DNA of 43,594 nt. Source: a bacterium. Its GTDB lineage: Bacteria > Zhuqueibacterota > Zhuqueibacteria > Residuimicrobiales > Oceaniaggregativiventaceae. The notes under the pieces were generated by a model. It was not told where the DNA came from. It ran no database searches and saw nothing but the letters and a program-made list of their open reading frames with translations. Shown here in pieces: positions 1-43,594 of this stretch. Both the position numbers and the translations under genes were made by a program. The stretch lies in assembly GCA_029565675.1 (NCBI GenBank), contig JAKQNP010000037.1, positions 1 through 43,594 of the forward strand, given 5' to 3'. Within the stretch, counting starts at the first letter, position 1. Each line of letters starts with the position of its first letter.

Positions 1-2046
1 GGCAGATTTTCAGCCATCTTGCCAAGAGCATGCCGTTCGAGTTTCAATTCCACTCTGGTTCGATTAGGGCAACAAAACGCCTAACTTTTCAGAAGGTGAA
101 TTCTCAGTTTCAATTCCACTCTGGTTCGATTAGGGCCCAAAAACCAAAAGATTTTTTCAAGATTCCATTCTTGTTTCAATTCCACTCTGGTTCGATTAGG
201 GCCCAGATGATTAAAAGCCTTGCAATTGATTGTATTTCGTTTCAATTCCACTCTGGTTCGATTAGGGCTCGCCTGATTCGTGTCCCTCATAATCCTCCCT
301 GCGCGGTTTCAATTCCACTCTGGTTCGATTAGGGCAGACAAGTTTGTCTTTTATTATTTTACTTAACCGGTGTTTCAATTCCACTCTGGTTCGATTAGGG
401 CAACCATGTCGCGAACATCGATACGCTTCAAGAGCCGGTTTCAATTCCACTCTGGTTCGATTAGGGCAAAGTACAAGAAATCTTGAACTCGGTTTATAGT
501 TTGTTTCAATTCCACTCTGGTTCGATTAGGGCCCGGACATAGACTCCAGCTTACCGCCGGAATACAACGAAGTTTCAATTCCACTCTGGTTCGATTAGGG
601 CGATGCGGCGAGCCATACAGATGGCAAAGTCCAACGAGTTTCAATTCCACTCTGGTTCGATTAGGGCATCCGTCAGTCGCCTTCTTGTCCTTGAGCGCCA
701 CAAGTTTCAATTCCACTCTGGTTCGATTAGGGCTTGAGCGCCACAATAAACCCCTGGATGATTTTTAGGTTTCAATTCCACTCTGGTTCGATTAGGGCCG
801 AATATTTCCCCGACGCCGAAACCGCGCAATAATAGTTTCAATTCCACTCTGGTTCGATTAGGGCGCGGCTGCGTACTTGATTAACTATGTGTTGCTAAAG
901 TTTCAATTCCACTCTGGTTCGATTAGGGCTGCAGCTTTGATTGAGGAGTAATAATATGAATAAAAGTTTCAATTCCACTCTGGTTCGATTAGGGCCCGAC
1001 AGCGAAGTTGCGCCGGAGAGAGCCGAGCCGGTTTCAATTCCACTCTGGTTCGATTAGGGCTCATTGCCAGCATGAATCAAGTACCCGTCTTTGAGGTTTC
1101 AATTCCACTCTGGTTCGATTAGGGCTTGACGTTTCTTTGTGTTTATTATCCGTCGAAAGTCAGTTTCAATTCCACTCTGGTTCGATTAGGGCGTGCCCGG
1201 ATGGCGCGAACGTGGGCGAAAATCAAGGTTTCAATTCCACTCTGGTTCGATTAGGGCAGGGTGCAATCCTGGCCGCGCTATTCTGTATGCGGGTTTCAAT
1301 TCCACTCTGGTTCGATTAGGGCCGTTCATTCCACCTGTTCGCATCCCACGAATCAGCAGTTTCAATTCCACTCTGGTTCGATTAGGGCTCCGAACGGCGA
1401 CAACCCGCGAATCATTGAATATTGTTTCAATTCCACTCTGGTTCGATTAGGGCATCTGGAAACCGCTGTTCAACAAGACCGGAATCCTGGTTTCAATTCC
1501 ACTCTGGTTCGATTAGGGCGACGCGGACGAAGCCGTGCGGGTCTACAAGCCGGAGTTTCAATTCCACTCTGGTTCGATTAGGGCTTAATATCTGGTCGCA
1601 CCAGGGCATTGGTGTTATCAGTTTCAATTCCACTCTGGTTCGATTAGGGCCGAGCCGTTTCTTGTCAATGTCGTTCTTATTGAGCGTTTCAATTCCACTC
1701 TGGTTCGATTAGGGCTGTGAGGTTTTGTATCTGGTTGACAACAACAAAAAAAGTTTCAATTCCACTCTGGTTCGATTAGGGCGAGAGAGCGCCGCAAATG
1801 GCGCATGATTAGGTTCAGCGTTTCAATTCCACTCTGGTTCGATTAGGGCCTGGCCGTTTTGATGTAGACCGGGCGGCTCAAACCAGTTTCAATTCCACTC
1901 TGGTTCGATTAGGGCTCGACGTATGCGCTTGACACGACCCGCAAAATCTCCGTTTCAATTCCACTCTGGTTCGATTAGGGCCCGCCATCAAGGGCGTGCC
2001 GTTCTAAACATTTTTTGTTTCAATTCCACTCTGGTTCGATTAGGGC
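1..2046 (-). CRISPR. Type I-B CRISPR array, 31 repeats visible, open at the left edge
   Basis: Thirty-one copies of a 30-bp repeat are seen, the first at 41-70 and the last at 2017-2046. On the plus strand each begins GTTTCAATTC and ends CGATTAGGGC, and I found no variant copy. Thirty complete spacers of 35-39 nt lie between them; bases 1-40 look like one more spacer, so the array continues to the left. Read on the minus strand the repeat ends in ATTGAAAC, the usual 8-nt 5' handle left by Cas6 in type I-B systems, so transcription runs right to left from a leader at 2047-2149, in the same direction as the cas genes. The newest spacers are therefore at the right end. The lack of a degenerate repeat agrees with the old end lying outside the window. 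Many spacers read open in at least one frame, as expected for phage coding targets. Confidence 0.98.
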
Positions 2047-2149
2047 AACGCCAAAAGCGCCTAAAAAACAGGCTTTTCAGGGCCTCTGGTACATCAAAAA
2101 CATCGTCGACGGGTAATGATGCAAAAGCCTCTGGCGTTCGACGATTTTT
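2047..2149 (-). promoter_or_regulatory. CRISPR leader
   Basis: These 103 bp separate the last repeat from the cas2 stop codon. They hold no gene but are dense in small repeats: AACGCCA at 2047-2053 faces TGGCGTT at 2132-2138; ATCGTCGA at 2102-2109 faces TCGACGAT at 2138-2145; AAAAGCGCCT at 2053-2062 faces AGGCTTTT at 2070-2077; and GCCTCTGG occurs directly at 2082-2089 and 2127-2134. Such sites could bind Cas1-Cas2 or a DNA-bending protein during spacer insertion (inference). I see no convincing promoter, so the array may be read from the cas operon or from an unrecognised start. Confidence 0.7.
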
Positions 2150-2413
2150 CTAGATCATGTTGCTCGTCGGAGCTTTTTCAATGCCCATGATTTCTTTCGC
2201 AAATGCAGTTTCGCTGTTCATTTTGAAAAACAAGACCGAATCTTTTTTTATGCTGATCACTTTTCTCAGTTTTTGCTGCAGTTCCTTATACTGTCCGTCC
2301 GTCAATTCACCCTCGAATACACTGTTCTGGATCCAGTTGAGATAGCCACGGCAGACTTTAAGAGCTTTTGCAACCCGCTTTTGTTCCACATCATAGACCA
2401 GAACGATATACAT
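2150..2413 (-). CDS. cas2: CRISPR-associated endoribonuclease Cas2
   Basis: An 87-residue protein of normal Cas2 length. It opens with the ferredoxin-like first strand MYIVLVYDVE, in which D8 is the conserved metal-binding aspartate. Cas2 forms the central dimer of the Cas1-Cas2 integrase that inserts new spacers next to the leader. The start is supported by GGAGAGG just upstream. It is the last gene of the minus-strand cas operon, 66 bp after cas1, and its stop is about 100 bp from the array. Confidence 0.95.
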   Translation of the reverse strand: MYIVLVYDVEQKRVAKALKVCRGYLNWIQNSVFEGELTDGQYKELQQKLRKVISIKKDSVLFFKMNSETAFAKEIMGIEKAPTSNMI

Positions 2414-2479
2414 GCCCTCTCCTTATTGCCGATCCAATTGATCAGTTTCGCGATGCTTACCCGAAAAGCGGTTCTGTCA

Positions 2480-3565
2480 TCACCACCACATCTTGAACGG
2501 TTTGTATGCTTTGATGCCTGTGATGTGCTTGATCAGTTTATACCCTTCCAAACGGATCAAACGTCGATACGAGACATTGCGCCCCAAACTGCGGTGTTTG
2601 ATGGTCGTCTTTAGCCGGTCATCGAATGCCTGCACTACGATTTTGCGTCCGCTTTCGTTCAGATAACAAAAGTTCAGCCGTTTTTCAAAATGTTTGGATT
2701 GAATACTTTTTTGATTGAGCAGCTTGAATATCAGGCGGTCGATGATAAAAGGCTTGAATATTTCGGCTATATCCAGGCTGAGAGAAAACCGCCTGAATCC
2801 GGGTTCATGCAAAAAACTGACCGCCGGATTGATCTGGGTGTGATACAATTCACTCAGCACCACGGTATAGAGCAAGCTGTTGCCGAATGATATCAGCGCA
2901 TTGAGAGCGTTCTGCGGCGGACGGCGACTTCGTTTGTCGAATGCAAAATCCTCTATGTCAATGATCGTATCCCAGGCAGAATAATAAATGCTGCGCATGC
3001 GCGCTTCCATAGCCATCACCTCGGAGATCTTTTGCGCAAGAGAGAGCTGGTCGCGTTCTTTTTCGATCTGTTCGATTTGCGCGTTAACATCCTTTCCCCG
3101 ATTTAGATAATAACGCAGATTGAGAAGGATATGTTCGGCAGCAGCATCGATAAAGGCAGTCGCCAGGACCTGTCGACAGACGGGATCGAGGTAATGCCTG
3201 ACCTGATCCACGATCACTTTGCCACTGATGAGATATTCTCGCGGCACCAGGCTGCTGCTGTAGAATCCGTAATAATTGAAAAAATGGGTTATAATCTGAT
3301 GCTGTGCCAAAAAGTTGATCAGCTTGCTGTTCAAAGTGATCTCGCCGAAACAATAGAGCTGGTCGACATCCTCGATTGGAATCACCCGTTTGACCACACG
3401 GTCATGATCATCGGTTTGAACTTCGATGTCAGCGTCAACCAGGATTTCCTCCTCCGGTGCGTCCAGAGGCGGCTCGCCGGCCTCTACCTCGGCTTTTTCG
3501 AAAAACAAGGTGTTCTGCTGCCGCCGGATTCTACCAGCGCTAAAGATGTAATATGGACGCTTCAT
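2480..3565 (-). CDS. cas1: CRISPR-associated integrase Cas1 (type I-B)
   Basis: A 361-residue Cas1, the DNA integrase that joins protospacers to the leader-end repeat together with Cas2. The N-terminal beta domain starts YYIFSAGRIRRQQNTLFFE. The helical catalytic domain has the expected metal ligands: a glutamate in VMAMEARMR (about residue 187), a histidine in FLHEPGF (about 253) and an aspartate in SLSLDIAE (about 265). I start it at the ATG at 3565; a TTG one codon earlier is also open. Between residues about 24 and 60 there is a very acidic stretch, rich in Glu and Asp, that the usual Cas1b N-terminal domain lacks, making the protein about 30 residues longer than typical. Base composition is richer in GC than in cas3-cas8. 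Confidence 0.96.
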   Translation of the reverse strand: MKRPYYIFSAGRIRRQQNTLFFEKAEVEAGEPPLDAPEEEILVDADIEVQTDDHDRVVKRVIPIEDVDQLYCFGEITLNSKLINFLAQHQIITHFFNYYGFYSSSLVPREYLISGKVIVDQVRHYLDPVCRQVLATAFIDAAAEHILLNLRYYLNRGKDVNAQIEQIEKERDQLSLAQKISEVMAMEARMRSIYYSAWDTIIDIEDFAFDKRSRRPPQNALNALISFGNSLLYTVVLSELYHTQINPAVSFLHEPGFRRFSLSLDIAEIFKPFIIDRLIFKLLNQKSIQSKHFEKRLNFCYLNESGRKIVVQAFDDRLKTTIKHRSLGRNVSYRRLIRLEGYKLIKHITGIKAYKPFKMWW

Positions 3566-3616
3566 CAACGATTCTAAAATAACTAAATTGAATGTTTATA
3601 TATATGTGGCTTATGC

Positions 3617-4174
3617 TCAATCTATCCAGCAGAATTCGTAATAGCTGCATTTCGAGCAGATATTTTTCTTCATCCGCCCTTTGGGCGGGGTGGAATTTAG
3701 AGTTACTCTTTGAATGTCATCTAATATTTTTATCAATTGCTCTTCCTTTTCTTTGGTTAAGAAGACCGAACGTGTTTCTTTTTGTTTCGGATAATGTATT
3801 TGGCCAATAAGCTCTTTTACCCCTTTGCTCTTCAAGATGTATAAATAATACAGGACTTGCCATTCATGTGCTTCTGACCAGGAAGAGGAATGTTTCACTT
3901 CATGCAAGACACCGCCTTTCACATCTAAGAAATCAACTGTAATCATGCCAAGTTCAATTTCTTTGGTTTCTCTTAAAAAGGACTGTTCGTGTACCAGGCG
4001 TCCCTGACGCACAAGATCTGATTCGTGCTCGGTACGAATTAAATGGCTAAAAAGCCATAACTGTCGCTGACAATGAAAATAAAAATTGACCTGAGTGCCT
4101 GTAATATATACTTCACCTATTTCATTTTGATCAAGAAACTGACCTCTTTTATTTGTTCCATCAATGGTTTCCAA
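3617..4174 (-). CDS. cas4: CRISPR-associated exonuclease Cas4 (TTG start)
   Basis: A 185-residue RecB-type nuclease with an iron-sulfur cluster, which trims and orients PAM-containing prespacers for Cas1-Cas2. All four cluster cysteines are present: C35 in FHCQRQLW, and C173, C176 and C182 in ICSKCSYYEFC. Nuclease residues include H62 in RLVHE, D81/D84, the E92-V-K94 motif and Q106-x-x-x-Y. The start is TTG: no ATG or GTG lies upstream of the conserved ITGTQVN segment, and a GGTGG Shine-Dalgarno stands just before the TTG. It lies 88 bp after cas3 and 48 bp before cas1, the standard I-B place. Confidence 0.94.
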   Translation of the reverse strand: METIDGTNKRGQFLDQNEIGEVYITGTQVNFYFHCQRQLWLFSHLIRTEHESDLVRQGRLVHEQSFLRETKEIELGMITVDFLDVKGGVLHEVKHSSSWSEAHEWQVLYYLYILKSKGVKELIGQIHYPKQKETRSVFLTKEKEEQLIKILDDIQRVTLNSTPPKGRMKKNICSKCSYYEFCWID

Positions 4175-4262
4175 ATTCCACCAGGAATGCGTTAAAATTC
4201 ACCAAAGTATTTTAGAATGCGGAATAATGCTTCCTTGTACGTACTTTGGCTAAAATAATGGA

Positions 4263-6716
4263 CTAAATAATATAACAATCTTCTTCCTGTGCACGAATGA
4301 AGCCGGTTTGGATATTATAGTAATCATGGAATGAATCGATAGAGACTAGACCGACCTGTCTCTCATCTCCATGACAATAATCCCAAAAAAATAGTTTGCA
4401 CAGCTTTCTTGGAGTAGAAATGACATATTTGCGAAAATCTGCACGCAGCAATAAAGATGCTTCCTGGCGGCTCTTGAAATCAGAGGCATGTATCACATCG
4501 TGTTGCCACTTTTCCCAGATTTCAATTGAGTCATCATTGATTTGTATAAATATATCCTGATATAAATCAGGAGAATCGATTAATTTGAACTCTTTGAGCA
4601 CGTCATAGTTTGCATGTCGCCACCACTCCTGAAATATTTTTTCCCCTCGTGACATATCCTGAATTTTAATCAAGCGTTCATAGTTATCATGCACCATCTT
4701 TAAGAATGATTGTTCAGTGAATGTGGTTTGGCTTTTTAAAATTTCGCAAGCTACCTTTAAATGTCCAGCGCCATAGATGAAACGCGAAAAAAAACGGTTC
4801 TTTTCATCGCAGAGACGCAGAATCGTCAGTCTTCCTTTCGCGTTCGCAGCATGACGATTTGTACGGCCGGAGGATTGAATGAGCGAATCGATCGGGGCCA
4901 TGTCGCGTATAACCCAAGCAAAATCCAGATCCACGCCGGCTTCGATAATCTGTGTAGAAATCAAAATAATGGGTGATTTGTTTTCTAGTTTTTTTCTAAT
5001 TCTATCAATTGCTGCCGTTCGATGGATCGGCAAAAGATTTGTCGATAAATAAAAGGACTCGCCCTTCCAACTTGATGGCAGTGTTTTATAGAGTTCGAGG
5101 GAAGAATGAATGGTATTGCATATAATTGCTACTGATGGTGCTTTTTCGATTTCACCGAAATAGGTTTCCCAAAATTGATCAATAGGCAGTAGATCTGCGA
5201 AATATTCTCCATGGATGCGATCCAGTTTTAGAAATGTTTTGCTAGGATGCGGAGCCAGTTCGATTGTCTCTGCTTTGGGAAAAATTAATGGTTGGGTCGC
5301 TGTCATCATGATAATATAGCAATGATAGATTTCTGCCATATTTTTGAGAACGTTTCGTATCAATGGCCAGTATTCAAGGGGAACATTCTGTATTTCGTCC
5401 AGAATGATTATGCTTCCGGCAATACGGTGGAATTTTTTCATTGCCCTGTTTTCATTGCAGATGAGAGAATGAAATAATTGAAAAAAGGTTGTAACAACGA
5501 TTTCAGAGTCCCAGCTTTCGATTAGCATCAGAGCCTGATCGAGTGAAAGATCGCTTCTTTTATTTTTTTCTGAATAATATTGAATTGATGCAAGATGGTG
5601 ATGTTTGATTAAAATCGCTGAGCAATCGCTCTGATATTCAGGATTTGTTTGCAGAATTTCTTCGATGATCTTGTAGTTTTGGTCGATGATGCTGGTAAAT
5701 GGCAGTGCATAGATAATACGAGGGCAAAATCCTTTTTCTTTATGTATTCGTTGTCTCAATTTGAAAGTGAAATTCAGCACGGCCAGAGTTTTTGCACTGC
5801 CTGTTGGTGCTGTTAGAGTGAACAGATGCTGGGCTAAATTGATCTGTTCTGCCTGTTTACTGAGGTGACTATAGATCTCCTCACGCATGGTTTTCAACGT
5901 TTCTCTTGTGGTCGGAAAGGTCTTTTGTACTTTATACCTTGTGATACACTCGCTTGGCAAATTAAATCGAAATTTTGTGTTTTGAAGTTGCGCGGCATCA
6001 CGCTTGTCATTTTCTATCAGGCAGGAAAATAACAGGTAACATTTTTGATGAAAATCCTCTGCAAGGCCCCCTCGTTGCCAATCTTGATACAATGACCAGC
6101 TTTGGAATAGCGTTTCGTAAAATGGACTTTTGTAAATTGCTATTTGCTCCAGAAACAGTGTCAAAAATTTGTGTTCTTCAATTGGTTGCATATCTTTTTC
6201 AATCGTTTCCCGATTCGATGTTATGTCGACGACTTGTTTTGTAAACAAAGTGTCCAGCCTGCGTTTCCATTTGGGATCGATTGAAAATTTTCGATCAGGA
6301 TCTTGATAGCTCAATATCATCAACAGCAAATTTGAAAGCTGTTCAATGTCACCATGATGCTGATAAACACAAGCAAGACAAATGAGCATGTACTTGTGAA
6401 TTCGGTCAACACTTATTTCCTGGGAGACGAGAAAACATCCCCACAGAGCTGATAATAAACTATGGTTTTTAAGATCGCTTGTAGGGGTGCCAGTACGCAG
6501 ATAATTCTGGAAAAAAGTGGTATATTTTCCAAAATCATGGCTGATGCCGATAATCCTTGACAGCGTTTTCAAATGACATGCCCATTCTATTGTATTCGAT
6601 AACTCATTTAATGAATGGAGCATGCCATTTGAAACGTCTGCCAGATGCTCTACGAGCCGTTTTTGTGAATGAACCGATCCTTTTTCATCAATTTCTAAAT
6701 GTGAATAGAAAACCAT
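4263..6716 (-). CDS. cas3: CRISPR-associated helicase-nuclease Cas3 (HD plus DExH)
   Basis: An 817-residue single-chain Cas3, recruited by Cascade to unwind and degrade target DNA. The N-terminal HD nuclease domain shows H60-D61 in GISHDFGKYT plus histidines near 85 and 120. The superfamily 2 helicase follows: Walker A TAPTGSAKT (302-310), the DEAH-type box DEIQ (440-443), MTATQP (471-476), then STQIIEAGVDLDF and QSSGRTNRH in the second RecA-like domain. No key residue is missing, so it should be active. It starts 8 bp after cas5 with GGGGAG upstream. The gene is visibly AT-richer than the flanking non-cas genes. Confidence 0.96.
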   Translation of the reverse strand: MVFYSHLEIDEKGSVHSQKRLVEHLADVSNGMLHSLNELSNTIEWACHLKTLSRIIGISHDFGKYTTFFQNYLRTGTPTSDLKNHSLLSALWGCFLVSQEISVDRIHKYMLICLACVYQHHGDIEQLSNLLLMILSYQDPDRKFSIDPKWKRRLDTLFTKQVVDITSNRETIEKDMQPIEEHKFLTLFLEQIAIYKSPFYETLFQSWSLYQDWQRGGLAEDFHQKCYLLFSCLIENDKRDAAQLQNTKFRFNLPSECITRYKVQKTFPTTRETLKTMREEIYSHLSKQAEQINLAQHLFTLTAPTGSAKTLAVLNFTFKLRQRIHKEKGFCPRIIYALPFTSIIDQNYKIIEEILQTNPEYQSDCSAILIKHHHLASIQYYSEKNKRSDLSLDQALMLIESWDSEIVVTTFFQLFHSLICNENRAMKKFHRIAGSIIILDEIQNVPLEYWPLIRNVLKNMAEIYHCYIIMMTATQPLIFPKAETIELAPHPSKTFLKLDRIHGEYFADLLPIDQFWETYFGEIEKAPSVAIICNTIHSSLELYKTLPSSWKGESFYLSTNLLPIHRTAAIDRIRKKLENKSPIILISTQIIEAGVDLDFAWVIRDMAPIDSLIQSSGRTNRHAANAKGRLTILRLCDEKNRFFSRFIYGAGHLKVACEILKSQTTFTEQSFLKMVHDNYERLIKIQDMSRGEKIFQEWWRHANYDVLKEFKLIDSPDLYQDIFIQINDDSIEIWEKWQHDVIHASDFKSRQEASLLLRADFRKYVISTPRKLCKLFFWDYCHGDERQVGLVSIDSFHDYYNIQTGFIRAQEEDCYII

Positions 6717-6724
6717 TTTCTCCC

Positions 6725-7480
6725 CTAAAAAAAGATCACATTCGTGCTTTCATCGTTAAATTCAAACCGGTAGACCGTTGAAGAAAAGTCAGACGCAATT
6801 CCGCCGTTATTGCCATCCCAAACCAGATCGATCATATCTCCAGGCTCGCGTCCTTCCCGAAAAAACCTCCGCATATGTTCGAAATAGAGTGCCGATGGAT
6901 TTTTATTATCCAGGAAAAAATTCCTCGCGTTTTTAAAAGATTTTGTCGGGACAACCGATTGCACATTTAACGAATCATCACAAACAGCAACGTTCTTGAT
7001 GGCACAATTATGCAGCCAGGATTGAAACGGAGCACTCCCCAGATATGGAATATGCTTTTGTTTGTTTCGGGTTAGATAAGTGCTCAGTGTTTCAAATAAT
7101 GCGGGTTCCTTTATTTTTAGAAAAATTCTAAATTTTAAAAACTTTTTAGGAAATTTATCCGCAACCAAAAGCTCAACCGGAATTTGTGTGTGCGGTGTAG
7201 ACGCACTCATATTCAAGTCATTCTTCGATTTTACAAACATGTAATTAACTGTTTGCATGAATTTTCTTGTTCTTTGGCGTATTTGAACGGCAAATTGAAT
7301 ATTATCAGGACTGAATATCGAATAGTATTGGTCCCGTTCCATTCCACATACTCCGGCCAGCATCCCAGAAATCGCGGTTGGCGGCGGAAATGAATAGCTC
7401 AAAGAGGAAGAGTTGGTGTCGAGTTTTCGAAAATGGCCGATCAATCCTTGCCAATCGAAAACCAGAAATTGTTCCTTCAT
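6725..7480 (-). CDS. cas5: Cascade subunit Cas5 (type I-B)
   Basis: A 251-residue RAMP-fold protein that caps the 5' handle of the crRNA in the type I-B Cascade complex. The N-terminus has the Cas5 hallmark of a Gly-x-x-x-His-Phe-Arg segment (GLIGHFRK) followed by SYSFPPPTAISGMLAGVCG. The C-terminal part is less conserved and I can assign it only by length and position. It sits 6 bp after cas7 and 8 bp before cas3, with GGAG ahead of its ATG. Its AT-rich composition matches cas3, cas7 and cas8. Confidence 0.93.
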   Translation of the reverse strand: MKEQFLVFDWQGLIGHFRKLDTNSSSLSYSFPPPTAISGMLAGVCGMERDQYYSIFSPDNIQFAVQIRQRTRKFMQTVNYMFVKSKNDLNMSASTPHTQIPVELLVADKFPKKFLKFRIFLKIKEPALFETLSTYLTRNKQKHIPYLGSAPFQSWLHNCAIKNVAVCDDSLNVQSVVPTKSFKNARNFFLDNKNPSALYFEHMRRFFREGREPGDMIDLVWDGNNGGIASDFSSTVYRFEFNDESTNVIFF

Positions 7481-7486
7481 AACGAT

Positions 7487-8410
7487 TTACTCCTGCATGG
7501 ACAATGGAATCAATTTGGGAAGATTATCCAGTTTTCCACGTACATTTATTACTTTATCCTGCCAAATCACGCATTTTGCGATGTGGTCTCGTTTCAAATT
7601 CAGCGTTTCGACAAGTTTTTCCAGATTTAAAATGATATCCTTTGCGGAAAAGATCTCTTCATCTTTTTTGTTGTCAGCATTTTCACAGATGATCCATTTT
7701 CTGAAATCGCCAAGTATAAAATCATCGGAATTATACTCTACTCTCAAGTAGAGGCGGGGCTCTTGTCCTATTTTGCTGCGAGTGGCGTGCAGAGGAATCG
7801 ACTTGATCATGGCCTTGTCCAATAGAGCAACATCAGTTTCGGAAAGATGGGTATGCTTGGCGTTAAAGCTCGAGATGACTCCATGAAAAGCCAGGATTGA
7901 GTATTTGATGCGAAAATCTTTGCCCATGGTACCCTGATCCCGATCCTCCCCGGAAGAAAAATGAGATGTGATCGTTTGGCTGTCCAGAAGGTAAACCCGA
8001 TTTAGCGAATATCCCCAATTGAATTGCACCGGTCCTGTAAATGCAATCGATTGTCCTTTTTCTTGTCCTTCCCGTTGAATCGGAATGGTTGCACCGAACA
8101 ATCTGATGTCTACAAGTTTTTCCAAAAGAGTATCCAGATCATTTTTGGCTAATTTGGTGGCCTTCTCCTTTCCAAGCACCTGCATGATCCGTCTGGATGC
8201 ATTGACAACCTCGCCACTGTCTCCTTTGCTGACATAAAGCGCGTGCCCCAATGATTGCAGATAGTCACGGATATACCTTTTCAGCCGAACATCGCTGACC
8301 AAATTGGTCTGGGTAGCATAGTCCATGCGTGGACGGTTTTCCTCGTCAGGATCACCATTTGGATTGCACATTTGTGCATCGTAAATGTACAGAATTTCAG
8401 AATTGTTCAT
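7487..8410 (-). CDS. cas7: Cascade backbone subunit Cas7 (Csh2 family)
   Basis: A 307-residue RAMP protein that polymerises along the crRNA spacer to form the Cascade backbone. The family signature is clear near the N-terminus: YDAQMCNPNGDPDEENRPR, followed by an Arg-rich helix (SDVRLKRYIRDYL). The mid-region ALLDKAMIKSIPLHATRSK is also typical of Csh2-type proteins. Its ATG overlaps the cas8b stop in an ATGA, so the two are likely translationally coupled; AAGGAG stands upstream. Confidence 0.95.
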   Translation of the reverse strand: MNNSEILYIYDAQMCNPNGDPDEENRPRMDYATQTNLVSDVRLKRYIRDYLQSLGHALYVSKGDSGEVVNASRRIMQVLGKEKATKLAKNDLDTLLEKLVDIRLFGATIPIQREGQEKGQSIAFTGPVQFNWGYSLNRVYLLDSQTITSHFSSGEDRDQGTMGKDFRIKYSILAFHGVISSFNAKHTHLSETDVALLDKAMIKSIPLHATRSKIGQEPRLYLRVEYNSDDFILGDFRKWIICENADNKKDEEIFSAKDIILNLEKLVETLNLKRDHIAKCVIWQDKVINVRGKLDNLPKLIPLSMQE

Positions 8411-10290
8411 GCCTCGTCTCCTTTTTCAACGGTTTCTTTGTTTGTTTCAAGTAAATGAAAAGAGTAACCCGAGAGAATGTAAAAAACCCGTTCATGCGCT
8501 GTCAATTTTTGTCCGCTACCGCAAAGATACAACTGCTGTCCGGAAGCCAGATATCGTTCTGCAAATCCAATATGCTTTCTATATTGGTGGATTTTTTCAA
8601 ACAGTTCGTTAAAGAGCCTTATCACTTTTTCATGCGTCATTCCCTGATAGTTGATTTTGCCTAAAACAGGTTTGTTTTTCAAGCCTTCTTTATACTGTGC
8701 ATAAGCAACGGTTTGAATGACATACCCCAAAAGGGCAAGGCCTTGTTGGGCAGGATTGTATCCGAATTCCGTGAAAATGGGTTCAAGTTTTTCTGGAATC
8801 CAGATTGTTGATGATGATTCCATGTGATTGCCTCCCAATAAATTGAGTTTATCGAGAAATAAAAAGAATAGGTTCCATTTTATGGTATCACTCATCATCG
8901 CCCATTCCGGATTTTGCTGTTTTCCAATCTGGTAGAGTTTATAACTCTCGAAGCGATGTAGGTGAGCCAGATCGACATAATGAGAGAGCAGTTGATTTTT
9001 CTGCATTGGAATGGCGATGAACAGGTTGTTATAGATTTGCAGTATCTTTTTGCATTCTTGATGTTCAGCCCCTTTTTTCCTAATTGGAACCAGCCAGTAT
9101 ATATCATCCAGATCGAAATGAATCGAATCGGGTATGTTGATTTTTCCATTTAGCTCTCCAATCTCATTCAGCTTGCAGTTAATGGCAAGTAAACGGTAAG
9201 GTGGGATGTCTTTAATGAGGTTTAGAATTTTAAATGAGGCTTGGGATTTTTTATAGAACAAAAAGTTGATCACAAAGGGCTCGCCGCTAAAGCGAGAGTC
9301 GAATAGTACTCCCTGCTTTTCCGATGTAACCCGGATAGTTTTAATTGTATTAAAATCATCTGGTAGATTTTTCAAGATGTCCCAAATACGTTCATTTTGC
9401 TTATTTGACATCATGAACTGAGGTATGAGATAGAAAGAGAATCTACCAAGCCTGGATTTGAGATGGCTGGCAATCCAATTTTCACCTAGGATAAAATTCT
9501 GATAACAGGAAGCGCACAACGTAACTGCCTTGTAATTGTTATCAGCTTCAAAAAAAGAAGAAAAATTAATTTTGTCTGTGACATAAAATTTCATTAAAAA
9601 ACGAGTTGTGTTTGAGGTAACTTGTTCTGTTTTTCCGCATACAGCACATATACTATGGCGGTTGTCATCAAACGCATTTTGCAAATGCTGTTCAGTGATA
9701 AAATCCCGATAAGCCTGCTGTTTTACAATCGGATCCGAATTAACACATAGCGTATAAAAGCATTCTCTACCCTTTACCTGAAAGAGATTTTCGATATGCT
9801 TGGTGAGCAGATTTACATAATCTCCAATTGCATCTTTTGCTTTGGTGTTTTTTTCGAGGTCAACCGATAATTCTGGAAGAAACTGAGGATTGATCACTTT
9901 TCTGTAGCGTGAACTTTGATGTCTTGGATTAACCGTAAAAAATGTGTCAATCACTGCATTTAATTTGCTTTTTAGATCATCATTGGTCAACTTATCGGCG
10001 AGATTAGGCAGACTCTGAGAGATTAAATAGTCCAACTTTTTTGATGTGGAAAAGAATTGTGGACGATTGCCTTTTTCATTTGGCAATAGCAGAAATTCTG
10101 AAAATATCTCTTTCGATAGTCCGCGTTCATCGCTTTTTAAAAGATCAAATTTGATTTTTTTTGATTTTAGGTCAAAGTCAATGGCGATACAGTGCTTGAG
10201 GCTGGAATTGTTTTCAAGGATAGAATCAAAAATATTATTGGACTGCTCTTTGGCGACAATTTCGCCAATCTGGGCAATGTTGTCCAGCAT
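8407..10290 (-). CDS. cas8b: Cascade large subunit Cas8b (Csh1 family)
   Basis: A 627-residue large subunit, which in type I-B recognises the PAM and holds the displaced strand. It carries the zinc-finger pair of the Csh1/TM1802 family: C215-x-x-C218 (ICAVCGK) and C259-x-x-C262 (LCASCYQ). The last 130 residues are helical and may act as the small subunit, as in other Cas8b proteins that lack a separate Cas11 gene (inference; internal translation starts are also known in I-B). AAGGAG precedes the ATG by 8 nt. It lies 40 bp after cas6 and overlaps cas7 by 4 bp. It is strongly AT-rich. Confidence 0.93.
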   Translation of the reverse strand: MLDNIAQIGEIVAKEQSNNIFDSILENNSSLKHCIAIDFDLKSKKIKFDLLKSDERGLSKEIFSEFLLLPNEKGNRPQFFSTSKKLDYLISQSLPNLADKLTNDDLKSKLNAVIDTFFTVNPRHQSSRYRKVINPQFLPELSVDLEKNTKAKDAIGDYVNLLTKHIENLFQVKGRECFYTLCVNSDPIVKQQAYRDFITEQHLQNAFDDNRHSICAVCGKTEQVTSNTTRFLMKFYVTDKINFSSFFEADNNYKAVTLCASCYQNFILGENWIASHLKSRLGRFSFYLIPQFMMSNKQNERIWDILKNLPDDFNTIKTIRVTSEKQGVLFDSRFSGEPFVINFLFYKKSQASFKILNLIKDIPPYRLLAINCKLNEIGELNGKINIPDSIHFDLDDIYWLVPIRKKGAEHQECKKILQIYNNLFIAIPMQKNQLLSHYVDLAHLHRFESYKLYQIGKQQNPEWAMMSDTIKWNLFFLFLDKLNLLGGNHMESSSTIWIPEKLEPIFTEFGYNPAQQGLALLGYVIQTVAYAQYKEGLKNKPVLGKINYQGMTHEKVIRLFNELFEKIHQYRKHIGFAERYLASGQQLYLCGSGQKLTAHERVFYILSGYSFHLLETNKETVEKGDEA

Positions 10291-10330
10291 GACAGGACTC
10301 CTTCATTTATTGTCCCAACGCTACCAAGTG

Positions 10331-11143
10331 TTATGGATTTATTTCCTCCACACACCCGAACCCCATGGCAGTGTAATCCCCTATGCCGGCATGCCAGGCG
10401 GTTTCGATCAGTTCGGTCGAACCAGAGAGGTCAAATGGGCAGGTGAATCCCTTGACATTGATGGGTTGCCCCTGCACCTGTCGAATGGTGATCAACGTCG
10501 ACACTTTTTCCGGTCCGCCTTTGTGATCGATATAATTTGAATCAGGTCGGAACTCCAGACTGTCGTCTGCCGGCGCCCGTTGATGGATGGTTGTAAATTT
10601 GTTGCGCAGGCTTTTTCGGATCGACTCGCTCAGGCCGGCGTCCAAAACGCGATAGTAGTAGGTGCCAAGCCCGTCATCCTGATCCACCGCGGTTTTCAAG
10701 ACCAAAGGAGACAAGGTTCGAAAGTGCATGCGAGAGGTAAAATGCGGTTCCGGCACCCGCGTAACCAGGGATATCGGGAATTCGACCATTCGGTTGTGTA
10801 TGTCGGTGAGGCACAGGCTGTGGTTTTCGAATAATCCCATGACCAGGTGCTGCACGAATTCCTCGAACAGTGGCGTGGCGATGACGAGCTCGATGCGGCT
10901 GTCCCGCTTCACCATGATATGGGTTTTTTTGAGTTGAGGTTTGGGCGTGAACATCAAACGCGAAAAGGTGAAGAGCTTGCGCGCCTTGCCGTCCGGGCCT
11001 GTGTAGCCGCGGTCATGCAAAAATGCCGCAAATTCCGGCGAGGCCGATTCGAGTTGACGATAGATCCAGGCCGCAATTTCGTGGTTTGTGTTGTATGCAA
11101 GGCTGGTATAGTGTGAAGCGGTGCAAGCCAATCGAATGCGCAT
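10331..11143 (-). CDS. cas6: CRISPR RNA endoribonuclease Cas6
   Basis: A 270-residue Cas6, the nuclease that cuts the array transcript inside each repeat and leaves the ATTGAAAC handle. The C-terminal glycine-rich loop of the family is present as GIGDYTAMGFGCVEEI. A histidine in the N-terminal ferredoxin domain (H21, in NTNHEIAAWIYRQL, or H43) is the likely catalytic base. It is the first gene of the operon, with AAGAGGTAG ahead of the ATG. Its composition is clearly more GC-rich than the next five genes and resembles the non-cas genes. Confidence 0.93.
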   Translation of the reverse strand: MRIRLACTASHYTSLAYNTNHEIAAWIYRQLESASPEFAAFLHDRGYTGPDGKARKLFTFSRLMFTPKPQLKKTHIMVKRDSRIELVIATPLFEEFVQHLVMGLFENHSLCLTDIHNRMVEFPISLVTRVPEPHFTSRMHFRTLSPLVLKTAVDQDDGLGTYYYRVLDAGLSESIRKSLRNKFTTIHQRAPADDSLEFRPDSNYIDHKGGPEKVSTLITIRQVQGQPINVKGFTCPFDLSGSTELIETAWHAGIGDYTAMGFGCVEEINP

Positions 11144-11178
11144 AAACTACCTCTTTGCACAAATGCTTCGGTTGTATT

Positions 11179-11207
11179 AGTATACTGCAAATTAAGTTGA
11201 TTTGCAG
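11179..11207 (-). promoter_or_regulatory. Probable cas operon promoter overlapped by a perfect dyad
   Basis: On the minus strand a TATACT -10 box lies at 11184-11179, about 35 bp before the cas6 ATG. Directly upstream, CTGCAAAT (11185-11192 on plus) and ATTTGCAG (11200-11207) form a perfect 8-bp inverted repeat with a 7-bp centre. The dyad spans exactly from the -10 box to the expected -35 position, whose sequence CTGCAA is a poor match to TTGACA. A protein bound there would block or replace RNA polymerase contacts, so this looks like an operator for cas expression (inference). Confidence 0.55.
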
Positions 11208-11248
11208 AAAAAAAATCTATTTTTTCGATGTTTTGAATAATAAAGTTG

Positions 11249-11268
11249 TTTTGCATTTCGGTGCAAAA
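11249..11268. promoter_or_regulatory. Second TTTGCA-type inverted repeat upstream of cas6
   Basis: TTTTGCA (11249-11255) and TGCAAAA (11262-11268) form a perfect 7-bp dyad with a 6-bp centre, about 60 bp upstream of the promoter dyad. The half-site TTTGCA is shared with that dyad and recurs next to the cas6 start (11154-11159). This suggests a second binding site for the same regulator (inference). Confidence 0.4.
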
Positions 11269-11608
11269 GCTTCTGTTGCAAAGACCGCCTTCCATACCCA
11301 TCCCGTCACCACCAGCATCTTTATTCCAGAGTTTCCCAAAAAAACACAGAAAAACAGGGTTCCTTCTCCCGGCCATCCGCAATCGATCCGTCGTTTTAGT
11401 CGATCTTTTGTGTCCAGCCTTCGCCGCTAAAAATCTATTGGATTGGATCGCAAAGATGTTCATATTTCTCCATGATGGTTGGCTGCTCCAACCGCTTGCA
11501 GAGTTCAGCAGGACAAAATCAGTTTTGGCTCAGCCCGGAGAACGAGGCTGTTTTGAATGGACTTTGCCACTCAAAAGCGCGCTGATTCGATCAAAACAAG
11601 GAGTCTTT
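11269..11608. other. Intergenic region with no gene recognised
   Basis: This stretch lies between the divergent cas operon and the esterase gene. An open frame runs through it in phase with the esterase, but its translation is low-complexity and unlike a protein family, and the esterase has its own signal peptide and ribosome site further in. A short perfect hairpin is present: GGTTGG at 11477-11482 and CCAACC at 11488-11493. I see no convincing promoter for the esterase. Confidence 0.5.
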
Positions 11609-13921
11609 ATGAACAGGTATTCCTTTTTGCTCCTCTCGCTCGTCTTGGCCGCATCTTTCTCATCCGCTTTCAGCGAAGATGTCGTCTTTTATCAACGGCC
11701 GCAGGATCTGCAGCTCTTTACCCGCGATGCCACGGATTCGGCTGCGGTTCGCTTTCGCGGCCAAGTCGTCAGCAGTGGCTACACGGCAATCGAATGCCAG
11801 GTGCTCAGGGACGGAGTTGAATGGTCGAAACAAAGCGCCACTCTGAACTATGGAGAAGGCGGGGCCGACTTTGATCTCGCTCCCCGCATTTGCGCCGGTA
11901 TGCATGACTACGCCTTTGTCATCGCCCTCAAATCCGAAACTTCGAGTGTTCCGGTTTTGACGGTGCAAAAGGTCGTGTGCGGCGACGCCTATATCCTCAC
12001 CGGCCAATCCAATGCGCATTACGCCTGGAGCGATGCCACCTTTCAGAACAACTTTTGCCGCACCTTTGGCGTCAAAACCGGTATGTCCAACTATGATCCC
12101 TATTCGCCGGCAGATACGCTGTGGAATCTGTCACAGGGCTATTCAGACCGCGGGCCGGGGGTGGGGACCCTCGGGTTGTATATCCAAAAAATGATCCTCG
12201 AAGAGACCGGCATGCCGACCTGTCTGATCAACGGCGGCACCGGCGGCAGCGTGATCGCCGAACATCTGCCGAACGCCACCGATCCCGCGGATCTATCCAC
12301 CATTTACGGCAAGACCTGCTATCGGGTGCGCAAGGCCGGACTCGAGCGCGTCCGTGCCGTCATCTGGCATCAGGGCGAGAACGACTGCAATCCGCAGGGG
12401 ATTGCGGCGTATGCGGATCGGTTCGCTGCCCTGGTCGATGCCTGGGAAACCGATTTTGGTGTGGAGAAAATCTATCTCTATCAGATCCGTCCCGGCACCG
12501 GCGGCGAGTCGCAAAGCCGCCTGCGCGATGTCCAGCGCCGCTTGCCCGAGATCCTGGGGAGCGAGGAGGTCATCGTCCAATCCACCAACAATCTGCCCGG
12601 CCATGACGGCCTCCACTATGCGCACATCGGCTACCAGCGCATGGCCAAGTGGGTGACCGATCTGATCTGCGCCGATTTTTATGCCTCCCAGGATACCGTC
12701 GATATTCTGCCGCCTGCCATCCGCCGGGCGGTCTATCACCCGGAAAGTCATGCCGTTCACCTCTTTTTTGCCGATTGTTCGCAGTTGATCTGGCCGGCCG
12801 ATACTCTCGATCAACGGCTGGAGGATTATTTCTACTTTGACGGCGATTTTGGTATGGTGCAAGAGGGGTGGGCGGCCGGCGATTCGGCGGTATTGCAGCT
12901 CAGCGGGCCTCAATATTTCGAACATGTCACCTATCTGCCCGACCGCTTCAACAACAACTCGTTTATCGTCTATCAGGGACCGTGGCTGCACAATTCGCGC
13001 TCCATCGGCGCCTTGAGCTTTTATCAAATCCCGCTCGAGAACTCCGCTGCTTTTGTCCAGGTGCAAACTCCCAACGGCGGCGAAGCCTTTCGGCCGCAAC
13101 AGGCGATCCCGATCGAATGGCGCCACGCCAATGTCGATCGCATCAGGATCGAATTCCATCCCGGCGGAGAAGGGGGGTGGCAGACGATCGCCGAGAACGT
13201 CAGCGCCGACTCTGGCCGTTTCGCCTGGGTTGCGCCCGCAATCTCATCTCTCGATTGCCGGGTGCGGATTGCGGACATGCAGGACGACCGGATTGCCGAC
13301 GAGAGCAACGCGCCTTTCCGGATTTTTACCAAGACATTGTCTGTCCTTTCTCCGAATGGCGGCGAGAGCTGGCCGGTGGGTTCCACCCAGACCATCATGT
13401 GGAACAGCCAGTTTGTCGAGAATACGGTGCAGATACAAGCCTCTTATGACAACGGAGCGACCTGGTCGATCGTCAAGCGAATGGCCAACGTCAAGGACGG
13501 ACAAAGCCAATGGGCGATTCCGGATCGCATCTCCGATACCTGTCTGATCAAAATATTCGACATGGCGGAGACTGAGGTAACCGACATCAGCGACGCACCG
13601 TTCTCAATCGTCAGCGCCAGTGCGGTCGATCCAGAGCACGATGCTGTTCCTGACCGTTTCGTTCTGCAGCAAAATTATCCCAATCCGTTCAATCCGGTAA
13701 CCCGGATCCGCTTTCATTTGCCTTGCACGGCATTCACGCGCTTGACCCTGTTCGATGCAACCGGAAGGCAGGCAGTTGAGGTGATCGCAGAAATTTTGCC
13801 GGCCGGTGAGCATCGGCTCGACTTGAATGCAGCAGCGATTGGCCTGAGCAGCGGTGTGCTGTTCTATCGACTTGAAAGCGGCGGGTCGAGCGAGATTCGC
13901 AAGATGGTCTTTTTGAAATAA
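11609..13921 (+). CDS. Secreted sialate O-acetylesterase-like SGNH hydrolase with T9SS sorting domain
   Basis: A 770-residue exported protein. Residues 1-22 form a signal peptide, and AAGGAG lies 5-6 nt before this ATG. Residues about 120-350 form an SGNH esterase of the SASA/CE6 kind: catalytic S134 in TGQSNA, NGGTGGS (208-214), HQGEND (254-259) and the Asp-His pair D333 and H336 in DGLHY. The family removes acetyl groups from sialic acid or xylan; the substrate here is unknown. Two Ig-like repeats with SPNGGES- and TPNGGEA-type openings follow (about 485-670). The last 88 residues are a type A T9SS C-terminal domain with QNYPNPFNPVTRIRF, so the protein is likely exported by T9SS and held on the surface. 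It may act with the glycan locus further right, though nothing links them directly. Confidence 0.87.
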   Translation: MNRYSFLLLSLVLAASFSSAFSEDVVFYQRPQDLQLFTRDATDSAAVRFRGQVVSSGYTAIECQVLRDGVEWSKQSATLNYGEGGADFDLAPRICAGMHDYAFVIALKSETSSVPVLTVQKVVCGDAYILTGQSNAHYAWSDATFQNNFCRTFGVKTGMSNYDPYSPADTLWNLSQGYSDRGPGVGTLGLYIQKMILEETGMPTCLINGGTGGSVIAEHLPNATDPADLSTIYGKTCYRVRKAGLERVRAVIWHQGENDCNPQGIAAYADRFAALVDAWETDFGVEKIYLYQIRPGTGGESQSRLRDVQRRLPEILGSEEVIVQSTNNLPGHDGLHYAHIGYQRMAKWVTDLICADFYASQDTVDILPPAIRRAVYHPESHAVHLFFADCSQLIWPADTLDQRLEDYFYFDGDFGMVQEGWAAGDSAVLQLSGPQYFEHVTYLPDRFNNNSFIVYQGPWLHNSRSIGALSFYQIPLENSAAFVQVQTPNGGEAFRPQQAIPIEWRHANVDRIRIEFHPGGEGGWQTIAENVSADSGRFAWVAPAISSLDCRVRIADMQDDRIADESNAPFRIFTKTLSVLSPNGGESWPVGSTQTIMWNSQFVENTVQIQASYDNGATWSIVKRMANVKDGQSQWAIPDRISDTCLIKIFDMAETEVTDISDAPFSIVSASAVDPEHDAVPDRFVLQQNYPNPFNPVTRIRFHLPCTAFTRLTLFDATGRQAVEVIAEILPAGEHRLDLNAAAIGLSSGVLFYRLESGGSSEIRKMVFLK

Positions 13922-14018
13922 GGAAAATTTTTCTGATCAAAAATAGGGTTGCAGCAGGAATTAGGAGGATAAAAGAGGAAGACTGGGCGGCAAATTAGAC
14001 AGGCAACCGCACAGCTCC

Positions 14019-14909
14019 TCAGCGCAGAAAGATCATGGCGATGCCGACCATGGTGATGATCGTGCCGATGATTGCCCGCCAGCTCGGCCGGATGCGATAG
14101 GCGAAAAAGATCACCGGAATCACCATCACCGGCACGGTGGCGAGCAGAGTCGAGGCGATACCCGCTTCGGTGTATTTGACCGCCACGATCGACAGCCAGA
14201 CGCCAAGAAACGGACCGCCGATCGAAGCGACGATCATGGCGATCAGCAACCTTCGCCGTTTGAGAACCTGCCACAAATCGCGGATTTTTCCCTGCAGGAT
14301 CACCACCAGCAACATGACGACGACCGCCGGGATCATGCGCAGAATGGTGGCGGAAAGCGCATCGATTTCGCTGCGAAAACCGAATCTGACCAGAATCGTT
14401 CCGAGCGCCTGTCCGACCGCCGCAGCGATGCCGAGCAGAATTCCCTTGGTCCGTGAACCGCGGATCGGCTCTGCAGCATTGCTCTCCGTCACCACCCAAA
14501 AGATGCCGCCGATGGTAATCGCGATGCCGCCGACCGCCAGCCAGGGCAGGCTTTCGTTGAGCAAAATCCAGGCGAGAACCGTCGTGATGGGCGGCGCCAG
14601 TGACAACAGCAGCGTGCTGCGGCGCGAACCGATGATCAGCAAGGCGATCATCAGGGCGCCATCGCCGATGGCCAATCCCACAATTCCGCTCAACCCCAGC
14701 CAGATCATCTGATCCTGATCAGCATGCAAAGGCAATAACGTGCCTTTCTGCAGCCACAGAGTCAGGCACAGCAGTGCCAATCCCATGAGCAAGCGAGCTG
14801 TGTTGTTGACCAGCGCACCGATGCGGCGGCCGGTTTCTTCCAACAAGACCACCGTGCCGCTCCACAAAAACGCGGCCGCAAGAGCCGACAGCTCGCCGAG
14901 ATAGGGCAT
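14019..14909 (-). CDS. EamA/DMT family transporter
   Basis: A 296-residue inner-membrane protein with about ten hydrophobic helices in two EamA repeats, the usual plan and length of drug/metabolite transporters. The first repeat begins ELSALAAAFLWSGTVVLLEE; the second begins GILLGIAAAVGQALGTILVR and ends in a cluster of small and hydrophobic residues. The substrate cannot be read from the sequence; members export amino acids, nucleobases or other small metabolites. I chose the ATG at 14909, which has GAGGA upstream; the frame is open for 65 more codons but these do not look like protein. It converges on the esterase gene. Confidence 0.85.
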   Translation of the reverse strand: MPYLGELSALAAAFLWSGTVVLLEETGRRIGALVNNTARLLMGLALLCLTLWLQKGTLLPLHADQDQMIWLGLSGIVGLAIGDGALMIALLIIGSRRSTLLLSLAPPITTVLAWILLNESLPWLAVGGIAITIGGIFWVVTESNAAEPIRGSRTKGILLGIAAAVGQALGTILVRFGFRSEIDALSATILRMIPAVVVMLLVVILQGKIRDLWQVLKRRRLLIAMIVASIGGPFLGVWLSIVAVKYTEAGIASTLLATVPVMVIPVIFFAYRIRPSWRAIIGTIITMVGIAMIFLR

Positions 14910-15087
14910 AAAATCCTCATCGACAAAAGCCAAAGGGGACGGAGCGCTATGGGCGTTATACCCGAATTTTGCGCTTTCCGGACAAACGAATCCGTTAATA
15001 TACCTTTGTAAGGCGATTTTGCAAGGACTTTTTCGAACTGAGAGGGATGATTTTACACAAAATGCTCGAGCCCGGCTGATCGCCAAT

Positions 15088-15127
15088 AAAAAGACGCCGC
15101 ACACCTTGTCGAGGTGTACGGCGTTTT
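15088..15127 (-). terminator. Rho-independent terminator after the giant T9SS gene
   Basis: ACGCCGCACACCT (15094-15106) pairs with AGGTGTACGGCGT (15112-15124), 13 bp with one mismatch and a 5-nt loop. On the minus strand the stem is followed by TTTTTATT. It lies 55 bp beyond the stop of the 2695-residue gene. On the plus strand a TTTT run also follows, so it may work both ways. Confidence 0.85.
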
Positions 15128-15179
15128 ATATCTGACTTGAGGGCCTTGGCGATTTCCCATGGCCCAGGATCTGTTTCGC

Positions 15180-18100
15180 TTACCGCACCAGCGCCATTTT
15201 TTTAATCCCCGAGTGCTTGCCGGCTTCGATGCGATAATAATAGACCCCCGATCCAACCTGTTTGCCGTGATCGTTCGTACCGTTCCAGGTGATCTCGTGA
15301 TAGCCGGGTTCCAGCTGTTCGTCGACCAGGGTGCGCACGGTCTGGCCGTTGAGATTATAGATGGCGATGCGGGTTTTGGCCGCTTCGGGCAGCTGAAACC
15401 GGATCTGGGTTTCCGGATTGAACGGATTGGGATAGTTCTGCAACACCTGGAAATCCTGCGGCAGCTGCACATCGACCGCGATCGGACCGTGCTGCGACCG
15501 TGCGCCGGAAAGGGCGATGTCTTCGAGCAGATAGTGGTAAGTGCGTCCAGCCACCGCCGTGGTGTCGATAAAGCGATAGGTACGGTCTTTGCGCGGCGCG
15601 ATGAGCTGGTGGTTCAGCGTTTCAAAACCGCTTGACGGCGTCAGGCTGCGCAAGATCTGAAATCCTGCAGTTTCTGTTTCACTGCGTGTGGTCCAGTCGA
15701 TGCAGATGCCCTTGTACGGCTCTGCTTTGGCGCCCAATGAACTCAGCTCGACGGCGGTGACCAGGTAAAGCGTCCACCGCATCTGACTGGTTTCTTTGCC
15801 ATCGCTGATCAGCACCACCAATTCGCACATGGTGTCGGCCGGGTAGAGCGCGCTGTCAAAGGTGTATTGCGAGCTATTGACACCTGCGGTTGCACCGTTG
15901 ACTTGCCAGGTAAAGGTTACAGCATCCTGGGGATCAGGATCAGAGACGGTAACCGCAAACAACACTTTTTCCGGTCTGTGCAGGACCAGTTCAGTGTTGA
16001 CGGGTTTGTAGGAGATTACCCGCGGTGCCGTATTGCCATCGATCCGAATCAGGAGTGAATGGATCCCGACGCCCTCCCGATTATCGCGCACAATCATATC
16101 GAGTTGATAGACGCGGTTGTTGTCGTCCGAAGTCGGTCGCCAGCGCAACAACAGGCTGTCTGGTTTGTGGGTCAGCAATTGTGCGGTATTGGGTTTGCCG
16201 TTGACTTGAATGGTCACCGGGTCATGGTCCTTATCTTCGGCACAAATCCACAGTTCGAAAAGCTTGTTCTCTGAGTAGTGGTTATAGTAGATGGTGGTAT
16301 CCTTCGGCAAACCGATGAACTCGGGATAAGCGTTGGACACGCCGATCGCTTCCAGGGTCAGCGGGTAGCCGACGAGTCCCCAGCCGGTCAACAGCCAATT
16401 CGAACCTGGTTTTGTTCCGAGAATCCAGCGACAGGAAGCGATGCCTTCGCTGTCGGTGGTGTCGGCGCTGTTGATGACCTGTCCGACCGGAGTGTTTGAA
16501 TCCAAAGCGATGGGAGCGAAAGAGACCACATAGTTGGATACAGGATTGTTCCACCTGTCGGTAATCTTTACTTTCACCGGTTGCAGCAGTTCGCGACCGG
16601 TGGTCATGCGCTGTTGGTTGCCGGAATGGCTGGTGATGGCATAGGCCACATCGGGTTGCGCCTGGCAGCGAAAGACGGCAGTTTGTTTGATCAGGTGCGG
16701 TGAGCTGACCTGAATCAGATATTCGCCGGCCAGTTCACCAAGGGTAAACAGATTATAGGCAAAACCATAACCATCGGTTTGGGTTGTATCTGAATTGGAA
16801 AAATGGCCGCCTTGTCCGCCGATCACTTTGTAGATGACCGGAACACCCGGTTTTGGATTGTCGCAGCTGTCGAAAATCTGCACAGCGAACGGCTGCGGCA
16901 GAGCTTTGCGCACTGTACCGATCTGGTTGTCGCCGTTCTTTTTCACCATCTGAAAGGCGGCCGCGGCTTTTGTCTGAATCGTGAGGGTTACGGCGATGTT
17001 TGGAGTCAAACGAGCCATGACCTGTTGCTCACCTGCCTGGCAACCAAGTCGATAGGCAGCCCTGGCAATGCCCTGATAGTCGGAACGCGGGTCAGCGGTC
17101 AGAATCAGGCCGCCGTTCAAAGGCATAAACTGGACAGCGGCATGGTAAACCGGTTGGCGATTCGCGTCCAACACCCTGACTTGCAGCGGGTTGGCCAGTG
17201 TATCGTTTACCGTCCCGCTGTAAACCTCCCCCGCGACCGGCTCAAGCATGACGGCAGCCGATTGCATAGAGCGCGCGGAAAAGGTTTTGGCCTCGGCGAC
17301 AAACGGGCTGGAAGCGAAAACGATATTGTTGACATCAGGCTGTTGCCCAAGGATAAGGTACACCGATGCGAGACCATCTGCCGCGGTAGTCGCGGTATAT
17401 TGAGTCAGCTGGTTCTCCTGAAACTTGCCGCCCCCGGATTGCACCGAAAAGATGACCGGTATGCCGGCGACCGGATTGCCAAAAGCATCTGTTGCCTGAA
17501 CGATAAACGGTTGCGCCAACACCGTGCCGCTGTTGCCGGTTTGGTTGTTGCCGCCGGCGATGAGCAAGCTGTTTACCGAGCCGGAAGTGAAGAGAATGGC
17601 AGACTCGAGGCTAAAATCGGTCTGGCCGACCACAGTGGCAGTCAAAATCTTTTCACCGGATTGTGACGACTGTATGGCGCCAAAGGCGCGGCCCTGAGAA
17701 TCAGTCGCCGCCATTGGCTGTTCCAGGGTGTTGCCGGTACCGCTCAGTTGCAGCCGCACCATGCGGCCGTATACCGGATTGCCGAACGGATCGACCAAGG
17801 TGACGATGACCGGCATACGGGTATTGACAGGGCTTGAAGAGGCGGCGTTGACTCGCGACTGTACGGCCAACGGGTCGGCCGGGAAAACATTCGCCGCGAT
17901 CTGCAGAGGTGAATTTCTGAGCGGTCCCAGGGTGTTGGAAGAACTGATCTGCAGCGAATCAACCCGGGTTCCGGCTTTGGTGCCCAGCATCCAGACGGCT
18001 TCTGCAGTGCCCTCGGCATTCGAGTTTTTGATGACATAGGTGCGACCAACGGTTTCGAAATAGCCGCTGCCCGCTTGATTGAGAATTTGAAAATGGACCG

Positions 18101-21100
18101 GATGATCTTTAACCGGATTGCCGCTTTGATCGAGGACGCGAGCGCTCACCGCAACCGGCGAGCTGGCTTTGCCATCGATCAGCGATGCGCTGATGCGTAC
18201 CAATTGGCTCGCCTCGGTTGGAGTGCCCCAGATAAAGACGATAATCGACGAAAAACTGTTGTTGGCCCTGTTGATCAACGGCTGGTTTTGGTATGAAGAT
18301 TTAATCTCGATCAGAGTTTGGCCGACAGATGCCCCCAACCGGAAATAGGTCTGGGCTATTCCATGTGCATCGGTTTGCAGCGCAACCAGGGTGCCTCCGG
18401 GTGCACCGTCAAAACTGCCGCTGCCGGAATAGAGTGAGAATGTGACCGGATGACCGGCGATCGGATTGAGGTACCTGTCGGTTATTTCGATTTGCAGCGG
18501 GTCGGCCAGGATTTGGCCGATGATGCCTGTGTCTTGTTCCGTCGATTTGAGGGCGATAAACCAGGGATTGGCAGGTTGTGCATTTGCGCGAAACTCGAGC
18601 GGTGCGCGGTCGAGCATGCTGCCGTTGCGCTGTGCCTGGGCATATAGCGTGTTCAGCACAGGGCGATCGCCGAGCTCCCAGGTCGCCGATGCCAAACCGT
18701 TTGCAGCGGTCAAAACCACCACCGTATCTTTACCGCCGACGGTTCCACCGCCGTCTCCGACATAAAAAGTCACCGGATGTTGGCCAATCGCATTGCCGCG
18801 AATATCGGCCACCTTGACCGTAGCTTGGATTTGCGAGTGCACGGCGGCGGTCCAGGTCGAATCGCCTGCAAAGAGGATTTGATCGGCAACGTCTGCAGTA
18901 GCAGTGGCGCGGAATTCGATCGACGCCACTTTGGGGTAATCGCTGGCCACCGCTTCGACCACGTTGTTCAAGACTCCGGCCACCGGTCCCAGTGTGAGAT
19001 AGACACGGGCTTTGCCGTCTTGATCGGTCTGGCTGTCGAAATACTGGGTGTGACCGATGCTGCCATCGCCGCTTTTCACCCGGAAATGAATGTCGATGCC
19101 TTCACCGCTGGGCAAATCATAACTGTCCACCACCTGGACGACAAACGGCGAATCCAGAGTGGTGGAAACCGTACCCACGAAACCATCGCCTGATGCGCGA
19201 ATCAGCCGCGCCGGATCACCGGGAATGAAGGTGCCGGTCAGGATCAGAGGACTTCCTTGCAGGTGAATGCCGGAATTCGCTGTGCGATAGGATTTGACTT
19301 CGATCCGTTCGGGACGCAACGGGTTGGTGCCCATGGTAAAATTGACGACCGCATTGCCGTTGGCGTCGGTCTGAACACGGCGATAGCCGGCGTTATTTTC
19401 GAAAGTTCCGGCTTCCAGCGAATAAAAGTCAACATCGTGATTCGGTTTCGGATTGTTATAGGCGTCCCGCACCTTGACGCTGATCGGTATGTGACCTTCA
19501 CCCGCTTTAGCGGAAAACTCGGTTTCTCCTGGCGGATCGGTATCGATTTGATAGGCCGTTGCCGCCGTTGCGGAGTGGATGAAAACCAACGCTTCGAGTT
19601 TGGGGTCTTCGCTGTAAACACGGACTTTATGCGAGCGATCACCTGCCAGAGTGCCAAGCGTGAAGACAGCAGAAGCCTGTCCATCGCCGCTGGAAAGACT
19701 CGAGGTCGAATCCTGGCCGTTGAAATGGCCGCCGCCCTCGATTGTTTTGAACCATATCCTCTCATTCTCGATAGGGCTATCGAAGGGGTCGGTCACGCGC
19801 ACGACCAGCGGCTGCGGCAATGCCGAGCCGGCCGTACCCGTCTGGTTTTGACCAGAGACGACCACAATTTTTGCAGCTTCTGTTTTGGTGATGGTCAGGT
19901 TGCCAAAGACGACTCCACCGGAAGACAAGAGCGGAACGGCAACGGCTGAAACCTGTACCGCGCCGATTTGCCGCCCTGCACTCAATTGCACAGCGGCGAT
20001 GCCGCTGGCGTTGGTGGTGTCATCGCGAGTGCTCTGCTGCAGAAAATGGGCGTCGCCGCTGGTGACGGTGAAACGAACCGCATAGCCGGAAACGCCGTTT
20101 TGGAATTGATCAACCACTTGCACTTGCAGCGAATCTGCAAAGACAAACCCCGCTGGCGTTTGTTGATTGTCGCCGCTGACTTTTTTCAGTTGTATCGGTA
20201 CATCCGGTGTGGCGGAGGCGAAAAAGTCGATCGTGGCCGGGCTAAACGGTGCACTGGCGCGCACCTGCTGGTTCGATACCCCGGCTTGTTGTCCGAGCGT
20301 CCAACTGATCGATGCGATGCCCAAAGCATCGGTGGTGTCGATCGCGGCGGACTGACCATCGACTTTGCCCTCACCTTGCAGAACGGTGAAACGAATCGGA
20401 GCTCCCTCGAAAGGTTGACCTTTGGTGTCGAGGACACGGACTTGCAGCGAAATCGGTAACGGCCGATTCACTGTGCCGATCTGTCCGTTGCCGGTGACAT
20501 ACTCCAGCGATGCCGGGCCGTTGTCTTTACGGGCGACGAATTCCAATGGCTGCAGAGCCGGAATATCTGGACAACGTGCAGTCACCTTGACGGGATCGAG
20601 ATTATAACCCAACGTTGGCGTGGCGTGTGCAAGACCGTTCTCATCGGAAGAGACCACGATACGGAAATCCTGGCCAAACAACCCATCGCCTTCGGTCACA
20701 GCAAATTCGACCTGCACACCAATACAATTGTTGCCATATGGATCGGTCAAATGCACGGCAAACGGGGTCTGCAGCGGCATTCCCGCCACGCCGGCGACGA
20801 CGATCGGCGAGGCATATTCCATGTTCGAAGGATCTTGTGCCTGGGCAAACAGGTCAAAGATGATCTCATTGTTGGTGCTGATGGATGGCGCCACAGCCTT
20901 GATTCGGATCGGACCGGCTTGATCGTCGAAAGTGACCAGAGTAAAGGCGGCACCGCTGTTGGAGGAAACGTTGGAAAAGATTTCGCTCTGGTTTTCGTCT
21001 CCCATCCCTGAGGGCGAGTAAGTCGATGATCGTGCCAACAGCAACCGGTCAATGCGGGCATCCGGTTCGCGGTTTTTGATCTCGATGTGATTGAGACCTT

Positions 21101-23267
21101 TGGTCAAACTGAATCGCATATTCAAGAGTTTATACCAGTTCCATTTGCCGTCGTCGCCAAAGTTCCATTGGGTGAAAGCTGAGCCGTTGACCGAGACATA
21201 ACACGAATTGCTCGAACTGTTTGGCGGCAGCGCACGCGCCCATAAAGTGTATTGCCCGCTCTGCGGCACATACACATCGTAAGCGATCAAACCCTCGCCG
21301 TAATTTCCGGATAACAGAGGAACGTAAACATATTTGGCACCAGAGGCTCCGAGATCACCGGCGGTGAGGTAACGGTCGAGAGATTTTCCGTGTTCCGCCT
21401 CGATCCAGATGTTGCCGTTGAATTTGCTCTCGATGGAATCGGTGCTGAGGAAGGCCTGACCGGAAACGACACTGAAATCGACAAAGACATTGCTGACACC
21501 GATGTTGTTGATGTCTTTTGCGTAGACGATCAACGGCGAGGCCAGTTGGGTGCCGATTTTACCCGACTCAGGCTCCCCTCCACTGACCAGGCGGGTTGCC
21601 TCCAGCGGTGACAATTCGATGCAGAAATAGTCGACATTGTTGTTGATGTTGCCGTACAGCATGATGCCAGAATAGAGCTCGGATGCATTGCCCAACAATT
21701 TTTTATCATCGTTTACCTGGCCGAGATAGATATTGTCGACATAGACGGAAAACGCATGGCCTTTGGTTTGGCTGTAATTGTAGATGACTTTGAATTCTGA
21801 ACCCGGCGCCGGGTCGAAAGTGGCCGGCATTGGCGATCGCATCAGCTCAGTCAGCTGACCGTAGATATAGGAGTTCAGATAGATGTTGTCCGGACGCACG
21901 CGAATAATGTAGCCGTTGGCGTTGCGATAATCCGGGCTGTCGAGCATCATCGCCAGACCGGTTGCATACATACCGCCTGACTCTTCCGTCACGGTATCTG
22001 ACCATTTCAGTTTAGCGGTCAAGGCACCGATATTGCCGCTGTAAGAAACAGAATCAAACACCGCCAGATAATTGCCCCACGTGGGTATGGTGCTGGTATT
22101 GACCAGCTCACACTGGCCTTCGTCGATCATAAAACTCGCGGGTGCAGACCAGCTGATGCCCAGCGTGTTTTCACAAAAGTCGTCGCAGAACTCGTTGTTG
22201 CTCTCCTGCGGCATATTGACAAAGCCCAGGCTCAATGGACCGCGGTTGTTTCTCTCGTCCCAGGCGCGGATGCCAAAGTAATAGGTGAGCCCGGGGAGAA
22301 GATTGCTCAGAATTGCGCTTTCGGTCTGGCCAGCGGCGGCGGGCTTGCCTTGTGAAACGAGTTTGCCGCTGGAAAAATTGCTGCCGTCGGCAAAAAATTC
22401 ATACATCGCATAACGGAGTTCTGTGAGATTGGTTTGACCGCTGCTGCCATCGTCTCCGGTTGCCTGCCATCGCAAACCCACGCTCCCATCATCGATCGGC
22501 GCCAACGACAACCACTGGATAATGCCTGGATTTCCGGTGTCGGATTGGTTGAATTGATCGATCAGCCGTCCAAATTCTTGTGCCATTTTGGCATAGCCGG
22601 CCGGATCGGGGTGAATACCATCGATCCTGACGTCTGTGGTGGTCAGCACGGTGTTGGCTATGGTGATTTTGCTGGTGATGAACCCCGGCGGGCTGTTGAA
22701 AAACATGCGATCGATTTCTGCATTGTAGTCGGTGGTAAATGCGATTGCATCCAGGCGCGGGGGAATTTTGCTGACGATGATGCGCTGCAGAAAGGTGCCG
22801 CGCGGGCCATTGGCATACTCGCACAGGTATTTAATCAATTGTCCGAGCAGACCGGCTGCAGTGTCGTTAAACGATGTGCCGCCATCCGAAGAATAGGGGC
22901 CGGTGGGCAGCCCTTGGTCGTTGGTGCCAAGATGCAGAATAACCACATTGGGCTGATAGAGATTCATGATATCAGGCGAGAGATATTTTTCCCCAGCTGT
23001 CAACAGATCCCTGATATGCGCTCCCCGTTGAAAAAATCCTTGATAGGGCGCCTCGCCGTCGGGACCGACAAAAGCAAAATTAATCCCTTTGTTCTGCAAA
23101 TATTGATAGAGATTATCCCGATAGCCGATTTCCGGTGTATCGCCGACCCCTTGTGTGATCGAATCGCCGATCGGCATAATCCGCCATACTTGCGCTGCAG
23201 CCGGTGTTAAATGGGCTAGACAAAAGATGAGAAGATACCCCGTCGTCTGATAAAGTCTTTTAAACAA
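15180..23267 (-). CDS. Giant T9SS surface protein: SGNH hydrolase head and Big_1-type repeat stalk
   Basis: A 2695-residue exported protein. I start it at the TTG at 23267: GGGAGG stands 7 nt upstream and the protein then opens with a clean signal peptide (MFKRLYQTTGYLLIFCLAH). The frame is open upstream to a GTG at 23327, but that start would bury the signal. Order: SGNH/GDSL hydrolase, about 27-240 (GDSITQG, LGTNDQG, DGIHPD: S36, N116, D216, H219); fibronectin III-like, 245-345; LamG-like, 360-550; then about 15 bacterial Ig-like (Big_1) domains to about 2230, each with a V-x-V-x-D-x-x-x-N-P core. The first Big_1 domain is split by a CBM6/35-like module (WIEAEHG to DRLLLARS, about 618-750). 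Cadherin-like and fibronectin-like parts follow, then a type A T9SS domain from about 2605 with QNYPNPFNPETQIRF. It probably stands out from the cell on a long stalk and acts on esterified glycans (inference). Confidence 0.88.
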   Translation of the reverse strand: MFKRLYQTTGYLLIFCLAHLTPAAAQVWRIMPIGDSITQGVGDTPEIGYRDNLYQYLQNKGINFAFVGPDGEAPYQGFFQRGAHIRDLLTAGEKYLSPDIMNLYQPNVVILHLGTNDQGLPTGPYSSDGGTSFNDTAAGLLGQLIKYLCEYANGPRGTFLQRIIVSKIPPRLDAIAFTTDYNAEIDRMFFNSPPGFITSKITIANTVLTTTDVRIDGIHPDPAGYAKMAQEFGRLIDQFNQSDTGNPGIIQWLSLAPIDDGSVGLRWQATGDDGSSGQTNLTELRYAMYEFFADGSNFSSGKLVSQGKPAAAGQTESAILSNLLPGLTYYFGIRAWDERNNRGPLSLGFVNMPQESNNEFCDDFCENTLGISWSAPASFMIDEGQCELVNTSTIPTWGNYLAVFDSVSYSGNIGALTAKLKWSDTVTEESGGMYATGLAMMLDSPDYRNANGYIIRVRPDNIYLNSYIYGQLTELMRSPMPATFDPAPGSEFKVIYNYSQTKGHAFSVYVDNIYLGQVNDDKKLLGNASELYSGIMLYGNINNNVDYFCIELSPLEATRLVSGGEPESGKIGTQLASPLIVYAKDINNIGVSNVFVDFSVVSGQAFLSTDSIESKFNGNIWIEAEHGKSLDRYLTAGDLGASGAKYVYVPLLSGNYGEGLIAYDVYVPQSGQYTLWARALPPNSSSNSCYVSVNGSAFTQWNFGDDGKWNWYKLLNMRFSLTKGLNHIEIKNREPDARIDRLLLARSSTYSPSGMGDENQSEIFSNVSSNSGAAFTLVTFDDQAGPIRIKAVAPSISTNNEIIFDLFAQAQDPSNMEYASPIVVAGVAGMPLQTPFAVHLTDPYGNNCIGVQVEFAVTEGDGLFGQDFRIVVSSDENGLAHATPTLGYNLDPVKVTARCPDIPALQPLEFVARKDNGPASLEYVTGNGQIGTVNRPLPISLQVRVLDTKGQPFEGAPIRFTVLQGEGKVDGQSAAIDTTDALGIASISWTLGQQAGVSNQQVRASAPFSPATIDFFASATPDVPIQLKKVSGDNQQTPAGFVFADSLQVQVVDQFQNGVSGYAVRFTVTSGDAHFLQQSTRDDTTNASGIAAVQLSAGRQIGAVQVSAVAVPLLSSGGVVFGNLTITKTEAAKIVVVSGQNQTGTAGSALPQPLVVRVTDPFDSPIENERIWFKTIEGGGHFNGQDSTSSLSSGDGQASAVFTLGTLAGDRSHKVRVYSEDPKLEALVFIHSATAATAYQIDTDPPGETEFSAKAGEGHIPISVKVRDAYNNPKPNHDVDFYSLEAGTFENNAGYRRVQTDANGNAVVNFTMGTNPLRPERIEVKSYRTANSGIHLQGSPLILTGTFIPGDPARLIRASGDGFVGTVSTTLDSPFVVQVVDSYDLPSGEGIDIHFRVKSGDGSIGHTQYFDSQTDQDGKARVYLTLGPVAGVLNNVVEAVASDYPKVASIEFRATATADVADQILFAGDSTWTAAVHSQIQATVKVADIRGNAIGQHPVTFYVGDGGGTVGGKDTVVVLTAANGLASATWELGDRPVLNTLYAQAQRNGSMLDRAPLEFRANAQPANPWFIALKSTEQDTGIIGQILADPLQIEITDRYLNPIAGHPVTFSLYSGSGSFDGAPGGTLVALQTDAHGIAQTYFRLGASVGQTLIEIKSSYQNQPLINRANNSFSSIIVFIWGTPTEASQLVRISASLIDGKASSPVAVSARVLDQSGNPVKDHPVHFQILNQAGSGYFETVGRTYVIKNSNAEGTAEAVWMLGTKAGTRVDSLQISSSNTLGPLRNSPLQIAANVFPADPLAVQSRVNAASSSPVNTRMPVIVTLVDPFGNPVYGRMVRLQLSGTGNTLEQPMAATDSQGRAFGAIQSSQSGEKILTATVVGQTDFSLESAILFTSGSVNSLLIAGGNNQTGNSGTVLAQPFIVQATDAFGNPVAGIPVIFSVQSGGGKFQENQLTQYTATTAADGLASVYLILGQQPDVNNIVFASSPFVAEAKTFSARSMQSAAVMLEPVAGEVYSGTVNDTLANPLQVRVLDANRQPVYHAAVQFMPLNGGLILTADPRSDYQGIARAAYRLGCQAGEQQVMARLTPNIAVTLTIQTKAAAAFQMVKKNGDNQIGTVRKALPQPFAVQIFDSCDNPKPGVPVIYKVIGGQGGHFSNSDTTQTDGYGFAYNLFTLGELAGEYLIQVSSPHLIKQTAVFRCQAQPDVAYAITSHSGNQQRMTTGRELLQPVKVKITDRWNNPVSNYVVSFAPIALDSNTPVGQVINSADTTDSEGIASCRWILGTKPGSNWLLTGWGLVGYPLTLEAIGVSNAYPEFIGLPKDTTIYYNHYSENKLFELWICAEDKDHDPVTIQVNGKPNTAQLLTHKPDSLLLRWRPTSDDNNRVYQLDMIVRDNREGVGIHSLLIRIDGNTAPRVISYKPVNTELVLHRPEKVLFAVTVSDPDPQDAVTFTWQVNGATAGVNSSQYTFDSALYPADTMCELVVLISDGKETSQMRWTLYLVTAVELSSLGAKAEPYKGICIDWTTRSETETAGFQILRSLTPSSGFETLNHQLIAPRKDRTYRFIDTTAVAGRTYHYLLEDIALSGARSQHGPIAVDVQLPQDFQVLQNYPNPFNPETQIRFQLPEAAKTRIAIYNLNGQTVRTLVDEQLEPGYHEITWNGTNDHGKQVGSGVYYYRIEAGKHSGIKKMALVR

Positions 23268-23689
23268 TTGCGTTCCTCCCGCTAGAAACTTGCTGGCTGG
23301 ATTGCGGTTTACCATTTTTATCCGCACTTAAAAAGCAAAAAGTGTACCTCGGTTGCGGATGTAATCGCGGCGCATAATGAGACGTAAATGTATTGATAAT
23401 ATTATAATTAAGAAAAAGGTCTCTGTGGCGACCAGGGAACGGCCTGCAAAAAAGGCGGCAGGGCTGTTTCATGTCGAAACAATCCGCACCAGCAGCATAC
23501 AATTTGACGCCATTCTTTGGTTTTGCAGGAAAATTTTGTTGAGCACGGATGATCGATTGTTTTGGCAAAAGGAGATCGGAATATTGCCATTGGCCGGCAA
23601 CAGCGGATTCCCGGCGGGATAGATGAAAAACGACTGCCACAAGTCGGGCGACAAATCTGGTGATGTTGGAGAGAGCAAAATCCGTGCGA
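23268..23689. other. Intergenic region upstream of the giant gene
   Basis: No gene is recognised in these 422 bp. An AT-rich run at about 23392-23420 could hold the promoter of the giant gene, but I cannot pick a certain -10/-35 pair. ATCCGCA (23320-23326) and TGCGGAT (23354-23360) form a 7-bp inverted repeat within its leader. A weak terminator for the next gene lies at 23626-23646. Confidence 0.5.
23626..23646 (-). terminator. Possible weak terminator after the outer-membrane protein gene
   Basis: Read on the minus strand, CGACT, a 6-nt loop, AGTCG and then TTTTT lie 44 bp past the stop codon at 23690. The 5-bp stem is short, so the call is tentative. Confidence 0.35.
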
Positions 23690-24277
23690 TTAAAATGTGT
23701 AGGCCAGTCTGAGGATAAAACTGGAACCGCTAAAATCATCGGTGGCGGCAATAACCTCATCGAATTTGACGTAGAGATAGAGGTATTCGACTGCAATGCT
23801 CAGATGCGGGAGGAGGAGGGCATCGATACCGGTGCCGACATCGATGCCGTTGGTGCTGACGTTGCTGGCAGCGGCTTTGTTGTTTTCCTCGCAGCGGCTA
23901 TAGACCTTGGTGCCGCCGAAGATGACATAGGGACTGATCGGCGAGGTGCTGATGATTTGTTGTTTGACTTCCAAAGCAAAATGGTGCAAAGTGATTTGAT
24001 CGTCCAGCCCTTGTCGCTGCGGATCGCTGAGCGACCATCGAAAAGCCTGCAGACGCAAGGCGATACCGTTCCAGGAAGGCGATACGATAAAGAGTCCCGG
24101 CGCATAGTCAGATCCCGCAACAGGCTTCAGCAGTGCACCTGTGTTCGTCTCCAACGAGGTCGGGTTCCACAAGAGAACCTGGATACCTATCGCCCCACGG
24201 TTGAAAGTTTGCTCGTCAGCTGATCTGCCAGCCACTGCCCCCATCAGCAGCATTGCAGTGAGTAGGGTTAAGCGCAA
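23690..24277 (-). CDS. Small outer-membrane beta-barrel protein, function unknown
   Basis: A 195-residue exported protein. I start it at TTG 24277, which has GAGG 6 nt upstream and gives a short signal peptide (MRLTLLTAMLLMGAVAG). The frame is open for 38 codons further, but that stretch overlaps palindromic DNA and does not look coding. The mature part alternates polar and hydrophobic residues (IGIQVLLWN, IALRLQAFRW, LSIAVEYLYLYVKF) and ends in LRLAYTF, the terminal aromatic residue expected for a barrel inserted by BamA. Size and ending suggest an 8-strand barrel of the OmpW/OmpX kind. No enzymatic motif is seen. Confidence 0.65.
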   Translation of the reverse strand: MRLTLLTAMLLMGAVAGRSADEQTFNRGAIGIQVLLWNPTSLETNTGALLKPVAGSDYAPGLFIVSPSWNGIALRLQAFRWSLSDPQRQGLDDQITLHHFALEVKQQIISTSPISPYVIFGGTKVYSRCEENNKAAASNVSTNGIDVGTGIDALLLPHLSIAVEYLYLYVKFDEVIAATDDFSGSSFILRLAYTF

Positions 24278-24307
24278 TTTTTTCCTCAAGGGTTGATTCT
24301 CATCCGC

Positions 24308-24395
24308 GTTCGGTGCAAAGCACCGGATCTTTAAGCAAAGCCATTGGATCGGGATCATCCAAGGGTGGATCCCGGGTTCGATGCGAAGCATCGAA
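24308..24395 (-). repeat. Structured leader: two sister hairpins flanking a third
   Basis: Two 20-nt copies of one element, GTTCGGTGCAAAGCACCGGA (24308-24327) and GTTCGATGCGAAGCATCGAA (24376-24395), differ at four places. Two of the changes (G to A and C to T) keep a stem base pair, so the hairpin is preserved. Between them GGGATC and GATCCC (24351-24373) form another stem-loop. The set sits 30-120 bp upstream of the TTG start of the outer-membrane protein gene. It may be a REP-like repeat or an RNA control element. Confidence 0.55.
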
Positions 24396-24556
24396 ACCTA
24401 CAGAAAATCAATCTGATAGCAATACACAGGGGGTTAAAACTGCCATTTGTGCAACCGCATAAGGAATAAGCGATTGAATGATTTTTGATTCGGTTGACAC
24501 TGAATCTGGATTTCAAACAGAGAGCAGTTTTAGATTGTTATTTATCGTGTTACGGA

Positions 24557-24895
24557 TTAAGCTTCTTCCTGAGGCGGCTCCTGTACTTGCGGCTGAAAAC
24601 CAATCTGTTTCTCCGCTTTGTTCTGATCCAGGGTGATCTTGATTTCACCGAATTGACTTTCGTACTTGCTGATGTTGTCGGTCAGGGCCTTGAGCAGCGA
24701 TTTTGCGTGTTGCGGGGTCATGATGATACGGGCATAGATTCGTGTTTTGGGCACGCCTGGCAGTACCCGGGTAAAGTCAAAGATGAATTCCGCACCAGAG
24801 TGGGTGATCAATGCCAGATTCGAATAAATCCCTTCGGCTTCTTTTTCACCTAACTGGATGTTGATTTGCTGCGGATTCTGCAGGGTATTGCTCAT
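24557..24895 (-). CDS. DUF3467 domain protein
   Basis: A 112-residue soluble protein of normal length for DUF3467. It shows the family pattern: YSNLALITHSGAEFIFDF, then RIYARIIMTPQHAKSLLKAL and an ending rich in Gln, Pro and Glu. The role of the family is not known. AAGGAG lies before the ATG. It points away from polA and is probably a single-gene unit; 160 bp without genes lie downstream. Confidence 0.85.
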   Translation of the reverse strand: MSNTLQNPQQINIQLGEKEAEGIYSNLALITHSGAEFIFDFTRVLPGVPKTRIYARIIMTPQHAKSLLKALTDNISKYESQFGEIKITLDQNKAEKQIGFQPQVQEPPQEEA

Positions 24896-25321
24896 CGGAA
24901 AATCTCCTTTTCAAGATCAAACGCCGTTATCCAGCGCTCTGTTTGCAGACGGCGACAATCGAAGCTGTTTACGAAAAAATCAGCAAAAAGATACATTCCG
25001 TGGTGCCCTGACGGGGGATTCCATTGATAAAATATCGAACTTTCGTTTAATTACCAACTAAAATTTTCAGCAACACACTGGCGTTTTTAAGGTTAGGGTC
25101 TATCCGGATGAATGCGGTGCTGACCCTGAATGCCAATCCTTTTAGAGAATATGGATTTATCCATTGCATACTTTTCTCAATTGTATTACATTAAACTCCC
25201 TGGATTGCGCGGATACGACCTCTTCATCCAGATCGATGTCAAAGGTCGTTCGGGCCTGGATCCACCTCTGCACAGACCACACACATCACTGCCGAACGGC
25301 AAAAAGGAACAAGGCGGTTAA
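24896..25321. other. Divergent intergenic region between DUF3467 gene and polA
   Basis: These 426 bp should hold the promoters of the two divergent genes. Short open frames exist but none resembles a known protein or has a good ribosome site. I see no clear consensus promoter or strong hairpin. An AT-rich block at about 25150-25195 is the best candidate region for the polA promoter. Confidence 0.4.
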
Positions 25322-28021
25322 ATGGCGGACAAAGAACGATTGTTTTTAATCGATGGCTCAGCCCTGGCATACCGCGCTTTCTATGCATTCGTGCGAAATC
25401 CTCTGGTCAATTCGCGTGGCGAGAATATTTCAGCAGTTTTTGGTTTTAGCAAAACGGTGTTGAAGATCATCGATGAGCAAAAACCAGACTATCTGGCAGT
25501 GGTCTTTGATACGCCGGAACCGACCTTTCGCCATCAGATCTATAAAGAGTACAAAGCCCAACGGGCGCAAATGCCCGCTGAAATGGTTGAGCAACTGCCG
25601 CGGATCCATGAGCTGTGCCGCGTTCTGCAAATTCCTCTGCTCACCTTGTCCGGCTATGAGGCCGATGACTTAATCGGCACCCTGGTCCGGATGGCAGAGG
25701 CGGAAAATCTCTTTACTGTTGTGGTTTCAGGCGACAAAGATCTGCTGCAGTTGGTCTCGCCGTCGACTGTGGTTCTCAATCCCCGCCGTTCAGGCGAAGA
25801 GCCCGAATGGCTGGATGATAAAGCGGTGCAGGAAAAACTGGGGCTCAAGCCGCAACAGGTTGTCGATTATTTGGCATTGATGGGTGATTCTTCTGACAAT
25901 ATTCCAGGTGTTGCCGGTGTCGGGCCCAAGGGAGCCAGCACTTTGCTGCAAAAGTATGGGACATTGGAAGAGATCTTTCGCCATCTCGATGAGATCGGCA
26001 ACAAACGGTTGCAATCCAGTTTAGCCGGCCAGCTTGAATCCGCTCGTTTTTCCCGCACGTTGGCGCAGATCAAGTGCGACCTGGAGCTGCAATGGCGGCC
26101 GTCGCAACTGCGTCTCAGAGAGCCGGATCCGGAAGAGGCCGCAGCTTTTTTTCAAAAACTGGAGATCCAATCGCTCGTCGATCGGTTTTCCATCGGACAA
26201 ACAGAACAGCAGCGCAATTATCTCTGCCTGCAAACACTGGCGCAGGTCAGCCAATTGGCAGAGGATCTCAAGGCCGCAGGTGAATTTGCCTTTGACACCG
26301 AGACCACCGATCTGGCGCCCATGAGTGCGGATCTGGTCGGCTTGTCATTCGCCTATCAGGAAGGGCAGGCGTACTATATCCCCTTGCGCGGTCCAAACGA
26401 CTTGACCGCCGGGTTTCATCCTCTCGACCAGCGGCAGGTGCTGGATCTGTTGCGGCCGATTCTGCAGGACCGCACGATCGGCAAGATGGGCCACAACGCC
26501 AAATACGATATGCTTGTCTTGAGCCAACACGGGGTAGGGGTCGAAGGTCTGGTTTCTGATACCATGGTGGCCAGCTATTTGATCAACCCCTCGGCCAGGC
26601 AACACAATCTCGATGCCGTCACTCTATCCGAGCTGAATATCAAAAAAATCCCCATCACTTCTCTGATCGGCAGCGGGAAAAAACAGCTGCGCATGGATGA
26701 GGTGGCTATCGAACGGATTTGCGAATATGCATGCGAAGATGCGGATATGACCTGGCGGTTATCGCGTTTGTTTCGGCAAAGACTGCAAGATCTTCAGCTG
26801 ATGGACCTTTTTGCTCAGGTCGAGATTCCCCTGACCGCGGTGCTCATGCAGATGGAAAAAAACGGCGTGGTGATCGATACCCCTTTTCTGCAGCAGATGT
26901 CGCGCGAACTGGCAAAAGAACTGCAAAAATTGGAAGCCGAGATCTATGAATTGGCCGGCGAATCCTTTAACATCAACTCGCCAAAGCAACTCGGCGCCAT
27001 TCTGTTTGAAAAACTGCGTTTGCCTTCCATGCGCAAGACCAAAACCGGTTATTCAACCGATGTTACGGTTTTGGAAAAGCTCGCCAACCACCATTTGTTG
27101 CCGCAGACCATTTTGCAGTATCGGCAGTTGGCCAAATTGCAGTCAACCTATGTGGAAACATTGCCGAGTTTGGTCAACCACAAAACCGGGCGGGTTCATA
27201 CCTCTTTCAATCAGACCGTCGCCGCAACCGGCCGCCTATCATCCAGTGAGCCGAATCTGCAAAATATACCAATCCGCACAGATATCGGACGGCGAATTCG
27301 GCGGGCATTCATCCCGCGCAGCAAAGAAAACATCATCGTCGACGCCGACTATTCGCAGATTGAATTGCGGATCATGGCCCATCTGTCTCATGATAAGATG
27401 CTGTGCGATTCGTTTGCCAAGGATGAAGACGTGCATGCTCGGACGGCGGCATTGGTCTTTGGCGTAACCAACGATCAGGTCACTGCCGATCAGCGGCGCA
27501 AGGCCAAGGAAGTGAATTTCGGAATCATGTACGGTATGGGAATCTATGGTTTGGCACAACGGCTGAATATTTCGAGCGAAGAAGCGGACGATTTTATCAA
27601 GAGCTATTTCGCTGTCTATCCCGGGGTGCAGAAATATATGGTCGATATTGTCGATAAAACACGACGGCTCGGCTATGTGACAACTTTGCTGGATCGTCGG
27701 CGATATATTCCGGAAATCAGCAGCGAAAACCGTCAGATTCGCGAATTTGCCGAGCGCACCGCGATCAACACCCCGATTCAGGGGAGCGCTGCGGATCTGA
27801 TCAAGTTGGCGATGATCCGCATCCAGGAACGGCTGCAAAAAGCCAAGATGCGTTCCTGCATGATTTTGCAGGTGCACGATGAGCTGGTTTTTGATGTCTT
27901 TCAACCAGAACGTGAAGAGCTGAAGGAGATGATCCGCCGCGAAATGGAACAGGCGATCGCTCTGTCGGTACCGATAAAAGTGGAGATAGGGGAGGGGCCG
28001 AGTTGGTTTGATGCTCATTGA
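25322..28021 (+). CDS. polA: DNA polymerase I
   Basis: An 899-residue, full-length family A polymerase for Okazaki fragment processing and repair. The 5' nuclease domain (1-290) has LFLIDGSALAYRAFYAF and VVSGDKDLLQLV. The 3'-5' proofreading domain (300-490) is intact, unlike many bacterial PolA proteins: D325 and E327 (FDTETT), D396 (HNAKYD) and D473 (YACEDAD). The polymerase domain has motif A D676 (DADYSQIELR), motif B with F733 and Y737 (KEVNFGIMYG) and motif C D853-E854 (QVHDELVFDV). F733 is the residue that favours discrimination against dideoxynucleotides in E. coli (F762). A weak AAGGCGG site precedes the ATG. The next gene begins 95 bp downstream on the same strand. Confidence 0.98.
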   Translation: MADKERLFLIDGSALAYRAFYAFVRNPLVNSRGENISAVFGFSKTVLKIIDEQKPDYLAVVFDTPEPTFRHQIYKEYKAQRAQMPAEMVEQLPRIHELCRVLQIPLLTLSGYEADDLIGTLVRMAEAENLFTVVVSGDKDLLQLVSPSTVVLNPRRSGEEPEWLDDKAVQEKLGLKPQQVVDYLALMGDSSDNIPGVAGVGPKGASTLLQKYGTLEEIFRHLDEIGNKRLQSSLAGQLESARFSRTLAQIKCDLELQWRPSQLRLREPDPEEAAAFFQKLEIQSLVDRFSIGQTEQQRNYLCLQTLAQVSQLAEDLKAAGEFAFDTETTDLAPMSADLVGLSFAYQEGQAYYIPLRGPNDLTAGFHPLDQRQVLDLLRPILQDRTIGKMGHNAKYDMLVLSQHGVGVEGLVSDTMVASYLINPSARQHNLDAVTLSELNIKKIPITSLIGSGKKQLRMDEVAIERICEYACEDADMTWRLSRLFRQRLQDLQLMDLFAQVEIPLTAVLMQMEKNGVVIDTPFLQQMSRELAKELQKLEAEIYELAGESFNINSPKQLGAILFEKLRLPSMRKTKTGYSTDVTVLEKLANHHLLPQTILQYRQLAKLQSTYVETLPSLVNHKTGRVHTSFNQTVAATGRLSSSEPNLQNIPIRTDIGRRIRRAFIPRSKENIIVDADYSQIELRIMAHLSHDKMLCDSFAKDEDVHARTAALVFGVTNDQVTADQRRKAKEVNFGIMYGMGIYGLAQRLNISSEEADDFIKSYFAVYPGVQKYMVDIVDKTRRLGYVTTLLDRRRYIPEISSENRQIREFAERTAINTPIQGSAADLIKLAMIRIQERLQKAKMRSCMILQVHDELVFDVFQPEREELKEMIRREMEQAIALSVPIKVEIGEGPSWFDAH

Positions 28022-28115
28022 CCTGCCGGTGTTGCCTCGATTGGTCGACGGGTGCGGCTGATTCGGCGTTGGGTCAGCGCAGAAATTTGCGCGCCGATGA
28101 ACAAAGGTGTTTTCT

Positions 28116-28532
28116 ATGGCTCAGGTGTTTGAATTGCAGATTACCAGCGATCCCCGGTTGTTGCGCACGGTGCGACTGACGGTTGAACAGATCTGCCAAA
28201 TCGCCGGTTTTCCCAGACTCGAAGCCAGCAAAATCGTTTTGGCGGTGGATGAAGCCTGCTCGAACGTGATCCGCCATGCATATAAAAACAGGGAAGATCA
28301 GCCCATTCTCATCACTTTTCGCATTTTTTCCACCAAGCTGAAAATCGATTTGGTCGATTTTGGTGAACATTCAAACATCCGCCTGATCAAACCGCGCCCC
28401 TTACACGAATTGCGACCAGGAGGTCTGGGTGTTCATCTGATCAGGAGCGTTATGGACAGAGTCGAGTATAAAAATCTTGAGCGAATCGGTAATCGCCTGG
28501 TGATGGAAAAGAAACTGCCAAAGAGGTCATGA
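28116..28532 (+). CDS. SpoIIAB/RsbW-like serine kinase (GHKL ATPase)
   Basis: A 138-residue HATPase_c_2 protein of the anti-sigma-factor kinase type. The N-box is DEACSNVIRHAY with E46 and N50, the same numbering as the catalytic pair in SpoIIAB; the G1 box is D81-F-G83 and the G2 box is G102-G-L-G105. Proteins of this family bind ATP and phosphorylate a serine on a partner STAS protein. I prefer the ATG at 28116, with AAAGG upstream, over the GTG at 28107. The next gene, 1 nt away, is such a STAS protein, and the genes after that are an Mla transporter, so the target may be the transporter and not a sigma factor (inference). Confidence 0.88.
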   Translation: MAQVFELQITSDPRLLRTVRLTVEQICQIAGFPRLEASKIVLAVDEACSNVIRHAYKNREDQPILITFRIFSTKLKIDLVDFGEHSNIRLIKPRPLHELRPGGLGVHLIRSVMDRVEYKNLERIGNRLVMEKKLPKRS

Positions 28533-28533
28533 A

Positions 28534-28878
28534 TTGAATCTCGAAATCCAAACTGTGAAATTGGACAGGATCACGTTGGTCGAGGTCGCCGGTGAAGTCG
28601 ATCTCTATTCTTCCCCACAACTGCGCAATATTTTGGTCGACTTGGCCGAAAAAAAAACAACCCCCTTGTTGGTGGATTTACAAGCGGTGCGCTATATGGA
28701 CAGCTCCGGCGTCGCCACTCTCATCGAAGGATTGAAGCAGAGTCAACGGTTTAACGGCCGCTTTCTGTTGAGCGGGATATCTGATGAGGTCAAACAGGTA
28801 TTCGAATTGACCCGTCTGTTCAAAGTATTTGAAATTTACGATTCGAAAGCAGCGGCAATGGAGAATTTATCCGCTTGA
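28534..28878 (+). CDS. STAS-domain protein (anti-sigma antagonist type / MlaB-like)
   Basis: A 114-residue single STAS domain starting at TTG, 1 nt after the kinase stop, with AGAGG upstream. The phosphorylation loop reads MDSSGVATL, with S58 at the position phosphorylated in SpoIIAA. Two roles are possible: a classical anti-anti-sigma switch protein, or an MlaB equivalent, the STAS subunit that binds MlaF in the E. coli MlaFEDB complex. Its place directly before mlaE, with a stop-start overlap, favours the second, while the neighbouring kinase favours phospho-control. Confidence 0.88.
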   Translation: MNLEIQTVKLDRITLVEVAGEVDLYSSPQLRNILVDLAEKKTTPLLVDLQAVRYMDSSGVATLIEGLKQSQRFNGRFLLSGISDEVKQVFELTRLFKVFEIYDSKAAAMENLSA

Positions 28879-29678
28879 ACTCCGGGATAAAAACATTCGG
28901 TGCCGTCGGCCGCAGTGCAGGCGAGTTCTTTGCCCAGGTCGCCAGGGTTGCTGACCTTGCCCGTCAGACTTTGTACTGGAGCACCGTGGGGGCGTTTCGC
29001 TATGAACGCATCCGATGGAACGAGACTTTTACCCAGATGGTCCGCATCGGCGTCAATTCATTGCCGATTGTGGGAATGATATCTTTTTTTGTCGGCTTGA
29101 TCATTGCCATGCAGTCCGCTTACCAATTGGAGCGCTTCGGGGCTGTGGTCTATGTCGCTGATCTGGTGGGTGTATCCATAACCCGTGAGCTCGGCCCTCT
29201 GATCACCGCAATCATCATCACCGGCCGCAGCGGTTCGGCAATCGCCGCTGAACTCGGGACCATGAAAGTATCGGAAGAGATCGATGCTCTGCAGACCATG
29301 GCCATCAACCCGGTTTCATTTCTGGTTGTGCCGCGAACTCTGGCCATGCTGATCATGTTGCCCTGCCTGACCATCATGGCTGATTTTCTCGGACTTCTCG
29401 GCGGTTTTGTCCTTGGAGTGGTGCAACTGCAAATCCCTTATTCTGCCTATTTTTCCCATACCGCCGACGCCATCCTGTTCAAAGATTTTTTCACCGGCTT
29501 GAGCAAGAGTGTTTTGTTTGCATTTATTATTGCTCTGATCGGCGCCTATCAGGGGCTCCATGTCCGCGGCGGCGCCGAAGGTGTTGGCAAGTCCACTACC
29601 GACTCGGTGGTGACTTCGATATTTTTGGTCATTTTGAGCGATGTGCTCTTTACCGCCCTGTTTTTCTCGACTTTTTAA
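28875..29678 (+). CDS. mlaE: ABC transporter permease MlaE
   Basis: A 267-residue inner-membrane permease of the MlaE family, which with MlaF and MlaD moves phospholipids between the inner and outer membranes. The core family region is well kept: GMISFFVGLIIAMQSAYQLE, then GVSITRELGPLITAIIITGR, SGSAIAAELGTMKVSEEIDA and VPRTLAMLIMLPCLT. Five to six hydrophobic segments are visible. The TTG start overlaps the STAS stop (TTGA), which suggests translational coupling with that protein. Confidence 0.95.
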   Translation: MNSGIKTFGAVGRSAGEFFAQVARVADLARQTLYWSTVGAFRYERIRWNETFTQMVRIGVNSLPIVGMISFFVGLIIAMQSAYQLERFGAVVYVADLVGVSITRELGPLITAIIITGRSGSAIAAELGTMKVSEEIDALQTMAINPVSFLVVPRTLAMLIMLPCLTIMADFLGLLGGFVLGVVQLQIPYSAYFSHTADAILFKDFFTGLSKSVLFAFIIALIGAYQGLHVRGGAEGVGKSTTDSVVTSIFLVILSDVLFTALFFSTF

Positions 29679-29720
29679 CTCACAAAACCGAATGCCGATT
29701 TGCCGGACGATCGTTGCCTG

Positions 29721-30545
29721 ATGGCAATCAAAACCAAAGCGAACAGCACAGTGACTGTGGATCCGATTATCAAAATTCGCAACCTCAACACCTCCTACGG
29801 CAAACACCAGGTGTTGCAGGGAATCGACCTGGATATCTACCCGGAGGAAACCTTTGTCATACTCGGCCGCTCAGGCTGCGGCAAGAGCACTCTGTTGCGC
29901 CACTTGATGGGCCTGGAAAAACCAACCAGCGGCACCATCTCTATTAAAAACATGGACCTCTTGCACACCAATCAGCCGGGGCGGGCGGAGCTGATGAAAA
30001 AAATGGGCGTCCTCTTTCAAAGCGGCGCTTTGTTCAATTCCATGACAGTCGGCGAAAATGTGGCTCTGCCTTTGCGTGAACACACGCCGCTGGATCCCGC
30101 GACCATCCAGATCATGACCCGCATGAAACTGGAATTGGTGGGGCTTTCCGGATTTTTCGACCATTTGCCGGCCCAGTTGTCCGGCGGCATGCGCAAACGC
30201 GCCGCCCTGGCCAGAGCATTGGCCATGGATCCGGAAATTTTGCTCTGCGACGAGCCTTCCGCCGGTCTGGATCCAATAGTCGCCGTCGGCATCGATCATC
30301 TTATTCTTAAACTCAAAGCCGCCTTCAAGATGTGCATCATCGTGGTCACGCACGAACTTGCCTCGGTTTTTCTTATCGCTGATCGGATCGCCTTGCTGGA
30401 TGGCGGCGTTTTTCGCTTCATCGGCACCCGCGAAGAATTTACCAACAGTCAAGACCCCCGGGTCAGACAATTCCTCGAGCGTCGGCCGGATGATGAAAAA
30501 ATCGATCCTGATTCCTATGTCAATTTGTTGTTGGAAAACCAATAG
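29721..30545 (+). CDS. mlaF: ABC transporter ATPase MlaF
   Basis: A 274-residue ATPase with Walker A GRSGCGKST, the signature LSGGMRKRAALARAL, Walker B ILLCDEPSAGLDP and the switch histidine in VVTHE. This set, with SGGM in place of SGGQ, is typical of MlaF. The start is uncertain: I take the ATG at 29721, but a TTG at 29700 and GTG codons near 29751 are open, and none has a strong ribosome site. The C-terminal tail after the ATPase fold (ERRPDDEKIDPDSYVNLL) is where MlaF makes its dimer handshake and touches the STAS subunit in E. coli. Confidence 0.94.
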   Translation: MAIKTKANSTVTVDPIIKIRNLNTSYGKHQVLQGIDLDIYPEETFVILGRSGCGKSTLLRHLMGLEKPTSGTISIKNMDLLHTNQPGRAELMKKMGVLFQSGALFNSMTVGENVALPLREHTPLDPATIQIMTRMKLELVGLSGFFDHLPAQLSGGMRKRAALARALAMDPEILLCDEPSAGLDPIVAVGIDHLILKLKAAFKMCIIVVTHELASVFLIADRIALLDGGVFRFIGTREEFTNSQDPRVRQFLERRPDDEKIDPDSYVNLLLENQ

Positions 30546-30587
30546 ATTCATGATACCAATCGCGCATCCGAATCTCGGTGGAGGAAT

Positions 30588-31487
30588 ATGGAATATCGAG
30601 AGAGCGAAATCAAAGCAGGTCTCTTTATTTTCATCAGCTTGTTGCTGTTGCTGGCCTTTTTGTTTGTAATCAGCGGTGCCGGTTCCTGGGGGCAAAAGGC
30701 AACCTATCGGGTTCGTTTCCCATCTGTCAGCGGTGTGGAACAAGGTTCACTGGTGCGTTTTGCCGGATTGCAGGTCGGCCGCGTCAAAAATATGGCGATT
30801 CCAGCTGATGACGATTTTTGCGTCGAACTGCTGCTCGAGGTGGAACAAAACACCCCCATTCGCAACAACAGCCAGGCCAAATTGACCACCATCGGCATCA
30901 TGGGTGCCTATTATGTGGAAATCTCCCAGGGGACACCCGATTCGCCGCGCTTGGCACCGGGTTCGCTGATTCCGACAAAGACCGTCTCCACCATCGCTCA
31001 ACTTTCAGAACCCGGCGGCGAAGCGTTGTCGGAATTCAAGGAAATGGTTATCCGCCTCAACCTCCTGCTCAGCCAGGAAAATCGGGACAATTTCGCCTCT
31101 CTGCTGCAAAATCTCAACGATATTACCGCTGCCAATGCAGAACAGACCAGTCGGGTGATGGGCAATCTCGATCGAGCCACCGCGCAACTGGATGAGACCC
31201 TGCAATTGATCAACCAGATCCTCGCGCGCAACGATACCACGTTGCACACCAGTTTAACCCATATGGATCAAATGCTGGTCAAGACGGTTGCGGCAGTCGA
31301 ACAGATCAATCGCCTGACCCTGACCGTCGATACAACAATCGGACAAAATCAGGAAGAGTTGCAGCGACTGACGGAAAATCTGGGTCAATTGGCTGAAAAT
31401 CTCAACCATTTCAGCCAACAGATCAAACAAGAACCCTGGAGTTTGGTTCGCAAAAACTACGTCCCGGAACGCAAGCTGCCTGAATAG
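30588..31487 (+). CDS. mlaD: Lipid-binding MCE protein MlaD
   Basis: A 299-residue periplasmic protein with one N-terminal membrane anchor (about 10-32), an MCE domain (about 36-120; YRVRFPSVSGVEQGSLVRF, VGRVKNMAI, KLTTIGIMGAYYVEI) and a long helical tail (about 140-285) that probably forms a coiled coil. MCE proteins form hexameric rings that pass lipids from or to the permease. GGAGG stands just before the ATG. The longer tail, compared with the 183-residue E. coli MlaD, resembles the needle-type MCE proteins. Confidence 0.94.
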   Translation: MEYRESEIKAGLFIFISLLLLLAFLFVISGAGSWGQKATYRVRFPSVSGVEQGSLVRFAGLQVGRVKNMAIPADDDFCVELLLEVEQNTPIRNNSQAKLTTIGIMGAYYVEISQGTPDSPRLAPGSLIPTKTVSTIAQLSEPGGEALSEFKEMVIRLNLLLSQENRDNFASLLQNLNDITAANAEQTSRVMGNLDRATAQLDETLQLINQILARNDTTLHTSLTHMDQMLVKTVAAVEQINRLTLTVDTTIGQNQEELQRLTENLGQLAENLNHFSQQIKQEPWSLVRKNYVPERKLPE

Positions 31488-31496
31488 CGGGAACTC

Positions 31497-31670
31497 ATGG
31501 TTTTGCTGTTTACCGGGTGCCAGCTGATCGGCAATCGCCCTTGTCGGGATGTCGCGAGCGATTTGGCAAAAAACAGCTGCATTGATCGTTTGTTTTGGGA
31601 ATATTTGCTTTATGTGGTGTCCCCTGGCGGGACGCCGCTGACACCGGATCTAGATTATTTTGCACTGTGA
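31497..31670 (+). CDS. Small protein in the mla operon, possible lipoprotein
   Basis: A 57-codon open frame from ATG to TGA, filling most of the gap between mlaD and the next gene. It begins MVLLFTGCQLIG, which resembles a short lipobox with C8, although there is no charged N-terminus; the rest holds a hydrophobic stretch (LFWEYLLYVV). It lies in the same frame as mlaD, four codons after that gene's single UAG stop, so it could be an independent gene, a read-through extension or the remnant of a longer mlaD. GCGGGAA upstream is only a fair ribosome site. I recognise no family. Confidence 0.45.
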   Translation: MVLLFTGCQLIGNRPCRDVASDLAKNSCIDRLFWEYLLYVVSPGGTPLTPDLDYFAL

Positions 31671-31685
31671 GGATGGGTAGCGAAT

Positions 31686-32261
31686 ATGAGAATTTGCCAA
31701 GCGATTGCACTTTTCTTCTTTTTGGGCCTGGCTTGCAGTCAGGCTCCGACGACTCGATATTACACCCTGAATCCAACCTGTCCGGAAGAGCTCGGCACGG
31801 GCGGACAGGTTGTTCTCTATATACAGCCGTTTCGCGCGGTTTCTCCCTATGAGCAAGATCGCTTTATCTACCGGATTTCGCCTTATGAGATCAAGTTCGA
31901 CACCTATCGCCGATGGGTTGCCTCGCCGGCGCAAATTCTGGAGGAAGCGGCGGTGCGTTTTTTTCGCGCGCAGGATTTGTTTGCAAGAGTGGTCACGGTT
32001 ATGCCCGCCGCGCCACATGTGCGCATGAGCGTTCTGGTGGAAGGATTTGAAGAGATTGCGATAGGAGACAAGCATGCGGCGCAGATCAAACTGTGGCTGG
32101 AGTTGACCGATTCCAGCGGCCGGATTTTGCTGCAGCGCCAATTTTTGCGTCAGCAACCTATCGCACAAAACAGTGTCCAGGCCATTCTCGATGCGCTCAA
32201 TCAGAGTGCGACGAATCTTTATCAAGATCTTTATCAAGAGATGCAGACTGCCATTCCTTGA
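31686..32261 (+). CDS. ABC-type transport auxiliary lipoprotein (PqiC/ABC_trans_aux-like)
   Basis: A 191-residue lipoprotein with signal peptide and lipobox LGLACS (C17). After it, TTRYYTLNPT is the YYxL opening of the ABC_trans_aux family, found with MCE transporters and thought to sit on the outer membrane as the receiving end of the lipid path. VLYIQPFRA, a strand with FIYRISPYEIKFDTYRRWV, and PAQILEEAAVRFF fit the family fold. The start has GGATGGG upstream. It is the last gene of the mla cluster. Confidence 0.82.
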   Translation: MRICQAIALFFFLGLACSQAPTTRYYTLNPTCPEELGTGGQVVLYIQPFRAVSPYEQDRFIYRISPYEIKFDTYRRWVASPAQILEEAAVRFFRAQDLFARVVTVMPAAPHVRMSVLVEGFEEIAIGDKHAAQIKLWLELTDSSGRILLQRQFLRQQPIAQNSVQAILDALNQSATNLYQDLYQEMQTAIP

Positions 32262-32273
32262 TCTCGTTTTCAT

Positions 32274-32310
32274 GTCTGCAGAGGATAGCTGTCGGCGGTC
32301 ATCTGCAGAC
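32274..32310 (+). terminator. Large inverted repeat after the mla cluster
   Basis: GTCTGCAGA (32274-32282) and TCTGCAGAC (32302-32310) are a perfect 9-bp inverted repeat with a 19-nt loop, 13 bp past the last stop. No T-run follows, so it is either an atypical terminator or an RNA 3'-end stabiliser. Confidence 0.4.
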
Positions 32311-32431
32311 TGCGCTGTTGAAGAGAGCCGGCAAGGGAGCAAATCACCGCTCAAGGGCTAAAGGCGATGGTGTCGGCCAGTCGCCTCATCCTGCATAGAC
32401 AGAGCTTGGACAGAAAAAAACAGAAAAACAC

Positions 32432-32460
32432 TTGACATTTTCTCGCCAAGTTTGTATACT
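32432..32460 (+). promoter_or_regulatory. Consensus-type sigma-70 promoter of the lacI pair
   Basis: TTGACA (32432-32437) and TATACT (32455-32460) are separated by exactly 17 bp. This is the best promoter in the window. Transcription should begin near 32467, just before the first operator. Confidence 0.85.
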
Positions 32461-32472
32461 TTAGCTGAAATT

Positions 32473-32484
32473 GGAAGCGCTTCC
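32473..32484 (+). promoter_or_regulatory. LacI-family operator O1
   Basis: GGAAGCGCTTCC is a perfect 12-bp palindrome with the central CG typical of LacI/GalR operators. It lies just after the expected transcription start, where a bound repressor would block initiation. The likely binder is one or both of the LacI proteins encoded downstream (inference). Confidence 0.75.
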
Positions 32485-32508
32485 GAAGGAAGTGTTTTTT
32501 TTTCAGTT

Positions 32509-32526
32509 CATGGAAGGGCTTCCATG
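32509..32526 (+). promoter_or_regulatory. Second palindrome O2, overlapping the lacI start codon
   Basis: CATGGAAGGGCTTCCATG has perfect 8-bp arms about a GG centre and shares GGAAG/CTTCC with O1. It covers the ribosome site and the ATG at 32524. In RNA it could fold and hide the start. It also creates a five-codon ORF (ATG at 32510) whose stop overlaps the lacI start as ATGA. Confidence 0.6.
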
Positions 32527-33639
32527 AACAAAGTTGATGGGGATGGCACATGCCTGCCATTTCCTGCAGATCGTAACATTAGGGCGGGGGCTGCTTTGGC
32601 AGTTACCATCTATGATGTTGCACTCAAAGCCGGCGTCGGAATAGGGACCGTCTCCAGAGCCATCAACAACCATCCCAATGTCCACCCGGAAACCAAAGCG
32701 CGAATCCTGCGAATCGCTCAGGAACTCAACTATCTTCCCCACGCCTTGGCACAAAGCCTGGCCCGCAAAAAGACGCAATCCGTCGGCTGTATCGTACCGT
32801 TCTTAACCAGCTATTTCACCTCCGAACTTCTCAAACACATCCAACGCGCATTGACCGAACTCAATTATGATTTGATTCTCTTCAGCCTGGACTGCATGGA
32901 ACGTCTCAGCAAAATGGTGGACCGCGTTCTAAGCGAGCGCCGAGTTGATGGCATTCTGTCGATCTCCGTCGGTTTGACCCAGAAGCATATCGATCGGCTT
33001 GTCCATCAGGGCCTGCCTGTGGTCATGGTCGACGGCTTGTCGCAAAAAGTCGATTATGTCTCGGTCGACAATCTGCGCGGTGCCCAACAGGCAACGGAAC
33101 ACCTGATCCGTCTGGGCCATCACCGCATCGGGCTGATCAATGGCAGTTTGCAGAGTTCCCCGGCCCGTCTGCGGCAACAGGGTTTTGTCAAAGCTCTGAA
33201 CGAAAGCGGAAGGCCGGTCGACCCGACTCTCTGGGTGGCCGACAAATCCAACCGCCGTGAAAACGGTTTCACTGAAGAGACGGGCTATGCCGCTATGCTG
33301 CGGCTGCTCAATCTGGGCAAAAATCGGCCGACGGCTCTCTTCGCCGCCGATGATGTGTTGGCGCTCGGCGCCATGCATGCGGCTCAGGAAAAAGGTGTGC
33401 GCATTCCTGATGATCTGGCCATGGTCGGTTTCGACGATATCGAATTCGCCAAATTCCTCGGTTTGACCACCATGCGTCAACCAGCGGTCGAAATGGCCAA
33501 CCGTGCCGTCAAGCATCTGGTCGACCGCATGCAGGTCACTCCATCGGCCAGGATCGCCCTCGAATTGATGCCTGAACTGATTGTAAGGGAAAGCTGCGGC
33601 TGCCGCCGTCATTTTTGTCTCGCTGAACAACTCAGCTGA
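32524..33639 (+). CDS. LacI-family transcriptional regulator (first of a tandem pair)
   Basis: A 371-residue regulator. After a 27-residue leader, the helix-turn-helix reads VTIYDVALKAGVGIGTVSRA and the hinge helix LPHALAQSLARKK. The sugar-binding-type domain follows (VDGILSISVG, TALFAADDVLALGAM, PDDLAMVGFDDIEFAKF), ending in a Cys-rich tail (RESCGCRRHFC). Such proteins repress sugar-uptake and degradation genes until an effector binds. The start is ATG 32524; it lies inside a palindrome, next to a consensus promoter and operator, which points to self-repression. The controlled targets are probably the receptor and surface genes downstream. Confidence 0.93.
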   Translation: MNKVDGDGTCLPFPADRNIRAGAALAVTIYDVALKAGVGIGTVSRAINNHPNVHPETKARILRIAQELNYLPHALAQSLARKKTQSVGCIVPFLTSYFTSELLKHIQRALTELNYDLILFSLDCMERLSKMVDRVLSERRVDGILSISVGLTQKHIDRLVHQGLPVVMVDGLSQKVDYVSVDNLRGAQQATEHLIRLGHHRIGLINGSLQSSPARLRQQGFVKALNESGRPVDPTLWVADKSNRRENGFTEETGYAAMLRLLNLGKNRPTALFAADDVLALGAMHAAQEKGVRIPDDLAMVGFDDIEFAKFLGLTTMRQPAVEMANRAVKHLVDRMQVTPSARIALELMPELIVRESCGCRRHFCLAEQLS

Positions 33640-33655
33640 TGGTGGCCGGGTTTCA

Positions 33656-34738
33656 GTGCCGCAGGGAAAAATCGCTCTCAATAAAAAACAGGGGCCGGAT
33701 TTGGCTGTAACCATCTATGATGTTGCCAGAGCAGCGGGTGTGGGAATCGGTACGGTCTCCCGCGCAATGAACAACGCCAACCATATCCATCCGGATACGC
33801 GAAAGCGAATCATGGAAATCGCCAGCCAACTCAATTATCAACCCAATGGTGTTGCCCAGCGGCTCGCCCGACGCAAGACCTTCACCATTGCCAGCGTGGT
33901 TCCCTTCTTCTTCAACTATTTCTATCTCGACCTGCTTAAATACATTCAGAACGAGCTCGGTCATTGCCACTACGACCTCTTTGTCTACAGCATCGATCGA
34001 TTCGACAACATGAATCAGGTTTTTGACCGGGTGTTGGCTGAGCGGAAAACCGATGGCATTTTGATCCTGTCGCTTGAGCTGGGGGCAGACTATGCAGAAA
34101 AATTCCGCCACGCCAAGGTGCCGGTGGTGTTGGTGGACGCCACCCATGCGCAGCTCGATTCGATTGTGATCGCCAATCGCAAAGGTGCCCTGGTCGCCAC
34201 CGAACATCTCATTCACCTCGGTCACCGCCGCATCGGAATGATCAACGGCGATCTCAACAGCTTTCCGGCGCGTTCCCGTTTGCAGGGATTTCATGAAGCC
34301 ATGCAACACCATGGCCTTGAACTCGATCCGATCGTCATGCGCATGTGCGACGCACAAACCGGCGCACATGGATTTAACGAACAAGCCGGCTATCTGGCGA
34401 TGCAGGAGTTGTTGGCTCTCAAATCGGCCTTGCCAACAGCGCTTTTTATCGCAGCGGATGTGCAGGCCGTTGGTGCAATGCGGGCGATTCACGAAGCGAG
34501 GCTTCGCATCCCCGATGATATCGCGATTGTTGGTTTTGATGATATTGATTTTTCAAAATATATCGGTCTGACAACCATGAAACAACCGCTGCAGGAAATG
34601 GCCCGCCTGGCGGTGCAACGGCTCCTGCTCTGCATGGAGTGTCGACCAGATGGCGATTTTCATCTTGAACTCAATCCCAAACTGGTGGTGCGCCAGACAT
34701 GCGGCGCCAAAAAACAACCTGTTATCGTCTCGGTGTGA
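33656..34738 (+). CDS. LacI-family transcriptional regulator (second of the pair)
   Basis: A 360-residue paralogue of the previous gene, starting with GTG 16 bp after it. Its recognition region VTIYDVARAAGVGIGTVSRA is almost identical to that of the first protein, so both may read the same operators. The effector domain differs more (VDATHAQLDSIVIANRKGAL, PTALFIAADVQAVGAM), so they may answer to different ligands or form mixed dimers (inference). Both end in a similar VRxxCG motif. The pair looks like a recent tandem duplication. Confidence 0.92.
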   Translation: MPQGKIALNKKQGPDLAVTIYDVARAAGVGIGTVSRAMNNANHIHPDTRKRIMEIASQLNYQPNGVAQRLARRKTFTIASVVPFFFNYFYLDLLKYIQNELGHCHYDLFVYSIDRFDNMNQVFDRVLAERKTDGILILSLELGADYAEKFRHAKVPVVLVDATHAQLDSIVIANRKGALVATEHLIHLGHRRIGMINGDLNSFPARSRLQGFHEAMQHHGLELDPIVMRMCDAQTGAHGFNEQAGYLAMQELLALKSALPTALFIAADVQAVGAMRAIHEARLRIPDDIAIVGFDDIDFSKYIGLTTMKQPLQEMARLAVQRLLLCMECRPDGDFHLELNPKLVVRQTCGAKKQPVIVSV

Positions 34739-34805
34739 ACCTCGTGACCGTAAAACCGGCTGAGGTTACCCACAAACTCAACAAGAGAACTGTATGGAGC
34801 TGATT

Positions 34806-37799
34806 ATGAGAAAGCGGCAAGTGTTACTCCTCATCTGTGCAAGCGTTGTGCTTGGCCTGCTGCCTGCTCAGGCCGGCACAACCGGCAAGATTGCCGGAAA
34901 AGTGGTGGATAAAGCGACCAACGACCCGCTGCCCGGCGCCAATGTCATCGTGGAAAATACGACCATGGGAGCGGCAAGCGACCTCGACGGCAACTTTACG
35001 ATTCTCAACGTATCCCCCGGCACCTATACCGTTCGGGCCAGAATGATCGGCTACACAGACATGCGCGTGCAGGGCGTGGTGGTACGGATCGATTTGACCA
35101 GCAGCATCGATTTCGCCTTGTCGGAAACGGTTCTGGAAATCGGCGAAGCGGTGACCGTGGTGGCCGAGCGGCCGATGATTATCAAAGATTTGACCGCCAC
35201 CACCGCGGTGGTCGGCGCCGAAGATATGAAGGCTTTGCCAGTCGCGGAGGTCAACGATGCCGTCGAGCTGCAGGCTGGTCTGATCAAGGATGCCAATGGC
35301 GGCTTGCACGTGCGCGGCGGGCGCAGCGGCGAGCTCAGCTACTGGATCGACGGCATGCCGATAACCGACGTCTATGACGGCGGCGCTGTTGTCGATGTCA
35401 ACAAGAATATGGTGCAAGAACTGCAGGTGGTCAGCGGCGCTTTCAACGCCGAATATGGACAGGCCATGTCCGGAATCGTCAATATCGCCACCAAGGATGG
35501 CAACAACGACTTTGGCGCTTCCGCGACTGTGTATTTCGGTGACCACCTCAGCAGCCATGATCATATCTTTACCCATATCGACGATATCAATCCGGCAGCG
35601 ATCTACAACTTTGAAGGCAGCCTGCAAGGGCCGGTGATCAAGGACAAGTTTTTCTTTTATTTGAACGGCCGTTACATCAATTTCGATGGCTATCATTACG
35701 GTCAGCGGCAATACAATCCATGGGCGGTTACCACCAATGCTGCTGTACCACGCGAGCTGGTCGAGCAGGTGGCGCCGGAATATCTCGACCGCGGTCGCAT
35801 GCTGGACGATGGACTTTTTGGCTTCGCCTATGTGCTCGGCACCAATTCGTACATCGATTCCATCATCGTAAGCCAAAACTTGCCGCAAAACACGACTTTC
35901 GAAGAAGCGATGGCGCGCTATATGGCGGCGCATGCTCCAGACGGCCGCGGCGATGGCAAATATTTGCCGATGAACTGGAACGACAAGATTTACGGCCAGG
36001 CCAAGCTGATTTACAAGTTCAATCCTGCGTTGAAATTTGCTTACAACATCATTTCCGACAATGTCGATTACCAGGATTATGACCGCAACTATTCGCTCAA
36101 TCCGGATGGCAATCTGCTGCGTTTCCGCCGCGGCCTGACTCAGATTGGCCAGGTCACCCATCTGTTGAACGATCGCACTTTCTATCAGGTCGGCGTCTCC
36201 TATTTCAGCAAAAAATACAACCATTATTTAAACAAGGATCTGCGAAGCGGTCAGTTTGTCCATCCATTTCTGGATGTCCAGGAACCCTACAGCTTCAAGA
36301 CCGCCGGCACCAACAATTCCTATTTTGAACGGCAGACCAACACCCTGTTGACCAAAGCCGACATCACCAGCCAGCTCAATCAATTGCACCAGGTCAAGGC
36401 CGGCCTTGAATTCCGGCAGCACAAAGTCTTTCAGGAAGACATCACGGTGCGGCCGGATTCTTTGCAGGTCAACATCGATCCTCTCTTCGACAGTCCATTC
36501 ATTATCAATCCGACAGTCGAAGGAGCCTATTCACCTTACTACAGCACCTACACCTACAACCCGATGGAATTTTCCGTCTATTTGCAAGACAAGATGGAAT
36601 TCGAGAACATGATCGTCAATGTCGGTGTGCGATACGATTACTTTAACTCCGACGGTGTGGTGCTTGCAGATCCGAATGATCCGGAGGTTCTCAACCCGCG
36701 CGAGTTGAGCAATATTTTCAAGGATTACGGATCGGACGGCAATCCGAACACTTTTGACGCCAACGGCAGCGAGGGGAACAATCTTCTGGACGACGGGGAA
36801 GCTCTGGTAACTCTGGCTGAACGAAAGGCTTATTGGTATAAGAAGGTGGGAGCCAAAACCAAGGTCAGTCCACGCATCGGCGTTTCATTCCCGATCACCG
36901 AAACCGGCGTGATCCATTTCAGTTATGGCCATTTCTTTCAGGTGCCGCGTTTCGAACGGCTTTATCAGAACCCTGATTTTGAAGTTGCAGCCGGCACCAA
37001 TATCGCCATTATCGGCAATGCTGACCTCCAACCCGAACAAACCGTCAATGGTGAGATCGGTCTGCAGCAGCAGCTCGGAGACGATATTTCCGTCGGTGCA
37101 ACCGGCTTTTTCCGCGATATTCGCAATTTGGCCGGTTCGCGTGCCGAGGTGCGGATCCTCAAGGACAACACCCGTTATATCCGTTTTATCAACAGCGATT
37201 TTGGATTTATCAAAGGTCTGACTCTTTCCTTCAACAAGCGTTTTTCCGGCGGGTTCTCCGCTTCGCTCGATTACACCCTGCAAGAAGCCAAGGGCACCAA
37301 TTCAGATCCCGAACAGGCGCGCAATGCGCTGAACGGCGGTGCCCTGCCGGAAATCCAGTTGTCTTCCCTGAATTGGGATCAGAAACACACGGTAAATGGC
37401 AGTTTTTCCTATGCTGCCAAGAGTTGGGGTTTGAGCATGATCGGCCAGTGGGGGAGCGGGCTTCCCTATACACCGCGCAACTCGCAGGATATCACCTCGC
37501 TGTTGACCAACAGCCAGCGCAAAAAAGCTGCCTACAACATCGATCTGCGTGCCTATCGCGATTTTCGCTTTGGACGCGGCATGGTAACGGTTTTTACCCG
37601 GGTATTCAACCTTCTCGATACGCTGAATGAGGTCAACGTTTACGACGATTCAGGTCAGGCTTCTTTTACCATCGATCGATCGATTGCCGAGAGCCAGAAT
37701 CCTCAGCAGTTGATCAATTCACTCGAACAATGGTTCACCAACGCCACGCATTATTCCGAACCGCGGCGAATCGAATTTGGCGTGACTTATAGTTTCTGA
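34806..37799 (+). CDS. TonB-dependent outer-membrane receptor with carboxypeptidase-regulatory-like domain
   Basis: A 997-residue receptor. I prefer the ATG at 34806, with GGAG 6 nt upstream and a signal peptide directly after it; an ATG four codons earlier is open. Residues about 25-105 form the beta-sandwich seen in SusC-like proteins (GKIAGKVVDKATNDPLPGAN). The plug domain (about 120-230) has LHVRGGRSGELSYWIDGMPI and AEYGQAMSGIVNIATK. The rest is a 22-strand barrel ending in FGVTYSF. It takes up an unknown large ligand, probably a glycan breakdown product given the LacI regulators upstream. No SusD gene follows, unlike in Bacteroidota. Confidence 0.93.
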   Translation: MRKRQVLLLICASVVLGLLPAQAGTTGKIAGKVVDKATNDPLPGANVIVENTTMGAASDLDGNFTILNVSPGTYTVRARMIGYTDMRVQGVVVRIDLTSSIDFALSETVLEIGEAVTVVAERPMIIKDLTATTAVVGAEDMKALPVAEVNDAVELQAGLIKDANGGLHVRGGRSGELSYWIDGMPITDVYDGGAVVDVNKNMVQELQVVSGAFNAEYGQAMSGIVNIATKDGNNDFGASATVYFGDHLSSHDHIFTHIDDINPAAIYNFEGSLQGPVIKDKFFFYLNGRYINFDGYHYGQRQYNPWAVTTNAAVPRELVEQVAPEYLDRGRMLDDGLFGFAYVLGTNSYIDSIIVSQNLPQNTTFEEAMARYMAAHAPDGRGDGKYLPMNWNDKIYGQAKLIYKFNPALKFAYNIISDNVDYQDYDRNYSLNPDGNLLRFRRGLTQIGQVTHLLNDRTFYQVGVSYFSKKYNHYLNKDLRSGQFVHPFLDVQEPYSFKTAGTNNSYFERQTNTLLTKADITSQLNQLHQVKAGLEFRQHKVFQEDITVRPDSLQVNIDPLFDSPFIINPTVEGAYSPYYSTYTYNPMEFSVYLQDKMEFENMIVNVGVRYDYFNSDGVVLADPNDPEVLNPRELSNIFKDYGSDGNPNTFDANGSEGNNLLDDGEALVTLAERKAYWYKKVGAKTKVSPRIGVSFPITETGVIHFSYGHFFQVPRFERLYQNPDFEVAAGTNIAIIGNADLQPEQTVNGEIGLQQQLGDDISVGATGFFRDIRNLAGSRAEVRILKDNTRYIRFINSDFGFIKGLTLSFNKRFSGGFSASLDYTLQEAKGTNSDPEQARNALNGGALPEIQLSSLNWDQKHTVNGSFSYAAKSWGLSMIGQWGSGLPYTPRNSQDITSLLTNSQRKKAAYNIDLRAYRDFRFGRGMVTVFTRVFNLLDTLNEVNVYDDSGQASFTIDRSIAESQNPQQLINSLEQWFTNATHYSEPRRIEFGVTYSF

Positions 37800-37830
37800 A
37801 CCCAGGCAAAATAAATATCGGAGTTTTCAG

Positions 37831-40800
37831 ATGAACAAAACTTTTCGATACCTGACGCTTTGCCTTGTCGCTGTGCTGGTCAGCGGTTTTGGCGCGGCGG
37901 TTGGACAAACCTCCAGCGGTGCCAATTTTCACCGGTATGCCATCATGCGCGGCAACCTGGTCAAAACTGTGTTCGGCAATTGGGGGGTGATCGGCCAGCC
38001 TGCGGAAAAAGGTTCCCGCGGCGCCTGGATCTACGACAACAACGGCTATGTCGGCGATGTCAGTCTGCTGGTCGGTGCTGAAGTGGAGAACAGCGGCAAG
38101 ACCTTTCATTCGGTGGTGATCTGCCCGGTTGACCGCCCGACCTTGGAGCACGAGAACAGAAAAGGCAAATTCTGGGCTTTCGAACCGGTTTCCGGTTTTT
38201 TTAACCCCAACGCCGGCGGTCTGCCCCTTTACAGCGACCCGAAAAGCTGGCCCGACTTTTGGCCGGACAAACTCAACGACCCGCTCGATCCGGGGTGGCG
38301 GGGCTCCTGGAACGGTTTCTTCGGCAAAACCACTACCGCCGATGAAGAGTGTTATTTCGTTATGGATGACAACAACGACGAAGAGTTCAATTGGACGGCA
38401 AACAATGCTCTGGGAGTGGAGTTCAAACCGAACTCCAACAATCCCAGCCGCAACGGCCTGGGACTTGAAGTCAAGGTGCGCGGCATGCAGTGGGGTGATT
38501 TTCTCGCGCAGGACTGCATTTTCTGGCTGTACGAAATCACCAACACCAGCACCACCGATTACAGCAAGGTCACCTTTGGCATGCTCGTCGGCACGTATGT
38601 GGGTTGCACTTCCACCGAAGATTACGGCGAATACGATGATGACTATTCGTTCTTCGATGTCGAGCGCGATTTGACCTACACCGCTGACTTTGATGACAAT
38701 GCCCGCCGCAATCCGCTGTGGACCGGGCCGGTGGGTGTGGTCGGTTATGCTTTTCTCGAGAGTCCCGGCAATCCGGTGGACGGCATCGACAACGACGGCG
38801 ATGCCAACGAGTATTTCAATGTGGTGGCCACGGCACCGCTTTTCGTTGCGACAGATTTTGATCCTCAAGTCATTAATGTCGGTGACCACCTCGTTTTGAT
38901 CGACCGCGACTACAACCGCACGGTGGTTGAGGTACCGGCAAACAATACGGTCTTTGAAACCCGGCGCACCCAGGATTCCATGGCGCAGATCGAAGTCATC
39001 CCCGGCGTCACCTCTCTGGCAGAGGGCAACATCATCCTCAGAGACGGCCGGGAAACCGTCAATCCCAACGCTTATGACGGGATCGATAACGACCTCGACG
39101 GCCTGATCGATGAAAACTATTATTTGCATTACCGCCAGGTGCGCAAGGACAGCAAGGGCAATATCCTGATCGACAAACTCCGGCCGGTGCGCTACAAAGA
39201 TTATCTCAACGGCCTCGGCCTGGACGACCAGCTGGTCGATGAGGCTCGCGACGACGGCATCGATAACGACGGAGACTGGAATATCGAATTCGACGATGTC
39301 GGCGCCGATGGAGTTGCCAATACCAACGATGCGGGTGAAGGAGACGGGGTGCCCACTCGCGGAGAGCCGAATTTCGACCAGACCGATGTCGATGAGTCTG
39401 ATCAGATCGGTTTGACCAGTTTTCAATACTTTACCCCGTCCAATGATTTTAAATTCAGCGATGACGAAGATCTCTGGCAACGTCTTTCGCCGGGCTTCTT
39501 TGAAGTGCCAACATCGATCGTCAACAACAAACCGCAGCGCGGTGAAGACGGCGATTTTATCTATGGATCGGGTTACTTTCCCCTGCGCGCCGGCGAAACC
39601 CAGCGCTTCTCTTTGGCCCTGGTCTATGGTGACGGCGGTGGCCCACAAGTGGATATCGTCGATCTGCTGAAAAACCGCGAAACCGTCCAGAACATCTACA
39701 ACAACGATTATCGGTTCCCGCCGGCACCAAATCTGCCGACCGTCTGGGCTGAAGCGGGCGACGGCAAAGTGACCCTCTATTGGGACCGCAAAGCCGAATA
39801 TTCATACGATCCGGTGCTGAAAGAATACGATTTCGAAGGCTACAAGATCTACAAAGCCACCGATCACAATTTCAACGATGTTTTCGGGGTTACTGATGCG
39901 GACGGCAATGTCATCGCCTATAAACCGCTTGCCCAATTCGACCTGAAAAATGAAATCTCGGGGTACTTTGTTCCAAGCCGGGATCTCATGCAGACCGTCA
40001 GCGGCGCTTCCTTCTACCTGGGCAACAACAGCGGCTTGATGCACAGCTTTGTCGATGAAGATGTCGAGAACGGCCGCCGCTACTACTATGCCGTGGTTGC
40101 TTATGACCGCGGTTCCGAATTCAATGAAATTATGCCCAAAGAAACCAGCAAACGCATCACCATCGATACGGACGGCAAGATCACCACATTTAGAAATACG
40201 GTGATGGTCATTCCCAACGCGGAAGTCGCTGGTTATGTGCCGCCTGAAGGCAGTGTTCAGTTGACCGCTGAGCAGGTGGTTGGAACGGGGTCGCTCTATT
40301 ATAAAGTCATCGATGAATCCATCCAGACCTCGCATACGTACGAAGTCGAGTTCCATGACACCTCAAACGATGGCAATGACAACAACGACAATGACTTGAT
40401 CGACGATCAGGATCCGGCGGAATATTTTGTGCCGGTGACCACTTCCTACTCGATTCGCGATTTGGATCCGATAAACGAAAATTTCATCGCTCAGGATACC
40501 TTTTATGTCGCCCTTGGGAACCCGCATCTGATCGCCGAAACCGTACAAGTCTACGACCATACCGGCAACCTGATCGCACCGGAACGCTATCGGCTCGACC
40601 CCACCTATGGCAAAATACGCGGGCACAACCACGCCGACTTTCTCTATGGGGCCACCTATAGCATTCGCTACAATTATTATCCGGTCTTTCGCAGTCCTTA
40701 CATCGCCGGCACTCCCTATGCCGGGGAAAGCAAAGACTCGGATAATTTTGACGGGGTGCAGTTGGTGTTCAACAACAACTGGCGAATCGAAGTCGATCGG

Positions 40801-41598
40801 CTGGCCAGTCGCTGGTCAAATCCCAACAAAGCCCTGTCGTTTACCATGAACATCATCGACACGCAGTTCGGCTCGCAAAAGTTAATCGGTTTGCGCCATC
40901 CGAGCGATTATCGCATCGAGTTCTATGATGAGATCGTCGATACGTCGATGAGCATTCCGGCGATGTATGTTTTTGGCCTGCCGGTGAATTTTAGAATATT
41001 CAACATCACTGACCAGCGTTATATCGAGTTTGTCTACAACGACTTTGATTTCAACCAAAAACTGTCCAAAAACGACGAATTGATTTTCAGCGAACCCGGC
41101 CGGCAAGGGCAAGATCTCTATACCTGGGATCTGCTGTTTACCCTGACCAAAGATACCGTTTATACCTATGGAAGAAGCGATACCTTGACCCTTGTGCTCA
41201 CAAAACCTTTCCGGCGCGGCGACACTTTCCGTTTCACCACACAAACCGCCGTTGTGGATCCACAGCTGGCCAAGGCCGAACTGGAAAAGATCAAAGTGGT
41301 GCCGAATCCCTACATCTCGGCCACTTCGCACGAAACACCCCTGCCGCCGGCAATCAATGTCGGCCGCGGCGATCGCAAAATCGATTTCATCCACGTGCCC
41401 AGTGGTGCGCAGATCCACATTTTTACGATTCGCGGGGAACACGTGATCACTCTGGAACACACTGCCGATCTGTTCGACGGCACGGTTTCCTGGAATCTCA
41501 AGAGCAAAGAAAATCTGGACATCGCCGCCGGAGTCTATCTCTATGTGGTGCAATCCTCGGTCGGCGAAAAAACGGGCAAGATCGCGATTATCAAATAA
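37831..41598 (+). CDS. Large secreted T9SS cargo protein with calcium-loop motifs
   Basis: A 1255-residue exported protein (signal peptide 1-26; GGAG before the ATG), 31 bp after the receptor gene. The mid-part holds at least three Asp-Gly-Ile-Asp-Asn-type loops (DGIDNDGDANE, DGIDNDLDGLIDE, DGIDNDGDWNIE) and a related DGNDNNDNDLIDD, resembling calcium-binding thrombospondin type 3 or dockerin-like loops. A fibronectin III-like part follows (VTLYWDRKAEYSYDP to YYYAVVAYDRG). The last 100 residues (KVVPNPYI to GVYLYVVQSSVGEKTGKIAII) form a T9SS sorting domain of the PNPY type. Position after the TonB gene is where SusD would stand, so it may be the surface partner of the receptor (inference). 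The central function is unknown. Confidence 0.82.
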   Translation: MNKTFRYLTLCLVAVLVSGFGAAVGQTSSGANFHRYAIMRGNLVKTVFGNWGVIGQPAEKGSRGAWIYDNNGYVGDVSLLVGAEVENSGKTFHSVVICPVDRPTLEHENRKGKFWAFEPVSGFFNPNAGGLPLYSDPKSWPDFWPDKLNDPLDPGWRGSWNGFFGKTTTADEECYFVMDDNNDEEFNWTANNALGVEFKPNSNNPSRNGLGLEVKVRGMQWGDFLAQDCIFWLYEITNTSTTDYSKVTFGMLVGTYVGCTSTEDYGEYDDDYSFFDVERDLTYTADFDDNARRNPLWTGPVGVVGYAFLESPGNPVDGIDNDGDANEYFNVVATAPLFVATDFDPQVINVGDHLVLIDRDYNRTVVEVPANNTVFETRRTQDSMAQIEVIPGVTSLAEGNIILRDGRETVNPNAYDGIDNDLDGLIDENYYLHYRQVRKDSKGNILIDKLRPVRYKDYLNGLGLDDQLVDEARDDGIDNDGDWNIEFDDVGADGVANTNDAGEGDGVPTRGEPNFDQTDVDESDQIGLTSFQYFTPSNDFKFSDDEDLWQRLSPGFFEVPTSIVNNKPQRGEDGDFIYGSGYFPLRAGETQRFSLALVYGDGGGPQVDIVDLLKNRETVQNIYNNDYRFPPAPNLPTVWAEAGDGKVTLYWDRKAEYSYDPVLKEYDFEGYKIYKATDHNFNDVFGVTDADGNVIAYKPLAQFDLKNEISGYFVPSRDLMQTVSGASFYLGNNSGLMHSFVDEDVENGRRYYYAVVAYDRGSEFNEIMPKETSKRITIDTDGKITTFRNTVMVIPNAEVAGYVPPEGSVQLTAEQVVGTGSLYYKVIDESIQTSHTYEVEFHDTSNDGNDNNDNDLIDDQDPAEYFVPVTTSYSIRDLDPINENFIAQDTFYVALGNPHLIAETVQVYDHTGNLIAPERYRLDPTYGKIRGHNHADFLYGATYSIRYNYYPVFRSPYIAGTPYAGESKDSDNFDGVQLVFNNNWRIEVDRLASRWSNPNKALSFTMNIIDTQFGSQKLIGLRHPSDYRIEFYDEIVDTSMSIPAMYVFGLPVNFRIFNITDQRYIEFVYNDFDFNQKLSKNDELIFSEPGRQGQDLYTWDLLFTLTKDTVYTYGRSDTLTLVLTKPFRRGDTFRFTTQTAVVDPQLAKAELEKIKVVPNPYISATSHETPLPPAINVGRGDRKIDFIHVPSGAQIHIFTIRGEHVITLEHTADLFDGTVSWNLKSKENLDIAAGVYLYVVQSSVGEKTGKIAIIK

Positions 41599-41599
41599 C

Positions 41600-41631
41600 C
41601 GAGTTGTCCGGTCGTCAGCCCCGACAACTCG
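41600..41631 (+). terminator. Stem-loop right after the surface-protein gene
   Basis: CGAGTTGTC (41600-41608) and GACAACTCG (41623-41631) pair perfectly over 9 bp with a 14-nt loop, starting 2 nt after the stop codon. There is no T-run, so it may lower rather than end read-through to the porV-like gene, or protect the mRNA 3' end. Confidence 0.5.
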
Positions 41632-41721
41632 CACCGGCTCACTGCGATCTGGCCATTGCCGGATCAGAGAGTATGCATGAAGCGAATCATCCAAAATAAC
41701 CGAATGATTGAAATGATGGGT

Positions 41722-41749
41722 AGCGATGTTTCCCTGTGGGAAACCCGCT
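41722..41749 (+). promoter_or_regulatory. Dyad upstream of the porV-like gene
   Basis: GTTTCCC (41728-41734), TGT, GGGAAAC (41738-41744) is a perfect 7-bp inverted repeat, flanked by AGCG and CGCT that extend it with a one-base offset. It lies 30-57 bp before the next start codon. It could be an operator for a regulator of the locus or an RNA hairpin; no promoter boxes are certain. Confidence 0.45.
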
Positions 41750-41778
41750 GATCAAACAATTATAAATTGGAGTTGGCA

Positions 41779-42810
41779 ATGTTGAGACCTTATCGATTTC
41801 TGCGCGTGCTGATTCCCCTTGTGTTGGTTGGCTCGATTTTTACGGGTCAAGCTTGGGCGCAAAACAAGGTTGGAACCACGGCTGGTACTTTTCTCGGGAT
41901 CAGCATAGGTCCGCGCGCGACAGCCATGGGCGGTGCATTTGCCGCTGTTGGCAGCGATCCAACGGCATTGTATTACAATCCTGGAGCGGTCGCACAAGGC
42001 GAAATGTCGCAATTGAGCGTCGTGCACACCAATTGGCTTCTCGATACCCATTTTAACTGGGTGGGCTTTGTCTTTAAACTGGACAATGCCAATGCCATCG
42101 GCTTGTCCTACACCCAGCTCAATTACGGCGAAGAGGAGATCACCACCGTGCTCAAACCCGAAGGCACCGGTGAACGCTGGTCGGCCAACGATCTGGCTGT
42201 TGGCCTGAGCTATGGCCGCAGCCTCACCGATCGTTTTAGCCTCGGCGGCACGGTCAAGTTTATTCAACAGAAAATCTATAACGAGTCGGCTTCTGCGGTG
42301 TCTGTCGATGTCGGTTTGTTGTTCATCACCGGTTTCAACAACATGCGTCTGGGCATGAGCATCGCCAACTTCGGCACGGACATGCGATTCGAGGGCCGTG
42401 ATCTGATCCAGCGGGTTGATCTCGACCCTGAAAGTCTTGGCAACAATGACAAGATTGTCGGTTTTCTCAAAACTGATCATTGGCCGCTGCCGCTTTTCTT
42501 CCGCGTCGGCGTCGCCATGGATGTGGTCAAAATGCCGTTCGCCGTCATGACCGTGGCGGTCGATGCCTTGCGGCCGAGCGATAACGATGAAATCGTGAAC
42601 GTCGGCACCGAGATTGTTCTGCAAAATGCGCTTTTCCTGCGCGCCGGCTACAAATCTCTTTTTCGCGAAAACAGCGAAGAAGGCTTGACCTTCGGCGCTG
42701 GTGTGCAGTTTTTGCAGCCCGGCGGCCCGCGCTGGTCTTTCGATTATGCCTATGCCGATTTCGGCATGATGGATTATGTTCAAATGTTCTCATTGGGAAT
42801 CGCTTTTTAA
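41779..42810 (+). CDS. PorV/PorQ-family outer-membrane protein
   Basis: A 343-residue barrel protein. GGAG stands 8 nt before this ATG and a signal peptide follows (MLRPYRFLRVLIPLVLVGS, cleaved near AWAQ). The N-terminal signature GPRATAMGGAFAAVGSDPTALYYNPG is that of the PorV/PorQ/FadL-like group. It ends in FSLGIAF, as barrels do. PorV carries T9SS cargo by its C-terminal domain from the translocon to the attachment complex. A copy beside a T9SS cargo gene suggests it serves that cargo (inference). Confidence 0.88.
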   Translation: MLRPYRFLRVLIPLVLVGSIFTGQAWAQNKVGTTAGTFLGISIGPRATAMGGAFAAVGSDPTALYYNPGAVAQGEMSQLSVVHTNWLLDTHFNWVGFVFKLDNANAIGLSYTQLNYGEEEITTVLKPEGTGERWSANDLAVGLSYGRSLTDRFSLGGTVKFIQQKIYNESASAVSVDVGLLFITGFNNMRLGMSIANFGTDMRFEGRDLIQRVDLDPESLGNNDKIVGFLKTDHWPLPLFFRVGVAMDVVKMPFAVMTVAVDALRPSDNDEIVNVGTEIVLQNALFLRAGYKSLFRENSEEGLTFGAGVQFLQPGGPRWSFDYAYADFGMMDYVQMFSLGIAF

Positions 42811-42824
42811 TTCGCATAACAGGA

Positions 42825-42896
42825 ATGAAAGGAGGTGATCTGTACCTCTCCGGTTCGCCCGGAAGAGAAAAAGTCTATTGCTCAAGTATGCAGTGA
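42825..42896 (+). CDS. 23-residue leader ORF with an embedded anti-16S sequence
   Basis: ATG at 42825, after AGGA, opens 23 codons (MKGGDLYLSGSPGREKVYCS plus SMQ) ending in TGA at 42894-42896. Codons 2-5 contain AAAGGAGGTGATC (42828-42840), a 13-nt match to the complement of a typical 16S rRNA 3' end. The stretch can also fold: GAGGT with ACCTC, and CCGG with CCGG. It ends 35 bp before the next gene. It may be a translated leader peptide that makes ribosomes pause; its being a real gene is not shown. Confidence 0.4.
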   Translation: MKGGDLYLSGSPGREKVYCSSMQ

Positions 42897-42931
42897 ACAT
42901 GTATTCCGACCTAAACAAGTGGAGGAAAAAA

Positions 42932-43594
42932 ATGAAAAAGTTGTCTTGCTTTATAGCACTCTTTATCTTGCTCGCCGGTTTTACTGTGGAAGTCTCGGCG
43001 GTGCAAGTCACTTTTCGCGCGAACACGGCGACGGTACCTGACACGCTTGGTGCGGCGTCACTGGTACAGCTTCGTGGTGCCGGCGGCCAATTGACCTGGG
43101 GCGGCGATTCGCCCTATTTTCTGACGAACGTTGGCGGCGATTACTGGGAAGGGACATTTGAGTTCGATCCAGGGACCGAGCTGCAGTACAAGTTTTACAC
43201 GAACTCGATGCACGACACGGTGTATTCGGGAGCAGAGTGGGAGCACCAGGGCTGGGAAGCGGACGTATCGACGGGCAACCGGTTGTTGACGGTAGGTTCG
43301 ACGGATGAGGTGCTGGACCTGCAGTTTGTCAACGGCTGGAAAGGCGGCGCGGGACAGTACGAGACGCCGTACACGAGCGTTGCGGAGACGTTTGTGGTTT
43401 GGATCCGAGTGAACATGCAGGGCTATGAGGATTTGAGCCCTGATGCAGACATCGTGGGTTTGCGCGGTTCGAACATGTCGGACTGGGGTCAGACGGGCGA
43501 GCTGTCGTGGGGCGAGACGTATCCGTTGACCCGCGAGCAGAACCATCCGAACAATGATAGCCAGCAATATCCGGGCGGAAATTTTTACAGTGGT
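42932..43594 (+). CDS. Secreted protein with tandem carbohydrate-binding-like domains (cut by window edge)
   Basis: The first 221 codons of a gene that runs out of the window. The start has GGAGG 6-7 nt upstream and a signal peptide (MKKLSCFIALFILLAGFTVE, cleaved near VSA). Two related beta-sandwich repeats are visible: VTFRAN with VQLRGAGGQLTWGGDSPYF (about 26-63), and VWIRVN with VGLRGSNMSDWGQTGELSWG (about 156-194). These resemble starch-binding (CBM20-like) or E-set domains that precede amylase-type enzymes, but the fold assignment is tentative. Threonine is mostly ACG and serine often TCG here, while the neighbour at 41779 mostly uses ACC, so the gene differs in codon use. Confidence 0.7.
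   Translation, partial: MKKLSCFIALFILLAGFTVEVSAVQVTFRANTATVPDTLGAASLVQLRGAGGQLTWGGDSPYFLTNVGGDYWEGTFEFDPGTELQYKFYTNSMHDTVYSGAEWEHQGWEADVSTGNRLLTVGSTDEVLDLQFVNGWKGGAGQYETPYTSVAETFVVWIRVNMQGYEDLSPDADIVGLRGSNMSDWGQTGELSWGETYPLTREQNHPNNDSQQYPGGNFYSG

Follow-up and report, generated by a model that had tools for sequence, protein, structure and literature searches.

The window, meaning the whole stretch of 43,594 nucleotides that was analysed, carries a kinase gene and a STAS gene directly upstream of a set of lipid transporter genes, with the following features.

25322..28021, + strand: polA, the upstream neighbour, context outside the switch
28116..28532, + strand: GHKL serine kinase of the RsbW/SpoIIAB type, 138 aa (PF13581, E=6.9e-28, 97.7 bits)
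28251-28253 and 28263-28265, + strand: codons of kinase residues E46 and N50; D81/G83 and an RPGGLG box are also present
28534..28878, + strand: full-length STAS protein of the SpoIIAA/RsbV type, 114 aa, TTG start (PF01740, E=8.9e-22)
28702-28704, + strand: codon of S57, the predicted phospho-acceptor of the STAS protein, within D56-S57-S58-G59
28875..29678, + strand: mlaE, MCE lipid ABC transporter permease, TTG start (PF02405, E=9.7e-83, 277 bits)
29721..30545, + strand: mlaF, ATPase with a C-terminal handshake extension (PF00005, E=2.1e-32)
about 30474-30542, + strand: MlaF handshake tail, with Y-x3-L-L at 30516-30533
30588..31487, + strand: mlaD, MCE-domain protein (PF02470, E=1.4e-17, 64.1 bits), order conserved
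31686..32261, + strand: ABC-type transport auxiliary lipoprotein (PF03886, E=1.6e-9, 38 bits, cut-off 26), order conserved

The kinase stop codon (28530-28532) is separated from the TTG start of the STAS gene (28534) by 1 nt, and the STAS stop codon (28876-28878) overlaps the TTG start of mlaE (28875) by 4 nt. The original prediction, made from sequence alone, had placed a kinase with E46 and N50 and a STAS protein directly before mlaE with this gap and overlap, and this part held. MlaE scored 261.4 bits against TIGR00056 (cut-off 212.2) and its closest solved relatives were Mla/Mce proteins, while those of MlaF were MlaF proteins and an Mce-system ATPase. With an MlaE permease, an MlaF-like ATPase and an MCE-domain MlaD, the window meets the criteria for an Mla/MCE lipid ABC transporter. 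The criterion for an E. coli-type Mla pathway was not met, with no match to MlaC or MlaA in the whole genome; the system differs from E. coli Mla in having an auxiliary lipoprotein instead and a longer MCE protein.

The kinase was modelled with an AF2 pLDDT of 88, and its best PDB folds were SpoIIAB and RsbW (1l0o, 6m37, 1th8). E46, N50, D81, G83 and G105 were invariant in 41 orthologs, and overall E46, N50 and the G-box residues were almost invariant; GGLG was conserved. The protein thus meets the GHKL criterion of a fold with an N-box Glu and Asn and a G box. It remained below the NCBIfam equivalog cut-offs for RsbW (73 and 67.9 bits, cut-offs 145 and 155) and SpoIIAB (42.9 bits, cut-off 135).

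The STAS protein scored 93.6 bits against TIGR00377 (cut-off 53.45), did not reach the NCBIfam equivalog cut-off for SpoIIAA, and failed the MlaB criterion of NCBIfam mlaB_1 (25.7 bits, cut-off 90). Its AF2 model (pLDDT 91.9) had RsbV and SpoIIAA as best folds and contained a C-terminal strand (residues 100-102) and helix (residues 105-113), E. coli MlaB being distinguished from this full-length SpoIIAA-type protein by lacking the extra strand and helix. The DSSG motif was found in 38/38 orthologs and in 70/70 further linked loci. In fold, D-S-[ST]-G acceptor and C-terminal strand plus helix, the SpoIIAA/RsbV criterion is met. TM values were about 0.83-0.9 to RsbV/SpoIIAA vs about 0.62 to MlaB (19% identity), and since the protein is closer to RsbV/SpoIIAA than to MlaB, its binding to MlaF can only be inferred. 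It is presumed to be the MlaB equivalent, without binding data.

The phospho-serine of SpoIIAA is the first Ser after the Asp (1th8 'mdssg' vs the 1tid variant 'mdasg'), so that the window equivalent is S57, with which T52 of E. coli MlaB aligns. The original prediction had named a SpoIIAA-like S58, which failed on numbering: the match is a coincidence, and SpoIIAA S58 corresponds to window S57. In E. coli, T52 is part of the interface between MlaF and MlaB; binding is weaker in the T52E mutant, and ATPase activity is lost with T52A (PMC7367683, PMC5016091). Control of MlaB by T52 phosphorylation was proposed in these two studies, neither of which names a kinase. Both E. coli MlaB and the STAS-MlaE fusions without a kinase (mostly DSAG) retain the acceptor Ser/Thr. 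Because kinase-free STAS keeps the acceptor and E. coli T52A is inactive, conservation of S57 alone is no evidence of phosphorylation. A loss of the acceptor tracking kinase absence was also considered and rejected, as Ser58, which is Ala in the fusions, lies next to the acceptor Ser, and the acceptor itself is retained. Phosphorylation of S57 by the kinase is inferred, without biochemistry.

A survey of genomes for the kinase-STAS-mlaEFD order found the linkage to be conserved. Among 60 related genomes examined, the kinase adjoins STAS-mlaE in all of those with this mlaE (54/54), so the linkage of kinase and mlaE is not due to chance. The complete order kinase-STAS-mlaE-mlaF-mlaD-auxiliary lipoprotein was present in 35/40 loci retrieved, and 2 more were truncated by contig ends. 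In a species-level genome collection, 72 of the 80 closest kinases, picked by kinase similarity alone, were linked to STAS-mlaE, across >10 phyla (65 with kinase-STAS-mlaE on the same strand, 6 in a divergent layout and 1 frame-broken copy, L175). In the Desulfobacteraceae-type layout the STAS gene is the last of an mlaF-mlaE-mlaD operon, and the PP2C-kinase pair is divergent. Three relatives have the kinase without STAS-mlaE, two of them (one genus) with an intact kinase and one with a degraded G box. In the kinase tree the mla-linked kinases do not form one strict clade and non-linked rows fall among them; some of these rows lie on short contigs or have lost the operon, and long branches leave the deep order unsure.

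The MlaF tail Y-x3-L-[LVI] matches Y261/L265/L266 of E. coli MlaF, where the C-terminal handshake docks onto MlaB, and it is kept in linked loci. It was absent from 16/16 kinase-free MlaF sequences, and MlaF paralogs that are STAS-free or STAS-fused are without it. The handshake tail goes with a separate STAS protein. A STAS gene encoded with mlaFED and a matching MlaF handshake tail meet the criterion for an MlaB on these counts, with binding to MlaF itself inferred.

It could be argued that kinase and STAS form an ordinary sigma-factor switch, or another one in the cytosol, co-transcribed with mla by chance or using mla as a sensor. In its favour, sequence and fold place the two proteins nearest to RsbW/SpoIIAB and RsbV/SpoIIAA, respectively, and the kinase occurs without mla genes in the three relatives mentioned. 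Against it stand the linkage in >10 phyla, the existence of two layouts, of which one has the STAS gene within the mlaFED operon, and the association of the MlaF tail with separate STAS. The genome search gave no SigB/F/G-type factor above family cut-off, only weaker sigma-70 matches at 119 and 110 bits, and the earlier suggestion of a sigma-factor switch sensing transporter state received no support. This explanation is considered unlikely.

A SpoIIE-type PP2C gene lies just upstream of the kinase in 49/65 same-strand loci, where the partner-phosphatase criterion of a PP2C encoded together with kinase and STAS is met. Several relatives have it between polA and the kinase, and PP2C-kinase fusions were found in 3 of the PP2C-bearing same-strand loci and in L175. 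The partner phosphatase, co-encoded or fused, is a PP2C with a GAF domain (GAF-PP2C). The original prediction had noted no PP2C gene nearby, which held for the window only: SpoIIE phosphatases number 12 in its genome, and one of these, unlinked on contig C2, is orthologous to the operon PP2C of most relatives. This ortholog was present in 42/60 relatives, all 42 among the 54 with the transporter; in 12/54 transporter-bearing relatives none was detected at the search sensitivity used.

In a second alternative, the STAS protein is a constitutive MlaB-like assembly factor and the kinase a chaperone or holder without meaningful phosphorylation. In E. coli, assembly requires MlaB, for which no phosphorylation is known (PMC7367683, PMC5016091), and S57 is kept also in kinase-free STAS. 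However, the near invariance of E46, N50 and the G-box residues and the co-encoded or fused GAF-domain PP2C speak against it, and it is regarded as very unlikely.

The locus is best read as a complete partner switch that probably has a lipid ABC transporter, and not a sigma factor, as its output, although its biochemistry is untested. Lipid transport itself is probably what the switch turns on and off, since so many phyla keep the gene set together. The original prediction that STAS phosphorylation switches lipid transport thus has strong comparative support (linkage in >10 phyla, STAS-in-mlaFED layout, PP2C, handshake tail with separate STAS). The sequences themselves show which genes are present and that they are conserved, together with the catalytic residues, the acceptor, the second layout, the fusions and the tail; phosphorylation and its effect on MlaF are still inferred.

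In the proposed module, a GAF-PP2C phosphatase, an RsbW-like kinase and a STAS protein would control an Mla/MCE-type lipid ABC transporter. In its unphosphorylated form, the STAS protein would take the role of MlaB: it would dock on the helical subdomain and C-terminal handshake of MlaF, bring MlaF together with MlaE-MlaD and allow ATP hydrolysis. The kinase would phosphorylate S57, located where helix 2 of the STAS protein begins and in the middle of the predicted MlaF interface, phosphorylated STAS would leave MlaF and transport would stop, until GAF-PP2C removed the phosphate on an unidentified signal and transport restarted. In the lineage of the window, the phosphatase gene has moved out of the operon, and from its place on contig C2 it would act in trans. 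Phosphotransfer, binding partners, on/off direction and signal are all inferred.

The sign could also be the opposite, with phospho-STAS as the transport-competent form, or free kinase rather than phospho-STAS could inhibit MlaF directly. E. coli T52A binds MlaF but loses ATPase activity, a result at odds with a simple phospho-off scheme (PMC5016091). Against this, T52E reduces MlaF binding (PMC7367683), and in Vibrio SypA/SypE the unphosphorylated STAS is the active form (PMC8256260). This alternative, in either form, appears improbable.

If the partner switch with STAS in the MlaB role is correct, partner switching would extend from transcription to gating an ABC transporter directly, which would open a way to study how outer-membrane lipid traffic is adjusted. 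A bolder reading, also thought likely, is that phospho-gated MCE transporters form a widespread class in which the partner switch acts directly on the MlaF ATPase; the flow of lipids between both membranes would then, in many phyla, be under post-translational control through reversible serine phosphorylation, and an MlaB-type subunit would have its kinase. In the literature searched in full text, no description of this locus was found; direct relevance was limited to the two E. coli papers with the phosphorylation hypothesis, and a STAS review does not mention Mla. As the operon family supplies a ready set of kinase, phosphatase and substrate tied to the transporter in >10 phyla, the question of MlaB phosphorylation raised in E. 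coli becomes directly testable with matched proteins.

Among known systems, E. coli MlaFEDB has in common with the window system the MlaE, MlaF and MlaD families, a STAS gene in the operon, the MlaF handshake motif and an acceptor-type residue at the T52 position, whereas a dedicated kinase and PP2C occur only in the window system. Fused STAS-MlaE permeases (PMC5016091; L222-L240) likewise tie a STAS domain to an MlaE transporter, but no kinase was found in the loci retrieved, the motif is mostly DSAG and not DSSG, and MlaF is without the handshake tail. In non-canonical partner switches such as Vibrio fischeri SypE-SypA and Bordetella BtrW-BtrV (PMC8256260) a STAS protein is under phosphorylation control, as is proposed here; the target of SypA is given as unknown in that review, whereas the target here is proposed from a conserved operon. 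SpoIIAB-SpoIIAA-SpoIIE and RsbW-RsbV-RsbU share with the window system the kinase, STAS substrate and PP2C families, their motifs and their folds, the predicted output here being an ABC transporter ATPase rather than a sigma factor.

The window is contig C27 from a genome of 4.43 Mb, 95% complete; among named groups, candidate division KSB1 is its closest relative. Six genes lie on one strand downstream of polA:

28116-28532, + strand, GHKL kinase, 138 aa (Pfam)
28534-28878, + strand, STAS protein, 114 aa (Pfam and NCBIfam cut-off)
28875-29678, + strand, MlaE (Pfam and NCBIfam cut-off)
29721-30545, + strand, MlaF (Pfam)
30588-31487, + strand, MlaD (Pfam)
31686-32261, + strand, ABC auxiliary lipoprotein (Pfam)

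These coordinates agree with the kinase-STAS gap and the STAS-mlaE overlap of the original prediction, which had proposed, as one of two possibilities, a kinase/STAS switch controlling lipid transport. The closest solved structures were RsbW and SpoIIAB for the kinase, TM1442, RsbV and SpoIIAA for the STAS protein, and, for MlaF and MlaE, mostly Mla proteins from Pseudomonas, Acinetobacter and E. coli, plus a mycobacterial Mce transporter. By fold scores, the STAS protein was nearer to RsbV/SpoIIAA than to MlaB. Unlike the E. coli Mla system, neither MlaA nor MlaC was matched when the window's genome was searched, and the transporter's route and direction are therefore not known.

The original prediction had also called for a survey of the kinase-STAS-mlaEFD order, and the linkage proved conserved. 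Among 60 genomes (the window's own and 59 relatives), the kinase ortholog was separated by score from paralogs in nearly all, and it adjoined mlaE in all 54 that have an mlaE ortholog. The full six-gene order was present in 35 of 40 fetched regions, with 2 more cut at contig ends. Across 41 kinase sequences, residues E46, N50, D81, G83 and G105 were invariant, as was the DSSG motif of STAS (D56-S57-S58-G59) across 38. Loci from related genomes are not independent observations.

In 3 of the 40 regions the kinase stood without its operon partners, having neither STAS nor mlaE (L072 in G004, L073 in G008 and L074 in G022). The G box of the G022 kinase is degraded to SSPRLG, which would be expected if its role were lost; in genus g4 (two species, G004 and G008) the lone kinase is intact, for which there is no explanation.

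A single scan of 84,980 species genomes yielded 80 loci, picked solely by kinase similarity. Kinase, STAS and mlaE were on one strand in 65 of these, 6 had a divergent layout and one (L175) was a frame-broken copy. By record labels, which may be wrong for metagenome-assembled genomes, linked loci span KSB1/Calditrichota, Nitrospirota, Planctomycetota, Thermodesulfobacteriota, Myxococcota, Pseudomonadota, Nitrospinota, Tectimicrobiota, Auribacterota, Omnitrophota, Fidelibacterota and Hydrogenedentota. DSSG was present in 70/70 scored linked STAS sequences of this wider set. The locus is real and deeply conserved; gene presence, conservation and residues are shown.

Two Verrucomicrobia kinase-STAS pairs (L177, L182) carry DSCG in place of DSSG, with mlaE absent from the locus. 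Around a kinase-STAS pair related to that of the window (L241, G028 C23:96018-96901), mla genes are absent for about 4 kb, so a similar pair may serve another output.

The phospho-acceptor assignment required correction. S58 had been named as the SpoIIAA-like acceptor, and this failed: in alignments with 1th8 ('mdssg') and the variant 1tid ('mdasg'), the phosphorylated serine of SpoIIAA is the first Ser after Asp (the altered residue, numbered 58 by counting along 1th8 chain B), making S57 the equivalent in the window. T52 of E. coli MlaB (V-D-T52-G-G) aligns with S57. S57 alone is no proof, because the acceptor is also retained in E. coli MlaB and in kinase-free STAS-MlaE fusions.

A SpoIIE-type PP2C phosphatase gene lies directly upstream of the kinase in 49 of the 65 same-strand loci, mostly overlapping it or within tens of bases. 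The two are a single protein in L164, L180 and L186 and share a common frame in L175. Among those scanned, a GAF domain precedes the PP2C domain in the operon copy of L116, the window genome's own ortholog and fusion L180. The three GAF-PP2C-kinase fusions are near-identical. Their records are assigned to Rhodospirillaceae and Marinimicrobia, and one of these assignments is probably an error from a misbinned or mislabelled MAG.

The earlier statement that no PP2C gene lies in the neighbourhood held for the window only. None of the 12 SpoIIE proteins in the window's genome is linked, and C2:170505-171872 was the best match among them for every operon phosphatase (50% identity over 429 residues with that of L116; next full-length match 28%). 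Orthologs, called by a clear score gap above paralogs, occurred in 42 of the 60 genomes, all within the 54 holding the transporter (kinase, mlaE and phosphatase listings combined), and were not found by this search in 12 relatives that hold it. Given the upstream PP2C genes and this unlinked ortholog, we infer that the ancestral order in the group was probably PP2C-kinase-STAS-mlaE-mlaF-mlaD-aux, often after polA, and that the phosphatase gene likely moved away in the window's family. The window's genome (G000) also holds a second group of STAS, kinase and phosphatase genes, several of them encoding SpoIIE proteins (L029, C64:66119-70712), possibly a classical partner switch.

In five divergent loci (L143, L146, L149, L157, L176), mlaF-mlaE-mlaD-STAS lie on the opposite strand with the kinase pointing away; a sixth (L171) is cut by a contig end before STAS. 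PP2C precedes the kinase in L146, L149, L157, L171 and L176. STAS here sits where E. coli has mlaB and goes with the transporter, kinase and phosphatase forming a separate unit. Because STAS is grouped with the mla genes, it is likely, by inference, a transporter subunit regulated by the two enzymes.

In E. coli, the C-terminal extension of MlaF (Y261, L265, L266) docks in the MlaF-MlaB groove (PMC7367683). The MlaF terminus in the window has Y-x3-L-L with the same spacing, and in the wider set of linked loci Y or F was kept in 53/57 and L or I in 54/57. This tail was absent in 16/16 complete MlaF proteins from kinase-free systems (neighbours of long STAS-MlaE-type permeases, and a STAS-less paralog from the same genome). 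The tail is supportive of STAS binding but not proof, because in E. coli it is required for assembly and not for binary MlaF-MlaB contact (PMC7367683).

E. coli MlaB is required to assemble MlaF with MlaE, and T52 is at the centre of the MlaF-MlaB interface; T52E weakens binding and T52A abolishes ATPase activity (PMC7367683, PMC5016091). Both papers proposed MlaB phosphorylation and neither named a kinase. The best reading, which we consider likely, is a partner switch acting on MlaF: unphosphorylated STAS would activate MlaF, the kinase would phosphorylate S57 and so take STAS off MlaF, and the GAF-PP2C phosphatase would restore it. The sign of control is inferred. That the lipid transporter is the output is likewise probable, with phosphotransfer and binding inferred. 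No description of the kinase-STAS-mla locus was found in open-licence full text; precedent in subscription journals or preprints is not excluded.

Elsewhere in the window, at 34-2010 and 2480-11143 (- strand), a CRISPR array with roughly 31 copies of a 30-nt repeat (GTTTCAATTCCACTCTGGTTCGATTAGGGC) neighbours type I cas genes, namely cas1, cas4, cas3, cas5, cas7, TM1802-type cas8 and cas6. Judged by eye from translations only, two tandem LacI-like regulators (32452-33639 and 33656-34738) are followed after about 50 nt by a TonB-dependent-receptor-like gene (34794-37799). A single 2715-aa ORF at 15180-23327 (- strand), also read by eye only, appears to encode a giant, repetitive protein that is secreted and whose C-terminus is sorting-like.
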